Of a DNA stretch of 64,000 nt, positions 1 through 64,000 are shown one piece after another. The notes beneath the pieces are model-generated. The model was given only the letters and a program-made list of their open reading frames with translations. It had not been told where the DNA came from and did no database searches. The DNA comes from Streptomyces coryli (GTDB lineage Bacteria; Actinomycetota; Actinomycetes; Streptomycetales; Streptomycetaceae). The DNA lies in contig NZ_JAAKZV010000001.1 of the NCBI RefSeq assembly GCF_011044975.1, positions 1 to 64,000 of the forward strand. Reading direction: 5' to 3'. Every line of letters begins with the position of its first letter. Position 1 is the first letter of the stretch. The translations under genes were made by a program, and so were the position numbers.

Positions 1-339
1 CCCCCGCACCAGCCGCCCGCCCTTGCCCGTAAAGCGATCCGCCGCGATCTTGTCGTCCCAGTCGGTCGTGGCCTCGTCCCTGATCCGGGCGGCCACCGGG
101 CCGAAGTCCGGGCGTGCCTCGACCCGGCCGGCCATGCCGGGGATGCGGCGGGCCTCGGCGAGGAGGTTGCCGGCCCGGATCATCATCTTGCTGGGGATGC
201 AGGCCCAGTACGGGCATTCGCCGCCGACCAGCTCCGCCTCCACGCCGATCACGTCGACGCCCGCGTCGGCCAGCCGTCCCGCGACGTGCTCGCCGCCCGG
301 GCCCATGCCCAGCACCACCACGTCCGCTTCCTGCGCCAT
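1..339 (-). CDS. Pyridine nucleotide-disulfide oxidoreductase, N-terminal part (runs off window)
   Basis: The first 113 residues are present; the rest lies beyond base 1. An FAD-binding Rossmann motif near residues 8-20 (VVLGMGPGGEH) is followed by a redox-active disulfide motif, CPYWACIPSK, with C42 and C47 spaced C-x4-C as in class I flavin disulfide reductases (dihydrolipoamide dehydrogenase, mercuric reductase and relatives). The start is the ATG at 337-339, preceded on its own strand by AAGGAGG. It is divergent from the L,D-transpeptidase. The substrate cannot be decided without the dimerisation domain; mercuric reductase is less likely because no metal-binding N-terminal domain is present. 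Confidence 0.9.
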   Translation of the reverse strand, partial: MAQEADVVVLGMGPGGEHVAGRLADAGVDVIGVEAELVGGECPYWACIPSKMMIRAGNLLAEARRIPGMAGRVEARPDFGPVAARIRDEATTDWDDKIAADRFTGKGGRLVRG

Positions 340-409
340 GAGCGCCTCCTTCTGTCGTGCGTGTCGTCAGCGCGGCATCATCGATGCATTTGTGTGCTTT
401 GCATAGTAT

Positions 410-1648
410 GTGACCATGCGTCAGCTCCCCCGTCGCCGTCTGGCCTTGGCCTGCGCACTCCTCCTCTCCACTGTCGCGCCCGGCCTCACCGCCTGCGCCG
501 ACCGGACCGAGCACCCGCTCGCCTTTCGGGCGTTCGACGCCGCCGCCCGCCTCGCGGTGTCCGGCCACGGCGCCGACGGCCTCGACCCCGCCCGCCCGCT
601 CGTGGTGCGCTCCGCCTCCGCGGGCGACCGGATCACCGATGTGACGGCCGTCGACCAGCACGGCCGCCATGTCGGCGGCCGGCTCAGCGCCGACGGCAGC
701 CACTGGCTCAGCACCGCGGGGCTCAGCGGCGGCGCGCGCTATACGGTCCGCGTCGGCACCGAGGACACCTCGGGTGCCCGCGGACGCGGCACGCTGCACG
801 TGCACACCCGGAAGTTCCCCGGCAAGCAGCAGACCCTCGGCGTCGAACTGGGCCCGCGCAGCGGCACGTACGGCGTCGGGCAGCCGATCCGCGCGAAGGT
901 CGGCAAGCGCGTCACCGACCCGGACGTGCGCGCCGCCGTGGTGCGCGCGCTGCGGGTCGACTCCAGCCCGGGGGTCGAGGGCGCCTGGCGCTGGATCAAC
1001 GACCGCGAGCTGCACTATCGTCCGCGCGACTACTGGCCGGCCGGCACCCGCATCACCGTCCGCACCACCGAGCTCACGCCGGTACGGGCCGGGCACGTCC
1101 TCCGCCTCCGCGCCCCCGGCGAGCTGCGGCTGCGGATCGGCGCCGACGTGCGCGCCGTCACCGACGCCGCCGGGCACGAGATGACGGTGTGGAAGAACGG
1201 CGAGCTGCTGCGCACCATCCCGGTGACCACCGGCAAGCCGGGCTTCGAGACCCGTAACGGCGTGAAGGTGATCCTCGACGAAGAGGCCAAGGCGCGGATG
1301 CGCAGCGCCACCATCGGCATCAAGGCGGGCAGCAAGGAGTCGTACGACCTGCAGGTGCGGTGGGCCACCCGGCTGACCGAGAGCGGCGAGTTCGTGCACG
1401 CCGCGCCGTGGTCGGTGGGCGCTCAGGGCTCGGCGAACGTCAGCCACGGCTGCACGGGCATGAGCACGGAGAACGCGCACTGGTTCTTCGAGCGCACCCG
1501 CCCCGGCGACGTCGTGGTCGTCGAGGGCAGTGACGGCAAGGAGATGGAGCCCTTCGGCAACGGCTACGGCGACTGGAACCTCTCCTGGCGCGACTGGCAG
1601 GGCACCACCCCGCCGTCCGACCGCGGCCGGCTGCGCATCGGGGCGTAG
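410..1648 (+). CDS. L,D-transpeptidase with Ig-like domain, lipoprotein
   Basis: Peptidoglycan L,D-transpeptidase that would make 3-3 cross-links outside the membrane. The 412-residue product begins with an export signal ending in a lipobox-like LTAC, continues with an Ig-like region, and ends with a YkuD catalytic domain. The catalytic motif reads SHGCTGMS, with the nucleophilic Cys near residue 348, as in actinobacterial Ldt enzymes. Two starts compete: GTG 410 and ATG 416. Neither has a Shine-Dalgarno sequence, and a -10-like CATAGT lies only a few bases upstream (402-407), so a leaderless transcript starting at ATG 416 is possible. Confidence 0.9.
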   Translation: MTMRQLPRRRLALACALLLSTVAPGLTACADRTEHPLAFRAFDAAARLAVSGHGADGLDPARPLVVRSASAGDRITDVTAVDQHGRHVGGRLSADGSHWLSTAGLSGGARYTVRVGTEDTSGARGRGTLHVHTRKFPGKQQTLGVELGPRSGTYGVGQPIRAKVGKRVTDPDVRAAVVRALRVDSSPGVEGAWRWINDRELHYRPRDYWPAGTRITVRTTELTPVRAGHVLRLRAPGELRLRIGADVRAVTDAAGHEMTVWKNGELLRTIPVTTGKPGFETRNGVKVILDEEAKARMRSATIGIKAGSKESYDLQVRWATRLTESGEFVHAAPWSVGAQGSANVSHGCTGMSTENAHWFFERTRPGDVVVVEGSDGKEMEPFGNGYGDWNLSWRDWQGTTPPSDRGRLRIGA

Positions 1649-1654
1649 GCGCGG

Positions 1655-3751
1655 GTGACCCCGGCCCGCGCCCGCCCGCCTGCCCGCGCCCACTCCTGGT
1701 CGCGGGCGCTCCGCGACGCCGCCCGCGCCGGCGTGTCCGTCGAACGGGCCTCGCTCACGCCGCTGATCGCCCTGCGCGGCGCGGTCGGCGTCGGGCTGAT
1801 CCTCGCCTGGGCGCTGTGGGTCGGGTCGCCGGCGCTGGCGGTGTCGTCGGCGTTCGGCGCTTTCGCCTCGGGGGTGGCCTCCTTCCAGCGCAGCTGGCGG
1901 CCGCGGCCCGCGCTGGCGCTGGGGGCGGCGGCCGGGCTCGCCGTCAGCTCCTTCTGCGGCTATCTCGCCGCCGGGCATCCGGCGCTGTTCCTGGTGCTGC
2001 TCGCCGTGTGGTCGTTCGGCGCCGGGATGGGCTGGGCGATCGGTCCGGTGTCGGGTGTGGTGAGCGCGCTGACGGTGGCGGCGATGCTGATCGTCGTCAC
2101 GCTGCCGACGTCGGTGGCGGAGGCGGCCATGCACGCCGGGATCATCGCGCTCGGCGGGCTGCTGCAGGCGACGCTGATCGTGCTGTTCCCGGTACGGCCG
2201 TGGGGGAACCGGCGCGACGCGCTGGCCGACGCGCTCGCCGCCGTCGCCGACTACGCGCGCCGGCTGCGCGAGGACCCGTACGCGCCCTTCGACCCGCAGC
2301 CGCTGATGGAGGCCCGCGAGGCCGCCGCCGTCACCCCGCGCCAGGCCCGCCGCCGGCCGCGCCAGCTGCACGGCTACCGCACCCTCGCCGAGAGCATCCG
2401 CCCCGTCCTGGCCTCCCTCGCCGACCCGGTGGTCGGTGCCGCGGCGGAGGGCCCGGAGCGGGACCGGGTGCGCGAACTCCTGCGCGCCGCCGCCACCGTG
2501 CTCGATGCCACCGCCCGCGCGGTGCGCCGCGGCGAGTCCGTACGCATTCCGGAGCAGGCCCTCGACGTGCTCAAGGTGCCCGAGGACGGGCCGGTGCTGC
2601 CGCCAGGTCCTGCGCGCAAGGCGGCGCTGCGGCTGATCGCGCTGACCGAGGAGGTGGTGGAGGCGGCGCAGGAGCCGGTGGAGGTCGCACCGTCCGCTTC
2701 CGGGACCGGGCCCGCGCATCTGCGCCGGCCGACCGGGCCCGGGCTGCTGCGGGTGGCGCTGCGTGCCGTACGCCGCGAACTGCGCTGGTCCTCGCCCGTC
2801 TTCCGGCACGCGGTCCGGCTCTCCGCGGTGGTCTCGGCCGCGTATCTGCTCGCCCAGATGCTGCCGCAGCAGCACTGGTACTGGGGCGCGCTGACCGTTG
2901 TGATGGTGCTGCGCCCCGACTTCTCGCAGACGTACCAGCGCGGCGCCGCCCGGCTCGTCGGCACCATCGCGGGCGTCGGGATCGCGGGCGGGGTGCTCGC
3001 GCTCGTCCATGCCGGGCCGCGGCTCAGCGCGCTGCTCGCGGTGCTGGCGGTGGGCCTGCTGTATCTGCTGATGCCCCTCGGGTACGCGGCCGTGTCCGCG
3101 TGCACCGGCGCGTACGTGGTCTTCCTGCTCGGCATCGTCGGCGAGGACTGGGCGCAGACGGTGTGGGAGCGGATCGCGCTGACCCTGCTCGGCGGGGTAC
3201 TGGCCACCGTCTCGTACGCGCTCTTCCCCGCCTGGGAGAGCCCGTGGCTGCGCGACCGCCTGGCGCGGTGGCTCACCGCCAACTCCCGCTATGCCGCGGC
3301 GGTGTTCGCGGCCAACGCCGAGGAGCCTTCCAAAGACCGGCAGCGCGCCGTACGCCAGGCGCTGCTCGACGCGCGGGCCGCCCGGATGGAGTGGGAGGAG
3401 GCCACCGCGCGCGCCGACTCCGAGCCGGTGCGGCACCGCGGCCTGTCCCGCCGCAAGGCGGCGGAGGCGCGGGACACCCAGATCACCGCCGGGCGCCTGG
3501 CGATGCTGCTGGAGGCGCACACGCCGAACGGGCCCGCCGAGCCGGAGGCGCGGGACTTCGCCGCGGCCCTCACCGAGGCCACGGCGGACGCGGCCGCGGC
3601 GGTGCGGGAGCGGCGGCCGGTCGACTGGGCGCCGGTGCACGCGGCCCTGGCGCGGTGGCAGCGGGACGCGGAGCATCCCGGCGGGGTCGCGCTGCGGGTG
3701 GCGGATCTGCTCACCGCCGAGTTGGACGAGTTCGCGGCGGCCGTCGGCTGA
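1655..3751 (+). CDS. FUSC-family integral membrane protein (aromatic acid exporter-like)
   Basis: A 698-residue protein with two blocks of hydrophobic helices (about residues 40-180 and 385-530) separated and followed by long soluble stretches. This is the duplicated layout of fusaric-acid-resistance/AaeB-type (FUSC) transporters, which export aromatic or other organic acids. It begins at GTG 1655, six bases after the L,D-transpeptidase stop, so the two are probably co-transcribed, although no functional link is evident. The substrate is unknown; the many aromatic-degradation genes 20 kb away make aromatic acids plausible but unproven. Confidence 0.8.
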   Translation: MTPARARPPARAHSWSRALRDAARAGVSVERASLTPLIALRGAVGVGLILAWALWVGSPALAVSSAFGAFASGVASFQRSWRPRPALALGAAAGLAVSSFCGYLAAGHPALFLVLLAVWSFGAGMGWAIGPVSGVVSALTVAAMLIVVTLPTSVAEAAMHAGIIALGGLLQATLIVLFPVRPWGNRRDALADALAAVADYARRLREDPYAPFDPQPLMEAREAAAVTPRQARRRPRQLHGYRTLAESIRPVLASLADPVVGAAAEGPERDRVRELLRAAATVLDATARAVRRGESVRIPEQALDVLKVPEDGPVLPPGPARKAALRLIALTEEVVEAAQEPVEVAPSASGTGPAHLRRPTGPGLLRVALRAVRRELRWSSPVFRHAVRLSAVVSAAYLLAQMLPQQHWYWGALTVVMVLRPDFSQTYQRGAARLVGTIAGVGIAGGVLALVHAGPRLSALLAVLAVGLLYLLMPLGYAAVSACTGAYVVFLLGIVGEDWAQTVWERIALTLLGGVLATVSYALFPAWESPWLRDRLARWLTANSRYAAAVFAANAEEPSKDRQRAVRQALLDARAARMEWEEATARADSEPVRHRGLSRRKAAEARDTQITAGRLAMLLEAHTPNGPAEPEARDFAAALTEATADAAAAVRERRPVDWAPVHAALARWQRDAEHPGGVALRVADLLTAELDEFAAAVG

Positions 3752-3796
3752 GGACGGCGTCCAGGCTGAGGCGGCCTCCGTCATTGTTCACCGAGA

Positions 3797-3852
3797 CGTA
3801 ACGCTGAGTGTTACGGGTGTGCTTGACGGTAGTCGTCAACAAAAGGTTGAAT
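3797..3852 (+). promoter_or_regulatory. Promoter region with two inverted repeats, upstream of the acyltransferase
   Basis: CGTAAC (3797-3802) and GTTACG (3810-3815) form a perfect 6-bp dyad with a 7-bp spacer. TTGACG (3823-3828) and CGTCAA (3834-3839) form a second 6-bp dyad. TTGACG is also a good -35 hexamer, with TTGAAT (3847-3852) 18 bases downstream as a possible -10, so a protein on the second dyad would cover the promoter. The regulator is unknown. Confidence 0.5.
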
Positions 3853-3901
3853 CCGCAGTGCCGCTCACTCCGCCCATTTCGCCGACGCGAGAGGCACACC
3901 C

Positions 3902-5248
3902 ATGACAGCCGCGCCCCTGGCGCCACTCGACCTCGCCTTCTGGACCCTGGAGTCCGTCGCCCACCCCATGCACATGGGCGCCCTCGGCGTCTTCACCGGG
4001 GCCGCGCCGGAAGCGCCGGGGCGTGCCGCCGGGCTGCTGACCGAGCGCGCCGAGGATGTGCCCGGGCTCGGCATGCGCATCCGGAGCGTGCGGATCCCGA
4101 TGGGCGCGGCCGTGCGGGAGCCGGACCCGGACTTCGACCCACTGGACCACGTCCATCTGACCGCGGCCACCAAGGACTTCCATGCCACCGCCGGGGAGAT
4201 CATGGCCGCGCCGCTCGACCGGCGGCGGCCGCCGTGGGAGGCGCATGTGCTGCCCGCGGCCGACGGGACGTCGTTCGCGGTGCTGTTCAAGTTCCACCAC
4301 GCGCTCGCCGACGGCCTGGGCGCGCTGATGCTCGCCTGCGGGATCATGGACCCGGACCCGGCGGCGGAGCCGCGCGCCCCGCGGCCCGTACGACAGCAGC
4401 CCTCCTCACGCTGGCCGCTGCCGGGCCCGAATCCCCTGCAACTGCCCGGCGCCGTCCGCCGCCGCGCCGAAGAGGCGGGCCGCGCGCTCGGCATAGCGGC
4501 CTCGGTCGTCGGCGCCACCCTGGAGATACGGACCTCGCCCTCGCTCACCGCCGCCGCCAGCGGCACCCGCCGCACCGCGGGCGCCGTCCTCGACCTCGAC
4601 ACCGTCAACCGGGTCCGGAAGCAGACCGGCGGCACCGTCAACGACCTGCTCATCGCCCTCGTCGCCGGCGCCCTGCGCCGCTGGCTCGACGAACGCGGCG
4701 CGGCCGTGGACGACGTCGTGCCGCGCGCCCTCATCCCGGTCTCCCGGCGCCGCCCGCGCACCGCCCGCCCGCAGGGCAACCAGCTCTCCGGCTATCTGCT
4801 CCGCCTCCCGGTCGCCGAGCCCGACCCGCTCGCCCGCGTCCGCCGTATCCGCGCCGACATGGACCGCAACAAGCAGGCGGGTTCCGACCGGGGCGCCGGC
4901 GCGGTCGCCCTGCTCGCCGAGCAGGTGCCGCCGCTCGGCCACCGGCTCGCCGGGCCGGTGCTGGCGCAGGCCGCGCGGCTGCTGTTCGACCTGATGATCA
5001 CCAGCGTGCCACTGCCCAGCCTGGGCATGAAGCTGGCCGGCTGCCCGTTGGCGGAGGTGTATCCGTTCGCCCCGCTGGCCCACGGCCAGACGCTCGCGGT
5101 GGCGGTCTCCACATATCGCGGGAAGGTCCACTACGGGCTGATCGCGGACGGCGAGGCGGCCCCCGACCTGGACCGGCTGGCGGCGGCGCTGGGCGCCGAA
5201 CTCGACGCTCTCACCACTGCCGTTGAGCAAGATCCGGCAGTACGCTGA
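3902..5248 (+). CDS. Wax ester synthase / diacylglycerol O-acyltransferase family protein
   Basis: WS/DGAT enzymes transfer an acyl group from acyl-CoA to diacylglycerol or a long-chain alcohol, making storage lipid. The family catalytic motif HHxxxDG is intact as HHALADG at residues 132-138, and the 448-residue length is normal. The C-terminal half has the usual chloramphenicol-acetyltransferase-like fold pattern. The ATG at 3902 follows GAGAGG. The next gene, an epoxide-hydrolase-like enzyme, starts 32 bases downstream. True triacylglycerol synthesis activity is not guaranteed, since actinomycetes carry several paralogues. Confidence 0.88.
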   Translation: MTAAPLAPLDLAFWTLESVAHPMHMGALGVFTGAAPEAPGRAAGLLTERAEDVPGLGMRIRSVRIPMGAAVREPDPDFDPLDHVHLTAATKDFHATAGEIMAAPLDRRRPPWEAHVLPAADGTSFAVLFKFHHALADGLGALMLACGIMDPDPAAEPRAPRPVRQQPSSRWPLPGPNPLQLPGAVRRRAEEAGRALGIAASVVGATLEIRTSPSLTAAASGTRRTAGAVLDLDTVNRVRKQTGGTVNDLLIALVAGALRRWLDERGAAVDDVVPRALIPVSRRRPRTARPQGNQLSGYLLRLPVAEPDPLARVRRIRADMDRNKQAGSDRGAGAVALLAEQVPPLGHRLAGPVLAQAARLLFDLMITSVPLPSLGMKLAGCPLAEVYPFAPLAHGQTLAVAVSTYRGKVHYGLIADGEAAPDLDRLAAALGAELDALTTAVEQDPAVR

Positions 5249-5279
5249 CCGCCTCACTGACAACCGGGGGGAATCAGCC

Positions 5280-6431
5280 GTGTCCGAGATCCATTCGTTC
5301 CGTATCGAGATACCTCAGGCAGACCTGGACGACCTGCAGTCCCGGCTCGACCGCACCCGTCTCGCCGACGAACTGCCCGCAGACCAGGTCGCCGGGAAGG
5401 TGCAGCTCGGCATTCCGGTCCCGCCGGGATGGGAGTACGGCGTACCGCTGTCCTACGTCCGGCCGCTGCTCGACCACTGGCGGGACGGCTTCGACTGGCG
5501 GGCGCAGGAGGCGCGGCTGAATGCCTTCCCGCAGTTCACCACCGAGATCGACGGCCAGAACATCCACTTCGTGCACGTCCGTTCGCCCGAGCCGGACGCC
5601 ACGCCGCTGCTGCTCGGGCACGGCTGGCCGAGCAGCTTCGTCGAGTACCTGGGCCTGGTCGGCGAGCTCACCGACCCGCGCGCGCACGGCGGCGATCCGG
5701 CGGACGCGCACCACGTCGTCATCCCGTCGTATCCGGGCTACGCGTTCTCCGGCCCGACGCATGACATCGGCTGGACGCCGACGCGTATGGCCGCCGCCTT
5801 CAATGAGCTGATGATCCGGCTCGGCTACGACCGCTTCGGCGTCCACGGCAACGACGGCGGCGCCATCGTCGGCCCCGAGATGGCCCGGCTCGCCCCGGAC
5901 CGGGTCAGGGGCCTGCACCTGAACCAGATCTTCGCCTTCCCGCGCGGCGAGCCGGGCGAGATGGACGGACTGAGCGAGCAGGACGTGCAGTTCATCCAGT
6001 TCGGGCAGAAGTTCCTCGAGCACGCCATCCACGACCACAGCCAGCGCGCCCAGCCGCAGACGCTCGCGCACGCCCTCGCCGACTCCCCGTACGGGCAGCT
6101 GGCCTGGAGCGGGCAGCTGCTCGGCGACGCGCTCACCCCCGATGAGCTGCTGACCAACGTCTCCATCTACTGGTTCACGAACACGGCGGCCTCCTCGGCC
6201 CGCTTCTACTTCGAGAACCACCACGGCGAGCAGCCGACCGGGCAGATCACCGTCCCGACCGGACTGGCGTCGTTCGGCTACGACTTCAAGCCGCCGCGGA
6301 AGTTCGCCGAGCGCGACCACGCCGACATCGTGCAGTGGAACGAGTACGACCGCGGCGGGCACTGGGCCGCGTACCAGGTGCCGGAGCTGCTGCTCGCGGA
6401 CATCCGCGGCTTCTTCCGGGGTCTCAAGTAG
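5280..6431 (+). CDS. Epoxide hydrolase family alpha/beta hydrolase
   Basis: A 383-residue protein with an N-terminal epoxide-hydrolase lid segment (about residues 1-110) and an alpha/beta hydrolase core. HGWPSS supplies the oxyanion motif, the nucleophile is D192 in GNDGGA, and the C-terminal catalytic His is H361 in GGHWAA. An upstream in-frame TTG exists at 5223, but GTG 5280 is preferred because GGGGGGA sits nine bases before it. It opens epoxides to diols in this family, though many members have unknown substrates. It is probably co-transcribed with the acyltransferase and converges on the GNAT gene with no spacer. Confidence 0.85.
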   Translation: MSEIHSFRIEIPQADLDDLQSRLDRTRLADELPADQVAGKVQLGIPVPPGWEYGVPLSYVRPLLDHWRDGFDWRAQEARLNAFPQFTTEIDGQNIHFVHVRSPEPDATPLLLGHGWPSSFVEYLGLVGELTDPRAHGGDPADAHHVVIPSYPGYAFSGPTHDIGWTPTRMAAAFNELMIRLGYDRFGVHGNDGGAIVGPEMARLAPDRVRGLHLNQIFAFPRGEPGEMDGLSEQDVQFIQFGQKFLEHAIHDHSQRAQPQTLAHALADSPYGQLAWSGQLLGDALTPDELLTNVSIYWFTNTAASSARFYFENHHGEQPTGQITVPTGLASFGYDFKPPRKFAERDHADIVQWNEYDRGGHWAAYQVPELLLADIRGFFRGLK

Positions 6432-6917
6432 TCAGTCGAGCAGCAGCCCCATGTAGTACTCGCTGACCGCCGCTCCGTCCACGTCCAGGGCGGAGCGGCG
6501 GCGGCCCTCGAACTGGAAGCCGCAGCGCAGATACAGGGCGATCGCGTTCCGGTTGTGCTCCATGACGGTCAGCTCGAGCCGCCGCAGCCCGCACCCCCGG
6601 CCGGTCTCCGCGGCCGCGGTCAGCAGCGCCCGGCCGACGCCGCGGCCCGCGCTGCCGGCCCGTACGCCCATTACCACGTGCCCGGTGCGCCGCGCACGGG
6701 CGTACGGGAGCACCGAGACGTCCACGTATCCGATGAGCCGCTCACCCTCGAAGGCGCCGAGGAGATACGAGGCCCCGGGCGGCGGGATCTCCGGCGGCCG
6801 GTCGTCGCGCTCACCCGGCTCGAGCAGCATGAATGCGCTCTCGGCGTCCAACGCGAGCTGAAGATCGAGCAGTTGGGCCGCGTCGTCGGCGACCAGGGGG
6901 CGCACCGTGGCAGCCAT
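6432..6917 (-). CDS. GNAT family N-acetyltransferase
   Basis: A 161-residue single-domain acetyltransferase. The acetyl-CoA pyrophosphate loop is seen in the segment AGRGVGRALL (about residues 90-99), and the NRNAIALYLRCGF block is the usual C-terminal GNAT signature of RimI/RimL-like enzymes. It is encoded on the minus strand and its stop abuts the stop of the epoxide-hydrolase-like gene. Nothing shows the substrate. Confidence 0.82.
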   Translation of the reverse strand: MAATVRPLVADDAAQLLDLQLALDAESAFMLLEPGERDDRPPEIPPPGASYLLGAFEGERLIGYVDVSVLPYARARRTGHVVMGVRAGSAGRGVGRALLTAAAETGRGCGLRRLELTVMEHNRNAIALYLRCGFQFEGRRRSALDVDGAAVSEYYMGLLLD

Positions 6918-7025
6918 GGGTCCCTCTCAGCCGATTTCCTGAAGTCGCTTGTCGTATCGAATGGTCGCTTCTACATTTTCGCACCAGGCACCACGCCGCC
7001 TCGGCCCCGGGAGAGGACCGCACCC

Positions 7026-7988
7026 ATGCCGGACCGCAAGGCTCAAGGCCGCCATCGTCGTCCCCGCCCCAACACCGTGTCACGGGCCTCGCTGAAGGTC
7101 ACCGCCGGCGGGGCCGGACTCGCACTGCCGCTCATCGGCGGGGCCGTGGCCCACGCCTCCCCCGGGCAGCACACGGAGGAGAGCAGCGAGGCCCGCACGC
7201 ATACCCGCGGCGTGCCGCCGCTGCCCGCCCTGGTGGCGCGCCAGCAGGCGCCCGCGGCGGCGGAGACGGCGGCTGCCAGGACGACCCCGCGGAGCTCCAA
7301 GCCGTATGTCGTGGAGAGCGGCGACACCCTCACCGGCATCGCGGCCGAGGAGAAGGTGCGCGGCGGCTGGACGGCGCTGTACGAGCGCAACCGCCGCACC
7401 ATCGGGTCCGATCCGGACCTGATCCTCCCCGGCCAGAAGCTCTCCGTCCGCGGCGGCACCAGCGCCCCCGCGAAACCGGAACGCGCCGCTCCGGAAGCGA
7501 AGCCGAAGCCCAAGCCGAAGCCGCCGCCCAAGCCCAAGCCGGCGCAGGACAAGCCGGACTCGGCCGCCAAGCCGCAGGGCTCCGGCTATGCCGCGCCGAT
7601 AGCGGGCGCCAGGGTCGGCACGGGCTACGGCGTCCGCGGCAGCTCCTGGTCGTCCGGCTACCACACCGGCGCCGACTTCCCCGCCTCCATAGGCACCGGT
7701 GTCCGCTCGGTCAGCGCGGGCAAGGTCGTCTCGGCCGGCTGGGGCGGGTCGTACGGCTACCAGGTGGTGATCAGGCACGCCGACGGCAAGTACAGCCAGT
7801 ACGCGCATCTGTCCGCGCTCAACGTCCGCGCGGGACAGCAGGTGAACGCGGGCCAGCGGATCGCCCGTTCCGGCGCCACGGGCAATGTCACCGGCCCGCA
7901 CCTGCACTTCGAGATCCGCACCGGGCCCGGCTACGGATCCGACATCAACCCCCTTGCCTACCTCCGCTCGAAGGGCGTCCGGATCTGA
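7026..7988 (+). CDS. LysM-containing M23 metallopeptidase, exported
   Basis: A 320-residue cell-wall endopeptidase. An N-terminal basic region and hydrophobic stretch (about residues 20-44) give export. A LysM peptidoglycan-binding domain spans about 92-141, a low-complexity Lys-Pro linker about 155-178, and an M23 (lysostaphin-like) zinc peptidase domain about 205-315. The zinc motifs HxxxD (H213, D217) and HxH (H292, H294) are intact. I chose ATG 7026 rather than upstream in-frame codons because it begins the signal sequence and follows GGGAGAGGA. No c-di-AMP riboswitch pattern is visible in the 108-base leader. Confidence 0.9.
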   Translation: MPDRKAQGRHRRPRPNTVSRASLKVTAGGAGLALPLIGGAVAHASPGQHTEESSEARTHTRGVPPLPALVARQQAPAAAETAAARTTPRSSKPYVVESGDTLTGIAAEEKVRGGWTALYERNRRTIGSDPDLILPGQKLSVRGGTSAPAKPERAAPEAKPKPKPKPPPKPKPAQDKPDSAAKPQGSGYAAPIAGARVGTGYGVRGSSWSSGYHTGADFPASIGTGVRSVSAGKVVSAGWGGSYGYQVVIRHADGKYSQYAHLSALNVRAGQQVNAGQRIARSGATGNVTGPHLHFEIRTGPGYGSDINPLAYLRSKGVRI

Positions 7989-8077
7989 GTGCGCTGTGCT
8001 CCCCTGCGGACCGGCGGGCAGATGCAGCGGACCCGCCCGCAGTGCGGGCAGACGGGCACGGCTTGCCTGTTGATCAC
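7958..8077 (-). CDS. Possible 39-residue Cys-rich small protein
   Basis: A short minus-strand frame from GTG 8077, preceded by GGAG at a good distance, encodes a peptide with CPHCGRVRCIC, which resembles a zinc-binding knuckle. It overlaps the last 31 bases of the peptidase gene. Its third codon positions are GC-rich but less so than the neighbours. There is no other support; it may be chance. Confidence 0.3.
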   Translation of the reverse strand: MINRQAVPVCPHCGRVRCICPPVRRGAQRTQIRTPFERR

Positions 8078-8155
8078 AACGGTCTCCGCTCTCCAGTTGT
8101 GAGCTACCGCTCTGGCATCAGCTAGGACGCGCCCGGGACCCGTTAGGTTTTCTCC

Positions 8156-8776
8156 ATGGACGCATCCGCTTGGGACGACCGCTATGCCGCCCACGAACTA
8201 GTATGGGGCGGCGCTCCGAACCGGTGGGTGGCGCAGGAGACCGGCGAACTGCCGGTCGGCCGCGCCCTCGACCTCGCGGCGGGCGAGGGCCGTAACGCGA
8301 TCTGGCTGGCCGAGCGCGGCTGGCGGGTCACCGCCGTCGACTTCTCCGAGGTCGCCCTGGACCGCGCCCGCCGGCTCGCGACCACCGACCGGCCGCCCGA
8401 GGTGGCGGAGCGCATTGAGTGGGTGCGCGCGGATGTGCTCTCGTACGAGCCGGCGCCCGGCGGCTTCGACCTCGTGGTGCTCGCCTATCTGCAGCTGCCG
8501 GAGGCCGAGCGGGTGCCGGTGTGGCGGCGGGCCGCGGCGGCGGTGGCGCCGGGCGGCAGCATGCTGGTCGTCGGCCACGACTCGACGAACCTGAGTGAGG
8601 GGACCGGCGGGCCGCAGGATCCGTCGGTGCTGTACACGCCCGCGGATGTGCTCACGGCCGTCGCGGACGCGGAGCTGAAGACCGTACGCGCCAACCAGGT
8701 CCGCCGTCCCGTGGAGAAGGACGGCGGCGTGGTCGACGCGATCGATGCGCTGGTGCTGCTGCGGCGGGAGGGCTAG
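8156..8776 (+). CDS. Class I SAM-dependent methyltransferase
   Basis: A 206-residue protein with the SAM-binding motif I, LDLAAGEGRNA (about residues 38-48), then VDFSEVALDRA as the motif II acidic loop. The compact size and the N-terminal WDDRYAA segment resemble TehB/thiopurine-type small-molecule methyltransferases. The start ATG lies in a short gap after the peptidase and the gene appears to be monocistronic. The substrate is unknown. Confidence 0.85.
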   Translation: MDASAWDDRYAAHELVWGGAPNRWVAQETGELPVGRALDLAAGEGRNAIWLAERGWRVTAVDFSEVALDRARRLATTDRPPEVAERIEWVRADVLSYEPAPGGFDLVVLAYLQLPEAERVPVWRRAAAAVAPGGSMLVVGHDSTNLSEGTGGPQDPSVLYTPADVLTAVADAELKTVRANQVRRPVEKDGGVVDAIDALVLLRREG

Positions 8777-8811
8777 GGAGCGGGCTCGGCTCGCTCAGCT
8801 CGCCCGCCCGC

Positions 8812-9705
8812 TCAGCTCAGCGGCTTGTACAGCTTGCGGCCTTCGCCCGCGGTGAGGCTGCAGGTGACGGTCTCCATGCCGAGCCGCACGCCGCGGGCGC
8901 CGGGGAACTGGATCAGGGTGCCGCGGACGGTGCCCGAAGGCTGCTGCTGGCCTTCGGCGTTCAGCCGCGACTTGCAGAGCTTGTCGGCCTCCGCCTTGAT
9001 CTCGGTGTCGGTGGTGTTGTCGCCGCTGAGCTTGGTCTTGTAGACGACCTCGGCGTCGTGGGCGCCGTTGCAGGACGTCGGGTCGGCCTGGCCCTGCTTG
9101 CCGGAGGGGACGTTGAAGCAGTCCCCGATCTTGAGCATGTAGGCGGGGCGCGGGCCGGTCTTCGGGGTCGGCATGATCGACTCGAAGTTGGGGCTGGACG
9201 CGCCGTCGCTCGGGACGCCGTCCGTGGGCGGGTCGTCGCCATAGGACAGGCTGTCGTCCGGCTCGGGGGTGAAGCTCGAGGACTCCGACTCCGACGGGCT
9301 GGGGCTCTTGCTGCTGGACTCGTTCGCCTGCGGCTTCTTGCCGCCGTCGTCGCCGGCGAAGGCGACCACGCCGCCGACGACGAGGCCCGCGGCCACCAGG
9401 GCGCCGACGACGACACCGATGATCACCTTGCGGTTGCCGCCGCCGGGCGGCGGGGGCGGCGGGAAGCCGGCCTGCTCGGGCGGGCCGAAGCCGCCGCCGG
9501 AGCCGTAGCCGCCCTGCCCGTAACCGCCCTGTCCGTAGCCGCCGCCCGGCTGGGTCGGCGGCGTGCCGTAACCGCCCGGCTGGCCGTAGCCGCCGGGCTG
9601 CGGCGGAGGCTGCTGCCCGTATCCGCCGGGCTGTCCGTACCCTCCGGGCTGGCCATAAGGGTCTTGACCGGGCGGCGGCTGGTTGGGCGGCGGTGGAAAC
9701 GTCAT
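8812..9705 (-). CDS. Membrane protein with Pro/Gly-rich N-terminus and septum-formation-like domain
   Basis: Of 297 residues, the first 90 are a Gly-Tyr-Gln-Pro repeat region. One membrane helix lies at about 94-116, then an acidic Ser-rich linker leads to an extracellular domain from about residue 180. The segment IGDCFNVPSG, with later conserved Cys residues, resembles the actinobacterial septum-formation domain, whose exact role is poorly known. It is transcribed away from the ROK/lacZ pair. Confidence 0.72.
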   Translation of the reverse strand: MTFPPPPNQPPPGQDPYGQPGGYGQPGGYGQQPPPQPGGYGQPGGYGTPPTQPGGGYGQGGYGQGGYGSGGGFGPPEQAGFPPPPPPGGGNRKVIIGVVVGALVAAGLVVGGVVAFAGDDGGKKPQANESSSKSPSPSESESSSFTPEPDDSLSYGDDPPTDGVPSDGASSPNFESIMPTPKTGPRPAYMLKIGDCFNVPSGKQGQADPTSCNGAHDAEVVYKTKLSGDNTTDTEIKAEADKLCKSRLNAEGQQQPSGTVRGTLIQFPGARGVRLGMETVTCSLTAGEGRKLYKPLS

Positions 9706-9817
9706 GGGTCAACACTCCCCCGATCAGGCCATATTTCAAGCATCGTGACCGGACAGATACACAACGCGAAGAGGACGGGCACATTCCTCTTTCCGCTGCT
9801 CGGGGCTTTTGCCAAGG

Positions 9818-9845
9818 CTTTCGAAAGGGGTTGTGCAAAGGGTTG
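9818..9845 (+). promoter_or_regulatory. Repeats in the ROK/lacZ promoter
   Basis: A perfect 10-bp palindrome CTTTCGAAAG (9818-9827) overlaps the first of two direct repeats, AAAGGGGTTG (9824-9833) and AAAGGGTTG (9837-9845). They lie 27-54 bases before the regulator start and are good candidates for its autoregulatory site. Confidence 0.45.
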
Positions 9846-9871
9846 CGGGCCGCCTAGCGTGGCTCTCCGTG

Positions 9872-14281
<4,410 letters not shown>

Positions 14282-14310
14282 GGAAGAACCGTAACGGCCG
14301 CCACTGACAG

Positions 14311-15252
14311 TCACACGTGCTTGCCGAGCCAGGCCAGCAGGTCGGCCTGCACCTCGTCCCGGTTGGTCTCGTTGAGGATCTCGTGGCGGGCGCCCGCGTA
14401 GGCCTTCCAGGAGAGGTCCGTCAGGCCCGCGTAGCGGAAGTCCTCCAGGAGCTCGTACACGAGGGTCATCCGCTGATTGCACGGGTCCTGGTCGCCGACC
14501 GCGATGTGGACCGGGAGGCCGCGCGGGATGCGGGCGAGGTTGCGCGGGTCGTTGATCTTACGGACCGCGGCCGCCCAGTCGCGCGACAGCCCGGTGGAGA
14601 ACGAGAAGCCGCAGGCCTCGTCCGCCACGTACGTATCGACCTCGGCGCCGTCCCGTGACAGCCATTCGAAGCCGGTGCGGTGCGGATACGGGTCGTTGAA
14701 GGACGCGAAGAGGCCGGGCACGTAATCGCAGAGCACCGCGCGCCCGCGCTCGGCGATGTCCGCGTCCAGGGCGGCCAGGTCGGTCTCGGTCTCGGCGCCC
14801 GGCAGCACCCGGAAGGTGCCGGACAGGATGAGGCCGGCCAGCCCCTCCCCGTATTCCTGCGCGTAGTCGCGCGCGAGCATCGAGCCGAGGCTGTGGCCGA
14901 GGAAGACGAGGGGCACTCCGAGGTGCTGCGCGCGCAGCGCGTCGCCGATGCCCTTGAGGTCGTCGACGATCGCCCGCCACGCGTCGCCGTGCTCGCCCAC
15001 CATCCCGTAGCCGCCGGTGGCCGCGGCGGTCGCGCCGTGCCCGCGGTGGTCGGAGGCCACGACGCCGTACCCGTGCGCGGCGAGGAAGCGGGCGAACCGG
15101 TCGTAGCGCCGCCCGTGTTCCGCCGCCCCGTGCGCGATCTGCACCAGCGCCCGCGGCCGGCCGCCCTCGGGCAGCCAGGTGTACGTGGCGATGGGGGTGC
15201 CGTCGGCGGCGCGGTGGTCGGCGGTGGTGTGGCGGATCGCCGGCTGGGTCAT
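14311..15252 (-). CDS. Lysophospholipase / monoacylglycerol lipase-like alpha/beta hydrolase
   Basis: A 313-residue serine hydrolase of the Hydrolase_4 type. It has the HGAAEHGRRY oxyanion region, the SDHRGHG block, the nucleophile elbow GHSLGS, and a C-terminal Asp (VGDQDP) and His (GARHEIL). These are typical of enzymes cleaving monoacylglycerols or lysophospholipids. No signal peptide is seen, so it should act in the cytoplasm. The start ATG 15252 follows AGGAGGA at ideal spacing. Confidence 0.85.
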   Translation of the reverse strand: MTQPAIRHTTADHRAADGTPIATYTWLPEGGRPRALVQIAHGAAEHGRRYDRFARFLAAHGYGVVASDHRGHGATAAATGGYGMVGEHGDAWRAIVDDLKGIGDALRAQHLGVPLVFLGHSLGSMLARDYAQEYGEGLAGLILSGTFRVLPGAETETDLAALDADIAERGRAVLCDYVPGLFASFNDPYPHRTGFEWLSRDGAEVDTYVADEACGFSFSTGLSRDWAAAVRKINDPRNLARIPRGLPVHIAVGDQDPCNQRMTLVYELLEDFRYAGLTDLSWKAYAGARHEILNETNRDEVQADLLAWLGKHV

Positions 15253-15349
15253 GCGGGTGGTCCTCCTGTCTGCGGCTGCGGGTGCGGGTGTGGCCCGCTC
15301 TCCGGCTGCGGGTACGTCCCGCGCCACAGCCTCCCCCGGGGCGCGGCGA

Positions 15350-16207
15350 TCACGCCAGGGGGGTGAAGGCAAGGTTCACGTGGTCCTCCACCGGCCGGTA
15401 GCCGAGCCGCTGATAGAGGGCGTTGCTGGTCGGGTTGTCCAGATCGGTGAAGAGCAGCACCTGCTCGACGCCGCGGTCGAGCGCGGCCTGCGAGACGGCG
15501 GCCGTGGCGGCGCCCGCATAGCCGCGCCCGCGCAGCTCGGGCGGCGTGTAGACGGGCGCGACGCGCGCCATCCCGGCGACGGTGCGGGTGATGCCGCACA
15601 GGGCGACGGGCTCGCCGTCCCGCTCCCAGAGGGTGAGGCCGCCGTAGCCGAGCCGGCTGTCGACGGCCCGCTCGGGCGCGGCCGTCCCCTCGCTTCCGAC
15701 GTCCTTGTTGAAGGCGGCGATCCACTTCACCAGCAGCTCGCGGTCGCTCTCGTCGGCGACCCGCGCCCGGCCCTCGGGCATGGGGTCGGGCGGGACCAGC
15801 TCGCCGAGGCGGTAGAGCCGGTGATCCTCGGCGACGGTCACCTCGTCGCCGGTGAGCTCGGCCCACGCGGCGCCGAAGGTCTCGGCGGCGGGGCGGCCTG
15901 CGTTGACGCCGGTGACGGGGCTGCCTTGGTCCCGCAGCACCCTGGCGAGCTCTACGGCGGCCCGGTCCGGCATCCGCGACAGCACGGGCGGATACGGCGG
16001 GGTGTGCGCGTACGCCCCCGCGACCTCTCCGCCGTCGCCGTCGCGCCACCACCCGAACCGGGGCGTCTCGTCCCCGAACCGCCCCGGGCTCTGCCGCACG
16101 GTGGCGGCGATCGTCAGCAGGATGGTGTGCGCGGCAGGTTCCGTACGCACGTAGTCACCTGCCGCGGCCTCGTATGCGTCGAGGTCTTCCGTCGTCGTCC
16201 AGCCCAT
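15350..16207 (-). CDS. GNAT family N-acetyltransferase
   Basis: A 285-residue protein whose C-terminal third is a GNAT domain: the acetyl-CoA loop ELRGRGYAGAAT, then DLDNPTSNALYQRLGY. The N-terminal part is a divergent second GNAT-like half. Start ATG 16207 is the only codon with an acceptable upstream purine stretch. It sits 97 bases upstream of the lipase gene on the same strand. The substrate is unknown. Confidence 0.8.
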   Translation of the reverse strand: MGWTTTEDLDAYEAAAGDYVRTEPAAHTILLTIAATVRQSPGRFGDETPRFGWWRDGDGGEVAGAYAHTPPYPPVLSRMPDRAAVELARVLRDQGSPVTGVNAGRPAAETFGAAWAELTGDEVTVAEDHRLYRLGELVPPDPMPEGRARVADESDRELLVKWIAAFNKDVGSEGTAAPERAVDSRLGYGGLTLWERDGEPVALCGITRTVAGMARVAPVYTPPELRGRGYAGAATAAVSQAALDRGVEQVLLFTDLDNPTSNALYQRLGYRPVEDHVNLAFTPLA

Positions 16208-16288
16208 GGCCCTGATCCTGCTATGCGGCGCTCCCGGCGCGCACGTCAATATCCACAACGCGCGGCGCGCGGCGCCCGCCGCGCGGCT

Positions 16289-17323
16289 TCACCGCCCGCC
16301 CGCGATGTTCCGGCCGCGCTGTTCCCGGCCCGGCACGCCGTACGGGTAGTCCGCCGCGTTCGGGTCGCTGGCCTCGTCCAGGCGGCTGCGCTCGGCCTCG
16401 GACAGGTGCAGGCCTGCGGCGCCGAGGTTGTCGTCGAGCTGCTCCATAGTGCGGGCGCCGAGGATCACCGACGTGACGGCCGGGCGGTCGACCAGCCAGG
16501 CCAGCGCGATCTGGGCCATCGAGGCACCGCGCTCCTCGGCCACGGCGCGCACCTCGTCGACGACGGCCCAGGTCCGCTCCAGGCCGCGGCGGCGGTCGTA
16601 CGCCTCGACGCCGCGCTGCGGGTTCTCGCCGAGCCGGGTCGCGCCGGTCGGGCGGGTCTCGCGCTGGTACTTGCCGGTCAGCCAGCCACCGCCGAGCGGG
16701 CTCCACGGCAGCAGGCCGAGGCCCTCGGACTCGCAGGCCGGGACGACCTCCCACTCGATCTCCCGGGCCAGCAGGTTGTACTGCGGCTGGTGCGTCACCG
16801 GCCGGCTCAGCCCGCGGAAGTCGGCGATGTCGACGGCCTTCTGGGTCTGCCAGCCGGTGAAGTTGGAGAGGCCGATGTAGTGGATCTTCCCCTGGCGCAC
16901 GGCGTCGTCGAGGAAGCGCAGGGTCTCCTCGATCGGCGTCAGCGGGTCCCAGGCGTGCACCTGGTAGAGGTCGATCGCCTCGACGCCGAGCCGGCGCAGC
17001 GAGGCGTCCAGGGCGCGGGCGAGATGGACGCGGGAGAGGCCGACGTCGTTCGGGGCCTCGCCCATGGGGAAGCGGCCCTTGGTGGCGAGGGTGATCCGGC
17101 CGGTGACGTCGGCGGGTCGTTCGGCGAGCCAGCGCCCGACTATCTCCTCGGAGACGCCGGCGCTGTAGACGTCGGCGGTGTCGACGAAGGTGCCGCCGGC
17201 CTCCACGAAGCGGTCGAGCTGGGCGTGCGCACCCTTCTCGTCGGTCTCGGCGCCGAACGTCATGGTGCCGAGCGCGAGCGTCGAGACAGTGCAGCCGCTG
17301 CGGCCCAACATGCGGTATTCCAC
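16289..17323 (-). CDS. Aldo/keto reductase
   Basis: A 344-residue NAD(P)H-dependent (alpha/beta)8-barrel reductase. The tetrad is visible: Asp and Tyr in FVDTADVYSAG, Lys in LATKGRF and His in LYQVHAWD; YIGLSNF is the usual later motif. The GTG at 17323 is preferred because GGAGGAG stands eight bases upstream; in-frame codons before it lie in non-coding-looking sequence. It resembles the YajO/Tas-like AKR subfamily that reduces aldehydes and ketoses. Confidence 0.88.
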   Translation of the reverse strand: MEYRMLGRSGCTVSTLALGTMTFGAETDEKGAHAQLDRFVEAGGTFVDTADVYSAGVSEEIVGRWLAERPADVTGRITLATKGRFPMGEAPNDVGLSRVHLARALDASLRRLGVEAIDLYQVHAWDPLTPIEETLRFLDDAVRQGKIHYIGLSNFTGWQTQKAVDIADFRGLSRPVTHQPQYNLLAREIEWEVVPACESEGLGLLPWSPLGGGWLTGKYQRETRPTGATRLGENPQRGVEAYDRRRGLERTWAVVDEVRAVAEERGASMAQIALAWLVDRPAVTSVILGARTMEQLDDNLGAAGLHLSEAERSRLDEASDPNAADYPYGVPGREQRGRNIAGGR

Positions 17324-17393
17324 GATCGGTTCTCCTCCGGTGCGGTGGACGGCGTCCCGTCCATGGTCACCCTGGTCCCTCGGTTCGCGCAGT

Positions 17394-18047
17394 TCAATAT
17401 CCACTCACGCGCAACGTGACATTGAGCCGCCCGTCGAGCCCCAGCCCGGGCGGCGCGGTCCCGGGCCGCGTCCGCACCACCCCGTGATACGCGAACCGCG
17501 CCGCCCCGCCGAACACGAACAAGTCCCCGGACGCGAGCTCGACATCGGTGTACGGCTGCCCGCGGGTCTCGGCATTCCCGAACCGGAAGGTGCAGGTGTC
17601 CCCGAGGCTGAAGGACACGACAGGCGCGTCGTCCTTCTCGTCACTATCCCGGTGCATGCCCATATGGGCACCCTCACCGTAGAAATTGATCAGCGCGATG
17701 TCGTAGTCGGGCCCGGCGTCGAACCCCACCGCAGCAACAGCCTCCCGCCCAAGCTCCGCAAGCCACCCCGGAAACGCCTTAACGGGCGCCCCATCCCCGT
17801 CGACAACGGTCCGCGCATATCCATACGGATACCAATGCCACCCAAGACACACCTGCCGCGCCGTCATCACCCCACCACCGGGCAACCGCACCACCCGCAG
17901 CCCGGCAGGCGGCTTCGCCCACTCCCGACAGGCCTCCAACAGCCGCCTCTGCAGCGGCGGACTCAGCCAGTCCGGCACATGCACCGCCCCGGGCGCCACC
18001 ACAGCCCGCTCCCGCGGAAACAACGCGCCATCCATGGCCACCATCAT
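17394..18047 (-). CDS. alkB: AlkB-type alpha-ketoglutarate dioxygenase
   Basis: Fe(II)/2-oxoglutarate oxygenase that directly reverses N-alkyl damage in DNA. The 217-residue product has the AlkB core motif as NFYGEGAHMGMHRDSDE (iron ligands His and Asp), a distal His in FAYHGVV and the 2-oxoglutarate Arg in RLNVTLRV. Three Met codons crowd the start; I give the first (18047), and 18035 is equally possible. It begins 12 bases after the TetR stop on the same strand, so the regulator and repair enzyme are probably one transcript. Its codons favour C at third positions even more than neighbours. Confidence 0.88.
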   Translation of the reverse strand: MMVAMDGALFPRERAVVAPGAVHVPDWLSPPLQRRLLEACREWAKPPAGLRVVRLPGGGVMTARQVCLGWHWYPYGYARTVVDGDGAPVKAFPGWLAELGREAVAAVGFDAGPDYDIALINFYGEGAHMGMHRDSDEKDDAPVVSFSLGDTCTFRFGNAETRGQPYTDVELASGDLFVFGGAARFAYHGVVRTRPGTAPPGLGLDGRLNVTLRVSGY

Positions 18048-18059
18048 GCCTGCAAGGAT

Positions 18060-18680
18060 CTATACGGCGGACGGCGCGGCCGTGAGCGTGTCCCAGGCGG
18101 CCATCGCGCAGGTGATGACTGTTTCCAGTTCGGCGCGGTCGGCGCCGTCGCGGGCTTGTACGGAGAGGCCCTGCATGACGGTGGTGCAGTAGCGGGCGAT
18201 GGCGTCGAGGTCGGCGGGCGGCGCGGTGAGGTCGCCATCGGTGACGCCGCGGGTGAGTCGGTCCTTGATGGCGGCGAACTGGCCGCGCCGGCCGTTCGCC
18301 AGGAACTCCCGCACCGCGTCGTTCTCCTCGGCGCCGGTGGGCGCGGCAAGGATGAGCATGCAGTAGTGCGGGGTGTCCGGGCCGGTGACCTGGTCGGCGG
18401 TGGCGCGCAGCATGGCGTGGATCGCGGCGCGCGCGGTCGGCTGTTCGCGCAGGGCGCGCCTGGGCGGCTCGCCGGACGTCGCGCCGTAGAGCGCCATGAC
18501 CTTCCTGAACAGGTCTTCCTTGCTGCCGAAGCAGGCGTAAATGCTGGCTGAGGCGATGCCCATGGCCTGGGCCAGGTCCTTGAGCGACGTGCCCTCGTAC
18601 CCCCGCTCCCAGAACACGTCCAGCGCCTGGCGCAGGGCGGTGTCCGGGTCGAAGGTGCGCGGCCTGCCGCGAGTTGCCAT
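18060..18680 (-). CDS. TetR family transcriptional regulator
   Basis: A 206-residue repressor with an N-terminal HTH (about residues 10-55, [28 protein letters not shown] region) and a TetR_C-type ligand domain containing a conserved HYCML segment. The start ATG 18680 follows GGAGG. It is divergent from the SnoaL-like gene across a region with a near-perfect palindrome, so it probably represses that gene and itself; alkB lies directly downstream. Confidence 0.88.
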
Positions 18681-18698
18681 CGGGATGCGCCTCCGCAT

Positions 18699-18776
18699 TT
18701 GTTTGCCGGTCAACCAAGAATACCTTGACGCGGGTGCACGGCCGTGCCACGGTTTGTTGGTCGATCGACAAACAAA
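18699..18776. promoter_or_regulatory. Operator candidates between TetR and SnoaL-like genes
   Basis: TTTGTTGGTCGA at 18753-18764 is followed directly by TCGACAAACAAA at 18765-18776, giving a 24-bp palindrome with one mismatched pair. A second, weaker dyad TTGTTTG-N5-CAACCAA lies at 18699-18717 next to the TetR start. Together they fit a divergent TetR-controlled promoter. Confidence 0.7.
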
Positions 18777-18789
18777 GGGAGTCGACACC

Positions 18790-19218
18790 ATGAGCACTGC
18801 CAGCAGCACGCCTGCCTCGGCGCAGGACAAGAAGTCGATCCTCACCGTTCTCGCGGGCGTCTATGACGCCTGGAACGAGGCTGACCCGGACGCCTTCGTC
18901 GGCGACTACCTCGACGACGCGAGCGCGATCCTTCCCGGGTCGTATCGCAGGTCGCGGCAGGAGATCCGGGACGCGATGGCGTTCGCGTTCAGCGGGCCGC
19001 TGAAGGGGACCCAGGCCGCCGACAAGGTGCTCGACGTCCGGATGCTCAACGACGATGCCGCGGTGGTCATCAGCGAGAGCGGCGTGCTCCTGCCCGGCGA
19101 AAGCGAGGCGCCGCCGGAGCGGACGTCGTACGCGACCTGGGTGCTCGCCAGGCAGGACGGCCGGTGGCTGCTCGCGGCCTACAACAACAGCCCCTCGGTC
19201 GTGCCCGGCCAGCCGTAA
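18790..19218 (+). CDS. SnoaL-like (NTF2-fold) domain protein
   Basis: A 142-residue protein with the cone-shaped NTF2 pattern of the SgcJ/EcaC and DUF4440 group: [13 protein letters not shown] at the start, [12 protein letters not shown] in the middle, and [13 protein letters not shown] near the end. Members are small hydrolases, isomerases or binding proteins and the reaction cannot be inferred. It is expressed divergently from the TetR gene over the 24-bp palindrome. Confidence 0.8.
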
Positions 19219-19285
19219 TCCCGCCGCTCCGGCGCCTCTCCGGCACCTCTCCGGCATGACGCAACTGGGCGGAATATCTGGACTG

Positions 19286-19314
19286 TTGACCTCGACTCGG
19301 TCTACGGTTGATAA
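19286..19314 (+). promoter_or_regulatory. Strong vegetative promoter of the small-peptide unit
   Basis: TTGACC (19286-19291) and TGATAA (19309-19314) are separated by exactly 17 bases, close to the consensus for the principal sigma factor. It is among the best sigma-70-type promoters I see in the window. Transcription would begin near 19321. Confidence 0.72.
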
Positions 19315-19320
19315 GTCTCA

Positions 19321-19501
19321 CCGCTCTGTAGCAGTTGGAGAGATCCCCTCAGCCGACCGGGATCCCACCAGCTAACGGGAATGGTGGGGTCCCGGTCACC
19401 TGCCCACATGCGGGGTGAACCGAGATCTCACCCCACGGCAGGGAAGGCTCGCGTAGCCGGCCCCGCCGTATCTCTCCTGGCTACGAGGGGAGGTGAGTCA
19501 G
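19321..19501 (+). promoter_or_regulatory. Structured 5-prime leader RNA of the small-peptide unit
   Basis: About 180 bases with three stems. Stem 1: 19355-19370 with 19382-19397 (16 pairs, one G-U, 11-base loop). Stem 2: GGGGTGA 19412-19418 with TCACCCC 19428-19434. Stem 3: GTAGCC 19453-19458 with GGCTAC 19479-19484. CTCTCC (19472-19477), inside the loop of stem 3, can instead pair with GGGGAG (19487-19492), which is the ribosome-binding site of the following ORF. The two pairings exclude each other, which is the layout of a translational switch. I do not recognise a known riboswitch class. Confidence 0.55.
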
Positions 19502-19618
19502 GTGTCGGAGGCCAAGAAGTCCTGGACGAAGAACTTAGCGTCTCGATTTGCAGCCGCAGCGGCCGCAAGGTTGCTGTGGATCGCGATCGTTGAGCTGGTA
19601 CTGGGTCCTCATGACTGA
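19502..19618 (+). CDS. 38-residue basic/hydrophobic small protein with a TTA codon
   Basis: GTG 19502 is eight bases after GGGGAGG. The product starts with a basic segment (SEAKKSWTKN) and continues as an Ala-rich hydrophobic helix ending LLWIAIVELVLGP, long enough to lie in or cross the membrane. Codon 12 is TTA, so translation may need the bldA tRNA, and about a third of the third positions are A or T, unlike all neighbours. It has its own promoter, leader and terminator. A type I toxin-like membrane peptide, a leader peptide or a small membrane regulator are all possible; I know no named homologue. Confidence 0.55.
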   Translation: MSEAKKSWTKNLASRFAAAAAARLLWIAIVELVLGPHD

Positions 19619-19676
19619 CAGCTAACACACCTGGATCGGCCAGTCCTGTTCCCGTACGTGGACTGTCCAAGACAGG

Positions 19677-19712
19677 CAGGCGCCCCGCGACTCCCGTTAC
19701 GCGGGGCGCCTG
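19677..19712 (+). terminator. Strong hairpin terminator
   Basis: A perfect 13-bp stem, 19677-19689 with 19700-19712, closes a 10-base loop. It ends the small-peptide unit. A further small hairpin, CAGTCC 19641-19646 with GGACTG 19660-19665, lies just before it. No T tract follows, which is normal for Streptomyces. Confidence 0.75.
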
Positions 19713-19732
19713 TCGCTCACCTTCCGGACGGC

Positions 19733-19921
19733 TCCACCGCGGATGCCACGTTGACGTCGGTAGCCGGGCAGATAGTGGGCATTGCGTACGTTCCGGTCGA
19801 CGACGCGCTCCCGCGCCGGTTCGGGTTCGTCTGGCGTACAGCAGGCGCCACGGACCGAGTGCAGGCCTTCGTCGAGACCGCGAGTGAGGTGTTCTCCGGC
19901 GCCGTCCCCCACCACGGGTGA
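19733..19921 (+). pseudogene. C-terminal remnant of a LysR-type regulator
   Basis: An open frame ending at TGA 19919 encodes IVGIAYVPVDDALPRRFG, then FVWRTAG and VQAFVETASEVF. These match the pattern at the end of a LysR effector domain (V-P-V-D-D...R..F.WR...AVQAFVE). Nothing upstream encodes the DNA-binding domain or the rest of the effector domain; the fragment starts just after the terminator at 19712. I interpret it as a truncated gene left by a deletion or insertion. Confidence 0.5.
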
Positions 19922-19928
19922 CGAGCGC

Positions 19929-20552
19929 TCACGGAGTGCCGGCCGGTTGCCAGGGCCGCAGCAGGTGTCGGCAGTCCGGTGGCCAGTTGGCGATGGCGAT
20001 GGCTGCGGCGATGATCAGGTGAAGGGGAGCGGCCAGGCTCTGGGTCAGGGGGTCGGCGGCGATGATGTGGGTGGTGACGGCTCCGGTCAGGACGAGAACA
20101 AGCCCGGTCGCACCGAGGAACCTGGCCGGCTTGCGCGGGGCGAGCAGCAGGACAGCGCACAGGAGCTCCAGGGTGCCCACGACGAACCGGAAATCCGGCG
20201 GATACCCCCACTGCGTGAACTTGATGGCGTAGTCCTGGCCGAACGGGCCGGTGCCGGGCCAGTACTTGGTGATCGCACCGAGGAGAAACTCGGCGGCGAC
20301 GATCCGGTGGACAACGGTCCTGGTTCGTTCGGTCATCCTGCGCTCCTGAATGTCGAGCCGCTCGAGCAGGGGGAGTAACGCGTAGACCACGATCGGCACG
20401 GCGAGGGTGGCCATGACCGGCGGTCGCAGCAATGGCGGCAGGGGCTCCAGCAAGTCGCCCACGGCCAGTTGCAGCACCGTGAGGGTGGGCATGACCGCGA
20501 TCCACACCATGAGCACCGACCGATGCCTGTTCGGGTTCGCGTTCGGGTCCAT
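19929..20552 (-). CDS. DoxX-like integral membrane protein with extra N-terminal helices
   Basis: A 207-residue membrane protein. The first ~75 residues form two helices resembling the membrane tail found in some antibiotic-biosynthesis-monooxygenase-like proteins. A DoxX-like four-helix domain follows (about 85-195: AEFLLGAITKYWPG, then LELLCAVLLLAP and TTHIIAADP). Start ATG 20552. It is divergent from the LysR gene across a palindrome, so it is the likely target. Function unknown; DoxX-like proteins are linked to redox stress. Confidence 0.75.
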   Translation of the reverse strand: MDPNANPNRHRSVLMVWIAVMPTLTVLQLAVGDLLEPLPPLLRPPVMATLAVPIVVYALLPLLERLDIQERRMTERTRTVVHRIVAAEFLLGAITKYWPGTGPFGQDYAIKFTQWGYPPDFRFVVGTLELLCAVLLLAPRKPARFLGATGLVLVLTGAVTTHIIAADPLTQSLAAPLHLIIAAAIAIANWPPDCRHLLRPWQPAGTP

Positions 20553-20594
20553 GTGCTCACTGTGGCAACGAGCCGGCTCAGAAGTCCAAGATAT

Positions 20595-20621
20595 GATTCC
20601 TATCCGGTGGGATAAGGAATC
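20595..20621. promoter_or_regulatory. LysR-type operator between the DoxX-like gene and lysR
   Basis: GATTCCTATCC (20595-20605) and GGATAAGGAATC (20610-20621) are inverted repeats differing by one inserted base. They lie directly in front of the LysR start, as expected for autoregulation and divergent activation. Confidence 0.65.
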
Positions 20622-20624
20622 CAT

Positions 20625-21512
20625 ATGGAGTTGCGTCAGCTTCGGTACCTCGTGGCCATCGCGGAGGAGGGTGGTTTCACCCGCGCCGCGGAGCGCGTCC
20701 GCGTCGCACAGCCGGCGGTCAGCCAGCAGATCGCCCAGCTGGAACGGGAACTCGGCGCCAGGCTCTTCGACCGGAGCGGGCGCCGCGTCAGGCTCACCGC
20801 GGCGGGCGAGGCCTTTCTGCCGTGCGCGCGGGCCACGCTCGCTGCCGCGGACGCCGGAAAGGACGCCGTGGCCGCGCTGCGCGGCGAGTTGGCCGGACAG
20901 CTGACACTCGGCACCATCCCGTGCCCACCCGACTCCTTCATCCGGCAGCTCGGCGTCTACCGGCGCCGCCACCCCAAAGTGCGGCTGACCTTGCGTACCG
21001 GGGATCCTGAAGCGCTGGCCGCCGACGTGGCGTCCGGCGCGCTGGCCGCCGCCCTCATCGGCGTGACAGCCGACCGGCTGCCCGCCGGCCCCGCAGGTCA
21101 GCGACTACGGGCGACGCTGGCGTCCGCAGACCTCGGCACCGAACCCCTGGTACTGGCAGTGCCCCCGGACCATCACCTCGCCGAAGCTGGCGAGGCGTCG
21201 CTGCCCGACCTGCGGCACGAGCCCATCGTGACCCTGACTCCGGGCACCGGCCTGCGGTCGGTCCTGGAATCGGCGTGCGCGACCGCGGGATTCACACCGA
21301 ACGTCCACGCCGAGACCGACGACCTGGCCGTCCTGGCAGACATGGTCGCCCACGGTCTCGGCGTCGGCGTCCTCCCCCGCTCGGCGGCCCGGTCACGCCA
21401 GGAGCTGGTCACCCTGCCGCTGCACGACGCACCGCACCGGTCGATGACCTTGATCTGGAACCGCGACCGCACCTCCGCCCTCACCCAGGCCTTCCTGCAG
21501 GATCACACCTGA
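20625..21512 (+). CDS. LysR family transcriptional regulator
   Basis: A 295-residue regulator. The N-terminal HTH (MELRQLRYLVAIAEEGGF, then ERVRVAQPAVSQQIAQLE) is complete and is followed by a periplasmic-binding-protein-like effector domain. Its stop overlaps that of the PaaX-type gene on the opposite strand by ten bases. The intact gene lies 700 bases from the LysR remnant, so the two may be related by rearrangement, but the remnant is too short to decide. Confidence 0.92.
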   Translation: MELRQLRYLVAIAEEGGFTRAAERVRVAQPAVSQQIAQLERELGARLFDRSGRRVRLTAAGEAFLPCARATLAAADAGKDAVAALRGELAGQLTLGTIPCPPDSFIRQLGVYRRRHPKVRLTLRTGDPEALAADVASGALAAALIGVTADRLPAGPAGQRLRATLASADLGTEPLVLAVPPDHHLAEAGEASLPDLRHEPIVTLTPGTGLRSVLESACATAGFTPNVHAETDDLAVLADMVAHGLGVGVLPRSAARSRQELVTLPLHDAPHRSMTLIWNRDRTSALTQAFLQDHT

Positions 21513-22390
21513 CCCAGCTCGACGATCTCGCAGGTGCGGTCCGCGATCTCCCGGGCCGGGCCCTCGTAGCGGCCGCGCAGCTGGTGCACCACGTCCTGTG
21601 CGCGGGCTGCCGGCCAGTCGGCCGGGAGGTGTTCTACGGGCAGGCGCGGGTCGACGCGGACGAGTTGCAGCCATTCGGTGAGCAGGCGGAGGTAGCGGAC
21701 CAGGTCGTCGGGGGCCTCGGGCATGGGGTCGGGCAGGTCCCAGCGGAGCAGGAAGTCGCTGTAGCCGGCGACGAGTCCGTCCAGGTCGAAGGCGTCGCGG
21801 ACCATCTGGCCGACGTCGGTGGGGGGTTGGGCGACGCCGGAGAAGATCTTCACCCGGCCGTCCAGCTCCGGGGCGCTGACGACGGGGCGGATGTCGATGC
21901 CGGACGGGGCGATCCACATGCCGTTGCCGAGGGCGCCGAAGCCGGCCCAGACCAGCCGGGCGCGCAGATCGTGGCGCTGGCGCTGCCATGACTCGGGGAG
22001 CGAGAAGGTCAGGATGGTCCAGGTGCCGTCCCAGTCGGTGTTGACCGCGCCGCGCTGCCAGACGCGGGCTTCGCCGTCGCGCAGGATCTCCGCCGAACGC
22101 TCGGTGAGGCCGAAGTACATCCGGCGGCCGCGGCGGTGCCGGGCGAGCAGGCCGCGGCCGACCATGCGGGTGAGGGTGGAGCGGATCGCGTGCTCGCTGA
22201 CGCCGAGCCGGGCGAAGACGTCGATGAAGCTGCCGGAGAAGATGGCGACGTCCCGGCCGAGGGCGTAGTTGCCGAGGAAGGTGAGCATCACCGACTGCGG
22301 GCGCAGGCCGCCGGCAGCGCTCGCGCCGGAGCCTGCGCGCCTGGTCAGAGGGTCGTCGTCCACTGCAGTGTTCACCGGTTCTGCTCCCAT
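21503..22390 (-). CDS. PaaX family transcriptional regulator
   Basis: A repressor of the PaaX type, the family that controls phenylacetate and other aromatic-acid pathways through CoA-ester effectors. The N-terminal winged helix (FSGSFIDVFARLGVSEHAIR, about residues 45-65) and the C-terminal PaaX domain are present. Possible starts: ATG 22390, or GTG 22375 which has GGGAG before it. An upstream GTG at 22489 would run through the shared regulatory element and is unlikely. It is divergent from the ABC importer. Confidence 0.85.
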   Translation of the reverse strand: MGAEPVNTAVDDDPLTRRAGSGASAAGGLRPQSVMLTFLGNYALGRDVAIFSGSFIDVFARLGVSEHAIRSTLTRMVGRGLLARHRRGRRMYFGLTERSAEILRDGEARVWQRGAVNTDWDGTWTILTFSLPESWQRQRHDLRARLVWAGFGALGNGMWIAPSGIDIRPVVSAPELDGRVKIFSGVAQPPTDVGQMVRDAFDLDGLVAGYSDFLLRWDLPDPMPEAPDDLVRYLRLLTEWLQLVRVDPRLPVEHLPADWPAARAQDVVHQLRGRYEGPAREIADRTCEIVELGQV

Positions 22391-22454
22391 CCGGTCAGGG
22401 TAACGACGGCGGGCGGTGAGCCGGCCCGGCAGGCCGCGGACCCGCGGCCCACTG

Positions 22455-22482
22455 ATATTGGGCACATTATTGACGGCAGTCA
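22455..22482. promoter_or_regulatory. Shared regulatory element, copy 1 (PaaX / ABC importer promoter)
   Basis: On the minus strand this 28-bp stretch begins with TGACTGCCGTCAATAAT and ends GCCCAATAT. It matches the stretch at 36987-37014 in 25 of 28 positions, including 17 consecutive bases. Within it, TTGACGGCAGTCAA (22470-22483) is a dyad with perfect 5-bp arms. It lies 76 bases from the PaaX start and 126 from the first ABC gene. PaaX is the nearest candidate ligand. Confidence 0.7.
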
Positions 22483-22608
22483 AGTTCACGCCTATCTTCG
22501 CACTGCATTCCCGGCCCCCGCGGCCTCGCAGAACCTGACCGCACCACTCACGCCACTCACCCGGGCCCCCTCAACTGCCCCCGGGCGCGGCACTCTCGGG
22601 AGGTTCAC

Positions 22609-23799
22609 ATGCGCAAGTTCCTGCCCCTGCTCGCCGCGGTCGCCCTGGTGGCCACCGGATGCGGCGGCGACGACGCCGGCTCGGGCGGCGACGGGCCGAT
22701 ACACATCGGCTTCATCGAGTCGCTGACGGGCAACTACGCCCCGCTCGGCACCGAGGCCGCGAAGACCGTCGAGCTGGCCTTCGACCAGATCAACAAGGAC
22801 GGCGGCATCGACGGCCGCAAGGTCAAGCTGACCACCCTCGACGACAAGACCGCCCCCGACCAGGCCGTCGCGCACTTCAACAAGCTCAAGGAAGAGGGCG
22901 TCGACGCGATCATCGGCTCGACCTTCTCCAACTGCGCACTCGCCGTCGAGCCGCTGGCGGAGCGGGAGAAGATCCCCTACATCTCGCTCGCCCCCGCCGA
23001 CGAGCAGGTCGACCCGATCCAGTCGCACACCTTCGTCGTACCGGCGATCTCCTCGAAGTACGCCGAGTCGATGCTGCGGTACTTCAAGGCGGAGAAGATC
23101 ACCAAGATCGCCGTGGCGTACGACACCAAGTCCGCCTACGCGCAGGCCGGTTACGCGGGCATGAAGAAGTTCGCGCCCGAGTACGGCGTCGAGCTGGTGA
23201 AGACCGAGCGCTACGAGACCAACGCCTCCGACTTCAGCTCGGTGTTCACCCACGTCCGCGACTCCGGGGCGCAGGCGCTGGCCGTATGGGCGAGCGGGGC
23301 GCCCGGGGTGACCATCGCCAAGCAGTACGACACGGCAGGACTCGACATGCCGCTCGTGATGACCGCGTCGCAGGCCAGCAAGCTGTGGCTGGAGCCGGTC
23401 GGGGCCGCGGCCGACGGCGTGTACGTACAGAGCGCCGTCGGGGTGGTGGGCGACGCGGTCCCGGAGGGGAAGCTCAAGGACGCCATCGCGAAGATGGCCG
23501 ACCCGTTCAAGAAGAAGTACGGCTATGAGCCGCCGCAGTTCGCCCAGGACGGGTACGCCGGTGCGCAGCTGATCGCCGCCGCGTTCGAGAAGGCGGGCGG
23601 CACGGACAAGGCGAAGGTCCGCGACGCGCTGGAGTCGATGGACCTGGTGACCCCGACCGGCCGGTACAAGTACAGCGAGAAGGACCACTCGGGCCTGGAC
23701 GTCGTCAACATCGCGATGAACCGCGTCAAGGACGGCAAGCTGGTCCCCACCCAGTGGGGCCGCGAGCAGCTGGCCAAGGCCGCGGAAGACGCCGGATGA
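22609..23799 (+). CDS. ABC transporter substrate-binding lipoprotein (branched-chain amino acid/aromatic acid type)
   Basis: A 396-residue extracytoplasmic receptor of the LivJ/LivK type. The lipobox LVATGC places the mature N-terminal Cys at about residue 19. The opening IGFIESLTGNYAPLG is typical of the hydrophobic amino acid/aromatic acid receptors. It starts a five-gene importer operon in which each following gene overlaps its predecessor by four bases. The neighbouring aromatic genes make an aromatic acid a likelier ligand than leucine. Confidence 0.9.
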   Translation: MRKFLPLLAAVALVATGCGGDDAGSGGDGPIHIGFIESLTGNYAPLGTEAAKTVELAFDQINKDGGIDGRKVKLTTLDDKTAPDQAVAHFNKLKEEGVDAIIGSTFSNCALAVEPLAEREKIPYISLAPADEQVDPIQSHTFVVPAISSKYAESMLRYFKAEKITKIAVAYDTKSAYAQAGYAGMKKFAPEYGVELVKTERYETNASDFSSVFTHVRDSGAQALAVWASGAPGVTIAKQYDTAGLDMPLVMTASQASKLWLEPVGAAADGVYVQSAVGVVGDAVPEGKLKDAIAKMADPFKKKYGYEPPQFAQDGYAGAQLIAAAFEKAGGTDKAKVRDALESMDLVTPTGRYKYSEKDHSGLDVVNIAMNRVKDGKLVPTQWGREQLAKAAEDAG

Positions 23800-24584
23800 C
23801 GGCCGGGACGATGCTGCGGGTGGAGGGCCTCGGCCGCGCCTTCGGCGGCGTGTACGCGGTGCGGGAGGTGAACCTGTCCGTCGCCGAGGGCGAGACCCGC
23901 GCGGTGATCGGCCCCAACGGGGCCGGGAAGTCTACGCTGTTCAACCTCATCAGCGGCCATCTGACGGCTGACCAAGGCAGCGTCCACTACCGCACCGGGG
24001 AAACCCTCCACCCCATCGACCGGCTCTCCGCGCACTCCCGGGCCCGGCAGGGCATCGCGATCGTCTTCCAGGGCGCGCGGCTGTTCCACGGCATGACCGC
24101 GCTGGAGAACGTCATGGTCGGGGCGCACGCCCGTACCAGGCACGGCTTCGTCGCGGCCGCGCTGCGGCTGCCGCGGCACCACCGCGAGGAGGCCGCCATC
24201 AGGGCCGACGCCCTGGCGGCGCTCGACCGGGTCGGCCTGAAGGAATGGGCGCACCGCTCCGCTGACGTGCTGCCGCTCGGTCAGCAGCGCGCGCTGCAGG
24301 TGGCCCGGGCGCTGTGCGCCCGGCCCCGGCTGCTGCTGCTCGACGAGCCGGCCTCCGGGCTGCGGGCCGGCGAACGCGAGGCGCTGGCCCGGCTGATCGA
24401 GAGCCTGCGCGCGGAGGGCCTGACCATGATGCTGATCGAGCACGATGTGGCGTTCGTGGCCCGGCTGGCCGACCGGGTCACCGTGCTCGACCTCGGGGAG
24501 GAGATCGCGGAGGGCACCCCCGAGGAGATCCGCGGCCACGACGCGGTCCTCGCGGCCTACCTCGGGCAGGAGTCCGCGGCATGA
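23796..24584 (+). CDS. ABC transporter ATP-binding protein, LivG-like
   Basis: A 262-residue ATPase. Walker A is GPNGAGKST, Walker B LLLLDEPAS, the H-loop IEHDV, and the C-loop is LPLGQQRALQ. The LivG subfamily insertion between Q-loop and signature is present. ATG 23796 overlaps the receptor stop (ATGA). It would pair with the next gene to drive uptake. Confidence 0.9.
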   Translation: MTAGTMLRVEGLGRAFGGVYAVREVNLSVAEGETRAVIGPNGAGKSTLFNLISGHLTADQGSVHYRTGETLHPIDRLSAHSRARQGIAIVFQGARLFHGMTALENVMVGAHARTRHGFVAAALRLPRHHREEAAIRADALAALDRVGLKEWAHRSADVLPLGQQRALQVARALCARPRLLLLDEPASGLRAGEREALARLIESLRAEGLTMMLIEHDVAFVARLADRVTVLDLGEEIAEGTPEEIRGHDAVLAAYLGQESAA

Positions 24585-25357
24585 GCCCCTCCGAAACGGC
24601 CCGGGACGTCGCGTCCCCGGCCGGCGCCCAGGACTCCGCCCCCGCCGAGCGGCCGGTGATCACGGTCGAGGACGTCGTCATCCGCTACGGGACCGCGACC
24701 GCCGTGGACCGGGTCGGCCTGACCGTCGCCGCCGGCGAGACGGTCGCCCTGATCGGCCCGAACGGCGCCGGGAAGTCATCGCTCGTCAACGCGATCATGG
24801 GCTTGATCCGGCCGGCGGCAGGCAGCGTGCGGGTGCACGGGCGGGCCGCGCTGGTGCCGGAGGGGCGCCAGCTGTTCCCCGAGCTCGACGTCGAGGACAA
24901 TCTGCGGCTCGGCGCCTGGCCGCTGCGCTCCCAGGGCGCCAAGGCGCGCGACACCACCCGGGTGTACGAGGTGCTGCCCGACCTCGCGGACCTGCGCCGC
25001 CGCCGGGCGGGCACGCTGTCCGGCGGGCAGCAGCAGATGGTCGCGTTCGGCCGGGCCCTGATGGCCGACCCGGAGGTGCTCGTCGTCGACGAACTCTCCC
25101 TCGGACTCGCCCCGTTGATCACCGCGGCGCTCGCGGACCACCTGCGGGAGCTCAATGCCGCCCGCGGCCTCGCCGTCCTGCTGATCGAGCAGAACGCCCG
25201 GCTCGCCCTGGACCTGTGCACCCGCGCGTACGTGCTGGAGGCGGGCCGGATCCGTATCGAAGGCCCGTCCAGGCAGCTGGCGGACAGCGCGGAGGTCGCC
25301 GCCGCGTATCTCGGCGGCGCGGCGGAGCCGCCGGGCCCGGAAGGAGACGACGGTTGA
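24581..25357 (+). CDS. ABC transporter ATP-binding protein, LivF-like
   Basis: A 258-residue ATPase with Walker A GPNGAGKSS, signature LSGGQQQMVAFGRAL and Walker B VLVVDELSLGLAP. An N-terminal extension of about 25 residues (SPSETARDVASPAG and following) precedes the domain and is not typical of LivF. ATG 24581 overlaps the LivG-like stop. Confidence 0.9.
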   Translation: MSPSETARDVASPAGAQDSAPAERPVITVEDVVIRYGTATAVDRVGLTVAAGETVALIGPNGAGKSSLVNAIMGLIRPAAGSVRVHGRAALVPEGRQLFPELDVEDNLRLGAWPLRSQGAKARDTTRVYEVLPDLADLRRRRAGTLSGGQQQMVAFGRALMADPEVLVVDELSLGLAPLITAALADHLRELNAARGLAVLLIEQNARLALDLCTRAYVLEAGRIRIEGPSRQLADSAEVAAAYLGGAAEPPGPEGDDG

Positions 25358-26217
25358 GCGAGTTCGTGCAGTACCTCATCTCCGGGCTCGCGGTGGGCTG
25401 CGGCTTCGCGCTGCTCGGCAGCGGGCTGGTGACGATCCACCGGGTGACGCGCGTGGTCAACTTCGCCCAGGGCATGTTCGCCGTGGTCGCGGGCCTGACC
25501 GCCGGATCGCTGCTGTCGGCGGGCCTGCCGCACGGCGTCGCCGAGATCGTCGCCGTGCTGGCCGCGGGCGCCACTGGACTGCTCGTCGGCATCGCCGCCA
25601 TCGGCCGCCGCGGCACCAGCCCGCAGTCCGCCCTGATCATCACCCTCGGCATCGGCTTCCTGGCCTACGCCATCGAGATCATGATCTGGGGCGACAACCC
25701 GCACTCGTTCCCCGGGCTCGGCGGGGCGGTGGACATCGCGGGCGCGCATCTGCAGAAGCAGTACTTCCTCGTGATCGGCGCCGCGGCGCTCGGATTCGCC
25801 GCGCTCGGGCTGTTCTTCACCCGCACCTACCTCGGCAAGGCCCTCGGCGCCTGCGCCTCCAATCCGTACGCCGCCCGCGCCGTCGGCATCAACGTCACCC
25901 GCATGGGCCTCGTCGCCTTCACCCTCGGCGGCATGCTCGGCGGCGTCGCCGGCGTGCTCGTCACGCCGCTGCAGTCGCTCTCGTACAACAGCGACGTGCT
26001 GCTGATCACCAACGGATTCGCGGCGGCGATCCTCGGCGGCCTCAACCGCCTCGGCCCGGCCATGCTCGGCGGACTGGCCCTCGGCGTCGCGGAGTCGATG
26101 GTCGCGGGCTACTACAAGGCCTCCTACCAGAGCGTCGTGGCCCTGGCCCTGATGCTCGCGGTGATGATCTGGCGGGCCTCGCAGCACACCGCCCTGCACG
26201 AGGAGGCAGCCCGATGA
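25354..26217 (+). CDS. ABC transporter permease, LivH-like
   Basis: A 287-residue membrane subunit with about eight helices. VNFAQGMFAVVAGL is the usual LivH opening motif, and the ILGGLNRLGPAMLGGLALG segment near the C-terminus is the conserved cytoplasmic loop. TTG 25354 overlaps the LivF-like stop (TTGA) and has AAGGAG upstream. Confidence 0.9.
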   Translation: MSEFVQYLISGLAVGCGFALLGSGLVTIHRVTRVVNFAQGMFAVVAGLTAGSLLSAGLPHGVAEIVAVLAAGATGLLVGIAAIGRRGTSPQSALIITLGIGFLAYAIEIMIWGDNPHSFPGLGGAVDIAGAHLQKQYFLVIGAAALGFAALGLFFTRTYLGKALGACASNPYAARAVGINVTRMGLVAFTLGGMLGGVAGVLVTPLQSLSYNSDVLLITNGFAAAILGGLNRLGPAMLGGLALGVAESMVAGYYKASYQSVVALALMLAVMIWRASQHTALHEEAAR

Positions 26218-27251
26218 CGCAGCAACTCACGCCGGCGCAGGCCCGTATCAGCTTCGCCGATCTCGCCGCCCGGCTGCGCAGCCCGCGCACCCTGGCCGTC
26301 CTCGCCGTGTGCGCGACCGCCCTGCTGCTCCCCCAGATTCTGTCGGGCTCCGACATGCCGGTCTACGTCACGCTGCTGCTGTCGGCCATCGTGGTCACCG
26401 GGCTGTCGATGCTCATGGGTTACGCGGGCCAGGTCTCCCTCGGGCACGCGTCGTTCTACCTCATCGGCGCCTACACGGCCGCCCTGATCGCCACGCACGA
26501 CAAGCCGACCTGGCTCGGGCTGCTGGCCGCGCCCTTCGCGGCGGCCCTGGTCGCCGCGGTGATCGGCATTCCGCTGCTGCGGCTGCGCGGTCACCAACTG
26601 GCGTTCGCGACGCTCGCGATGCAGCTCATCCTCCTCAACGTGGTGGGCCAGCAGGAGTGGACCGGCGGCGACATCGGCCTGCAGGGCGTGCCCCGGCTCA
26701 CCGTCGCCGGGTACGAGTTCGCGACCGTGAGCTCGTACGCGTATCTGGCGCTCGGCGCCCTGGCCGTGGTCGTGCTCATCACCCGTAACGTCGTCGCCTC
26801 CCGGCCGGGCCGCGGGCTGCGCGCCCTGGCGACCAGCGAGGTGGCCGCCGAGTCCGCCGGGGTGCCGGTGGTGGCGTACAAGCTGGTGGTCTTCAGCCTC
26901 TCGGCCGGCTTCGCGGGTCTCGCGGGCGGGATCTACGCCTTCTACACCGGGTATGTGGCGCCCGGCTCCTTCCCGGTGCTGCTGTCCTTCGAGTTCGTGG
27001 TGATGGCCGTGATCGGCGGCCTCGGCACGATCTGGGGCGCCCTCGCGGGCGCGACCGCGATCACGCTGCTGCTGCAGCAGCTCAACGAGCTCGGCACCGC
27101 CGAGGGCATGCCCAGCTCGGCTCCGGTCGTCCTGTCCTACGCCGTGTACGGCGTGCTGCTCGTCCTCGTCGTGCTGTTCCTGCCGCGCGGTCTGGTGCCG
27201 AGCGCACGGGACTGGTGGGTGCGACGGCGGCGGCCGAACCCGGAGCCTTGA
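26214..27251 (+). CDS. ABC transporter permease, LivM-like
   Basis: A 345-residue permease. The LivM motif GYAGQVSLGHASFYLIGAY and the later GGLGTIWGALAG loop are intact. It is the last gene of the importer; ATG 26214 overlaps the LivH-like stop. After 86 bases comes the aldehyde dehydrogenase, with an 11-bp palindrome GTGAAGTTCAC at 27300-27310 in the gap. Confidence 0.9.
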   Translation: MTQQLTPAQARISFADLAARLRSPRTLAVLAVCATALLLPQILSGSDMPVYVTLLLSAIVVTGLSMLMGYAGQVSLGHASFYLIGAYTAALIATHDKPTWLGLLAAPFAAALVAAVIGIPLLRLRGHQLAFATLAMQLILLNVVGQQEWTGGDIGLQGVPRLTVAGYEFATVSSYAYLALGALAVVVLITRNVVASRPGRGLRALATSEVAAESAGVPVVAYKLVVFSLSAGFAGLAGGIYAFYTGYVAPGSFPVLLSFEFVVMAVIGGLGTIWGALAGATAITLLLQQLNELGTAEGMPSSAPVVLSYAVYGVLLVLVVLFLPRGLVPSARDWWVRRRRPNPEP

Positions 27252-27337
27252 CTTTCCCTGTACCCCGGCGCACTCTGACGACCGCTCACCTCAAGTGAAG
27301 TGAAGTTCACCCCGCGAACACGTAGAAGGACCGCGTC

Positions 27338-28795
27338 ATGGCCATCACCCGCCAACTGCTCATCGGGGGCCAGGACGTGCCCGCCGCCTCCGGCCGTACC
27401 GCCGAGGACCTCAGTCCCTACGGCGAGGTGTACGCCACCGTCGCCGCCGCCGGTCCTGAGGACATCGCGCGGGCGGTGGCCGCCGCGGACGCGGCCTTCC
27501 CCGCGTGGGCCGCGCTCAGCCCGTTCGCGCGCCGGAACATCTTCCTCAAGGCCGCGGACCTGCTCGACGGCAGGGCCGACGAGGCCGCGCAGATCATGGC
27601 GGACGAGGTGGGCGGCACCCGGCCGTGGGCGCACTTCAACGTGGCCCTCGCCGCGAACATGCTGCGCGAGGCGGCCGCCGCGATCACCGCGCCGCGCGGC
27701 GAGGTGCTCAGCGCTCAGGAGGAGGGCGCACTGGGCATGGCGGTGCGCCAACCCATGGGCGTGATCGCCTCCTTCGCGCCCTGGAACGCCCCGGTCATCC
27801 TCGGCATACGGGCCGTGGCCGCGCCGCTCGCGGCCGGCAACACCGTCGTGGTGAAGCCGAGCGAGGACGCGCCGCTGGCGTGCGGGTTCCTCGTCGCCGA
27901 CGTGCTGCGCGAGGCAGGGCTGCCCGACGGCGTACTGAACGTGGTCACCAACGCGCCCGAGGACGCGGCCGCGACCGCCCAGGCCCTGATCGCCGATCCG
28001 CGGGTCCGCGCCGTCAACTTCACCGGGTCCACGGGCGTCGGCCGCATCATCGGCACCCACGCCGCCGCCCACCTCAAGCCCGCGCTGCTGGAGCTGGGCG
28101 GCAAGAACTCCGTCATCGTGCTCGACGACGCCGACATCGGCCACGCGGTCGACGCCGCCACGTTCGGCGTCTTCATGAACGCCGGCCAGATCTGCATGTC
28201 GGCGGACCGCATCCTGGTCCACGAGCGCCTCGCCGGCGAGTTCACCGAGCGCTTCGCCGCCAAGGCCGCCGCGCTCCCGGCGGGCGATGCCCGCCGGCCC
28301 GACACGGTGATCGGCCCGCTGATCAGCGCGGCCGCCGCGCGTCGGGTCGCCGGGCTGGTGCAGGGCGCGGCGGCCGGCGGCGCCACGGTGGTCACCGGCG
28401 GCGGGGAGCCGGACGGGCCGATGTACCCGGCCACGGTGCTCACCGGCGTCACCGCGGACAGCGACCTGTACCAAGCCGAGTCGTTCGGCCCGGTCTGCGC
28501 CGTCACCCCCTTCGCCGACGACGACGCGGCGGTGGCGCTGGCCAACGACACCGAGAACGGCCTGACCTGCGGCATCATCACCGAGAACGCCACCCGCGGG
28601 CTGGCCGTGGCCCGGCGTATCCGCACCGGCATCGTGCACGTGGGCGACCAGTCCGTCGCCGACGAGCCGCAGGCGCCGTTCGGCGGGATCAAGAACTCCG
28701 GCTACGGCCGGTTCGGCGGCCGCTGGGGCATCGAGAGCTTCTCCGACACGCGCTGGGTGACTCTCGCCACCCAGCACCCGCACTATCCCTTCTAG
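27338..28795 (+). CDS. Aldehyde dehydrogenase, vanillin/salicylaldehyde dehydrogenase-like
   Basis: A 485-residue NAD(P)-dependent enzyme oxidising an aldehyde to the acid. The general base is E252 (ELGGKN) and the nucleophile C286 (GQICMS). The GQICMSADRI context and FNVALAANMLREAA segment resemble the vanillin, benzaldehyde and salicylaldehyde dehydrogenase group. Aromatic context supports a role on vanillin or a related aldehyde. It may be read through from the ABC operon or from its own promoter. Confidence 0.85.
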   Translation: MAITRQLLIGGQDVPAASGRTAEDLSPYGEVYATVAAAGPEDIARAVAAADAAFPAWAALSPFARRNIFLKAADLLDGRADEAAQIMADEVGGTRPWAHFNVALAANMLREAAAAITAPRGEVLSAQEEGALGMAVRQPMGVIASFAPWNAPVILGIRAVAAPLAAGNTVVVKPSEDAPLACGFLVADVLREAGLPDGVLNVVTNAPEDAAATAQALIADPRVRAVNFTGSTGVGRIIGTHAAAHLKPALLELGGKNSVIVLDDADIGHAVDAATFGVFMNAGQICMSADRILVHERLAGEFTERFAAKAAALPAGDARRPDTVIGPLISAAAARRVAGLVQGAAAGGATVVTGGGEPDGPMYPATVLTGVTADSDLYQAESFGPVCAVTPFADDDAAVALANDTENGLTCGIITENATRGLAVARRIRTGIVHVGDQSVADEPQAPFGGIKNSGYGRFGGRWGIESFSDTRWVTLATQHPHYPF

Positions 28796-28816
28796 GCCCG
28801 GACCTGGGAGTCCCCC

Positions 28817-30322
28817 ATGGCCGATGTCGTCGGCTCAGCACGCGAGACCGTTCCCCTGGGCGTCAGCCGTCCCGATCTCGAAGTGGCGGATCTCCCCACG
28901 CCCGAGGAAGCCTTCCGGGTCCGGCGCCTCGGGCCCAAGGAGCTGGTCAAGTTCGCCATCGGGCCGAGCCTGATCGCGCTCGGCATCTCGATCGGCAGCG
29001 GCGAGTGGCTGCTCGGCCCGCAGGCGGTGGGACAGTACGGCTTCGTCGGCGTCGGCTGGGTCATCCTGATCTCTGCGCTGCTGCAGACGTTCTACAACGT
29101 GGAGTGCTCGCGGTACGTCATGGCGACCGGCGAGGCCCCCGTCGTCGCCTGGGGGCGCGTCCCGCCCGGCTGGTTCCTGTGGGTGCCGCTCTCGGTCTTC
29201 CTGGTCATCTTCGCCTTCATCGCGGGCGGTTGGGCCGCCTCCGCCGGACAGGGCGTGTACGCGCTGGTGCACGGCGAGACCGCGGGGGAGGGCGCGGAGG
29301 AGCCGCGGCTCTACGCGATCGCGCTGCTGGTGCTCGTGGTCCTGATCACCGCGGTGGCGCGCAAGATCAGCCGGGCGCTGGAGCTCACCAACTGGGGTCT
29401 GGTCACCTTCATCCTCGTCACGCTGCTGGTGGTCGACCTGGTCCTGGTCCCGTGGGACATCTGGTGGGACGGCATCCGCGGCTTCGTCACCCCCGCGTCC
29501 CCGCCCGAGGGCATCAGCACGTCCCAGCTCGGCGGCCTGGCCGGCTTCACCGCGCTGGCCTCCGGCCTCAACTGGTACGTGATGGGCCACTACCGGGACA
29601 AGGGCTACGGGATGGGCCACCGCACCGGCTACCTATCCGGCCTGCGCGGCGAGCGCACCGAGGTGCTTCCCAGCGGCGTGACCTTCCCGGACGACGCCAA
29701 GAACCAGGCCTTGTGGCGGCGCTGGTACCGGCTGCTGCTCACCGACATGTGGGGCGTGTTCTTCGCCGGCGCGATGCTCGGCATGCTGCTGCCGACGATC
29801 CTGATGTCGCGCGCGGTCGAGATCGCCGGCGAGGGCCCGACCAAGGCGAACGTCCCCACCTTCGTGGCCGAGGTACTCAAGGGCGAGTACGGCAGCTTCG
29901 TCTTCTACATCGCGCTCGCCGTCGGCGTGTGCATCCTCTTCAGCACCCAGCTGGGCATCTTCGAGGCGATGGTGCGGGTGACGACGGACGCCGCGAACGG
30001 CGTGAGCCCCAGGCTGCGCCGGCTGATCGACAGCGATCCGCGGAAGTTCTACTACCCGTTCATGATCCTTCTGCTGATCGCGATCAGCATCATCATCCAT
30101 CAGGCGCTGCCGGTCGGCCTGGTCGAGTGGTCGGCCAACATGTCCAACCTCGGCGCGCTGATCTTCCCGTTCATGCTGATGTACCTCAACAGCAAACTGC
30201 CCCGGCCGGCCCGCCCCCGGCCCTGGCACTACGTGATCCTGGTCCTGAACTTCCTGTTCTTCGGGTTCTTCTTCCTCAACTTCATCGTCGACTTCTTCGG
30301 CGACCCGCTGGTGACCTTCTAG
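28817..30322 (+). CDS. Nramp-like membrane transporter lacking the metal-binding motif
   Basis: A 501-residue polytopic protein with 10-11 helices. The first helix reads GPSLIALGISIGSGEWLLGP, in the register where metal-transporting Nramp proteins carry DPGN; here it is GSGE. The sixth-helix MPH motif is likewise not evident. It lies 21 bases after the aldehyde dehydrogenase and its stop overlaps that of the MaoC gene. I infer a carrier of the wider Nramp/LeuT-fold group for an organic solute or a different ion. Confidence 0.75.
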   Translation: MADVVGSARETVPLGVSRPDLEVADLPTPEEAFRVRRLGPKELVKFAIGPSLIALGISIGSGEWLLGPQAVGQYGFVGVGWVILISALLQTFYNVECSRYVMATGEAPVVAWGRVPPGWFLWVPLSVFLVIFAFIAGGWAASAGQGVYALVHGETAGEGAEEPRLYAIALLVLVVLITAVARKISRALELTNWGLVTFILVTLLVVDLVLVPWDIWWDGIRGFVTPASPPEGISTSQLGGLAGFTALASGLNWYVMGHYRDKGYGMGHRTGYLSGLRGERTEVLPSGVTFPDDAKNQALWRRWYRLLLTDMWGVFFAGAMLGMLLPTILMSRAVEIAGEGPTKANVPTFVAEVLKGEYGSFVFYIALAVGVCILFSTQLGIFEAMVRVTTDAANGVSPRLRRLIDSDPRKFYYPFMILLLIAISIIIHQALPVGLVEWSANMSNLGALIFPFMLMYLNSKLPRPARPRPWHYVILVLNFLFFGFFFLNFIVDFFGDPLVTF

Positions 30323-30777
30323 GCGTAGAAGCGGGAGATGCTCTGCAGCACGCAGGCGGGCTTCTTCCCGCCCTCGATCTCGATCGTGCCGTCGACCGTG
30401 ATCTGCACCCCGCCGCCGGGGACGTCCTCGACGTCGGCCAGCCGCGCCACGAGCCGGATCCGCGACCCGGCCGGGACCGGGGCGGGGAAACGGACCTTGT
30501 TCAGGCCGTAGTTGACCTTCGTGGTGACGCCTTCGACATCGAGGAGCCCGGTGAAGAGCGGGATGAACAGCGCCAGCGTCAGATAGCCGTGCGCGATGGG
30601 CGCGCCGAAGGGGCCGGCCGCGGCCCGCTCGGGATCGGTGTGGATCCACTGGTGGTCGCCGGTGGCGTCGGCGAAAGTGTTGATCCGGTCCTGGGTGATC
30701 TCGGTCCAGGGGCTGGTGCCGAGCTCGCTGCCGGCGAGCTTCTTCAGCTCGCCGAGGCCGTTGACGGTGATGGTCAT
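30319..30777 (-). CDS. MaoC-like enoyl-CoA hydratase (CouM-like role)
   Basis: A 152-residue single hot-dog domain hydratase. FADATGDHQWIHTDPERA and GPFGAPIAHGYLTL hold the Asp/His pair of (R)-specific enoyl-CoA hydratases. In the proposed pathway it adds water to a cinnamoyl-type CoA thioester. It is the last gene of a minus-strand set with CoA ligase, amidohydrolase and SDR. Confidence 0.85.
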   Translation of the reverse strand: MTITVNGLGELKKLAGSELGTSPWTEITQDRINTFADATGDHQWIHTDPERAAAGPFGAPIAHGYLTLALFIPLFTGLLDVEGVTTKVNYGLNKVRFPAPVPAGSRIRLVARLADVEDVPGGGVQITVDGTIEIEGGKKPACVLQSISRFYA

Positions 30778-30812
30778 CGCGTACTCCTGTCGCTGGGGCG
30801 TACGGGGCGGGG

Positions 30813-32339
30813 TCAGGGGGGGGCGCCGTACTGGCTGCGCACCCGGGCCTTGAGGAGCTTGCCGGAGGCGGTACGCGGCAGCTCGGCCACCGCTACGACG
30901 GACTTCGGGATCTTGAACTTGGCGAGCCGCCCGGCCAGCGAGGCGAGCACCCCGTCCGGGTCAGGTGCGGCGCCCTCGCGGAGCACGACCACCGCGCGGC
31001 CGACCTCGCCCCACTTGTCGTCCGGCACGCCGATGACGGCGCACTCCACGATGTCGGGGTGGGCGAGCAGGGCGTTCTCGACCTCGGCCGGGTAGATGTT
31101 CTCGCCGCCCGAGATGATCACGTCCTTGAGGCGGTCGACGATGGTGACATAGCCGTCGGCGTCGACGCGGGCGGCGTCTCCGGTACGGAACCAGCCGTCC
31201 GCGAACGCCGCCGCGCTCTCCTCGGGCAGCCCCCAGTAGCCCGGCATGACATGCGGTCCGCGCACCAGGACCTCGCCCGGTTCGCCGACGTCCACCGGCG
31301 TCAGGTCGGGCCGTACGACACGCACATCGCTGAAGAAGTGCGGCACGCCCGCGGACCCGGCCTTGGTGACGGCGTGCTCGGCGTCGAGGAAGAGGGCGCC
31401 GGGGGCGGCCTCGGTCATCCCGTAGCCCTGCAGGAAGGTCAGGCCGCGGCGCTGGTAGGTGGCGATGAGCGGGGTCGGGACGGGGGATCCGCCGCAGGTC
31501 AGGATGCGCAGCGAGGTGAGGTCGGCGTTGGACCACAGCGGGTGGCGGGCGATCCGGTCGAACATCGCCGGAACCCCGAACATGAAGGTGACCCGGTGTC
31601 GCTCGATCAGGTCGAGGGTGCCCGCGGGGTCGAAGGCGCCGACGAGGAGGCAGGTGCCGCCCTTGAGGAGCACGGGCAGCGTCAGCATGTTGAGCCCGGC
31701 GATGTGGAAGAGCGGCGCGGAGACGAGCGCGATCTCGCCGGCGATCAGGTCGTGGTCGATCAGGACGTTGACCGCGTTCCAGGTGAGATTGCCGTGGGTG
31801 AGCATCGCGCCCTTGGGGCGCCCGGTCGTGCCGGAGGTGTACATGATGATCGCGGTGTCGTCGGGCGCGACCGGCTCGTCGATGGGCTCGGCGGCCGCGG
31901 TGGCGAGCAGCTCCTCGTACGCGGCGCCGCCGACGGCGATGCGCCCGGGCCCGCCGTTCTCGTCGTCTCCCCCGGCGATCCGGCAGGCGTCGGCGGCCAG
32001 GGTCGCGTGCGAGGGCGCGTGCAGCAGCACCCGGGTCCCCGAGTCGGTGAGCTGGTACGCGATCTCGGGCGCTGCCAGCCGGGTGTTGAGCGGCACGAAG
32101 ACCGCGCCCAGCAGGCCCGCGGCGAACAACGCCTCCAGAAAAGCCGGGTGGTTGGGGCCGAGATACCCGATCCGGTCACCGCGCCGGACGCCGTGCGCGC
32201 GCAGGGCATGGGCGAGCCGGGTGCTGCGGTCGTGGAGACCGGCGTAGCTGACGGCGGAGTCGTCGTGGAGCAGGGCGGTGCGGTGGGGGGTCTTGCGGGC
32301 TCTGCGGGCGGGCCATGATCCCAGTCCCTCGTTGCGCAT
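30813..32339 (-). CDS. Acyl/aryl-CoA ligase (CouL-like role)
   Basis: A 508-residue ANL-superfamily enzyme that activates a carboxylic acid to its CoA ester through an adenylate. The P-loop is YTSGTTGRPKGAML, the adenine motif GYGMTEAAPG, the hinge region GWFRTGDAARVDADGY, and the catalytic Lys lies in PRTASGKLLK. Between hydratase and amidohydrolase genes on one strand, it fits the entry step for a hydroxycinnamate. A plain fatty-acid or cyclohexane-carboxylate ligase cannot be excluded. Confidence 0.88.
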   Translation of the reverse strand: MRNEGLGSWPARRARKTPHRTALLHDDSAVSYAGLHDRSTRLAHALRAHGVRRGDRIGYLGPNHPAFLEALFAAGLLGAVFVPLNTRLAAPEIAYQLTDSGTRVLLHAPSHATLAADACRIAGGDDENGGPGRIAVGGAAYEELLATAAAEPIDEPVAPDDTAIIMYTSGTTGRPKGAMLTHGNLTWNAVNVLIDHDLIAGEIALVSAPLFHIAGLNMLTLPVLLKGGTCLLVGAFDPAGTLDLIERHRVTFMFGVPAMFDRIARHPLWSNADLTSLRILTCGGSPVPTPLIATYQRRGLTFLQGYGMTEAAPGALFLDAEHAVTKAGSAGVPHFFSDVRVVRPDLTPVDVGEPGEVLVRGPHVMPGYWGLPEESAAAFADGWFRTGDAARVDADGYVTIVDRLKDVIISGGENIYPAEVENALLAHPDIVECAVIGVPDDKWGEVGRAVVVLREGAAPDPDGVLASLAGRLAKFKIPKSVVAVAELPRTASGKLLKARVRSQYGAPP

Positions 32340-32351
32340 CTGTGCGCCCCT

Positions 32352-33284
32352 TTACGGCTCGACGGTGCTGCGTTTTCCCGGGGGGTGCCCCCCGGACCCC
32401 CCTGAGCGGGTGAGCCCGAGCAGCCGGGCGGCGTTCTCCTTCAGAATCGCGGGCCGCACCTCGTCCTTGATGGGCAGCTTGGCGAAGTCGGCCAGCCACC
32501 GGTCGGGGGTCAGGACGGGGTAGTCGGAACCGAAGAGCACCTTGTCCTTCAGCAGGGTGTTGGCGTACTGGACCAGTTGCGGCGGGAAGTACTTCGGCGA
32601 CCAGCCGGAGAGGTCGATATGGACGCCGGGCTTGTGGGTGGCCACGGCCAGGGCCTCGTCCTGCCAGGGGAACGACGGATGCGCCAGGATGATCTTCAGG
32701 TGCGGGAAGTCGGCCGCCACGTCGTCGACGCACATCGGGTTCGAGTACTTCAGCCGGATGCCGCCCCCGCCGGGGACGCCCGCGCCGATACCGGTCTGGC
32801 CGGTGTGGAACAGGGCGATGGCGCCGGTCTCCTCGACCACCTCGTAAAGCCCGTAGGCGAGGCGGTCGTTGGGGAAGAAACCCTGGACGCTGGGGTGGAA
32901 CTTGAAGCCCTTCACCCCGTACTCCTCGACCAGCCGCCGGGCCTGCTTCACTCCGGCGCGGCCACGGAAGGGGTCGATGCTCGCGAACGGGATCAGCACG
33001 TCCGGATTGGCCGCGGCCGCCTCGGCGACCTCCTCGTTCGGTACGGGCTCGGTGCCGGTCGCGGATTCGGCGTCGACGGTGAAGATGACCGCGGCCATGT
33101 TCCGCTCGCGGTAGTACGCGGCGGTCTCCTCCAGGGTGGGCTTCCGCTTGCCCTCGACCTTGAAGTACGCGCTGGACGCGGCGTGCAGGTCGTCGTCGAG
33201 CGAGGCGTGCCCCTTCGAGGAGACCTCGGCGTGCGTATGGACGTCGATCGCGGCGAGGCCGGCCACGTCCATCGCGGCCGTCAC
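32352..33284 (-). CDS. Amidohydrolase-2 family beta-ketoacyl-CoA hydrolase (CouO-like)
   Basis: A 310-residue metal-dependent TIM-barrel hydrolase. HxH is VHTH (H16, H18), then FKFHPS, LAHPSFP, and D254 in LFGSDYP. In Rhodococcus CouO the corresponding metal ligand is Asp257. CouO cleaves 4-hydroxyphenyl-beta-ketopropionyl-CoA to the benzoate. GTG 33284 overlaps the SDR stop (GTGA) and is preferred over ATG 33272. The last ~15 residues (GGSGGHPPGK) are encoded by a palindromic repeat. Confidence 0.82.
   Translation of the reverse strand: MTAAMDVAGLAAIDVHTHAEVSSKGHASLDDDLHAASSAYFKVEGKRKPTLEETAAYYRERNMAAVIFTVDAESATGTEPVPNEEVAEAAAANPDVLIPFASIDPFRGRAGVKQARRLVEEYGVKGFKFHPSVQGFFPNDRLAYGLYEVVEETGAIALFHTGQTGIGAGVPGGGGIRLKYSNPMCVDDVAADFPHLKIILAHPSFPWQDEALAVATHKPGVHIDLSGWSPKYFPPQLVQYANTLLKDKVLFGSDYPVLTPDRWLADFAKLPIKDEVRPAILKENAARLLGLTRSGGSGGHPPGKRSTVEP
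32378..32395. repeat. GC palindrome inside the 3-prime end of the amidohydrolase gene
   Basis: CCGGGGGG, a 2-base centre and CCCCCCGG form a perfect inverted repeat. It resembles the GGGGTCCGGGG-type hairpins common after Streptomyces genes, but here it is read as codons of the amidohydrolase C-terminus. Confidence 0.55.
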
Positions 33285-34198
33285 GGGACCCTCGGCGCGG
33301 GGATGCCCACCGACTCCGGCTCCCGGCCCACCGAGGTGTGCCAGGCGGCGGCGATGGTACGGGGCGTCCAGCCGCCGTCGGCGTACGCGACGGAGGTCTC
33401 CTGCGGATGCGACCACAGCGCGAGCTTGTCGCCGCCGATGCCGATGCACTGCCCGGTGATGTCGCGGGCGGCCTCGGAGGCGAGGAAGGGGACGAGCGCG
33501 GCGCAGTCCTCGGGCGTGCCGAAGCCCTCGCCCTTGCGCAGGAAGTCGGGCAGCGGCTCGCCGCGGTGCATCGCCTCGACGTACGGGGCGAAGGCCGGGA
33601 TGGTCTCGGTCATCGCGGTGGCGGCGACCGGGACGATGGCGTTCACGGTGATGCCCGCGCGAGACAGCTCCATGGACCAGGTGCGGGTCATGGCGGCGAT
33701 CCCGGCCTTCACGGCGGCGTAGTTGGTCTGCCCGAAGTTGCCGCGCTGCCCGGCGGGCGAGCCGACGAGCACCAGGCTGCCGCCCTCGCCCTGCTCGCGC
33801 AGCCGCACGGCGGCGGCGCGGGCGCAGGTGAAGGTGCCCCGGAGGTGGGTGGTGACGACGGCGTCGAAGTCGTCGTCGGTCATCTTCCACAGCACCCGGT
33901 CGCGCAGGATGCCGGCGTTGGTCACCATGACGTCGAGCCGCCCGAACTCCGCCACGGCGCGGCCGACAAGGCGCTCGGCCGCCTCCGCGGTGCCGACGGC
34001 GACGGCCTCGGCGACGGCGCTTCCGCCGGACTCCCGCAGGGACTTGGCGGCCGACTCGGCGACGTCGGCATCGAGGTCGTTGACGACGACGGACGCTCCG
34101 GCCCGGGCGAGCGCGGTGGCGTAGGCGAGGCCGAGGCCGCGGCCGCTGCCGGTCACGACCGCGACTTTGCCGGTGAGTTCGAGACCAGGATCAGACAC
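33281..34198 (-). CDS. SDR family (R)-3-hydroxyacyl-CoA dehydrogenase-like (CouN-like role)
   Basis: A 305-residue short-chain dehydrogenase. NAD(P) loop TGSGRGLGLAYA, then NAG in VTNAGILRDR, catalytic Ser in LVGSPAGQRG and YxxxK in NYAAVKAG. The GQRGNFGQTNYAAVK block is like MFE-2-type hydroxyacyl-CoA dehydrogenases, matching a MaoC (R)-hydratase partner. I chose GTG 34198 because AAGGGA lies eight bases before it. It is the first gene of the minus-strand set. Confidence 0.85.
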   Translation of the reverse strand: MSDPGLELTGKVAVVTGSGRGLGLAYATALARAGASVVVNDLDADVAESAAKSLRESGGSAVAEAVAVGTAEAAERLVGRAVAEFGRLDVMVTNAGILRDRVLWKMTDDDFDAVVTTHLRGTFTCARAAAVRLREQGEGGSLVLVGSPAGQRGNFGQTNYAAVKAGIAAMTRTWSMELSRAGITVNAIVPVAATAMTETIPAFAPYVEAMHRGEPLPDFLRKGEGFGTPEDCAALVPFLASEAARDITGQCIGIGGDKLALWSHPQETSVAYADGGWTPRTIAAAWHTSVGREPESVGIPAPRVP

Positions 34199-34238
34199 AG
34201 ATCGTGTCCCTTCTCCTTGAGTAGGAAGGAAGCTAGGA

Positions 34239-34268
34239 TCAATAATTGTTGACGTCAATAGTTGTTGA
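34239..34268. promoter_or_regulatory. Tandem MarR-type operator
   Basis: TCAATAATTGTTGA (34239-34252) and TCAATAGTTGTTGA (34255-34268) are two 14-bp near-palindromes, 13 of 14 bases identical, starting 16 bp apart. A perfect TTGACGTCAA bridges them. The site sits between the SDR and MarR starts and is the AT-richest spot nearby. Confidence 0.78.
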
Positions 34269-34317
34269 AGCCCAGTAATCCCCGGAGCATGCCATCGCCG
34301 ACCAAGACCCGCCCTGG

Positions 34318-34743
34318 ATGCGTGACTTGCACGCCGATACGGGCTACCTGCTGTACCGGCTCGGGTTGCGCTCCGGCCGGCTGTTCAACGCCACGCTCGA
34401 GGAGTCCGGGCTGCGGCTGCGGCATTACGCGCTGCTGCGCTATCTGTCCTCGACGGAGGGCGCGCTGCAGCGGGAGCTGAGCCAGCGCCTCGGCTACGAC
34501 CCGAGCGCGATCGTCTCCCTCGTGGACGACCTGGAGCGGCTCGGCCTCGTCGTCCGCAAGGCGGCCCCTGCCGACCGCCGCAGCCGCATCGTCGCCCTCA
34601 CCGACCGGGGCCGGGAGGCGCTGCGCGACACGGACAAGGGCGGCCGCCGGGTGACCGACGAACTCCTCGCCCCGCTGCGCCCCGACGAGCGGGCCGCGCT
34701 GCACGCGCTGCTGCTGCGCATCGCGGAACCCGGCCCCGGCTGA
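34318..34743 (+). CDS. MarR family transcriptional regulator (CouR-like role)
   Basis: A 141-residue winged-helix regulator: LRHYALLRYLSSTEGALQ, recognition region GYDPSAIVSLVDDLERLGLV, and wing DRRSRIVALT. No good Shine-Dalgarno sequence precedes ATG 34318, and a stop at 34276 limits upstream extension. Position and tandem operator suggest it represses the divergent SDR-amidohydrolase-ligase-hydratase set, as CouR does with a CoA-ester inducer in Rhodococcus; the effector here is inferred. Confidence 0.85.
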   Translation: MRDLHADTGYLLYRLGLRSGRLFNATLEESGLRLRHYALLRYLSSTEGALQRELSQRLGYDPSAIVSLVDDLERLGLVVRKAAPADRRSRIVALTDRGREALRDTDKGGRRVTDELLAPLRPDERAALHALLLRIAEPGPG

Positions 34744-34755
34744 CGGACGGCGACG

Positions 34756-35571
34756 ATGCCGGACCCCGCAGGACAGCCGCCGCCGGTACGCGCCTCCGGC
34801 GCCGCGCCGCCGCGCGCCTCCCGCTCCGCCGCGGACCGGCTGCTCGCCGTCCTGGGCGCGTTCGACCACCGCAACGCGGCGCTGTCGCTCACCGAGATCG
34901 CCCGCCGCGCCGGCCTCTCGCTGGCCACCGCGCACCGGCTCACCGGCGCCCTGGCCGCGTGGGGCGCGCTCGAGCGCGACGCGAAGGGCAGCTACCACAT
35001 CGGGCTGCGGCTGTGCGAGCTCGCGGCGCTGGCCCCGCGCGGCTGGGCGCTGCGCGAGGTGGCGCTGCCGTATCTGGAGGACCTCTACGAGGCCACCCAC
35101 GAGAATGTCCAGCTCGCCGTCCGCGACGGCCTGGACGTCGTGTACATCGAGCGGATCTCCGGCCGCTCCGCGGTCGGCGTCCGCAGCCGCGTCGGCGCCC
35201 GCTGGCCGGTGCACGCGACCGGCGTCGGCCTGGTGCTGCTCGCGCACAGCCCCGCGGCCGTCCAGGAACAGGCGTGCGCGCGGCCCCTGACGGGCTTCAC
35301 CCCGCACACTCTGACCGATCCGGCCCGGCTGCGCCGCACCCTGGCCGAGGTCCGGCGCGCCGGCTGCGCCGTGAGCGACCGGCAGATCACCGAGGACGCG
35401 CTGTCGGTGGCCGCGCCGGTGCGCGGGCCGCGCGGCGACGTGGTGGCGTCGGTGTCCCTCGTCGTGCACGCGGCAGGGGCGCAGCCGCCGACGCTGATCC
35501 CGGCCGTGCGGCTCGCCGGGCGCGGCATCTCGCGGGCGCTGGGCTGGCAGCCGGGCCCGGCGTCCGCCTGA
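34756..35571 (+). CDS. IclR family transcriptional regulator
   Basis: A 271-residue regulator: N-terminal winged helix (SLTEIARRAGLSLATAHRL) and IclR effector domain (VYIERISGRSAVGVRSRVG, then GCAVSDRQITEDALSVAAPV). IclR proteins often govern aromatic-acid pathways. It begins 12 bases after the MarR stop, so both regulators are likely made from one transcript. It converges on the secreted esterase gene. Confidence 0.9.
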   Translation: MPDPAGQPPPVRASGAAPPRASRSAADRLLAVLGAFDHRNAALSLTEIARRAGLSLATAHRLTGALAAWGALERDAKGSYHIGLRLCELAALAPRGWALREVALPYLEDLYEATHENVQLAVRDGLDVVYIERISGRSAVGVRSRVGARWPVHATGVGLVLLAHSPAAVQEQACARPLTGFTPHTLTDPARLRRTLAEVRRAGCAVSDRQITEDALSVAAPVRGPRGDVVASVSLVVHAAGAQPPTLIPAVRLAGRGISRALGWQPGPASA

Positions 35572-35584
35572 CGGCGGGCGCGGC

Positions 35585-36961
35585 TCAGCGCCGCCCACCG
35601 TCGCCCTCCCGCCCGACGACCAGCTCGCTCGGCCGGTACGGCACGTAGGCCGCGCCGTCCAGGCCCAGGTCGAGCGCTGCCCGCTGCAGGGCCGCGGGGG
35701 TGGCCCGCCCGTTCCAGCGGCCGCTGTCGATGCGCTGGTCCATGGCGTGTACGGCGGCCACGTACTCGGCGGTGGTGAAGGCGCAGTGACCTGGCCGTGC
35801 GACGTAGGCCTGGCGCAGCTGGGCGCCGTCGCCTGCCGCTCGCACCCGGTCGGCGAAGATGTTCTCCTGCTGCACCGGCACGAGTTGGTCGGCGGTGTTG
35901 TGCACGTTCAGCAGCGGCACGTCCAGGCCCTGCCCGGCGGACGAGGTGCGCTGTGCGCTGCGTACCGCCGCCGGGTCGGCCGTCACGGCGGCGTCCCGGG
36001 TCAGGGTGCTGAGATCGGCGCGCAGGTCGAGGCCCGCGGCCCGGTAGAGCTCCCGCACCACGGGGGCGTGTTCCGAGTCCTTGAGCAGGTGGGCGTAGTC
36101 GACGCCCTTGTTCCAGGAGGTGTTGCCGTCCGCGGACTGCTCGATGCTGTGGCGGCCGCCCTCGATGAACGACAGCAGCCCCTGCGCGAGCCAGGCGTAC
36201 TGCTGCTCCTGGCGCGCCGCGGCGTCGTGCCGCGCCGGCGGCGTCGCGCCCGAGGACCAGTCGGGGAGGTTGAGATAGGCGGCGGCGAGGGCGATACGGG
36301 CCCGGCCCTGCGGCGTCGCCTGGGCGGCCACGACGGCGGCGGTGAGCCGGTTGGCGGTCGCCGCGGCCTCCGCCGCGTCCGCGAAGTCCACCAGCTTCAC
36401 GTTCTCGCCGGGCAGCAGCAGCCGGGCGAGGGTGTACTCGGCGTCGAGCTGGTAGTTGTCGAGGTCGACGGCGCCGGAGACCAGGCCGCAGAATCCCAGC
36501 GCGCCGTCCACCCGGCCGCGGCTGTCCCGGGCGATCTGCGCGTTGACCAGGCCGCCCATGGACTGGCCCACGGAGATGGTGCGTTCGGGGCGGGAGACGG
36601 CGCGGCCGAAGGCGTCGATCGTGGCGAACTGGTCGCGCTCGGCGCTCTCCAGCGCCCACATCGGGCCATCGGGATCGTAGGAGGAGCCCGCCAGGGCGTA
36701 GCCGTCGGCGAGCAGCCGGTCCCGGACGGCGGGGTTCGGCGCGTTCTGGGCGATGGTCGGGCCGAAGCCGTGGGCGAACAGCAGCAGCGTGCCGTTCCAG
36801 TCCGCGGGTACGTCCGCGATCCAGGTGGCGCCGTCGGCGAGGGTGCCGGTGAAGTGCCGCGGCGGCGCGGCGACATCCGCCTGCGCGGCGGCCGGTGCCG
36901 TGGTGGCCAGGGCGGCCGCGGCGACCAATGCGGTGAGCGTACGGGCGAGGCGTACTGGCAT
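35585..36961 (-). CDS. Secreted alpha/beta hydrolase (putative esterase)
   Basis: A 458-residue exported serine hydrolase. A classic signal peptide ends near AAAQA-DVAA (about residue 29). HGFGP is the oxyanion motif, the nucleophile elbow is GQSMGG, and late Asp/His candidates lie in HNTADQLVP and RPGHCAF. The start ATG 36961 gives the signal peptide; upstream in-frame sequence overlaps vanA promoter and coding DNA and is not used. Divergence from a VanAB-like pair suggests it frees an aromatic acid from an ester outside the cell. Peptidase activity is an alternative. Confidence 0.75.
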   Translation of the reverse strand: MPVRLARTLTALVAAAALATTAPAAAQADVAAPPRHFTGTLADGATWIADVPADWNGTLLLFAHGFGPTIAQNAPNPAVRDRLLADGYALAGSSYDPDGPMWALESAERDQFATIDAFGRAVSRPERTISVGQSMGGLVNAQIARDSRGRVDGALGFCGLVSGAVDLDNYQLDAEYTLARLLLPGENVKLVDFADAAEAAATANRLTAAVVAAQATPQGRARIALAAAYLNLPDWSSGATPPARHDAAARQEQQYAWLAQGLLSFIEGGRHSIEQSADGNTSWNKGVDYAHLLKDSEHAPVVRELYRAAGLDLRADLSTLTRDAAVTADPAAVRSAQRTSSAGQGLDVPLLNVHNTADQLVPVQQENIFADRVRAAGDGAQLRQAYVARPGHCAFTTAEYVAAVHAMDQRIDSGRWNGRATPAALQRAALDLGLDGAAYVPYRPSELVVGREGDGGRR

Positions 36962-36986
36962 GGTGCCGGAATGTAGGGCGAAATTC

Positions 36987-37019
36987 TGACTGCCGTCAAT
37001 AATCCGCCCAACATTGACG
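36987..37019. promoter_or_regulatory. Shared regulatory element, copy 2 (esterase / vanAB promoter)
   Basis: TGACTGCCGTCAATAAT at 36987-37003 is identical to copy 1 (22466-22482, minus strand), and the match continues to 37014 with three differences. CGTCAAT (36994-37000) and ATTGACG (37013-37019) add a perfect 7-bp dyad with a 12-bp spacer. It begins 26 bases upstream of the esterase start and ends about 100 before vanA. Confidence 0.72.
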
Positions 37020-37120
37020 ACAAGGCTTCCGTCAGGCGGAAGCGCCGTTGTCCGGCCGCGCGCCGGGTCCCAACGCTGGTGCCGGCGGAGCGAGTCCGCC
37101 CGCAGCGAGAGGAGCGCGCC

Positions 37121-38179
37121 ATGCCCGCATTCGCGAGGAACCAGTGGTACGTCGCGGCCTACGGCCACGAGGTGGGCCGGGAGTTGCTCGGCCGGAGGAT
37201 CCTGGGCGAGCCGATCGCCTTCTACCGGACCGAGGACGACGCGGCCGAGGTCGTCGCCCTGGCCGACGGCTGCGTGCACCGCCGCTACCCGCTGTCCCAG
37301 GGACGGCTGGACGGCGACCAACTGGTGTGCGGCTACCACGGCTTCACGTACGACAGGACCGGCGCCTGCGTCTACGTGCCGGGGCAGAAGCGCGTGCCGC
37401 GCACGGCGCGGGTCAGCTCCTATCCCGTGGTCGAGCAGGACTCCTTCGTCTGGGTCTGGATCGGCGACCCCGCGCTCGCCGACCCGGCCACCATCCCGCG
37501 GGCACGGCACCTGGCGGACCCGGGGTGGACCTCGGTCAGCGGCATGGAGCCGATCGACTGCGACTACGGGCTGTTGGTGGACAATCTGCTGGACCTGTCC
37601 CACGAGACGTATCTGCACGGCGGCTACATCGGCACCCCCGAGGTCGCCGAGACCCCGATCACCACGGAGGTCGACGAGGGCGCCGGCATCGTCCGCGTCA
37701 GCCGGCACATGGACGACGCCGCGTGCCCGCCGTTCTACGCCCGCTCCACCGGGATCGAGGGCCGCATCACCCGCTGGCAGGACATCGAGTACCACGCCCC
37801 CTGCCTGTACCTACTGCACAGCCGCGTCGCACCCGTCGGCGTCCTGCCGCACCCGGACGGCACCGACCCGGACGCCTTCCACACCGAGATCACCTACGCC
37901 ATCACCCCCTCGGCTCCGGGGCACGTCTACGACTTCTGGGCCGTGTCGCGGGACTTCGCGCAGGACGACGCTGAGGTGACTGCTTTTCTACGGGACTTCA
38001 ACCACACCGTCGTGATGCAGGACGTCGACGCGCTCAACGTCCTGCAACGCGCCCTGGACGCCGAGCCGTCCGGCTACCAGGAGCTGAGCATCAACATCGA
38101 CACCGGCGGCCTCGCGGCCCGGCGCATCCTCACCCGGCTGGCCGAGGAAGGCGCCAAGCCCGTGGAGCACGTGTCGTGA
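37121..38179 (+). CDS. Rieske non-haem iron oxygenase, vanillate O-demethylase (VanA)-like
   Basis: A 352-residue oxygenase that would oxidatively demethylate an aryl methyl ether such as vanillate to protocatechuate and formaldehyde. Rieske cluster ligands: C51, H53, C70, H73 (CVH...CGYH). The mononuclear iron motif is DNLLDLSHETYLH with H161 and H166. The opening NQWYVAAYGHEVG is the family signature. Start ATG 37121 follows GAGAGGAG. It is coupled to the nested small ORF and the reductase. Confidence 0.88.
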   Translation: MPAFARNQWYVAAYGHEVGRELLGRRILGEPIAFYRTEDDAAEVVALADGCVHRRYPLSQGRLDGDQLVCGYHGFTYDRTGACVYVPGQKRVPRTARVSSYPVVEQDSFVWVWIGDPALADPATIPRARHLADPGWTSVSGMEPIDCDYGLLVDNLLDLSHETYLHGGYIGTPEVAETPITTEVDEGAGIVRVSRHMDDAACPPFYARSTGIEGRITRWQDIEYHAPCLYLLHSRVAPVGVLPHPDGTDPDAFHTEITYAITPSAPGHVYDFWAVSRDFAQDDAEVTAFLRDFNHTVVMQDVDALNVLQRALDAEPSGYQELSINIDTGGLAARRILTRLAEEGAKPVEHVS

Positions 38180-38334
38180 GCGGCGGCCCGACCGCCGAGG
38201 TGTACCGCGTCGACTGGATGCCGGGCACGGATCTGCTGCACGGCGTCTGCCACTGCGGGGCCGAGCACGTCACGGAGGACCCCGTCGAGATGTGGCAGTG
38301 GATGCTCGCCCACCCCGTCGGGCACGCGTCATGA
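38176..38334 (+). CDS. 52-residue Cys/His small protein nested between oxygenase and reductase
   Basis: GTG 38176 overlaps the oxygenase stop (GTGA) and the TGA at 38332-38334 overlaps the reductase ATG (ATGA), so the frame exactly fills the gap. The product has the pattern VYRVDWMPG, HGVCHCGAEHVTEDPVE, MWQWMLAHP, with two Cys and several His that could bind metal. Perfect coupling on both sides and normal high-GC codon use argue for a real gene. I do not recognise a characterised family. Confidence 0.75.
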   Translation: MSGGPTAEVYRVDWMPGTDLLHGVCHCGAEHVTEDPVEMWQWMLAHPVGHAS

Positions 38335-39278
38335 GCGAGCCGGCCCTCGAACTCGTCGTGGACGGGAGGCAGCGGGTCGCTGACGGGGTGCTCGCGCTCA
38401 CTCTCCGCCGCGCGGACGGCGGGGAGTTGCCCGGCTGGGAGCCGGGCGCGCATGTGGACCTGCTGCTGGGCGAGGGGCTCGTCCGGCAGTACTCGCTGTG
38501 CTCCGATCCCGCGGACCGGCGCCGGTGGCGGATCGCGGTGCTGCGGGAGGAGGCCGGGCGGGGCGGCTCGGCGTACGTGCACGACGAGCTGTCCGAGGGC
38601 GCGAAGGTCCGGGCCCGCGGTCCGCGCAACAACTTCGCGCTCCACCCCGCCGCACGCTATGTCTTCATCGCCGGTGGCATCGGGATCACCCCGATCCTGC
38701 CGATGGCCGCCGCGGCGGAGGCGGCGGGCGCCGAGTGGTCGCTGCTGTACGGCGGCCGTACCCGCGCTTCCATGGCCTTCACCGGTGAACTGACCCACTA
38801 CGGCGCGCGGGTCACCCTCGCCCCGCAGGACGAGTCGGGTCTCCTCGACCTCGCGCCGCTGCTGGCCGAGCCGCGCCAGGACACCCTCGTCTACTGCTGC
38901 GGGCCGGGCCCGCTGCTGGACGCCGTGGCGGAGCTGTGCGGGAGCCGGCCACCGGGGGCGCTGCACGTGGAGCGCTTCGAGCCGCGCGCCACGGCCCGTA
39001 ACGGCGCAGCGCACGCCTTCGAGGTGGAGCTGGCGCGCTCCGGCAGGACCCTCACCGTGCCGGCCGACGCGTCCGTGCTCGACACGGTGCGGGCGGCGGG
39101 CGTCGAGGTGCTCTACTCCTGCACCGAGGGCACCTGCGGGACCTGCGAGACGGAGGTCGTCGAGGGCACGCCGGACCACCGCGACTCGCTGCTCAGCGAG
39201 GAGGAGCGCCGGGCCGGGGAGACGATGATGATCTGCGTGTCCCGGTGCCGCGGGGAGCGCCTGGTGCTCGACCTCTAG
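38331..39278 (+). CDS. Ferredoxin-NAD(P) reductase-type oxygenase reductase, VanB-like
   Basis: A 315-residue class IA-type reductase passing electrons from NADH to the Rieske oxygenase. Flavin motif RQYSL (about 52-56), nucleotide motif GGIGITP (115-121), and a C-terminal plant-type 2Fe-2S cluster with C264, C269, C272 and C302. ATG 38331 is preferred to the upstream 38292 because it overlaps the small ORF stop. Completes a two-component demethylase. Confidence 0.9.
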   Translation: MSEPALELVVDGRQRVADGVLALTLRRADGGELPGWEPGAHVDLLLGEGLVRQYSLCSDPADRRRWRIAVLREEAGRGGSAYVHDELSEGAKVRARGPRNNFALHPAARYVFIAGGIGITPILPMAAAAEAAGAEWSLLYGGRTRASMAFTGELTHYGARVTLAPQDESGLLDLAPLLAEPRQDTLVYCCGPGPLLDAVAELCGSRPPGALHVERFEPRATARNGAAHAFEVELARSGRTLTVPADASVLDTVRAAGVEVLYSCTEGTCGTCETEVVEGTPDHRDSLLSEEERRAGETMMICVSRCRGERLVLDL

Positions 39279-39281
39279 GGA

Positions 39282-39361
39282 AATTGGTACGGACAACCGT
39301 ATCTACGGGGCAGGGCCGGACGTCAATACCTCGACGTCGACCAGAAATTGATACGGATAAC
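39282..39361. promoter_or_regulatory. Repeated GntR-type operator candidates
   Basis: AATTGGTACGGACAAC (39282-39297) and AATTGATACGGATAAC (39346-39361) match in 14 of 16 positions, 64 bp apart. TACGG-ACAA-CCGTA (39288-39301) is a perfect short dyad. They precede the GntR gene and are likely its autoregulatory sites. Confidence 0.6.
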
Positions 39362-39425
39362 TCTCTTGACGCCCGCCCCTCCACAGGTCAACCATCCCAC
39401 TCATCCGTACAACCACCCCGTACGA

Positions 39426-40274
39426 ATGAAGGCAGGGAACGTGACCGAGGACGACTGGGCGCACCGGCTCGCCGTCTCCCCCGGGGCGGCGGTGCCGCTC
39501 TACTACCAGCTCCGCGAGCGGCTGCGGGCCGTCATCGCCGAGTGCGATCCGGACACCCTGCTGCCCTCCGAGAAGGCGCTCATGGACTACGCCGGCGTCA
39601 GCCGGGCCACCGTCCGCAAGGCGATCGCCGACCTGGTGCAGGAGGGGCTGCTGGCCACGCGGCAGGGCTCGGGCACGTATACCGCGCCGCGCCGCATCCC
39701 CACCGAACTCGGGCGCCGGCCCGCGGGGTTCACCGAGACCATGCGGGAGCGGGGGCGGCGGCCCTCCACCCGGCTGCTCAGCGGGCAGACGGTGCCGGCC
39801 GCGCCGGACATCGCCGCGCGGCTCGGCATCCCGGCGGGCGAGCCGGTCGTGGAGATCGAGCGGGTGCGGCTGCTGGAGGACGAGCCGTGCATGCTCGAGC
39901 GCGCCCACATTCCCGCGCGCCTGGTGCCGGGCCTGCTGGACCAGGACCTCACCGGCTCGCTCTACGACCTGCTCGGCGGCGACTACGGGCTCGCGCCGGC
40001 CGAGGGCAGCGAGTCGATCGTCGCGGTCAATGCCGACCACCGGCTGGCCCGCGCCCTCAACGTGCCGGTCGCCGCCGCCCTCATCGCCACCGCGCGCACG
40101 ACGCGCACGGCCGAGGGCACCGGGCTGGAGTACACGATCCGGCACGCCCGCGGCGACATGTGCTCCTTCACCGTCCCGCTCACCGGCGGCGCCGGTTCCA
40201 CCCTCACCGACAGGTCCGGCACCGATCCGCTGCTCGCCTCGGCCGCGGCCGGGGAGGCCCGGCCACTCGTCTGA
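39426..40274 (+). CDS. GntR (HutC subfamily) transcriptional regulator
   Basis: A 282-residue regulator with a winged helix (LLPSEKALMDYAGVSRATVRK, about residues 38-60) and a UTRA effector domain. HutC regulators sense sugars, sugar phosphates or histidine derivatives. ATG 39426 has no Shine-Dalgarno; GTG 39441 has AAGG at correct spacing and may be the real start. It opens the carbohydrate operon that runs to 51365. Confidence 0.88.
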   Translation: MKAGNVTEDDWAHRLAVSPGAAVPLYYQLRERLRAVIAECDPDTLLPSEKALMDYAGVSRATVRKAIADLVQEGLLATRQGSGTYTAPRRIPTELGRRPAGFTETMRERGRRPSTRLLSGQTVPAAPDIAARLGIPAGEPVVEIERVRLLEDEPCMLERAHIPARLVPGLLDQDLTGSLYDLLGGDYGLAPAEGSESIVAVNADHRLARALNVPVAAALIATARTTRTAEGTGLEYTIRHARGDMCSFTVPLTGGAGSTLTDRSGTDPLLASAAAGEARPLV

Positions 40275-40321
40275 GCCCGAAAAGCACCATCCCCGGGCCC
40301 TTTCCGAAGGGATGCGAAGCC

Positions 40322-41644
40322 ATGACCGATCCGACCAGGCGGCACCTGCTGCGCGCCTCCGCCGCGGGCCTGCTGGCGGGCTCGGGGCTGCTGGGCGCCT
40401 GCACCCCTGGCTCGTCCGACGACGGCTCCGGCAGCGGCGCCGAACAGCCCAAGGGCAAGGCGGCCGCGGCCGCGAAGCCCAAGGGGACGCTGTTCGTGTG
40501 GATGCATGAGTCCGGGGCGTACCACAAGGTCTTCATGAAGCTGCGGGAGCAGTACGAGCGGGAGTTCCCCGAGGTCACCGTCGAGCCGCAGTTCATTCCG
40601 GTCGGGCAGTACGACACGAAGCTGCTGACCGCCTTCACCGGGGGCACGTCGCCCGATGTCTGCAAGATCGGCGCGTGGCATCTGCACGACCATGTCGCCA
40701 AGCAGCGGATGGCGCCGCTGGTGCCCGAGGTCTTCAAGGCGTCCAGTACCGACGAGCTCGCCGCCCGCTTCGAGCCGGGCGGGCTGGAGCCGGTGACCGT
40801 GAACGGAAAGATCTACGGACTCCCGGTCGACTTCAACACCGTCTTCCTCCTCTACCGCCGCGACCGCTTCGAGGACGCCGGCCTCGACCCGGACCGGCCG
40901 CCGCGGACGTGGGAGGAGGTCGAGGCGTTCAGCAAGCGGCTGACGAACTCCGACAAGTCGAAGGTCGGCATGCAGTGGGTGATCGGCGAACCGCAGTGGA
41001 GCGTGCAGCAGCTGACGGCGCTCGCCGGCGGCACGGGCGGCATCCTCGGCGACGACGGCAAGCGGGCGGTGCTGTCGCGGCCGGCCGGGGTGAAGGCCCT
41101 CGAGTACGTCGCCGGTCTGGGCAATGCCAAGCTGCGCGACCCGCTCTTCGGCGCCGGTCTGTTCGGCAAGGGCACCTCCGCGATGACCTTCTCCGGCTAC
41201 TTCGCCATCGACATGCTCACCACGTACAACAAGAAGCTGAAGTTCGGCCGTGACTTCGACGTGGCGCCGGTCCCGAAGTGGTCCGGCGGCAAGCAGATCT
41301 CCCCCGCGTACAGCTGGTGCTGGTCGGTACCGAGCGGCTCGTCGAACCAGACCACGGCCTGGCACTTCGTCAACTGGCTGCAGGACAAGGAGCGGCAGCG
41401 CCCGCAGGTCGAGGACGCCGGCATCATCAGCCCGGTCAAGGGCTGGCCGGAGCTGGTCAAGGGCGACAAGGCGCTGCAGCTGATGGCGAAGGAGCAGCCG
41501 CACGCCGACTTCGGCCCGCAGATCAAGCCCTGGACGGAGATGGCCAAGGCGCTCACCGACACGATGGCGGCGGTGGCGCAGGGCTCCCAGTCGCCCAAGG
41601 CGGCCGCGAAGGCCTTCGACCAGCGGATGGGAAGCGTCCTGTGA
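40322..41644 (+). CDS. Sugar ABC transporter substrate-binding lipoprotein
   Basis: A 440-residue family-1 extracellular solute-binding protein. Twin Arg (RRHLLRAS) and lipobox LLGAC indicate Tat-type export and lipidation. TLFVWMHESGAY and the KLLTAFTGGTSPDVCKIG segment are typical of carbohydrate receptors. It heads the import genes; the permeases follow with overlapping codons. Confidence 0.9.
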   Translation: MTDPTRRHLLRASAAGLLAGSGLLGACTPGSSDDGSGSGAEQPKGKAAAAAKPKGTLFVWMHESGAYHKVFMKLREQYEREFPEVTVEPQFIPVGQYDTKLLTAFTGGTSPDVCKIGAWHLHDHVAKQRMAPLVPEVFKASSTDELAARFEPGGLEPVTVNGKIYGLPVDFNTVFLLYRRDRFEDAGLDPDRPPRTWEEVEAFSKRLTNSDKSKVGMQWVIGEPQWSVQQLTALAGGTGGILGDDGKRAVLSRPAGVKALEYVAGLGNAKLRDPLFGAGLFGKGTSAMTFSGYFAIDMLTTYNKKLKFGRDFDVAPVPKWSGGKQISPAYSWCWSVPSGSSNQTTAWHFVNWLQDKERQRPQVEDAGIISPVKGWPELVKGDKALQLMAKEQPHADFGPQIKPWTEMAKALTDTMAAVAQGSQSPKAAAKAFDQRMGSVL

Positions 41645-42582
41645 GCCTGGTCCGCGCGGCGCCGGCAGGCCCCGCCGCGCGGGTGGCCAAGCGGCCCGAG
41701 GGGCAGCGCCGTTCCGCTCGCCGCCGCCGCACCGCGGGCGCCGGGATCACCCTCTCCCTCCCCGTCGCCGCGTTCTTCGTCGTCTTCTGGGTGCTGCCGT
41801 TCTGCAACACCGTCTATCTCAGCTTCACCGACTACGCCCTCGCCGGCGACGCCAACTGGGTCGGCCTGGAGAACTACCGGCGGCTGCTCGACGACCCGCA
41901 GCTGCACAACTCCATCAAGGTCACCGCGATCTACACCGTCTGCTCGGTCGTGCCCACCGTCGCCCTCGCGCTGCTCGCCGCACTCCCCCTGGCCCGCCCC
42001 GGCAAGGTCAACGGCCTGCTGCGGGCCGGACTGCTGGTGCCCGCGGTGATGCCGTTCGTCGCCACCAGCATCATCTGGGTGATCATCTACGCGGACGGCG
42101 GCCTCGCCGACACCACCCTCGACGGGCTCGGCGGCGGCCACATCTCCTGGCTGGGCGACGAGCGTTACGCGATGTGGTCGCTGATCGTGATGGTGGTGTG
42201 GAAGCACCTCGGGCTGTTCGTGCTGATCTTCACCGCCGGGATCCAGGGCCTGGACCGCGATGTCTTCGAGGCGGCGGCGCTCGACGGCGCCAAGGCCGTC
42301 CGGACGTTCTTCAGCATCACGCTGCCGCTGCTGCGCCGCACCCTGCTGTTCGTGCTGGTCATCGCCGTCACCGGGGCCATGCAGTCGTTCATCCCGGCGT
42401 ATCTGCTGACCCAGGGCGGACCGGCGAACGCCACCGAGGTGCTGCCGCTGTATCTGTACAACAACGCCTTCGGCTTCCAGAAGATGGGCTACGCCTCGGC
42501 GCTGGCGGTGGTCCTGCTGCTGGTGATGCTGATCCTGTCCGCCGCCCAGTTCCGGGTGCTGCGCGGAGGTGAGGACGAGTGA
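41641..42582 (+). CDS. Sugar ABC transporter permease, MalF-like
   Basis: A 313-residue permease with six or seven helices and the EAA loop EAAALDGAKAVRTFFSITLP. The N-terminus is a basic soluble segment. GTG 41641 overlaps the receptor stop (GTGA). Confidence 0.9.
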   Translation: MSLVRAAPAGPAARVAKRPEGQRRSARRRRTAGAGITLSLPVAAFFVVFWVLPFCNTVYLSFTDYALAGDANWVGLENYRRLLDDPQLHNSIKVTAIYTVCSVVPTVALALLAALPLARPGKVNGLLRAGLLVPAVMPFVATSIIWVIIYADGGLADTTLDGLGGGHISWLGDERYAMWSLIVMVVWKHLGLFVLIFTAGIQGLDRDVFEAAALDGAKAVRTFFSITLPLLRRTLLFVLVIAVTGAMQSFIPAYLLTQGGPANATEVLPLYLYNNAFGFQKMGYASALAVVLLLVMLILSAAQFRVLRGGEDE

Positions 42583-43394
42583 CCCCCAGCCGCACGTATC
42601 GCATCGTCACCACCGCCGCGCTGACCCTGCTGGTGCTGGTGATGCTCATCCCGGTGTACGTGATGGTGTCCATCGCCGCCGCGGGCGACGACACCGATCT
42701 GCGGGGCATCACCTTCAACGGCTTCCACCTCGCCGGGAACGTCGCCGACGTCTTCGGCGGCAGCTTCGGCCGCTTCCTCGCCAACAGCCTGATCCTGTCG
42801 TTCTCGGTGGCCTTCATCGACGTGGCGCTGTCCGCGGCCGCCGGCTACGCGCTGGCCCGGCTGCGCTTCCCGGGCCGCCGGCTGCTCTTCGGCACGGTGA
42901 TCGGCACCCTCGCCCTGGCCCCGCCCATGATCATGATCCCGATGTACGTGATCGTGCGCTCGCTCGGCTGGATCGACACGTACCAGGGCATGATCGCGCC
43001 GATGGCGGTCAGCGCGCTGGGCGTCTTCCTGGTGCGGCAGTTCGCCCTCGGCATCCCCGGCGAGCTGCTGGACGCCGCCCGCGTGGACGGCGCCGGCGAG
43101 CTGCGCGTCTTCCGCACGGTCGCGTTCCCGCTGCTGCGGCCCGCGCTGCTGACGCTCTTCCTGCTGCAGTTCCTCGCCCAGTGGGACAACCTGCTCTGGC
43201 CGCTGCTGGTCGCCAACGACCGCGACCTGTGGACCCTCCCGATCGGCCTGGCCACCTTCCAGACGGAACACGGCACCAATTACCACCTGATGATGACCGC
43301 AGCACTGATCATCTCCGTACCACCGCTGCTGCTCCTCGCGATGCTGCAGCGCTATTACGTGGCCGGGCTGACGCTCGGCGGCGTCAAGAAGTAG
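42579..43394 (+). CDS. Sugar ABC transporter permease, MalG-like
   Basis: A 271-residue permease with six helices and EAA-type loop ELLDAARVDGAGELRVF. GTG 42579 overlaps the MalF-like stop. No ATP-binding gene follows, so the pair probably uses the shared ATPase MsiK, as many Streptomyces sugar importers do. Confidence 0.9.
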   Translation: MTPSRTYRIVTTAALTLLVLVMLIPVYVMVSIAAAGDDTDLRGITFNGFHLAGNVADVFGGSFGRFLANSLILSFSVAFIDVALSAAAGYALARLRFPGRRLLFGTVIGTLALAPPMIMIPMYVIVRSLGWIDTYQGMIAPMAVSALGVFLVRQFALGIPGELLDAARVDGAGELRVFRTVAFPLLRPALLTLFLLQFLAQWDNLLWPLLVANDRDLWTLPIGLATFQTEHGTNYHLMMTAALIISVPPLLLLAMLQRYYVAGLTLGGVKK

Positions 43395-43407
43395 AGGAGA
43401 GCCGATC

Positions 43408-44289
43408 ATGTCTTCAGGCAGCCGCCTCAGCCGCCGGGGGTTCCTCGGCGCGGCCGCCGCGGGCGCGCTCACCGCGCTCGGCAGCACGGGAACGGCCCGC
43501 GCCGCGGACGCCGTCGAGCAGCGGTACGCCGCCCCCGGGCCGCGGCCGGTGACCGCCGCGGACGTCACCGGCTACCGCCTGGTGTACCCGGCGGACCTGG
43601 GCGCGGGAGATGTGCTCGCGCCCATCGTCACGTGGGGCAACGGCACCGGGTCCACCCCGGCCGCGTACGACGGGCTGCTGCGGCACCTCGCCTCGTGGGG
43701 GTTCGCGGTGGTCGCGTCGGTGTCCACCGCGACCGCGAAGGGGACGGAGATGCTGGACGGGGCGCGCTACTTGGTGGCGCAGAACGGGGCGGCGGGCAGC
43801 GTCTTCGAGGGCAGGCTCGATACCGGACGGGTGGGCGCGGCCGGGCACTCACAGGGCGCGGGCGGGGCGGTCAACGCGACCACCGCGTCCGGCGGGCTGA
43901 TCACCACGACCGTGCCGGTCGCTCTGCCCGACGAGCGATGGGTCAGCCCGGGCGACGAGTTCTACCCAGAGCGGCTCACCCACCCCGTGTTCTTCCTCGG
44001 CGGCAGCCAGGACGTCATCATCGCGCCGCCCGCCACGCTGCGCGGCTTCTACGACCGGGTGCCGGGCGCGGCGGCGATGGCGGTGCTCACCGGGGCGGGC
44101 CACAACGTCATCCAGGGCAACGGCGGCGGCTTCCGCGGCTATCTGACCGCGTGGCTGCGGTACCGGCTGGCCGGCGACGGGACGGCCGCCGGGGCCTTCA
44201 CCGGTACGACACCGGAGATCACCACCAACTCCGCCTGGCAAAACCAGGCGCTGAAGAATCTGAGCCGAGGAGCCGCAGCGGATGAGTGA
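43408..44289 (+). CDS. Tat-exported alpha/beta hydrolase (esterase/depolymerase-like)
   Basis: A 293-residue serine hydrolase exported by a twin-arginine signal (SRRGFLGAAAAG, cleavage near ARA-AD). The nucleophile is S148 in GHSQGAGG; Asp and His candidates are in GGSQDVI and GAGHNVI. The fold resembles chlorophyllase/cutinase-like esterases. Within a sugar operon it may remove acyl groups from an extracellular glycan. Its last eight bases overlap the next gene. Confidence 0.78.
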   Translation: MSSGSRLSRRGFLGAAAAGALTALGSTGTARAADAVEQRYAAPGPRPVTAADVTGYRLVYPADLGAGDVLAPIVTWGNGTGSTPAAYDGLLRHLASWGFAVVASVSTATAKGTEMLDGARYLVAQNGAAGSVFEGRLDTGRVGAAGHSQGAGGAVNATTASGGLITTTVPVALPDERWVSPGDEFYPERLTHPVFFLGGSQDVIIAPPATLRGFYDRVPGAAAMAVLTGAGHNVIQGNGGGFRGYLTAWLRYRLAGDGTAAGAFTGTTPEITTNSAWQNQALKNLSRGAAADE

Positions 44290-46402
44290 ATTCGGTGCCT
44301 GGACGACGGTGCACGGCGTCCCCGCCTTCCGGTACTCGGCCGGCCCGGCGGTCGACGACTGGGACCCGGTCCTCGACCCGCCGACCGGCCGTCGGTGGGT
44401 GCACCTGGGCAACCGGCGCATCACCCTCGTCGCCGACAACGAGGGGCGCAGCGGCCTGTGGGACGAGCACACGCAGCTGCGCTGGCTCACCGAGCCGTAT
44501 CCGCACGGCACCGGCGTCAGCCGGATCGAGGGTGTGGTGGCGAGCGACGCACCGGGCGCGGAGCGGCTGTTCGGGCCGACGTTCGCGCGGGTGCGGTCCC
44601 AGCAGGGTCCGGTGGCGCTGGAGCGGACGGTGCTGTGCCCGGAGGGCGAGGCGCCGTGGGTGCTGATCCGGGTCGACGTCACCAACTCCGGCGGCGCCGC
44701 GCCGCTGCGCGGGCGGCTCACCGAGGAGTGGGAGGTGCGGCCGCACCTGATGGACATCACCGTCGGGCCACGGCCGGAGCCCGTCCCCGTGGGTGACCCG
44801 CCGGAGCTGCTGCTGGAGCGGCTGGGCGGCGAGCGGGCGACCGGGGCGACGGGGCGGCTCACCGTCGGGGCGGAGCTGGACCTGGCGCCCGGGACCACGG
44901 AGACGTTCTGGTTCCGCTGCGGCCTCGACGACGGCTCCGAGCCCGACCCGCCCCGTGCGTACGAGGACAGCCTCGTCGCACTCACCAACCGGCTGCCCAC
45001 CGCCCACGCGCCCCGAGCGCCGCAGGCCGCCCGCGAGATCCCCTGGCACACCGCGCTGCTCACCGGCGGCGCCTGCACGGACGGCGTGCTCGGCGGACAC
45101 ACCCTCGACCAGGGCTCGGCGTACTCGTACCGGCACGGCTTCAACGGCGCCGCCCGCGACCCGCTGCAGCACGCACTGCCGCTGATCTACACCGAGCCGG
45201 ACCTCGCCCTGTCGGTGCTCCGCAACACATGCGCCTGGGCAAGCCCGGACGGCGAGCTGCCGTACATGCTCGACGGCACGAAGGCGGCGCGCACCGATCT
45301 CTTCCGGCCCAGCGACCAGAACCTGTGGGCGCTGTGGCTGGCGGCGGAGTACGCGGCGGCCACCGGGGACATCGCCGCCTTCGCCGAGCCGGTGGGCTTC
45401 CATCCGCAGTACGGGGCCGAGCCGGTGCCGCTCGCCGAGCATCTGCGGCGGCAGTTCCGGTACTTCACGGATGTCGTCGGCACCGGCGCCCACGGCCACG
45501 TCCGTATCCGCAACGCCGACTGGAACGACCTCGTCCTGGACGAGACAGGGGAGGACCGCGAGGCGATGATCGAGCACGGCGAGTCCGTGCTCAACTCCGC
45601 GATGGCGGCGTGGGTGCTGCCCGTGTACGCGGGCCTGGCCCGCAGGATCGGCGACGACGCGACCGCGGCGGAGGCGGCGGCGTACGGGGCGGTGCTGCGC
45701 GAGCGGGTCGCGGGCGAGTGGAACGGGCGCTGGTTCCGGCGCGGGTACGGGCCCGCGACCGGGCCGATCGGCGACGACAAGCTGTGGCTTGAGGTGCAGC
45801 CATGGGCGATCCTGTGCGGCGCGGCGGATGAGCGGCGGGCGAAGGAACTGCTGGGCACGATCGATGAGTTGTGCCGCTCCGCGTCCCCGCTCGGCGCCCG
45901 GCTGCTGTGGCCGGACCCGCGCGGCGACCGGGGCGCGATCTGGTACGCGATCAACATGACGCTGGTGTGGGCGGCGGCCCGTATCGACCCGGACTACGCC
46001 TGGGACGAGTGGCGGCGGATGACGCTGCACGCGCACACCGAGGCGTATCCGGACGTCTGGGAGGGCACGCTGTCCGGCCCGGACTCCTATCTCGCGCCCG
46101 AGTCCGCCCGGCCAGGGCACACCTGGACGCTGCCCGACCTCGGCATCGCCATGCAGGCCTGGCCGGTCGCCAACCAGCACAGCCACGCCCAGCCGCTGCT
46201 CGGCTATCTGCGGCTGCTGGGCGTCGAGCCGGACGCGGACGGGCGGCTGCGGGTGGGCGCCGGCGCCGACTTCGCGAGCCGGCAGCTGACCGTACGCGCG
46301 GACGGCTCGGGGCAGCTGCGGGCCGCGGGCCCGGTGCGAGTGCTGACCGCGCCCGGGGTCGAGGTCGAAGGCGGCGGCGCCGGGGAGGTCCGGTGGGGCT
46401 GA
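44282..46402 (+). CDS. GH94-like glycoside phosphorylase / (alpha/alpha)6 glycosidase
   Basis: A 706-residue cytoplasmic protein with an N-terminal beta-sandwich (about 1-230) and an (alpha/alpha)6 barrel. YSYRHGFNGAARDPLQHALP resembles the conserved R-D-x-LQ helix of GH94, and DWND at 413-416 matches the region carrying the catalytic acid in cellobiose and chitobiose phosphorylases. It is shorter than most GH94 enzymes (about 800), so substrate and phosphorolysis are uncertain. It would split the imported oligosaccharide before the kinase. Confidence 0.65.
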   Translation: MSEFGAWTTVHGVPAFRYSAGPAVDDWDPVLDPPTGRRWVHLGNRRITLVADNEGRSGLWDEHTQLRWLTEPYPHGTGVSRIEGVVASDAPGAERLFGPTFARVRSQQGPVALERTVLCPEGEAPWVLIRVDVTNSGGAAPLRGRLTEEWEVRPHLMDITVGPRPEPVPVGDPPELLLERLGGERATGATGRLTVGAELDLAPGTTETFWFRCGLDDGSEPDPPRAYEDSLVALTNRLPTAHAPRAPQAAREIPWHTALLTGGACTDGVLGGHTLDQGSAYSYRHGFNGAARDPLQHALPLIYTEPDLALSVLRNTCAWASPDGELPYMLDGTKAARTDLFRPSDQNLWALWLAAEYAAATGDIAAFAEPVGFHPQYGAEPVPLAEHLRRQFRYFTDVVGTGAHGHVRIRNADWNDLVLDETGEDREAMIEHGESVLNSAMAAWVLPVYAGLARRIGDDATAAEAAAYGAVLRERVAGEWNGRWFRRGYGPATGPIGDDKLWLEVQPWAILCGAADERRAKELLGTIDELCRSASPLGARLLWPDPRGDRGAIWYAINMTLVWAAARIDPDYAWDEWRRMTLHAHTEAYPDVWEGTLSGPDSYLAPESARPGHTWTLPDLGIAMQAWPVANQHSHAQPLLGYLRLLGVEPDADGRLRVGAGADFASRQLTVRADGSGQLRAAGPVRVLTAPGVEVEGGGAGEVRWG

Positions 46403-47643
46403 GCCTGGGCGTCGACGTGGGCGGCAGCGCGGTGAAGTGGACGCTGCTGGAGGAGAACGGCGAGCGGGCCGCCGAGGGCTCGCTGCCGACGCCGCGCACC
46501 GGTCCTGAGGCGGTGGTCGACGCCATCGGCGGCCTGGTCGTCCCGGAGGTGCAGCGGATCGGCGTGGCGCTGCCCGGGCATGTGGACCGGGCGCGGGGGA
46601 CGGTGCTTTACGTGCCCGCGCTGCACGGCGCCGCGTGGCCGGGCTACGGCCTCGCCGACCGACTCGCGACGCGCACGGGGGTGCCGCGGGTCACGGTCGT
46701 CAACGACGCACTGTCCTTCGGCCTGGCGGAGCTGCGGCTCGGTGCGGCGGCGGGGCGTCAGGAGTGCCTGTTCGTGGTGCTCGGCACGGGTGTGGGCGGC
46801 GCGGTGGCGCTCGGCGGTCGGATGCTGGTGGGCGGGCGCGACAGCCTGGGCCAGATCGGGCATCTGACGGTGGATCCGGAGGGCCCGCGGTGCGTGTGCG
46901 GGAACCTCGGGTGCGTCGAGGCGTACGCGGGGGCGCGGGGGTTGGTGGCGGCGTACCGGAGGGCGAGCGCGCCCGCGCGGGTGGAGGACGGCGCGGACGA
47001 AGCCGCGCGGACCGCAGACGGCGCAGCCGAAACCACGCAGACCGCAGACGGCGCAGCCGAAGTCGCGCAGACCGCGGACGGCCCGGCCGAAGTCGCGCAG
47101 ACCCCAGACGGCCCGGCCGCTCCCGCTGCGGACGCCTCGCGGGCCGCGCCTGATGGCCCCGGGGCGCGCCTGCCCCGCAGCGATCCATCTCGGGCCGACG
47201 CCCATCGCCCTCAAACCCCCGCCCCCCGCGACCTCACGGCCCGTGACGTCGCCGCCGCGGCCCGGGCCGGCGATCCCGCCGCGCTCGCGGCGTTCGGCAG
47301 TGCGGGCCGGGCGCTCGGCCGCGGGCTCGGCGACGGGCTCGCCGTCTTCGGCCAGCAGCGCGTCGTGGTGGGCGGCGGCCTGGCCGGCGCATTGCCGCTG
47401 CTGCGGCCCTGGGTCGAGCGCGAACTCGCGCGCCGGCACGAGCTCCTGGGCCCGTGCACCGTCGAACCCGCGGCCCTCGGCCCGATCGCCGGGGCCGTCG
47501 GCGCGGCCCTGTGGGCACGGGAGGCCGAATCGCGGGCGGCCGCGCCGTGGGCACCAGACCCGCGCGCACCCGCGCGCTCCCCCGCCACACCGCCCCGGCA
47601 ACCGACCCCCGACCCGTCCGACTCGTACGAGGGAGCCCGATGA
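46393..47643 (+). CDS. ROK family sugar kinase with repeat-containing insertion
   Basis: A kinase phosphorylating a free sugar. N-terminal ATP motif LGVDVGGSAVKW, catalytic Asp in TVVNDALSFG, GTGVGGAVALGG, and zinc motif CVCGNLGCVEAY are intact. At 416 residues it is about 100 longer than usual: residues ~196-275 are an Ala/Asp/Gln-rich insertion with 10-residue repeats, and the C-terminus has a 35-residue Pro/Ala tail. GTG 46393 lies inside the GH94-like gene after GGGGAGG. Confidence 0.85.
   Translation: MGLSLGVDVGGSAVKWTLLEENGERAAEGSLPTPRTGPEAVVDAIGGLVVPEVQRIGVALPGHVDRARGTVLYVPALHGAAWPGYGLADRLATRTGVPRVTVVNDALSFGLAELRLGAAAGRQECLFVVLGTGVGGAVALGGRMLVGGRDSLGQIGHLTVDPEGPRCVCGNLGCVEAYAGARGLVAAYRRASAPARVEDGADEAARTADGAAETTQTADGAAEVAQTADGPAEVAQTPDGPAAPAADASRAAPDGPGARLPRSDPSRADAHRPQTPAPRDLTARDVAAAARAGDPAALAAFGSAGRALGRGLGDGLAVFGQQRVVVGGGLAGALPLLRPWVERELARRHELLGPCTVEPAALGPIAGAVGAALWAREAESRAAAPWAPDPRAPARSPATPPRQPTPDPSDSYEGAR
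46981..47120 (+). repeat. 30-bp in-frame tandem repeat within the ROK kinase gene
   Basis: Units at 47011-47040, 47041-47070, 47071-47100 and a partial unit to 47120 encode TADGAAETTQ, TADGAAEVAQ, TADGPAEVAQ, TPDGPA. A more diverged unit precedes them at 46981-47010. The period is exactly ten codons, so copy changes keep the frame. Confidence 0.9.
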
Positions 47644-48413
47644 GCAGCAGCTGGATACGGCAGGCGATGGGCGTCCTCGCCGCCATCGAGGACACGCAGC
47701 AGGAGGCCATCGACGAGGCGAGCCGGCGCGCCGCCGCGGCGATCGGCGGGGGCGGGGTGGTCTTCACCTTCGGGACCGGGCACTCGCGGATCCCGGTGGA
47801 GGAGATGTTCCCGCGCTACGGCTCCTACCCCGGCTTCCTGCCGCTGGTCGAGCTGTCCACCACCTTCTACACGCAGGTGGCGGGGGCGAACGGCATGCGG
47901 CAGGCGATGTTCATCGAGAACGTCGAGGGCCTGGCGGAGAAGATCCTCGCCAATTACGCGCCACGCCCCACCGACGCGGCGATCGTGTTCAGCGCGGGCG
48001 GCCTCAACGCCGTACCGGTGGAGCTGGCGACCGGACTCCGCAAGGCGGGCGTCTTCGTCGTCGCCGTCACGTCCATGGCGGAGACCAGCGCCGGCGAGCC
48101 GCGGCACTCGGGCGGCACCCGGCTGTGCGAGGCGGCGGACCTCACCATCGACCTCTGCACGCCGCTCGGCGACGCACTCTGCGAAGTCGACGGGCTCGGC
48201 GGCCCGGTGGGTCCTTCGACCACGGTCGCCGCGGTCGCGGTGGTCAACGAGATCAAGGTGCGCACCGCCCGCCTGCTCACCGAGGCCGGCCACCGGCCGC
48301 CGGTCATCACCAGCACCCGCCTGGTGGGGTCGCGGCAATCCGAGGAGCTCTTCGAGTCCGCCTACCTCGAACACGCCCGCCGCGCGGCACAGGTGCTCCG
48401 GGGCGCCCAGTGA
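47640..48413 (+). CDS. SIS domain sugar-phosphate isomerase/binding protein
   Basis: A 257-residue protein with a single SIS fold: FTFGTGHSRIPVEEM is the phosphosugar loop and VFSAGGLNAVPVELA follows. It is like the UPF0309 group, thought to act on sugar phosphates. ATG 47640 overlaps the kinase stop, tying its substrate to the kinase product. Isomerase, deaminase or etherase activity are all possible. Confidence 0.82.
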   Translation: MSSSWIRQAMGVLAAIEDTQQEAIDEASRRAAAAIGGGGVVFTFGTGHSRIPVEEMFPRYGSYPGFLPLVELSTTFYTQVAGANGMRQAMFIENVEGLAEKILANYAPRPTDAAIVFSAGGLNAVPVELATGLRKAGVFVVAVTSMAETSAGEPRHSGGTRLCEAADLTIDLCTPLGDALCEVDGLGGPVGPSTTVAAVAVVNEIKVRTARLLTEAGHRPPVITSTRLVGSRQSEELFESAYLEHARRAAQVLRGAQ

Positions 48414-49096
48414 ACGTGCTGGTCGTAGGCGCCCGCGGCGGCATCGGGTCGGCCTGCGTGAAGCTGCTCCGCGACCGCGGCGACGCGGTCTTCGACATCG
48501 ATACGGACACCGCCGACGTCACCCGCCCCGGCGGCGCCGAACAGGCCGTCACCGAAGCCCAGCTGACCCTCGGCGGCCTCGACGGCGTCGTGCACGCGGT
48601 CGGGATGTCCGGGCGCCGCCTCGGCGACGGGAAGGTCACCGAGGTCACCGACGAGGCGTGGGCGGAGGTGCACCGGGTCAACCACGAGTCGGTGTTCCGG
48701 CTGCTGCGGGCCGCCATCCCGGCCATGGGGCAGGGCGGTTCGGTGGTCGTCATCGGCTCGGCGCTGGCCACCACCCTCGACCGGGACTTCCTCACCGCCG
48801 CGTACATCAGCGCCAAGGCCGCCCTCGTCCCGCTCGTCCGCACCGCCGCCCTGGAGGCGGCACCGCGCGGCACCCGTATCAACCTGGTGGCGGCCGGGCT
48901 CGTCGACACGCCCATGGCGGTACGGGCCCTCGGCGACCCCGCGATCCGGTCCCGGATGGGCGAGTTGATGCCGCTGGGCGGCCGCGCCTGCCTGCCGGAG
49001 GAGATCGCCGACGCGGTCTGCTGGCTCCTCTCCCCCGCCTCGGGACGCACCACCGGGGCCGTGCTTCCGGTGGACGGCGGGTGGCATCTGCGATGA
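48410..49096 (+). CDS. SDR family oxidoreductase
   Basis: A 228-residue short-chain dehydrogenase with GARGGIGSA as cofactor loop, Ser in VIGSALA and YISAK as the catalytic Tyr/Lys. The C-terminal VDGGWHLR is typical. GTG 48410 overlaps the SIS stop. Probably oxidises or reduces a sugar intermediate. Confidence 0.88.
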   Translation: MNVLVVGARGGIGSACVKLLRDRGDAVFDIDTDTADVTRPGGAEQAVTEAQLTLGGLDGVVHAVGMSGRRLGDGKVTEVTDEAWAEVHRVNHESVFRLLRAAIPAMGQGGSVVVIGSALATTLDRDFLTAAYISAKAALVPLVRTAALEAAPRGTRINLVAAGLVDTPMAVRALGDPAIRSRMGELMPLGGRACLPEEIADAVCWLLSPASGRTTGAVLPVDGGWHLR

Positions 49097-50406
49097 CTGC
49101 GGCGAGACTCACCGAAGCCGAGGCGGCCGCGCTGCCGCTGCTCTGGGAGGGCGACGTCGCGGTGGCGGGCGGCGGCAGCGCCGGCTGTGCGGCGGCCGTG
49201 GCCGCGGCGCGGCTCGGCGCCCGTACGCTGCTGATCGAGGGCTACGGCTTCCTCGGCGGCACCGGCACCGCCGTCCTCGACACCTTCTACGGCTTCTACG
49301 CGCCAGGGCCCGACGCCCCACGGGTCGTCGGCGGCATCGGCTGGGAGGTGTGCGAGGCGCTCACCGCCCGCGGCGAGGCCTTCGAGCGGCCGAACACATA
49401 CGGCGCGGGGACCGGCGTCACGTACGAGCCGGAAGCGCTCAAGGCGGTCTGGGACGAGCTGACTTCGGCCGCGGGCGCGGACGTGCTGCTGCACGCCAGG
49501 GTCACCGGCGTCGTCCTCGACGGCGACCGGGTGACCGGCCTCGCGGTGGACTGCGCCGGCGGGCCGCGGCTGGTCCGCGCCGCCGCGGTCATCGACGCGA
49601 CCGGGGACGCCGAGGTGGCCTGGCGGGCGGGCTGCGCGCTGGAACGGCCGCGCCGGGAGCGCCCTTTGCAGCCGATGACCACGACCTTCCGCATCGCCGG
49701 CGTGGACCTGACGGCCACGCCGTCGCGGAAGCTGCACGCCCTGATGGCCGAGGCGGCGGCCTCGGGCGCCTACGACCTCCCGCGCCGCGAGGGCTCGGTG
49801 CACCGCACCGTCCACCCCGGCACCGGCCACACCAATCTCACCCGGGTCACCGGGCTCGACCCCACCGACCCCTGGGACCTCTCCCGGGCCGAAAGCGAGG
49901 GCCGCCGGCAGGCGGCGGAGTACCTCCGCTTCCTGCGCGAGCGGGTGCCGGGTTACGAGGACGCCGTCCTCACCGGCACCTCCGTACGCATCGGGGTCCG
50001 CGAATCCCGGCGGCTGGCGGGCCGGACGGTGCTGCGCCGCGAAGACGTGCTCGCCGCCCGCGACTTCCCCGACGCCATCGCCCGCTGCGGCGCCCCGGTG
50101 GAGGACCACGACGGCGGCACCGGCACCGTGTGGGCGTATGTGGGCGGCGCGCGCACCGGCCTGACCTACGGCGTCCCGTACGGCTGCCTGGTGCCGCGGA
50201 CGCTGCGCGGGCTGCTGGTCGCGGGCCGCTGTCTGTCCGCCACCCACGACGCGCACGCCTCCGTGCGCTCGATGGCGCAGTGCATGGCCACGGGCCAGGC
50301 GGCGGGTGCGGCCTGCGCGCTGTCCGTACGCCGCGGCGCGGACCCGGGCGGGGTGGATGTGGCCGAGCTGCGCGGGCAGTTGCTGGCGGACGGAGTGATC
50401 CTGTGA
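49093..50406 (+). CDS. FAD-dependent oxidoreductase (PF12831-like)
   Basis: A 437-residue flavoprotein. The dinucleotide motif AVAGGGSAGCAAAVAA is at residues 23-38, GFLGGTGTA follows, and the C-terminal VAGRCLSATHDAHASVR block is characteristic of this family. Substrates are unknown for most members. ATG 49093 overlaps the SDR stop. It may oxidise a hydroxyl of the sugar, using an acceptor not seen here. Confidence 0.85.
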   Translation: MTAARLTEAEAAALPLLWEGDVAVAGGGSAGCAAAVAAARLGARTLLIEGYGFLGGTGTAVLDTFYGFYAPGPDAPRVVGGIGWEVCEALTARGEAFERPNTYGAGTGVTYEPEALKAVWDELTSAAGADVLLHARVTGVVLDGDRVTGLAVDCAGGPRLVRAAAVIDATGDAEVAWRAGCALERPRRERPLQPMTTTFRIAGVDLTATPSRKLHALMAEAAASGAYDLPRREGSVHRTVHPGTGHTNLTRVTGLDPTDPWDLSRAESEGRRQAAEYLRFLRERVPGYEDAVLTGTSVRIGVRESRRLAGRTVLRREDVLAARDFPDAIARCGAPVEDHDGGTGTVWAYVGGARTGLTYGVPYGCLVPRTLRGLLVAGRCLSATHDAHASVRSMAQCMATGQAAGAACALSVRRGADPGGVDVAELRGQLLADGVIL

Positions 50407-51365
50407 CCGTACAGGCCGTACGGACCGTGCTCGGCGACATCGACGGGGCCGACCTCGGCGTCGTGTTCGCGCACGAGCACCTGCTGATGACCGGCGGCTG
50501 GCCGGTGCGGCAGGAGCCCGACTTCCGGCTGGACAGCGTGGATTCGGCGGTGGCGGAGGTCGGACCCGCGCGGGAACTGGGCCTCGGCACCGTCGTGGAG
50601 ATGACCCCACTCGGCTTCGGCCGCAGCCCGGACGGCCTGCGCGCGATCGCCGAGCGCACCGGCGTGCACATCGTGGCGACCACCGGCTTCCACAAGTCCG
50701 GCTACTACGACGACCTGCACTGGCTGCACCACTACCCGGTGGACACCGTCGCCGATCTGCTCACCGCGGAGATCGAGGCGGGCATGGACGTGCACGGCCT
50801 GGCGGGCCCGGTGATCCACCGCTCCCCCGCCCGCGCCGGCATCATCAAGATCGCCGCGGAGTACCACCGCTTCGGCCCCGGCATCCGCCGCCTCGTTCCC
50901 GCGATCGCCCAGGCTCACCGCCGCACCGGCGCGCCGGTCGCCACCCACTGCGACAAGGGCACGATGGCGTACGAGCTGCTCGACGCGCTCGCCGCCGAGG
51001 GCGTCCCGGAGGACGCGGTGATCCTCGGGCACATCGACCACGACCCGGACCCCGACAAGCTGGCCGCGCTGGCCGAGCGCGGCGCGTATCTGGCCTTCGA
51101 CATGCCGGGACGGGCGAAGTACGGCCCGGACTCGGAAATCGTCGACCTGATCGCCCACCTGACGGACCGCGGCCTGGCCGACCGCCTGCTCCTCGGCAGC
51201 GACCTCGCCCGCCGCTCGTACTGGACCACGCTCGGCGGCGGCCCCGGCCTGCCGTACCTGCTGCGGACCTTCGTGCCCAGGCTGCGCGCCGCCGGCCTCG
51301 GCAGCACGGCGGACGCCGCCCTCACGGGCAATCCGCGGCGCGCACTCGCGCTGCGCCGCGGGTGA
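50403..51365 (+). CDS. Phosphotriesterase-family metal hydrolase, probable lactonase
   Basis: A 320-residue TIM-barrel binuclear-metal enzyme: H24 and H26 (AHEH), carboxylated K149 (IIKIA), H182 (THCD), H210 (GHID) and D267 (LGSD) are all present. Family members next to sugar genes hydrolyse phosphorylated sugar lactones rather than organophosphates. GTG 50403 overlaps the FAD gene stop. It ends the long operon. Confidence 0.87.
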   Translation: MTVQAVRTVLGDIDGADLGVVFAHEHLLMTGGWPVRQEPDFRLDSVDSAVAEVGPARELGLGTVVEMTPLGFGRSPDGLRAIAERTGVHIVATTGFHKSGYYDDLHWLHHYPVDTVADLLTAEIEAGMDVHGLAGPVIHRSPARAGIIKIAAEYHRFGPGIRRLVPAIAQAHRRTGAPVATHCDKGTMAYELLDALAAEGVPEDAVILGHIDHDPDPDKLAALAERGAYLAFDMPGRAKYGPDSEIVDLIAHLTDRGLADRLLLGSDLARRSYWTTLGGGPGLPYLLRTFVPRLRAAGLGSTADAALTGNPRRALALRRG

Positions 51366-51451
51366 CGGGCGCCGCGTGGCGTGCCGGGACCCGCGGTTAC
51401 GGTGGCCGAAGATATTGCTGCCAGCCGCTGTCCCCCCTCAGAGGTGCCCTC

Positions 51452-52087
51452 ATGACCCCCGACGAGCTGCTCACGACGACCCGCAGCGTACGCCGCCGGC
51501 TCGACCTGGACCGTCCCGTGCCGCGGGAGCTGATCGAGGAGTGCCTGACGATCGCGCTGCAGGCGCCGAGCGGCTCGAACCGGCAGTCCTGGCAGTGGCT
51601 GGTGATCACCGACCCCGAGCAGCGCGCGGCCGTGGGCGCCGTCTACAAGCGGGCCTGCGACGCCTATCTGGAGTCCGAGGGCGCGGCCGGGAAGCTGTTC
51701 GCGGAGGACCCGGAGCGCAGCGCCGTGCAGCAGCGCGTGCACCGGAGCGTGGCCTATCTGGGCGACCGGATGGGGCAGGTCCCGGCGCTGCTGATCCCGT
51801 GTCTGCAGGTGACGTCGGGGAAGCTCTCCGACGGAAATCAGGCCGGGCTGTGGGGCTCGCTGCTGCCGGCCGCCTGGAGCTACATGCTCGCGGCCCGCTC
51901 CCGCGGCCTGGGCACCGCCTGGACGACGCTGCACCTGACGTACGAGAGCGAGGTCGCGGAGATCCTCGGCCTGCCGGCGAACGTCTTCCAGGCGGCCCTG
52001 ATCCCCACCGCCTACTACACCGGCGACAGCTTCAAGCCGGCACCGCGGGAGCCGCTGAGCAGCGTGCTGCACTACGACCGGTGGTGA
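51452..52087 (+). CDS. Nitroreductase family protein
   Basis: A 211-residue FMN-dependent enzyme: RSVRRRLDLDRPVP at the start, QAPSGSNRQSWQW as the FMN loop, and the later GLGTAWTTLHL segment. Such enzymes reduce nitro groups, quinones or enones with NAD(P)H. It has its own gap of 86 bases after the lactonase and converges with the exported amidohydrolase gene. Confidence 0.87.
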   Translation: MTPDELLTTTRSVRRRLDLDRPVPRELIEECLTIALQAPSGSNRQSWQWLVITDPEQRAAVGAVYKRACDAYLESEGAAGKLFAEDPERSAVQQRVHRSVAYLGDRMGQVPALLIPCLQVTSGKLSDGNQAGLWGSLLPAAWSYMLAARSRGLGTAWTTLHLTYESEVAEILGLPANVFQAALIPTAYYTGDSFKPAPREPLSSVLHYDRW

Positions 52088-52088
52088 C

Positions 52089-53612
52089 TCAGCAGCAACG
52101 GGACGGCCGCGCTGCCGCCGCCGTCGCCGCGGGGGCGGGCGGCTCGCTCGCTGCCGCGGCCCGGGCGAGCTCTGCGAGGGCGCGCTCCCGTTCGCCGCGG
52201 TCGAGGTAGCGTCCCGCGGCCACCACCCCGGCGATACGGCGGGTGTGCCGGATGTCGGCGAGCGGGTCGGCGTCCAGCACCACGAAGTCGGCGCGCTGCT
52301 CCGGCAGCCGCAGCATGCGGGCCGGGGCGGTGGTCGCGGACGCGAGCACCCGGTGCGCGGGCAGCCCGGCCTCGGCCAGCAGGGCCAGCTCGCCGTGGAG
52401 CGAGAAGCCGGGCACCAGATAGCCGGTGCCGGTGTCGGTACCCGCCAGCAGCTCGACGCCGCTGCGGTGCAACTCGGCGACGAGCCGCAGCCGGTGGACG
52501 TAGATCCGGCGGATCATGGCCGCTTCCCGCGGCGTGCGGTTGCCGGTCAGCGTCTCCCAGGTGGCCGGCCACTCGGCGACCATCCATGGCGGCACGTACT
52601 TGGACTCCTCCTGGTGGGTGGGGAGTTCGTCGGGGCACTCCAGGGAGTGGTGGACGGAGAGGGTCGGCACGACGCGGGTGCCGTGCGCGGCGAGCCGGTC
52701 GAAGAGGGCGCGGGTCCGCTCCGGGTCGTAATGCCGGACGGCCTCGTGCTCGATCGCGTGCACCTGGCGGAACCAGGTGTTGTAGCGCTTGAGGCTGGAC
52801 GGCTCGCGCGGATCGAGGCGCACCTCGGCCAGCCGGCGCCGGATCTCCCGCTCGGCTGCTGGGGTCGCGGTGGCGAGCAGCAGCGCGTGCAGGTGCTCGA
52901 TGGTCTGCTGCCCCGCGGCGGCGCACTCGGCGATGGTCACGGCGTCCGGGCAGTGCCCGGCGACGCGGATGCCGAGCCTGCGGGCCTCGTGCACGATGGC
53001 GCGGTAGGCGGGCGGGCTCAGCCGCGAGTAGACCTTGACGAAGTCCGCCCCCTCCTGCCGCACCCGCCGCACGGCCCGGCGCGCCTGCGCCTCGTCGCGC
53101 ACCTCGATGACCTCGCTGCCGGTGTCGTTGGTGAAGAGGGTCGGCGGCCCGTCGAGGATCTGGCTGGCGATCACCCAGCGGGGTCCGAGGAGCTTCCCGG
53201 CGGCGACTTCCCGGCGCCAGTCGTGGTGGACGGGCTGCCCCCACATCTCGCGTACGGCGGTGACTCCGGCGAGCGGGAAGACCGGCGCCGCGACTTCCTT
53301 GGGGCCCGAGGTGTGGGCGTGCGATTCGACGAGGCCGGGGATGACGTACTTGCCGCGCAGGTCGACCACGGTCGCTCGGGGCGGGATCGCGATCTGCGCC
53401 GTCCGGTCGACGGCGACGACGCGGTCGCCGCGGATGAGGATGGCGCGGTCCGGCAGGGTGCGGTGGCCGTCGATGAGGGTGGCGTGGGTCAGCAGGAGCG
53501 GGCGGGTGCCGGCCCGTGGTGATGCCGCGGCGCGGGCGGGGCCGGTCGAGCCGAGAAGCGCGGCGCCGGTGATGGCGGCTGTTGTTCCGAGGAGTTGGCG
53601 GCGGTCGAGCAT
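52089..53612 (-). CDS. Exported amidohydrolase (imidazolonepropionase-like)
   Basis: A 507-residue metal hydrolase with a twin-arginine-like signal (DRRQLLGTTAA, cleavage near ARA-AA). HxH is ESHAHTSG, then Lys in VKVYSRL, GHCPD, EHLHAL and the metal Asp in AGTDTGTGY. The family includes prolidases and other dipeptide or lactam hydrolases. ATG 53612 has GGGAGG upstream. The C-terminus is a long Ala/Pro-rich tail of unclear role. Confidence 0.85.
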   Translation of the reverse strand: MLDRRQLLGTTAAITGAALLGSTGPARAAASPRAGTRPLLLTHATLIDGHRTLPDRAILIRGDRVVAVDRTAQIAIPPRATVVDLRGKYVIPGLVESHAHTSGPKEVAAPVFPLAGVTAVREMWGQPVHHDWRREVAAGKLLGPRWVIASQILDGPPTLFTNDTGSEVIEVRDEAQARRAVRRVRQEGADFVKVYSRLSPPAYRAIVHEARRLGIRVAGHCPDAVTIAECAAAGQQTIEHLHALLLATATPAAEREIRRRLAEVRLDPREPSSLKRYNTWFRQVHAIEHEAVRHYDPERTRALFDRLAAHGTRVVPTLSVHHSLECPDELPTHQEESKYVPPWMVAEWPATWETLTGNRTPREAAMIRRIYVHRLRLVAELHRSGVELLAGTDTGTGYLVPGFSLHGELALLAEAGLPAHRVLASATTAPARMLRLPEQRADFVVLDADPLADIRHTRRIAGVVAAGRYLDRGERERALAELARAAAASEPPAPAATAAAARPSRCC

Positions 53613-53743
53613 GTCGGGCCTCCCGAGTCGTTGGACACCATCCGGTGGCCTCCGACTCTTCCGCAGGGGAATGCGCCGAACACGGGGCGTAGCAGGCATG
53701 TTGGGGGTGTCGTTGACATCACCCCGGCACGGCCCGGACGGCG

Positions 53744-54313
53744 TCACCCCGCCCGCAGCACCCGCTCCAGCGCCTCCCGGACCGTGGCCCGCAGCCGGGT
53801 CTTGTCGTCCAGGTCGAATCCCGTGGCCAGGCCGTCGCGCAGCACCAGCAGGATGTCCGCCGTGCGCTCCGGGTCCGGGTGGCCGTCGGCCGTCAGCAGG
53901 TCGCGCATCTCGTCGCGGAACCAGAGCCGGTGCGCGGCCACGGCGCGGCGTACCGGGTGCTCGGGGTCGGGGTATTCGGCGGCGGTGTTGAGGAACGGGC
54001 AGCCGCGATAGTCGGCGCCCGTGCCGAACTCGCCCATGAAGTCGTACACCGCGAGCAGCCGCTCGCGCGGCGGCGCGGCGCCCCGCAGCACGGGGTCGGC
54101 GACCTCGCGCTGCTTGCGGCTCTGCTCCTCGACGTACGCGAGGACGAGGCCGTCCTTGGACTTGAAGTGGTGGTAGAAGGTCGCCTTCGCCACCTCGGCC
54201 TCGGCGATGATCCGGTCCACGCCGACGGTGTGCACGCCCTCGGCGTAGAACAGCCGGCCGGCGGTGTCGAGGATCCGGCTGCGGGCCGGTGCCTTGGGGG
54301 ATTTCACAGCCAT
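53744..54313 (-). CDS. TetR family regulator of the ohr gene
   Basis: A 189-residue repressor: HTH around AEAEVAKATFYHHFKSKDGLV (about residues 35-55), and a ligand domain with a Cys in YRGCPFLNTA that could be redox sensitive. It is divergent from the Ohr-like gene and the gap holds two identical 14-bp dyads. Ohr genes are more often controlled by MarR-type OhrR. Confidence 0.88.
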   Translation of the reverse strand: MAVKSPKAPARSRILDTAGRLFYAEGVHTVGVDRIIAEAEVAKATFYHHFKSKDGLVLAYVEEQSRKQREVADPVLRGAAPPRERLLAVYDFMGEFGTGADYRGCPFLNTAAEYPDPEHPVRRAVAAHRLWFRDEMRDLLTADGHPDPERTADILLVLRDGLATGFDLDDKTRLRATVREALERVLRAG

Positions 54314-54327
54314 GCCTTGACTATAAC

Positions 54328-54378
54328 AGACAGGTCTGTCTAGTATCGCTCCCGTCAGGCAGACAGACAGGTCTGTCT
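54328..54378. promoter_or_regulatory. Duplicate TetR operators
   Basis: AGACAGGTCTGTCT occurs identically at 54328-54341 and 54365-54378, each a dyad of AGACAG and CTGTCT with a 2-bp centre. The copies are 37 bp apart between the divergent starts. Confidence 0.82.
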
Positions 54379-54406
54379 GGTCCGTCATCTTCGAAGGGAC
54401 CCCACC

Positions 54407-54823
54407 ATGAGCGCCCTCTACACCGCAGTAGGCACCGCCACCGGCCGCGACGGCCGGGGCTACTCCTCCGACGGCCGCCTGGACATCCAGCTGGCAGCCC
54501 CCGGCGAGCTCGGCGGCACCGGCAGCACCGGCACGAACCCCGAGCAGCTCTTCGCCGTCGGCTACGCCGCCTGTTTCACCAGCGCGATGGGCCTGGTCGC
54601 CAAGAAGATGGGCCTGGACGTCTCCGACGTCTCGACCACCGCCGAGGTGGGCCTGCACCCCAACGGAGCCGGCGGCTTCTCGCTGTCCGTAACCCTCCGC
54701 GTGGAATTCCCGGACGACATCGGCCCGGAGAAGGGCCACGAACTCCTGGAGGCCACCCACCAGGTGTGCCCCTACTCCAACGCCACCCGCGGGAACATCC
54801 CGGTGGAGATCATCGCCGAGTGA
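54407..54823 (+). CDS. ohr: OsmC/Ohr family organic hydroperoxide resistance protein
   Basis: A 138-residue thiol peroxidase detoxifying organic and fatty-acid hydroperoxides. The two catalytic Cys are C56 (AACFTSAM) and C121 (VCPYSNAT), with the Ohr spacing. ATG 54407 follows GAAGGG. Expression is likely relieved when the adjacent TetR protein leaves its two operators. Confidence 0.92.
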   Translation: MSALYTAVGTATGRDGRGYSSDGRLDIQLAAPGELGGTGSTGTNPEQLFAVGYAACFTSAMGLVAKKMGLDVSDVSTTAEVGLHPNGAGGFSLSVTLRVEFPDDIGPEKGHELLEATHQVCPYSNATRGNIPVEIIAE

Positions 54824-54848
54824 CGCGACGGCGTGCGGGCGCTATCCG

Positions 54849-56003
54849 CTACCCCTCGCCGCCGAGCGGATCGTCGAGCAGGTCGATGAAGGCGAGTTCG
54901 GCGGCGCCGGCCAGGGGGGCGTCCTGGCGGGTGCCCAGGCGGTGGCGGGTGCCGCGGACGCGGGCGACGACCGAGGCCGCCAGGGCATCGGCGATCTGGT
55001 CCGGCGCGGCTTCGGCGAGCTGGGCGAGCATGCCGGTGAAGACCACCTCGTCGGGGCCGACCGTATTGACCACCCCGGTCAGGGCCGTGCCCAGGTGGCC
55101 GGCCAGGTCGCGCACGGTGGCCGCGCGGGCCGGATCGGCGAGCGCCGTACGGACCCGCCCGTCAAGGCCGGCGTCCTTCCGGCCGGGCCGGCCCTCGAGT
55201 CCGAGCGCGGTCAGCAGCGCGGGTCCGCCGACGTACAACTCCAGGCAGCCGCGGGAGCCGCAGGCGCAGGCGGGTCCGGACGGGTCGACGCTCAGGTGGC
55301 CGATCTCCAGGGTCTGGGCCCGGTCCGCTCCGCCGACCAGGGCGGCGCCCATGCCGTGCCGCTCCCCGGTGACGGCGAGCACCGTGCCGCTGCCCGCCCG
55401 GTATTCGCCGAGGGCGGTGGCGGTCGAGTCCCGGACCAGCGCGATGGGCAACCGCCTGCTCCCGACGGCGGCTTCGGGCAGTACGGCCCTCAACATAGCG
55501 ACCAATTCGACGGACTCCGACCAGTCGACGACCAGCGAGAACTGCACCACCCCGGCGTCCGGATCGACCATGCCGGGGAAAGCGACCCCGATCCCCGCAC
55601 AGCGCTCCCAGGCGCCGCCGAGCACCTGCTCCGCCAACTCGCGGATGGCCGCGCACAGCCGCCGCGGAGACGCGCCACGCACCTCCATGGCGCGCGTGGC
55701 CACCCGACCCTGCCGGTGCAGGCCGAGCGCGTATGCCGCGACCTGCACCCCGGTGGGCTCGACCTTGACCGCGAGGGCGAGCGGGCCGCCCGGGTCAGGG
55801 GCCAATACGACGGAAGGCCGCCCCATGCCGGCCGTGTGCTGCTCGCCGCTGCGGATCAGCCCGGCCGCCTGCAGTTGCTCCGCGGCCCGCCCGGCGGCGC
55901 TACGGGCCAGTCCGGCCCGCTCGGTGGCGACGGCACGGGTGAGCGGGCCGTGCCGGTGCACGGCTTTGAGCAGGCGGGATGCGGAGGACGGGGCCTTTGT
56001 CAC
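54849..56003 (-). CDS. ROK family transcriptional regulator
   Basis: A 384-residue protein with an N-terminal winged helix (about residues 5-60) and a ROK domain. The zinc motif CACGSRGCLELY is intact, but the kinase-like ATP loop is degenerate, as in ROK repressors. GTG 56003 is chosen because GGAG lies upstream and the frame before it runs through the operator. It faces the 149-residue orphan gene. Confidence 0.85.
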   Translation of the reverse strand: MTKAPSSASRLLKAVHRHGPLTRAVATERAGLARSAAGRAAEQLQAAGLIRSGEQHTAGMGRPSVVLAPDPGGPLALAVKVEPTGVQVAAYALGLHRQGRVATRAMEVRGASPRRLCAAIRELAEQVLGGAWERCAGIGVAFPGMVDPDAGVVQFSLVVDWSESVELVAMLRAVLPEAAVGSRRLPIALVRDSTATALGEYRAGSGTVLAVTGERHGMGAALVGGADRAQTLEIGHLSVDPSGPACACGSRGCLELYVGGPALLTALGLEGRPGRKDAGLDGRVRTALADPARAATVRDLAGHLGTALTGVVNTVGPDEVVFTGMLAQLAEAAPDQIADALAASVVARVRGTRHRLGTRQDAPLAGAAELAFIDLLDDPLGGEG

Positions 56004-56027
56004 TTTGTGCCGGACTCCTGCTTGGGT

Positions 56028-56053
56028 TACTTTGTACTTACGAGAACAAAGTA
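56028..56053. promoter_or_regulatory. ROK operator candidate
   Basis: TACTTTGT (56028-56035) and ACAAAGTA (56046-56053) form a perfect 8-bp dyad with a 10-bp spacer. A further CACTTTGT half-site at 56001-56008 overlaps the ROK start codon. Confidence 0.75.
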
Positions 56054-56133
56054 CGTGCTCCACCGCCTCACCGCACGCACGGGACGTCTCGACATCGCCC
56101 AGGGCGCGATGGGCTCACCCGGAAGGCTCCCCC

Positions 56134-56583
56134 ATGACCTCGCACATAACGGTCCACTCCGACGCCGTCCTCGTCGACGTCGACCACCTCGCCGACCTCT
56201 CCCCTGACGAGCGCACCGCGCTCGCCGCCTTTCTCGCCGGCCACACCTGGGGCGCCCTCACCGAGCAGGGCTTCGCCGACGCGGCCGGCCGGTGCGCGGC
56301 GGCCGGCCTGCCCGCCCCCGCCCTGCTGGCGAGCGGCACCGCCACGCCGGACACGTACGCGGCAGCCGCCGACCAGTTCGGCGCCCCGGTCGGCGCCTGC
56401 GCCGTCCTGACCACCGACCCGGCCGCGGCCGCCGCCGCGCTCACCGCCGGCGCGATCACGCTCGGCCTCGGATCAGCGGGGCCGGCCGAGCTCCCGGTCG
56501 CAGGCGGGGCATTCCCGCTGCCCTCCCTCGCCCGCCTGACCCGCCACGGCGGATCGCCCTGGGGGATGGCCTTCGCGGCCTGA
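56134..56583 (+). CDS. Small HAD-like protein, function unknown
   Basis: A 149-residue protein without a firm family. AVLVDVDHL near the start resembles the HAD D-x-D motif, and GACAVLTTDPAAAAAALTAG resembles the C-terminal HAD acidic loop, but the acid-rich loop is changed and no cap domain fits. It may be a shrunken, perhaps non-catalytic HAD protein. It is the only gene divergent from the ROK regulator, so is its likely target. Confidence 0.6.
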   Translation: MTSHITVHSDAVLVDVDHLADLSPDERTALAAFLAGHTWGALTEQGFADAAGRCAAAGLPAPALLASGTATPDTYAAAADQFGAPVGACAVLTTDPAAAAAALTAGAITLGLGSAGPAELPVAGGAFPLPSLARLTRHGGSPWGMAFAA

Positions 56584-56659
56584 TAAAGGGGTGCGCGCCC
56601 AGCCATGCGGCGCACTAGCATGCGGGTGCAGCCAGTGATCCACGAGGAGCTGACGAAAC

Positions 56660-56686
56660 ATGCCCGGTCTTCCGAGCGCGCGTTGA
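56660..56686 (+). other. Possible 8-residue leader ORF upstream of the MFS gene
   Basis: GAGGAG at 56644-56649 is followed at ten bases by an ATG encoding MPGLPSAR and TGA. It lies 104 bases before the exporter start. TAGCAT at 56616-56621 is a possible -10. Upstream peptides of this size control some antibiotic-exporter genes by ribosome stalling. Confidence 0.35.
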
Positions 56687-56790
56687 CGTCGTAGGCCCTA
56701 TCCGGCCCGTCATCGCGTGCTGCCCTTGATGTTGTCGCGGCACAGCGAGCCTTCTTCCGCTTGAACCCTTCGGTACTTCAGGGGATTTCT

Positions 56791-58035
56791 GTGCCGTCCG
56801 CTTCCTTGTGGCGGGACGCCGACTTCCGCCGGCTCTGGGCCAGTCAGACGGCGTCCCAACTGGGCGAACACGCAAGCCTGGTGGTCCTGCCGCTGTTCGC
56901 CGTCCTGACCCTCCATGCCGATGCCGGACAGCTCGGCGTCCTGCGCGCGGTGGGGCAGGCGCCGATCCTGCTGCTCTCGCTCTTCGTCGGCGCGTGGGTG
57001 GACCGATGGCGGACCCGTACGGTGCTGGTGCTCACGGATGCCGGCCGGGCGTTGATCCTGGGCGGGGCCGCGGCGGCCGGGCTGTGCGGCTGGCTCGTGC
57101 TGCCGGCGCTGTTTCCGGTGGCCTTCGCCGTCGGGGCGCTGTCGGTGTTCTTCGACGTGGCGTACCAGACGTCGCTCGTACGGCTGGTGCGGCGCGATCA
57201 GCTGGTGCGGGGCAACAGCGCGCTCGAAGGCAGCCGTTCGGCGGCGCAGATCGGCGGCCCGGCCCTGGGCGGTGCTCTCGTGTCCTGGCTGTCGGCGCCG
57301 GTCGCCGTCGCGTCGAGCGCGCTGTTCTTCGCGCTGTCGTTCGTCTCGGCGCGGCGGATCCGGCGCAGCGAATCGCTTCCGGAGCGCTCGGGCACTCCCC
57401 CGCGCCTTTGGCGGCGGATCCGCGACGGCCTCCGCTTCGTCGTCAAGGAGCCCTCGCTACGCACCGTGTGCCTGGCCTCGGCCGCCTTCCAGCTCTCCTT
57501 CTCGGCGACGATGACCGGCTATCTGCTCTTCCTGCCGCGGGAATTGCACCTGTCGGGCACCGTCATCGGACTGGCGCTCGCGGCGACCGGCCCGGGTGCG
57601 CTCCTGGGCGCGATGCTGGCCGCCCGCCTGCCGCAGCGGATCGGTTACGGCCCGGCGCTCATCTCCGCGGCGGTGCTCGGCGACGGGGTGTTCCTGTGCG
57701 TACCCGCGCTGCACGCCTCCTCCGCGGTGACGGTGCCCGCGCTGCTGGCGATCAACTTCGTCTTCGGCCTCGGCGGCCAGCTGGTCAATGTCACGCTCAT
57801 GGCCGTCCGCCAGGCCGCCACCCCGCACGACATGCAGGCCCGCGCGGCCGCGACCATCAACCTCATCGGCATGGGGATGACCCCGCTCGGCTCCCTGCTC
57901 GGCGGCTTGCTCGCCCAGCAATGGGGCCTCCGCACCAGCCTCTTGGCAACGGCCGCGGCGATGCTGGCGTCACCGGTGCTGATCGCCCTGTCCCCGCTGC
58001 CCCGCCTGGGCCGGACGTTTCCTCAGAGCAGTTGA
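56791..58035 (+). CDS. MFS exporter, Tap/EntS-like
   Basis: A 414-residue major facilitator with 12 predicted helices. The opening LWRDADFRRLWASQTASQLG and the GAWVDRWRTRTVLV loop (motif A) match the MFS_3 group that includes Tap drug efflux pumps and the siderophore exporter EntS. GTG 56791 after AGGGGA is preferred over TTG 56761, which lacks a ribosome-binding site. The 207-base region before it holds the possible leader ORF. Confidence 0.87.
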   Translation: MPSASLWRDADFRRLWASQTASQLGEHASLVVLPLFAVLTLHADAGQLGVLRAVGQAPILLLSLFVGAWVDRWRTRTVLVLTDAGRALILGGAAAAGLCGWLVLPALFPVAFAVGALSVFFDVAYQTSLVRLVRRDQLVRGNSALEGSRSAAQIGGPALGGALVSWLSAPVAVASSALFFALSFVSARRIRRSESLPERSGTPPRLWRRIRDGLRFVVKEPSLRTVCLASAAFQLSFSATMTGYLLFLPRELHLSGTVIGLALAATGPGALLGAMLAARLPQRIGYGPALISAAVLGDGVFLCVPALHASSAVTVPALLAINFVFGLGGQLVNVTLMAVRQAATPHDMQARAAATINLIGMGMTPLGSLLGGLLAQQWGLRTSLLATAAAMLASPVLIALSPLPRLGRTFPQSS

Positions 58036-58057
58036 GGGCACGCTGAGCCTGGTGTTA

Positions 58058-58069
58058 TGCAACGTTGTA
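58058..58069. promoter_or_regulatory. LacI-type operator candidate
   Basis: TGCAACGTTGTA, containing the perfect palindrome CAACGTTG, lies 34 bases before the sulfatase start. It is close to the LacI/GalR consensus TGCAACGTTGCA. No LacI-family gene is in the window. Confidence 0.5.
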
Positions 58070-58102
58070 CATGATGGCTGACGACCCGAGCGGAGGGCTT
58101 CG

Positions 58103-59566
58103 ATGAGTTCAGGGAACCCGACCGGCAATGACGTGCGCAGGCGCACGATGCTGATCTCCGGGATAGCCGGGATCACCGGAATCACCGGTGCGCTGTCGCT
58201 GAGCACGCCGGCCCGGGCGGCGAGGGGCGAGCCGGAGCGACCGGTCAACATCCTGTTCGCGATCGCGGACGACTGGGGCTACCCGGACGCCGGCGCCAAC
58301 GGTTCCCGGGCCGCGCGGACGCCGACGTTCGACCGGCTCGCCGCGGAAGGCGCACTGTTCACCCGCGCCTTCTGCGCGGCCCCCTCGTGCACGCCGTCGC
58401 GGAACGCGATCCTCACCGGCCAGGCGCCGCACCGCCTCGGAGCGGGAGCGAACCTGTGGTCCGAGCTCCCGGCCACGTTCGACGTATACCCGGATCTCCT
58501 CGAGCAGGCGGGATACCGCATCGGGCGCATGCGCAAGGGCTACGGCCCCGGCGTGTTCCCGCAGTGGCCGCACGACCCGTCGGGCCCGGACTTCCCGTCG
58601 TTCGGCGAGTTCCTCCAACAGCAGCCGGAACGGGCGCCGTTCTGCTTCTGGCTCGGCTCCTCCGATCCGCACCGGCCGTACGACCCCGAGCTGGGCGAGC
58701 AGTCCGGCATCGACCCGGCCGACGTGGACATCCCGCCGTATCTCCCGGACACGCCGGAGATCCGCGCCGATGCCGTCAACTACCTGGCCGAGGTGGAACG
58801 CTTCGACCGCGAGGTCGGGGATGCCCTGCAGCTCCTGGACGAGCGTGGCCTCGCCGAGAACACGATCGTGGTGATGACCGGAGACCACGGCTGGCCCTGG
58901 CCGCGGGCCAAGACCAACCTCTACGACTCCGGCACCCGCGTGCCGCTCGCGATCCGCTGGCCGGGCCGGGCCGCCCCGGGAACAGTGATCGACCGTCTGA
59001 CCGTGCTGAGCGATCTCGCCCCCACCTTCCTGGAGGCCGCCGGGCTGCCGACGCCGCCGGCGATGACCGGGCAATCGCTGGTGCCGGCCCTCTCGGGCGC
59101 GCCCGCCGCGCGCAAGTTCGTCGTCCTCGAGCGCGAGCGGCACTCCTTCGCCCGGGCGGGGAACCTCGCGTACCCCGTCCGCGCCCTGCGGACGGACAGG
59201 TGGCTGTATATCCGCAACTTCTTCCCGGAACGCTGGCCCGCCGGCGACCCGCAGCCCCCCGCGCCCGACCGCGGAGCCTTCGCCGACATCGACGCGGGCC
59301 CCACCAAGACCCAGCTCCTCGAGAACCGGGACCGCCCGGAATTCGCCGAGGCATTCCAGCTGGCCACCGCCAAGCGGCCGGCGGAGGAGCTCTACGACCT
59401 CGCATCCGATCCGCACAGCCTGCACAACCTCGCGGACCGTCCCGCATCTGCCGCGGTACAGACCCGGCTCCGGGAGCAGTTGCACGACTGGATGCGCCGC
59501 ACCGACGACCCGCGCGCCGTCGACCCGCGGACCGACTTCTGGGACAACGTCAAGTACCACGGATGA
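58103..59566 (+). CDS. Tat-exported sulfatase
   Basis: A 487-residue type I sulfatase. The formylglycine motif is C96-T-P-S-R (SCTPSRNAILTG), so it needs the formylglycine-generating enzyme. Metal residues lie in AIADDWG and MTGDHGW. A twin-arginine signal (RRRTMLISG, cleavage near ARA-AR) exports it. It most resembles glycosaminoglycan/heparan N-sulfatase-type enzymes. ATG 58103 follows CGGAGGG. Confidence 0.9.
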   Translation: MSSGNPTGNDVRRRTMLISGIAGITGITGALSLSTPARAARGEPERPVNILFAIADDWGYPDAGANGSRAARTPTFDRLAAEGALFTRAFCAAPSCTPSRNAILTGQAPHRLGAGANLWSELPATFDVYPDLLEQAGYRIGRMRKGYGPGVFPQWPHDPSGPDFPSFGEFLQQQPERAPFCFWLGSSDPHRPYDPELGEQSGIDPADVDIPPYLPDTPEIRADAVNYLAEVERFDREVGDALQLLDERGLAENTIVVMTGDHGWPWPRAKTNLYDSGTRVPLAIRWPGRAAPGTVIDRLTVLSDLAPTFLEAAGLPTPPAMTGQSLVPALSGAPAARKFVVLERERHSFARAGNLAYPVRALRTDRWLYIRNFFPERWPAGDPQPPAPDRGAFADIDAGPTKTQLLENRDRPEFAEAFQLATAKRPAEELYDLASDPHSLHNLADRPASAAVQTRLREQLHDWMRRTDDPRAVDPRTDFWDNVKYHG

Positions 59567-59581
59567 CGCCCGCGCCCCGCG

Positions 59582-60442
59582 TCAGTTGATCGCGACCGAC
59601 AGCGGGATGTGCCACAGCGCCCGTTCCCCGGGCAGGGGCCGGTCCAGGAGCGCCATCGGTGTGATCGTGGCCTGTTCGCGCAGGCCGTGGTCGGTGGCCC
59701 ACTTGGTCAGGTGGGGGCGGTCGCTGTGGGCCTCCAGGCGGAGGGTGCCGCGGGCGGAGGAGGCGATGTCGTCGAGGAGGGCGAGGGCGCCGGCGTCGTC
59801 CTCGGCGATGACGGGGCCGATCACGAGCTTGTCGGCGCCGCGCCAGGCACCGCCGTACGCGAGGAGCCGGCCGTCGCTCTCGATGACGCGGAGCTGGTCG
59901 GCGTAGTCGAAGAGCCGGATCAGCAGCTGGGAGCGGTCGACTCCCATGGCGCGGGCGTCCAGTTCGAGGATGGCGGGGAGGTCGGCGGGCTCGGCGGGCC
60001 GGGAGCGTCCGGCCGGGGTCACGCCGGCGGGGCGGCCCACGTACATCACGCTCGACGCCGTCGCGGCAAAGCCGAGCTTCTCGTACAGCGGCCGCCCCGC
60101 AGTCGTGGCATACAGCGTCACCTGCGCCGCCGCCCCGGCACGCTCCACCAGCCGCTCCATGACCCGCCGTGAGAGCCCGCGTCCCTCGAACCCCGGGTCG
60201 GTCATGACCATCCCGATCGCCGCCAGCTCGGCCCCGAAGCGCGTAACCGCCCCGACGGCCAGCAACTCCCCGCGCGGCCCGGCAATGCCGTGCAGCTCGC
60301 CGACGTCGAACAGCAACTGCCAAGTCCGATCCGGGTAATACCAGTCCCGCCCATACGCCAGATCCTGAATCGCGGCCAGCTCACTGGTCGCCAGCCGCCG
60401 GACCGGAAGCCGGGAAAGATCGGTGCTGCTCGACAGGGCCAT
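59582..60442 (-). CDS. Two-domain GNAT acyltransferase, possible D-amino acid N-succinyltransferase
   Basis: A 286-residue protein with an N-terminal GNAT domain (FEGRGLSRRVMERLV as CoA loop, then GRPLYEKLGF) and a second GNAT-like half from about 150. ATG 60442 follows AAGGAG. It is 56 bases downstream of the N-acylamino-acid racemase gene on the same strand. In the Geobacillus pathway a GNAT protein succinylates D-amino acids beside the racemase; assignment here is from context. Confidence 0.78.
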   Translation of the reverse strand: MALSSSTDLSRLPVRRLATSELAAIQDLAYGRDWYYPDRTWQLLFDVGELHGIAGPRGELLAVGAVTRFGAELAAIGMVMTDPGFEGRGLSRRVMERLVERAGAAAQVTLYATTAGRPLYEKLGFAATASSVMYVGRPAGVTPAGRSRPAEPADLPAILELDARAMGVDRSQLLIRLFDYADQLRVIESDGRLLAYGGAWRGADKLVIGPVIAEDDAGALALLDDIASSARGTLRLEAHSDRPHLTKWATDHGLREQATITPMALLDRPLPGERALWHIPLSVAIN

Positions 60443-60498
60443 GCGGCGCTCCTTCGTGGACGTCGTGCGATGGAGCGTAGCCGGTGCGGGCGATGCCT

Positions 60499-61614
60499 TC
60501 ACCCGGCCAACAGCGGGATCCACTCGGTGGCGGCGGTGACCTCCTCGAGCACGTCCGGCTTCGGTACGACGCCGAGCCCGGGCCCGGTCGGCACCGCCAG
60601 GTGCCCGTCGTCGAGGACGAACGGGTCGGTCACATCCGTGCGGTAGTAGCGATCGGACGCGGAGGTGTCGCCGGGCAGCGTGAAGCCCGGCAGCGCGGCC
60701 AGCGCGACATTTGCGGCCCGGCCGAGGCCGGTCTCCAGCATGCCGCCGCACCACACCGGCACCCCGTGCGCCGCGCACACGTCGTGGATGCGGCGGGCCT
60801 CCAGATAGCCGCCGACCCGGCCGGGCTTGACGTTCACCACGTCACACGCGCCCAGCGCGATCGCGTCCGCGGCGGCGCGCGCGGAGGTGATCGACTCGTC
60901 CAGGCACACCGGCGTGGCCAGGGATTTCACGAGCGCCGCGTGCCCGAGGACGTCCTCCTCGTCCAGCGGCTGCTCGATCAGCAGCAGCCCGTACGGGTCG
61001 AGCCGCGCCAGATGCCGCGCGTCCGCGCGGGTGTAGGCGGCGTTGGCGTCGACCTGGAGCAGCAGCGCGTCGCCGAAGTGCTCGCGCACGGCCCGTACCG
61101 GCTCGATGTCCCAGCCGGGCTCGATCTTCAGCTTGATACGGACATAGCCGGCGTCGAGATAGCCGGCCACCGCCTCCAGCAGCTCGGGGAGGGAGTCCAT
61201 GATGCCTACCGACACCCCGCAGGGCACCCGGTCGTGGACGGCGCCGAGCTCGCGGGCGAGCGGCACGCCGCGGGCCCGCAGCTCCGCGTCGAGGACGGCC
61301 ATTTCGAGCGCGGCCTTCGCCATCCGGTGGCCGCGGAAGGGGGCAAGCGCCGGGGCGACGGCGGCGGCGTCGAGATGCGAGCGCCCGGCCAGAGCCGGGA
61401 TCAGGAAGCGGCGCAGCACATCGGCGCAGCCCGCGGCGTACTCCGAGGAGTACCGCGGATCCGCCATCGCCACGCACTCGCCCCAGCCCTCGCTCTCCGC
61501 CCCCACCGCGCGCAGCAGCAGCGCGGTGCGCTCGTGCTGCGTACCGAACGACGTACGGAACGGCGCCACCAACGGCAGCCGGATCTCGCGGACTTCGACT
61601 CCGGTGAGCTTCAT
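60499..61614 (-). CDS. N-acylamino acid racemase / o-succinylbenzoate synthase family
   Basis: A 371-residue enolase-superfamily enzyme. K161-x-K163, metal ligands D189, E214 and D239, and K263 are in the same numbered positions as in the Amycolatopsis N-acylamino acid racemase. It interconverts N-acyl (likely N-succinyl) D- and L-amino acids; menaquinone synthase activity is possible but no men genes are near. ATG 61614 overlaps the M20 stop (ATGA). Confidence 0.88.
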   Translation of the reverse strand: MKLTGVEVREIRLPLVAPFRTSFGTQHERTALLLRAVGAESEGWGECVAMADPRYSSEYAAGCADVLRRFLIPALAGRSHLDAAAVAPALAPFRGHRMAKAALEMAVLDAELRARGVPLARELGAVHDRVPCGVSVGIMDSLPELLEAVAGYLDAGYVRIKLKIEPGWDIEPVRAVREHFGDALLLQVDANAAYTRADARHLARLDPYGLLLIEQPLDEEDVLGHAALVKSLATPVCLDESITSARAAADAIALGACDVVNVKPGRVGGYLEARRIHDVCAAHGVPVWCGGMLETGLGRAANVALAALPGFTLPGDTSASDRYYRTDVTDPFVLDDGHLAVPTGPGLGVVPKPDVLEEVTAATEWIPLLAG

Positions 61615-62750
61615 TGCGCGTCCTTTCGTACGGGGAGAAAGTCCTCGATCAGCGCCGCCACCAGCGCCGTCCGCCCGGGGAGTTCATCGACCAGCACATG
61701 CTCGTCGTCCGCGTGCGCGCCGCCGCCCACCGCGCCGAGCCCGTCGAGCGTCGGAGTCCCCACGCCCGCCGCGAAGTTGCCGTCCGAGGCCCCGCCGACG
61801 GCGGCCGACGTGAGCGGCCCGATGCCGAGCCGGTCGGCCAGCTGCCCGGCCCGGCGGAACAGTGCCGCGGAGCTCGCGGCGGGCATCGGCGGCCGGTTCG
61901 GCCCGCCCTCCACCTCGACGCCCGCACCTTCCAGTACGGGCCGCAGCTCGCGTATCGCCGCGTCCACCCGCGCCTGCTCGGCCACGTCCCGTACCCGCAC
62001 GTCCACGGCGAACCGGCCCGCCGCCGGCACCGTGTTCGTCGTGGTCCCGGCGCTCAGCAGCGTCGGCGTGACCGTGGTGCCCGCCGCCGGGTCGGCTAGG
62101 GCGGCGACCGCGTGGATCTGGTGGGCGGCCTCCATGCTCGCGTTCACGCCGCGCTCCGGCTCGAGCCCCGCGTGTGCCGCCCGGCCGTGCAGCAGCACGT
62201 CGTAGCGGGAGATGCCCTTGCGCTCCGTCTTCAGCGCACCGCCGTCGGCGGAGGCCTCCAGCACCAGCGCGGCGGCGCAGCCCGCCGCCTCGGATTCGAT
62301 CAGCTCGCGCGAGGACGGTGCGCCCAACTCCTCGTCGCCGGTGACGAGGAGCGTCACCCCGTCGACGTAGGAGAGAGCCGCCAGCGCGTGGAACGCCATC
62401 GCCAGCCCCGACTTCATGTCGAAGCAGCCGGGCCCCCGCAGCACCCCGTCCCGCACCGCGAACGGGTGCGTGTCGAGAGAGCCGAGCGGCCACACCGTGT
62501 CGTGATGGGCGAGCAGCAGCACCCGCCGTGGCCCGTCACCCAGCCGCCAGCGCAGATGCGTACGGCCGTCGAGCACGATCTCCTCGGGGGCCGCGCCGAG
62601 GTGCGCCGTGCCCATGGCGGCGACCACCTCGGCGCTGCGCGCCACCGCCGCGCGGTCGGCGGACGGGGACTCGCAGGTCACCAGCCGTTCGATATCGGCG
62701 GTCAGGGCGGGGAACGCGGCGCGAAAGCGGTCGACGTCGATTCCCGCCAC
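61611..62750 (-). CDS. M20 family metallopeptidase, possible N-succinyl-L-amino acid desuccinylase
   Basis: A 379-residue di-zinc hydrolase. H82-x-D84 (HHDTV), bridging D111 (GCFDMKSG), E140/E141 (GDEELG), E165 and a late His in GGGAHADDEH are complete. It resembles carboxypeptidase G2/aminoacylase-like enzymes. GTG 62750 lies just past the S12 stop. Coupled to the racemase, it would release the L-amino acid. Confidence 0.87.
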   Translation of the reverse strand: MAGIDVDRFRAAFPALTADIERLVTCESPSADRAAVARSAEVVAAMGTAHLGAAPEEIVLDGRTHLRWRLGDGPRRVLLLAHHDTVWPLGSLDTHPFAVRDGVLRGPGCFDMKSGLAMAFHALAALSYVDGVTLLVTGDEELGAPSSRELIESEAAGCAAALVLEASADGGALKTERKGISRYDVLLHGRAAHAGLEPERGVNASMEAAHQIHAVAALADPAAGTTVTPTLLSAGTTTNTVPAAGRFAVDVRVRDVAEQARVDAAIRELRPVLEGAGVEVEGGPNRPPMPAASSAALFRRAGQLADRLGIGPLTSAAVGGASDGNFAAGVGTPTLDGLGAVGGGAHADDEHVLVDELPGRTALVAALIEDFLPVRKDAQ

Positions 62751-62751
62751 G

Positions 62752-64000
62752 TCAGGACACCTGCGGGGTCGCGCGGACGCCGTAGTGCACATAGCGCTCG
62801 CCGGTGGGCAGGGCGTAGAAGGTGATGGGCATCCAGGCCTCGCTGCCGGGTGGCCGGACGAGATAGAGGTCGTCCGTTACGGGCTCCAGGGCGAACTCCT
62901 GCACCGGTTCCGGCACCATCGCGGCCAGCGGTCCGGTCGTGGTCTGCCGCAGCCGCGGCCCTTCGGCGCCGTCCAGGACCTCGACGTCCGCGCTGGCCCG
63001 CTCGTACCGGCCCAGGTGCGGCGTGATGTCGACCTCGGGCCGTACGGTCGGCGGCTCCAGAGGTGCCGGCATCGTGACCCCGGCGAGGTCGGCGAAGATC
63101 TCCCGGAACAGCTCCAGGTACAGGTCGCGGGTGGCGCCCCCGTTGGTCAGGAGGGTGACCGCGAGGTCCGCCTTGGGCAGGACGCGCAGGAACGCCGACT
63201 GGCCGATGGTGTTCCCGTCGTGGCCCAGCAGCCGGTGGCCGTCCCAGTCGAAGCGGATCCAGCCGAGGCCCCAGGAGTCGCCGAGGGTGTGCCGGTCGGG
63301 CAGCTCGACCTGCGAAACGGTCATCGCGCGGGCGGAGGCCTCCGACAGCACCCGGGTGCCGTCCGGGGCGATGCCGCCCGCGAGGTGCATACGGGCGAAG
63401 GCCAGCACGTCGGCGGCGGACGCGCTGATCAGCCCGGCGGGCCCGGCCGAGCGCGGCAGGCCCCAGGCGGGGACGGGGCGGGGTTCCCCGCCGCCCGCGG
63501 CGTCGTGGCCCAGCGCGGCGCGGAAGCGCAGCGCCTCCTCCGGCAGCGTCACGGTGTGCGCCAGGCCGAGGGGTGTGCACAGCCGCTCCTGCAGCGCACC
63601 GTCCCAGGTGGTGCCGGTGAGCTTCTCGATGACGCGGCCCGCGAGGACGTAGCCGGAGTTGCAGTACGAGAAGGTCGCGCCCAGCGGGTGGCTCTGCGCG
63701 GCCTGCTCCAGCTCGGCCGCGTAGCGCTCCAGGCAGTCGTCGCCGCGCCCGGTGTCGGTGAAGATGTCGCCGTCGATGCCGCTGGTGTGGGTGAGGAGGT
63801 GCCGCATGGTGACCTTCGCCGCGACTCCCGGGTCCGAGAGCCGCAGCTCGGGCAGCACGTCGGCGATCGGCGCGTCGAGGTCGAGCCGTCCCTCGTCGGC
63901 CAGTTGCAGGGCGAGGGTCGCGGTCCAGACCTTGGTGATCGAGCCGATCTGGAAGAGGGAGTCGGTGGTGGTCGCGACGCCGGTGTCCTTGTTGAGCACG
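62752..64000 (-). CDS. Serine hydrolase of the beta-lactamase/S12 (D-aminopeptidase) family, 5-prime end off window
   Basis: About 415 residues are visible; the N-terminus lies beyond base 64000. SxxK is SITK, YxN is YCN (FSYCNSG), and HDGNTIG is the third motif. The C-terminal ~110 residues form a beta-rich domain as in D-aminopeptidases and related S12 esterases. M20 starts one base after its stop. D-aminopeptidase would supply D-amino acids to the downstream enzymes; D-Ala carboxypeptidase or esterase are alternatives. Confidence 0.82.
   Translation of the reverse strand, partial: VLNKDTGVATTTDSLFQIGSITKVWTATLALQLADEGRLDLDAPIADVLPELRLSDPGVAAKVTMRHLLTHTSGIDGDIFTDTGRGDDCLERYAAELEQAAQSHPLGATFSYCNSGYVLAGRVIEKLTGTTWDGALQERLCTPLGLAHTVTLPEEALRFRAALGHDAAGGGEPRPVPAWGLPRSAGPAGLISASAADVLAFARMHLAGGIAPDGTRVLSEASARAMTVSQVELPDRHTLGDSWGLGWIRFDWDGHRLLGHDGNTIGQSAFLRVLPKADLAVTLLTNGGATRDLYLELFREIFADLAGVTMPAPLEPPTVRPEVDITPHLGRYERASADVEVLDGAEGPRLRQTTTGPLAAMVPEPVQEFALEPVTDDLYLVRPPGSEAWMPITFYALPTGERYVHYGVRATPQVS

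Follow-up and report, generated by a model that had tools for sequence, protein, structure and literature searches.

A candidate promoter-operator shared by two divergent loci and linked to one clade of PaaX-family regulators in Streptomyces coryli and its relatives

The window, a stretch of 64,000 nucleotides of Streptomyces coryli DNA, carries two copies of a 49-bp module that is highly likely to be a promoter-embedded operator recognised by the adjacent PaaX-family protein (Table 1). PaaX is known from phenylacetate catabolism. The best reading is that the operator and its regulon are new and that the regulator is of a known kind; no description of such a PaaX regulon was found in the open-access literature, subscription journals being mostly outside the scope of the search.

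The original prediction described a shorter element of 28 bp, and comparison of positions 22455-22482 (minus strand) with 36987-37014 (plus strand) confirmed that 25 of the 28 bases are identical, 17 of them in a row (TGACTGCCGTCAATAAT). With up to three mismatches allowed, the 17-mer has two matches in the whole window, which are the known copies. Shuffled sequences gave a mean of 0.03 matches and never two (100 shuffles), in agreement with the claim that chance is unlikely. Both copies lie between divergent genes, as had been stated: copy A between paaX (minus) and the substrate-binding protein gene (plus), and copy B between the esterase-like gene (minus) and vanA (plus). The real unit is the 49-bp module, longer than the 28 bp first seen. 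The two modules point the same way with respect to their genes, copy A towards the substrate-binding protein and copy B towards the esterase. Copies about 14 kb apart are also present in two relatives.

Table 1. Positions of the modules, neighbouring genes and other candidate sites in the window
Feature	Coordinates	Strand	Remarks
PaaX-family regulator	21503..22390	-	Pfam PaaX, PaaX_M and PaaX_C above cut-off; proposed binder of both modules
Module copy A, 49 bp	22453..22501	+	Dyad, candidate operator; from sequence
Substrate-binding protein, branched-chain-amino-acid-type ABC importer	22609..23799	+	Peripla_BP_6
Importer ATPase and two permease-domain ORFs	23754..27251	+	23754-24584, 24445-26217, 26214-27251
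MaoC-like dehydratase	30319..30777	-	
AMP-binding CoA ligase	30813..32339	-	
ORF with amidohydrolase-2 domain	32352..33890	-	Domain at residues 215-493, CouO-like; real start probably near 33.26 kb
Short-chain dehydrogenase	33281..34207	-	
Tandem site	34238..34268	+	Separate site, proposed for the MarR protein
MarR-family regulator	34318..34743	+	
IclR-family regulator	34756..35571	+	Possible regulator of vanAB
Secreted alpha/beta-hydrolase, esterase-like	35585..36961	-	Pfam Hydrolase_4 24.3 bits, below cut-off 27
Module copy B, 49 bp	36968..37016	-	Dyad, candidate operator; from sequence
Inverted repeat CTTCCG-N5-CGGAAG	37026..37042	.	Candidate vanAB operator; upstream of vanA in 78/80 related loci
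vanA and reductase vanB	37121..39278	+	vanA 37121-38179, vanB 38292-39278

The copy A promoter, which faces the importer, has the -35 box TTGACG at 22470-22475, a 17-bp spacer and the -10 box TATCTT at 22493-22498 (the latter coordinates were obtained by counting along the sequence); a mirrored TTGACT is oriented to paaX. In copy B, the -35 box TTGACG (36994-36999) is separated by 18 bp from the -10 box TACATT (36970-36975), which sits 8 nt ahead of the esterase ATG at 36961. The symmetry of the module is that of a 48-bp dyad (24+24 bp) spanning the -35 and -10 boxes. Its outer arms read approximately GTTGKGC-N26-GCCYAAC and are 33 bp apart from centre to centre. The centre is TTGAC-N4-GTCAA, which provides the -35 box, and the TTGAC/GTCAA-type dyads predicted originally are found here within the larger dyad. 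In copy B, 17 of the 24 pairs are complementary, a number reached by none of 20000 single-base shuffles; in copy A the number is 12 of 24 (P 0.0085). The profile has a dyad score of 34.8, compared with 28.8 or less in 2000 column permutations. The dyad has the geometry of a PaaX-type operator, a long palindrome interrupted so that its arms lie about 33 bp apart. Arm letters of the E. coli type, TGATTC/GAATCA, were not found in the module, the arms of which are GTTGKGC/GCCYAAC-like. As in autoregulation, an operator candidate lies upstream of paaX, namely copy A between paaX and the importer, judged by sequence only.

The PaaX protein of the window belongs to the family by its Pfam N-terminal, central and C-terminal domains (52.1, 66.9 and 36.2 bits, each exceeding its cut-off). 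It scores 120.3 bits against TIGR02277, the phenylacetate PaaX equivalog, below the cut-off of 264.55. Its best solved-structure match is 8a39, named a repressor of phenylacetic acid degradation. The best solved-structure matches of the MarR-family regulator are 5cyv and 3fm5, which we take to be CouR of strain RHA1. The MaoC-like dehydratase, the CoA ligase and the short-chain dehydrogenase are presumably CouM-like, CouL-like and CouN-like, respectively. The putative esterase, used as a query with its C-terminus cut, gave no solved-structure match at E 0.01, so that its feruloyl-esterase activity stays putative.

Conservation in relatives, set beforehand as a test, holds. Three counts, partly circular because the model was trained near PaaX in the same genomes, associate the module with the PaaX clade of the window: a 49-bp weight matrix at score 20 finds it, at distances up to about 6 kb, for 55 of 60 clade PaaX genes and for 0 of 20 PaaX paralogues; it is present in 80 of 86 genomes with clade PaaX and in 3 of 209 without (G202, G208 and G243); and at 100 clade paaX places a model site lies within 7 kb in 81, within 200 bp in 31 and nowhere within 7 kb in 19. 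Score 20 was reached in 0 of 300 permuted scans. Two results are free of that circularity. A matrix made from 15 sites scores at least 19.1 in 51 of the 56 loci that remain when the four site-giving loci are taken away (55 of 60 with them), 200 column-permuted scans having peaked at 15.6. Among 13 further class-level genomes with clade PaaX, the module was detected in 11 at E 0.01, and in 8 of the 13 it lies about 120 bp or less from the matched paaX stretch; it is found in 0 of 23 control genomes, which are mostly smaller. The dyad, the promoter boxes, the conservation and the link to the PaaX clade are features of the module that can be read from the DNA itself.

The clade was delimited at about E 4e-60 or better. 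The 100 places include neither G289, whose partial match (5.7e-50) comes without a module, nor the second copy of G001 (C57, 44% identity, 6.7e-62). Rank decided the choice of most of the 60 loci among these places; G221, G068 and G141 were chosen out of rank, a nearby 17-mer match being already known. The sites of L147 at 5767, L169 and L200 at 5824 were dropped before 58 unique site sequences were obtained, 42 of which built the model, and the site of L205 is identical in letters to a training site. For the MarR protein the threshold of about 2e-53 excluded G074 and other weaker rows.

Recurrent neighbours of the module are paaX, the ABC importer, MHS transporters and secreted esterase-like proteins, some of them megabases from paaX; 35 of 117 sites have no listed clade paaX within 7 kb. 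In 13 of 20 loci read, mostly distal to paaX, the module starts a secreted esterase-like protein. The 17-mer proved too loose to serve as the full motif: 295 genomes yielded 40 matches, located in 38 of them, a reversed control yielded 9, and 11 of the 40 are within 7 kb of clade PaaX. Scatter in coding DNA, named in advance as counting against the element, does occur for many of these loose matches, 18 of 30 fetched ones lacking the longer module, being chance-like and often inside ORFs. It does not occur for the full module.

The module is very probably a PaaX binding site, because it recurs nearly always in genomes with that PaaX. Binding, repression, the ligand and the substrate are what we infer beyond this. 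A PaaX dimer on the module would cover the -35 and -10 boxes and keep RNA polymerase away. The pathway CoA ligase would supply the aryl-CoA, most likely hydroxycinnamoyl-CoA, that releases the dimer, a step suggested by the presence of the CoA ligase in the cluster. Release would induce the importer, transporters, secreted esterases and paaX jointly, and the presence of plant phenolics is thought to switch on secreted esterases and uptake systems in this way. Tentatively, the PaaX clade of Streptomyces and relatives may have been recruited as a hydroxycinnamoyl-CoA sensor, acting on a palindromic promoter-operator in which the divergent -35 boxes coincide and the -10 regions are the outer arms, and coordinating, from sites spread along the chromosome, secreted esterases that free phenolics with the transporters that import them.

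The TTGAC and TAnnnT boxes at 17-18 bp spacing would also be expected of a strong sigma-70-type promoter, or of a local duplication, with no specific regulator; this is very unlikely, as conserved positions reach well past the two boxes into the outer arms, the module is rare where clade PaaX is absent (3/209 genomes) and it is found again at unlinked loci. The MarR and IclR proteins had been put forward as alternatives to PaaX. It is very unlikely that the element is the box of the CouR-like MarR protein, although its core, ATTGA-N6-TCAA, resembles the RHA1 CouR box, cATTGA-N5-TCAATg, which lies over the -35 in the part of PMC4737184 consulted. MarR and PaaX are part of one pathway, and MarR also goes with the module, though less closely than PaaX does (the module is present in 68 of 90 genomes with MarR and in 15 of 205 without). 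However, the spacer of the core is 6, not 5, and discordant genomes favour PaaX: the module is present in 15 of 18 with PaaX and no MarR, versus 3 of 22 with MarR and no PaaX (Fisher P 1.6e-5, a value not for independent events because genomes are related). MarR moreover has a separate candidate site: 22 of the 26 MarR genes scanned are preceded by a pair of matches spaced 16 bp (without a shuffled control); in the window ATTGTTGACGTCAAT at 34245-34259 matches 9 of the 10 positions of the CouR box. MarR may have a nested role where both proteins occur. Proximity, presence and absence, and the discordant genomes thus support the original suggestion that a single trans-acting factor is at work and that PaaX is the leading candidate. 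A LysR protein beside paaX was rejected, a homologue at E 1e-15 occurring in 1 of 60 clade loci.

That the IclR protein governs vanAB and the esterase through the element is extremely improbable. Its gene adjoins the esterase gene, and in S. scabies an IclR gene near vanAB is up 15-fold with ferulate, according to the part of PMC6904314 consulted. Against this, an IclR homologue is present in 5 of 60 PaaX-clade loci and the module in 55, and of 80 vanA loci 78 have a different inverted repeat, CTTCCG-N5-CGGAAG, upstream of the gene. The module occurs in 1 of these 80, by which count the module was also rejected as a general vanAB operator. IclR homologues occur in 35 of 80 vanA loci (median identity 37%), and the repeat might conceivably be an IclR site. 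The module is kept beside vanA in two relatives, where the esterase is broken or was not found. Of the predicted link of uptake, secreted esterase and demethylase, the first two stand as recurrent neighbours, and vanAB is a weakly supported member of the module regulon.

This PaaX clade appears to run a different programme, by which soil actinomycetes free and take up the phenolics of plant walls. The motif predicts target genes genome by genome, so that secreted hydrolases and MHS transporters still without a name gain an inducer and a function open to test, and the module is a candidate operator for an aromatic biosensor.

The arrangement can be compared with four known systems. Streptomyces scabies likewise has vanA, vanB and a nearby IclR gene, and neither the word PaaX nor the word motif occurs in the available text of PMC6904314. 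The cou genes of Rhodococcus jostii RHA1 are matched in the window by the clustering of CoA ligase, MaoC, short-chain dehydrogenase, amidohydrolase and MarR genes. There one operator extends over the -35 boxes of two divergent promoters; the regulator, however, is a MarR protein, and PaaX appears nowhere in the available text of PMC4737184. Rhodococcus opacus is another actinomycete with a PaaX-family regulator of aromatic catabolism, but its PaaX is described, in the part of PMC11186279 consulted, as a negative regulator of the phenylacetate cluster. PaaX of E. coli controls divergent operons and its own promoter, hinders RNA polymerase, binds TGATTC(N27)GAATCA and responds to the first intermediate, apparently phenylacetyl-CoA (PMC9493321, in part); in MG1655, TGATTC-N27-GAATCG stands directly before paaA. 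The window and regulon genes differ from that system in being esterases, transporters and a CoA-ligase cluster instead of paaA-K, and the operators differ in arm letters, geometry alone agreeing. The family domains are shared, and the arm spacing equals that of the module, the choice of arm unit shifting it by about 1 base.

The original prediction described two copies of a 28-bp element that agree at 25 of 28 bases, and both lie where it placed them. Copy A is situated between paaX and the substrate-binding gene, and copy B between the esterase-like gene and vanA. Their similarity is, as proposed, unlikely to be due to chance: the 17-mer common to both has only two matches in 64 kb with up to three mismatches, against a shuffled mean of 0.03. 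Read in the TTGACGGCAGTCA orientation, both copies consist of an arm, TTGACG, a 17- or 18-bp spacer and TATCTT (A) or TACATT (B), which places the 28-mer within a promoter. Judged by these elements, the promoter faces the importer in copy A and the esterase in copy B. The -10 of copy B ends 8 nt before the esterase ATG, suggesting a nearly leaderless mRNA. A TTGACT directed towards paaX is present on the opposite strand of copy A.

The 49-bp module containing the element has a profile symmetric around a single centre: its dyad score is 34.8, and none of 2000 permutations exceeded 28.8. Its arms, roughly GTTGKGC and GCCYAAC, are 33 bp apart from centre to centre and enclose TTGAC-N4-GTCAA; conservation is lower in the right half of this inner dyad.

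Features of the window and their predicted roles
Feature	Position	Strand	Remarks
Module copy A	22453-22501	+	paaX/importer intergenic region
Tandem sites like GCAATAATTGTTGA/TCAATAGTTGTTGA	34238-34268		upstream of MarR gene; probably MarR operator (predicted)
Module copy B	36968-37016	-	esterase/vanA intergenic region
Inverted repeat CTTCCG-N5-CGGAAG	37026-37042		upstream of vanA; candidate vanAB operator
Protein	43408-44289		PETase-like Pfam match, 42.2 bits (cut-off 28)
Palindrome AGACAGGTCTGTCT	54317-54344		TTGAC-type promoter near likely true start of TetR gene; possible TetR operator

A first position weight matrix (PWM), built from 15 sites (the window, the relatives G001 and G185, and 17-mer matches), was scanned over 60 loci of relatives of the window PaaX, most of about 12 kb. 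It reached at least 19.1 in 55 of these PaaX-clade loci (best of 200 permuted scans 15.6), and 51 of 56 remained once the four site-contributing loci were removed. The 49-bp PWM separates the clade cleanly: 55 of the 60 loci score at least 46.7 and the remaining five at most -6.6, while 20 loci of PaaX paralogues (30-39% identity) reach at most 4.3 and 300 permuted scans at most 10.0. The genomes of the five negative loci carry the module at another place. A model site lies within 7 kb of 81 of the 100 listed clade paaX places. TTGACTGCCGTCAA occurs at L090:1501-1517 with the rest of the module absent, and the gene 94 bp away is a remote PaaX-like one (31% identity); it is maybe a chance match or an ancestral core.

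The expected conservation in relatives was borne out with the 49-bp model, both copies being present in G185, separated by 14.4 kb, and in G001, separated by 14.1 kb. The same genes flank them in G185 as in the window, except for a broken esterase. That esterase gene survives only in pieces (L116:2966-3397), its promoter module being intact; a third, weaker site in G185 precedes a PHB-depolymerase-type esterase (L210:3000-4014) and is 5.4 Mb away from paaX. In the genus to which G001 belongs (295 genomes), a search for the 17-mer with up to two mismatches gave 40 matches, spread over 38 genomes (reversed control 9); 11 of the 40 are within 7 kb of a clade PaaX.

The inclusion of vanAB in the regulon is not established. 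In its favour, the module adjoins vanA in G185, where the esterase is in pieces, and in G001, whose fetched loci yielded no esterase. Against it, a vanA scan yielded 80 loci (78 labelled Streptomyces; the closest, 89% identical, from G001), of which one, L001, has the module. The inverted repeat CTTCCG-N5-CGGAAG, with up to two mismatches, lies within 200 bp of 78 of the 80 vanA genes and in 19 of 1000 random 200-bp windows. Copy B could act on vanA, or it may be in decay.

PaaX and MarR were compared as candidate regulators of the module. With a model of 49 positions, based on sequence alone and built from 42 sites, 117 sites were located at E 1e-4, in 83 of the 295 genomes. The module occurs in 80/86 genomes with clade PaaX versus 3/209 without, and in 68/90 with MarR versus 15/205 without. 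The discordant genomes tell the two regulators apart: 15 of 18 with PaaX and no MarR have the module, as do 3 of 22 with MarR and no PaaX, and none of the 187 with neither. In four of the six PaaX genomes lacking a model match, a site scoring 32-43 by PWM lies close to paaX, and the contigs of the other two are short. The exceptions without clade PaaX are G202, G208 and G243; the G208 match is limited to positions 1-31 and is possibly a relic. Across the class, PaaX was present at E 1e-40 in 20 of 246 sampled genomes, 13 of which were new. The module was present at E 0.01 in 11 of these 13 versus 0 of 23 without PaaX, the controls being mostly smaller genomes, and the PWM reached at least 20 in 13 of the 14 new PaaX loci. 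The module is a genuine operator-promoter, conserved among relatives, that most likely belongs to PaaX, with binding and repression predicted. The tandem sites upstream of the MarR gene recur as two matches 16 bp apart in 22 of 26 MarR loci (up to three mismatches; a count without shuffled control).

Crude gene calls beside 63 sites gave, as the right-hand gene, an MHS-type transporter at 22, a protein related to the window esterase at 16 and the substrate-binding protein at 4; PaaX is on either side of 15 and vanA on the left of 3. A transporter fragment matches metabolite/H+ symporter and shikimate transporter models, with scores under their whole-protein cut-offs. Of all 117 sites, 35 have no listed clade paaX within 7 kb, many being on other contigs. 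Twenty loci were inspected (19 of these 35 and one linked site): 13 start a secreted esterase-like protein and 4 a transporter, three being ambiguous or without a gene. In a Pfam scan of four of the 13 esterase-like proteins, L209 and L210 were above a cut-off and L206 and L213 below; the window esterase is likewise below, so "esterase" is a fold-level label. The predicted regulon is most likely one of phenolic release and uptake.

A CoA ligase, a MaoC protein, a short-chain dehydrogenase and an amidohydrolase are grouped with MarR in the window. p-Hydroxycinnamate catabolism in RHA1 is described as starting with CoA-thioesterification, the amidohydrolase CouO performing the last deacetylation step and p-coumaroyl-CoA releasing CouR (PMC4737184). 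This pathway and the window gene set together favour a hydroxycinnamoyl-CoA as the putative PaaX ligand. According to a survey of actinomycete phenylacetate clusters, PaaR is the dominant regulator and PaaX is sporadic (PMC13186573). E. coli PaaX, as reviewed, acts as a repressor at its own promoter, where it hinders RNA polymerase, is induced by the first pathway intermediate and has the site TGATTC(N27)GAATCA (PMC9493321); in MG1655, TGATTC-N27-GAATCG lies directly upstream of paaA. The 33 bp spacing of that reported site is the same as in the module.
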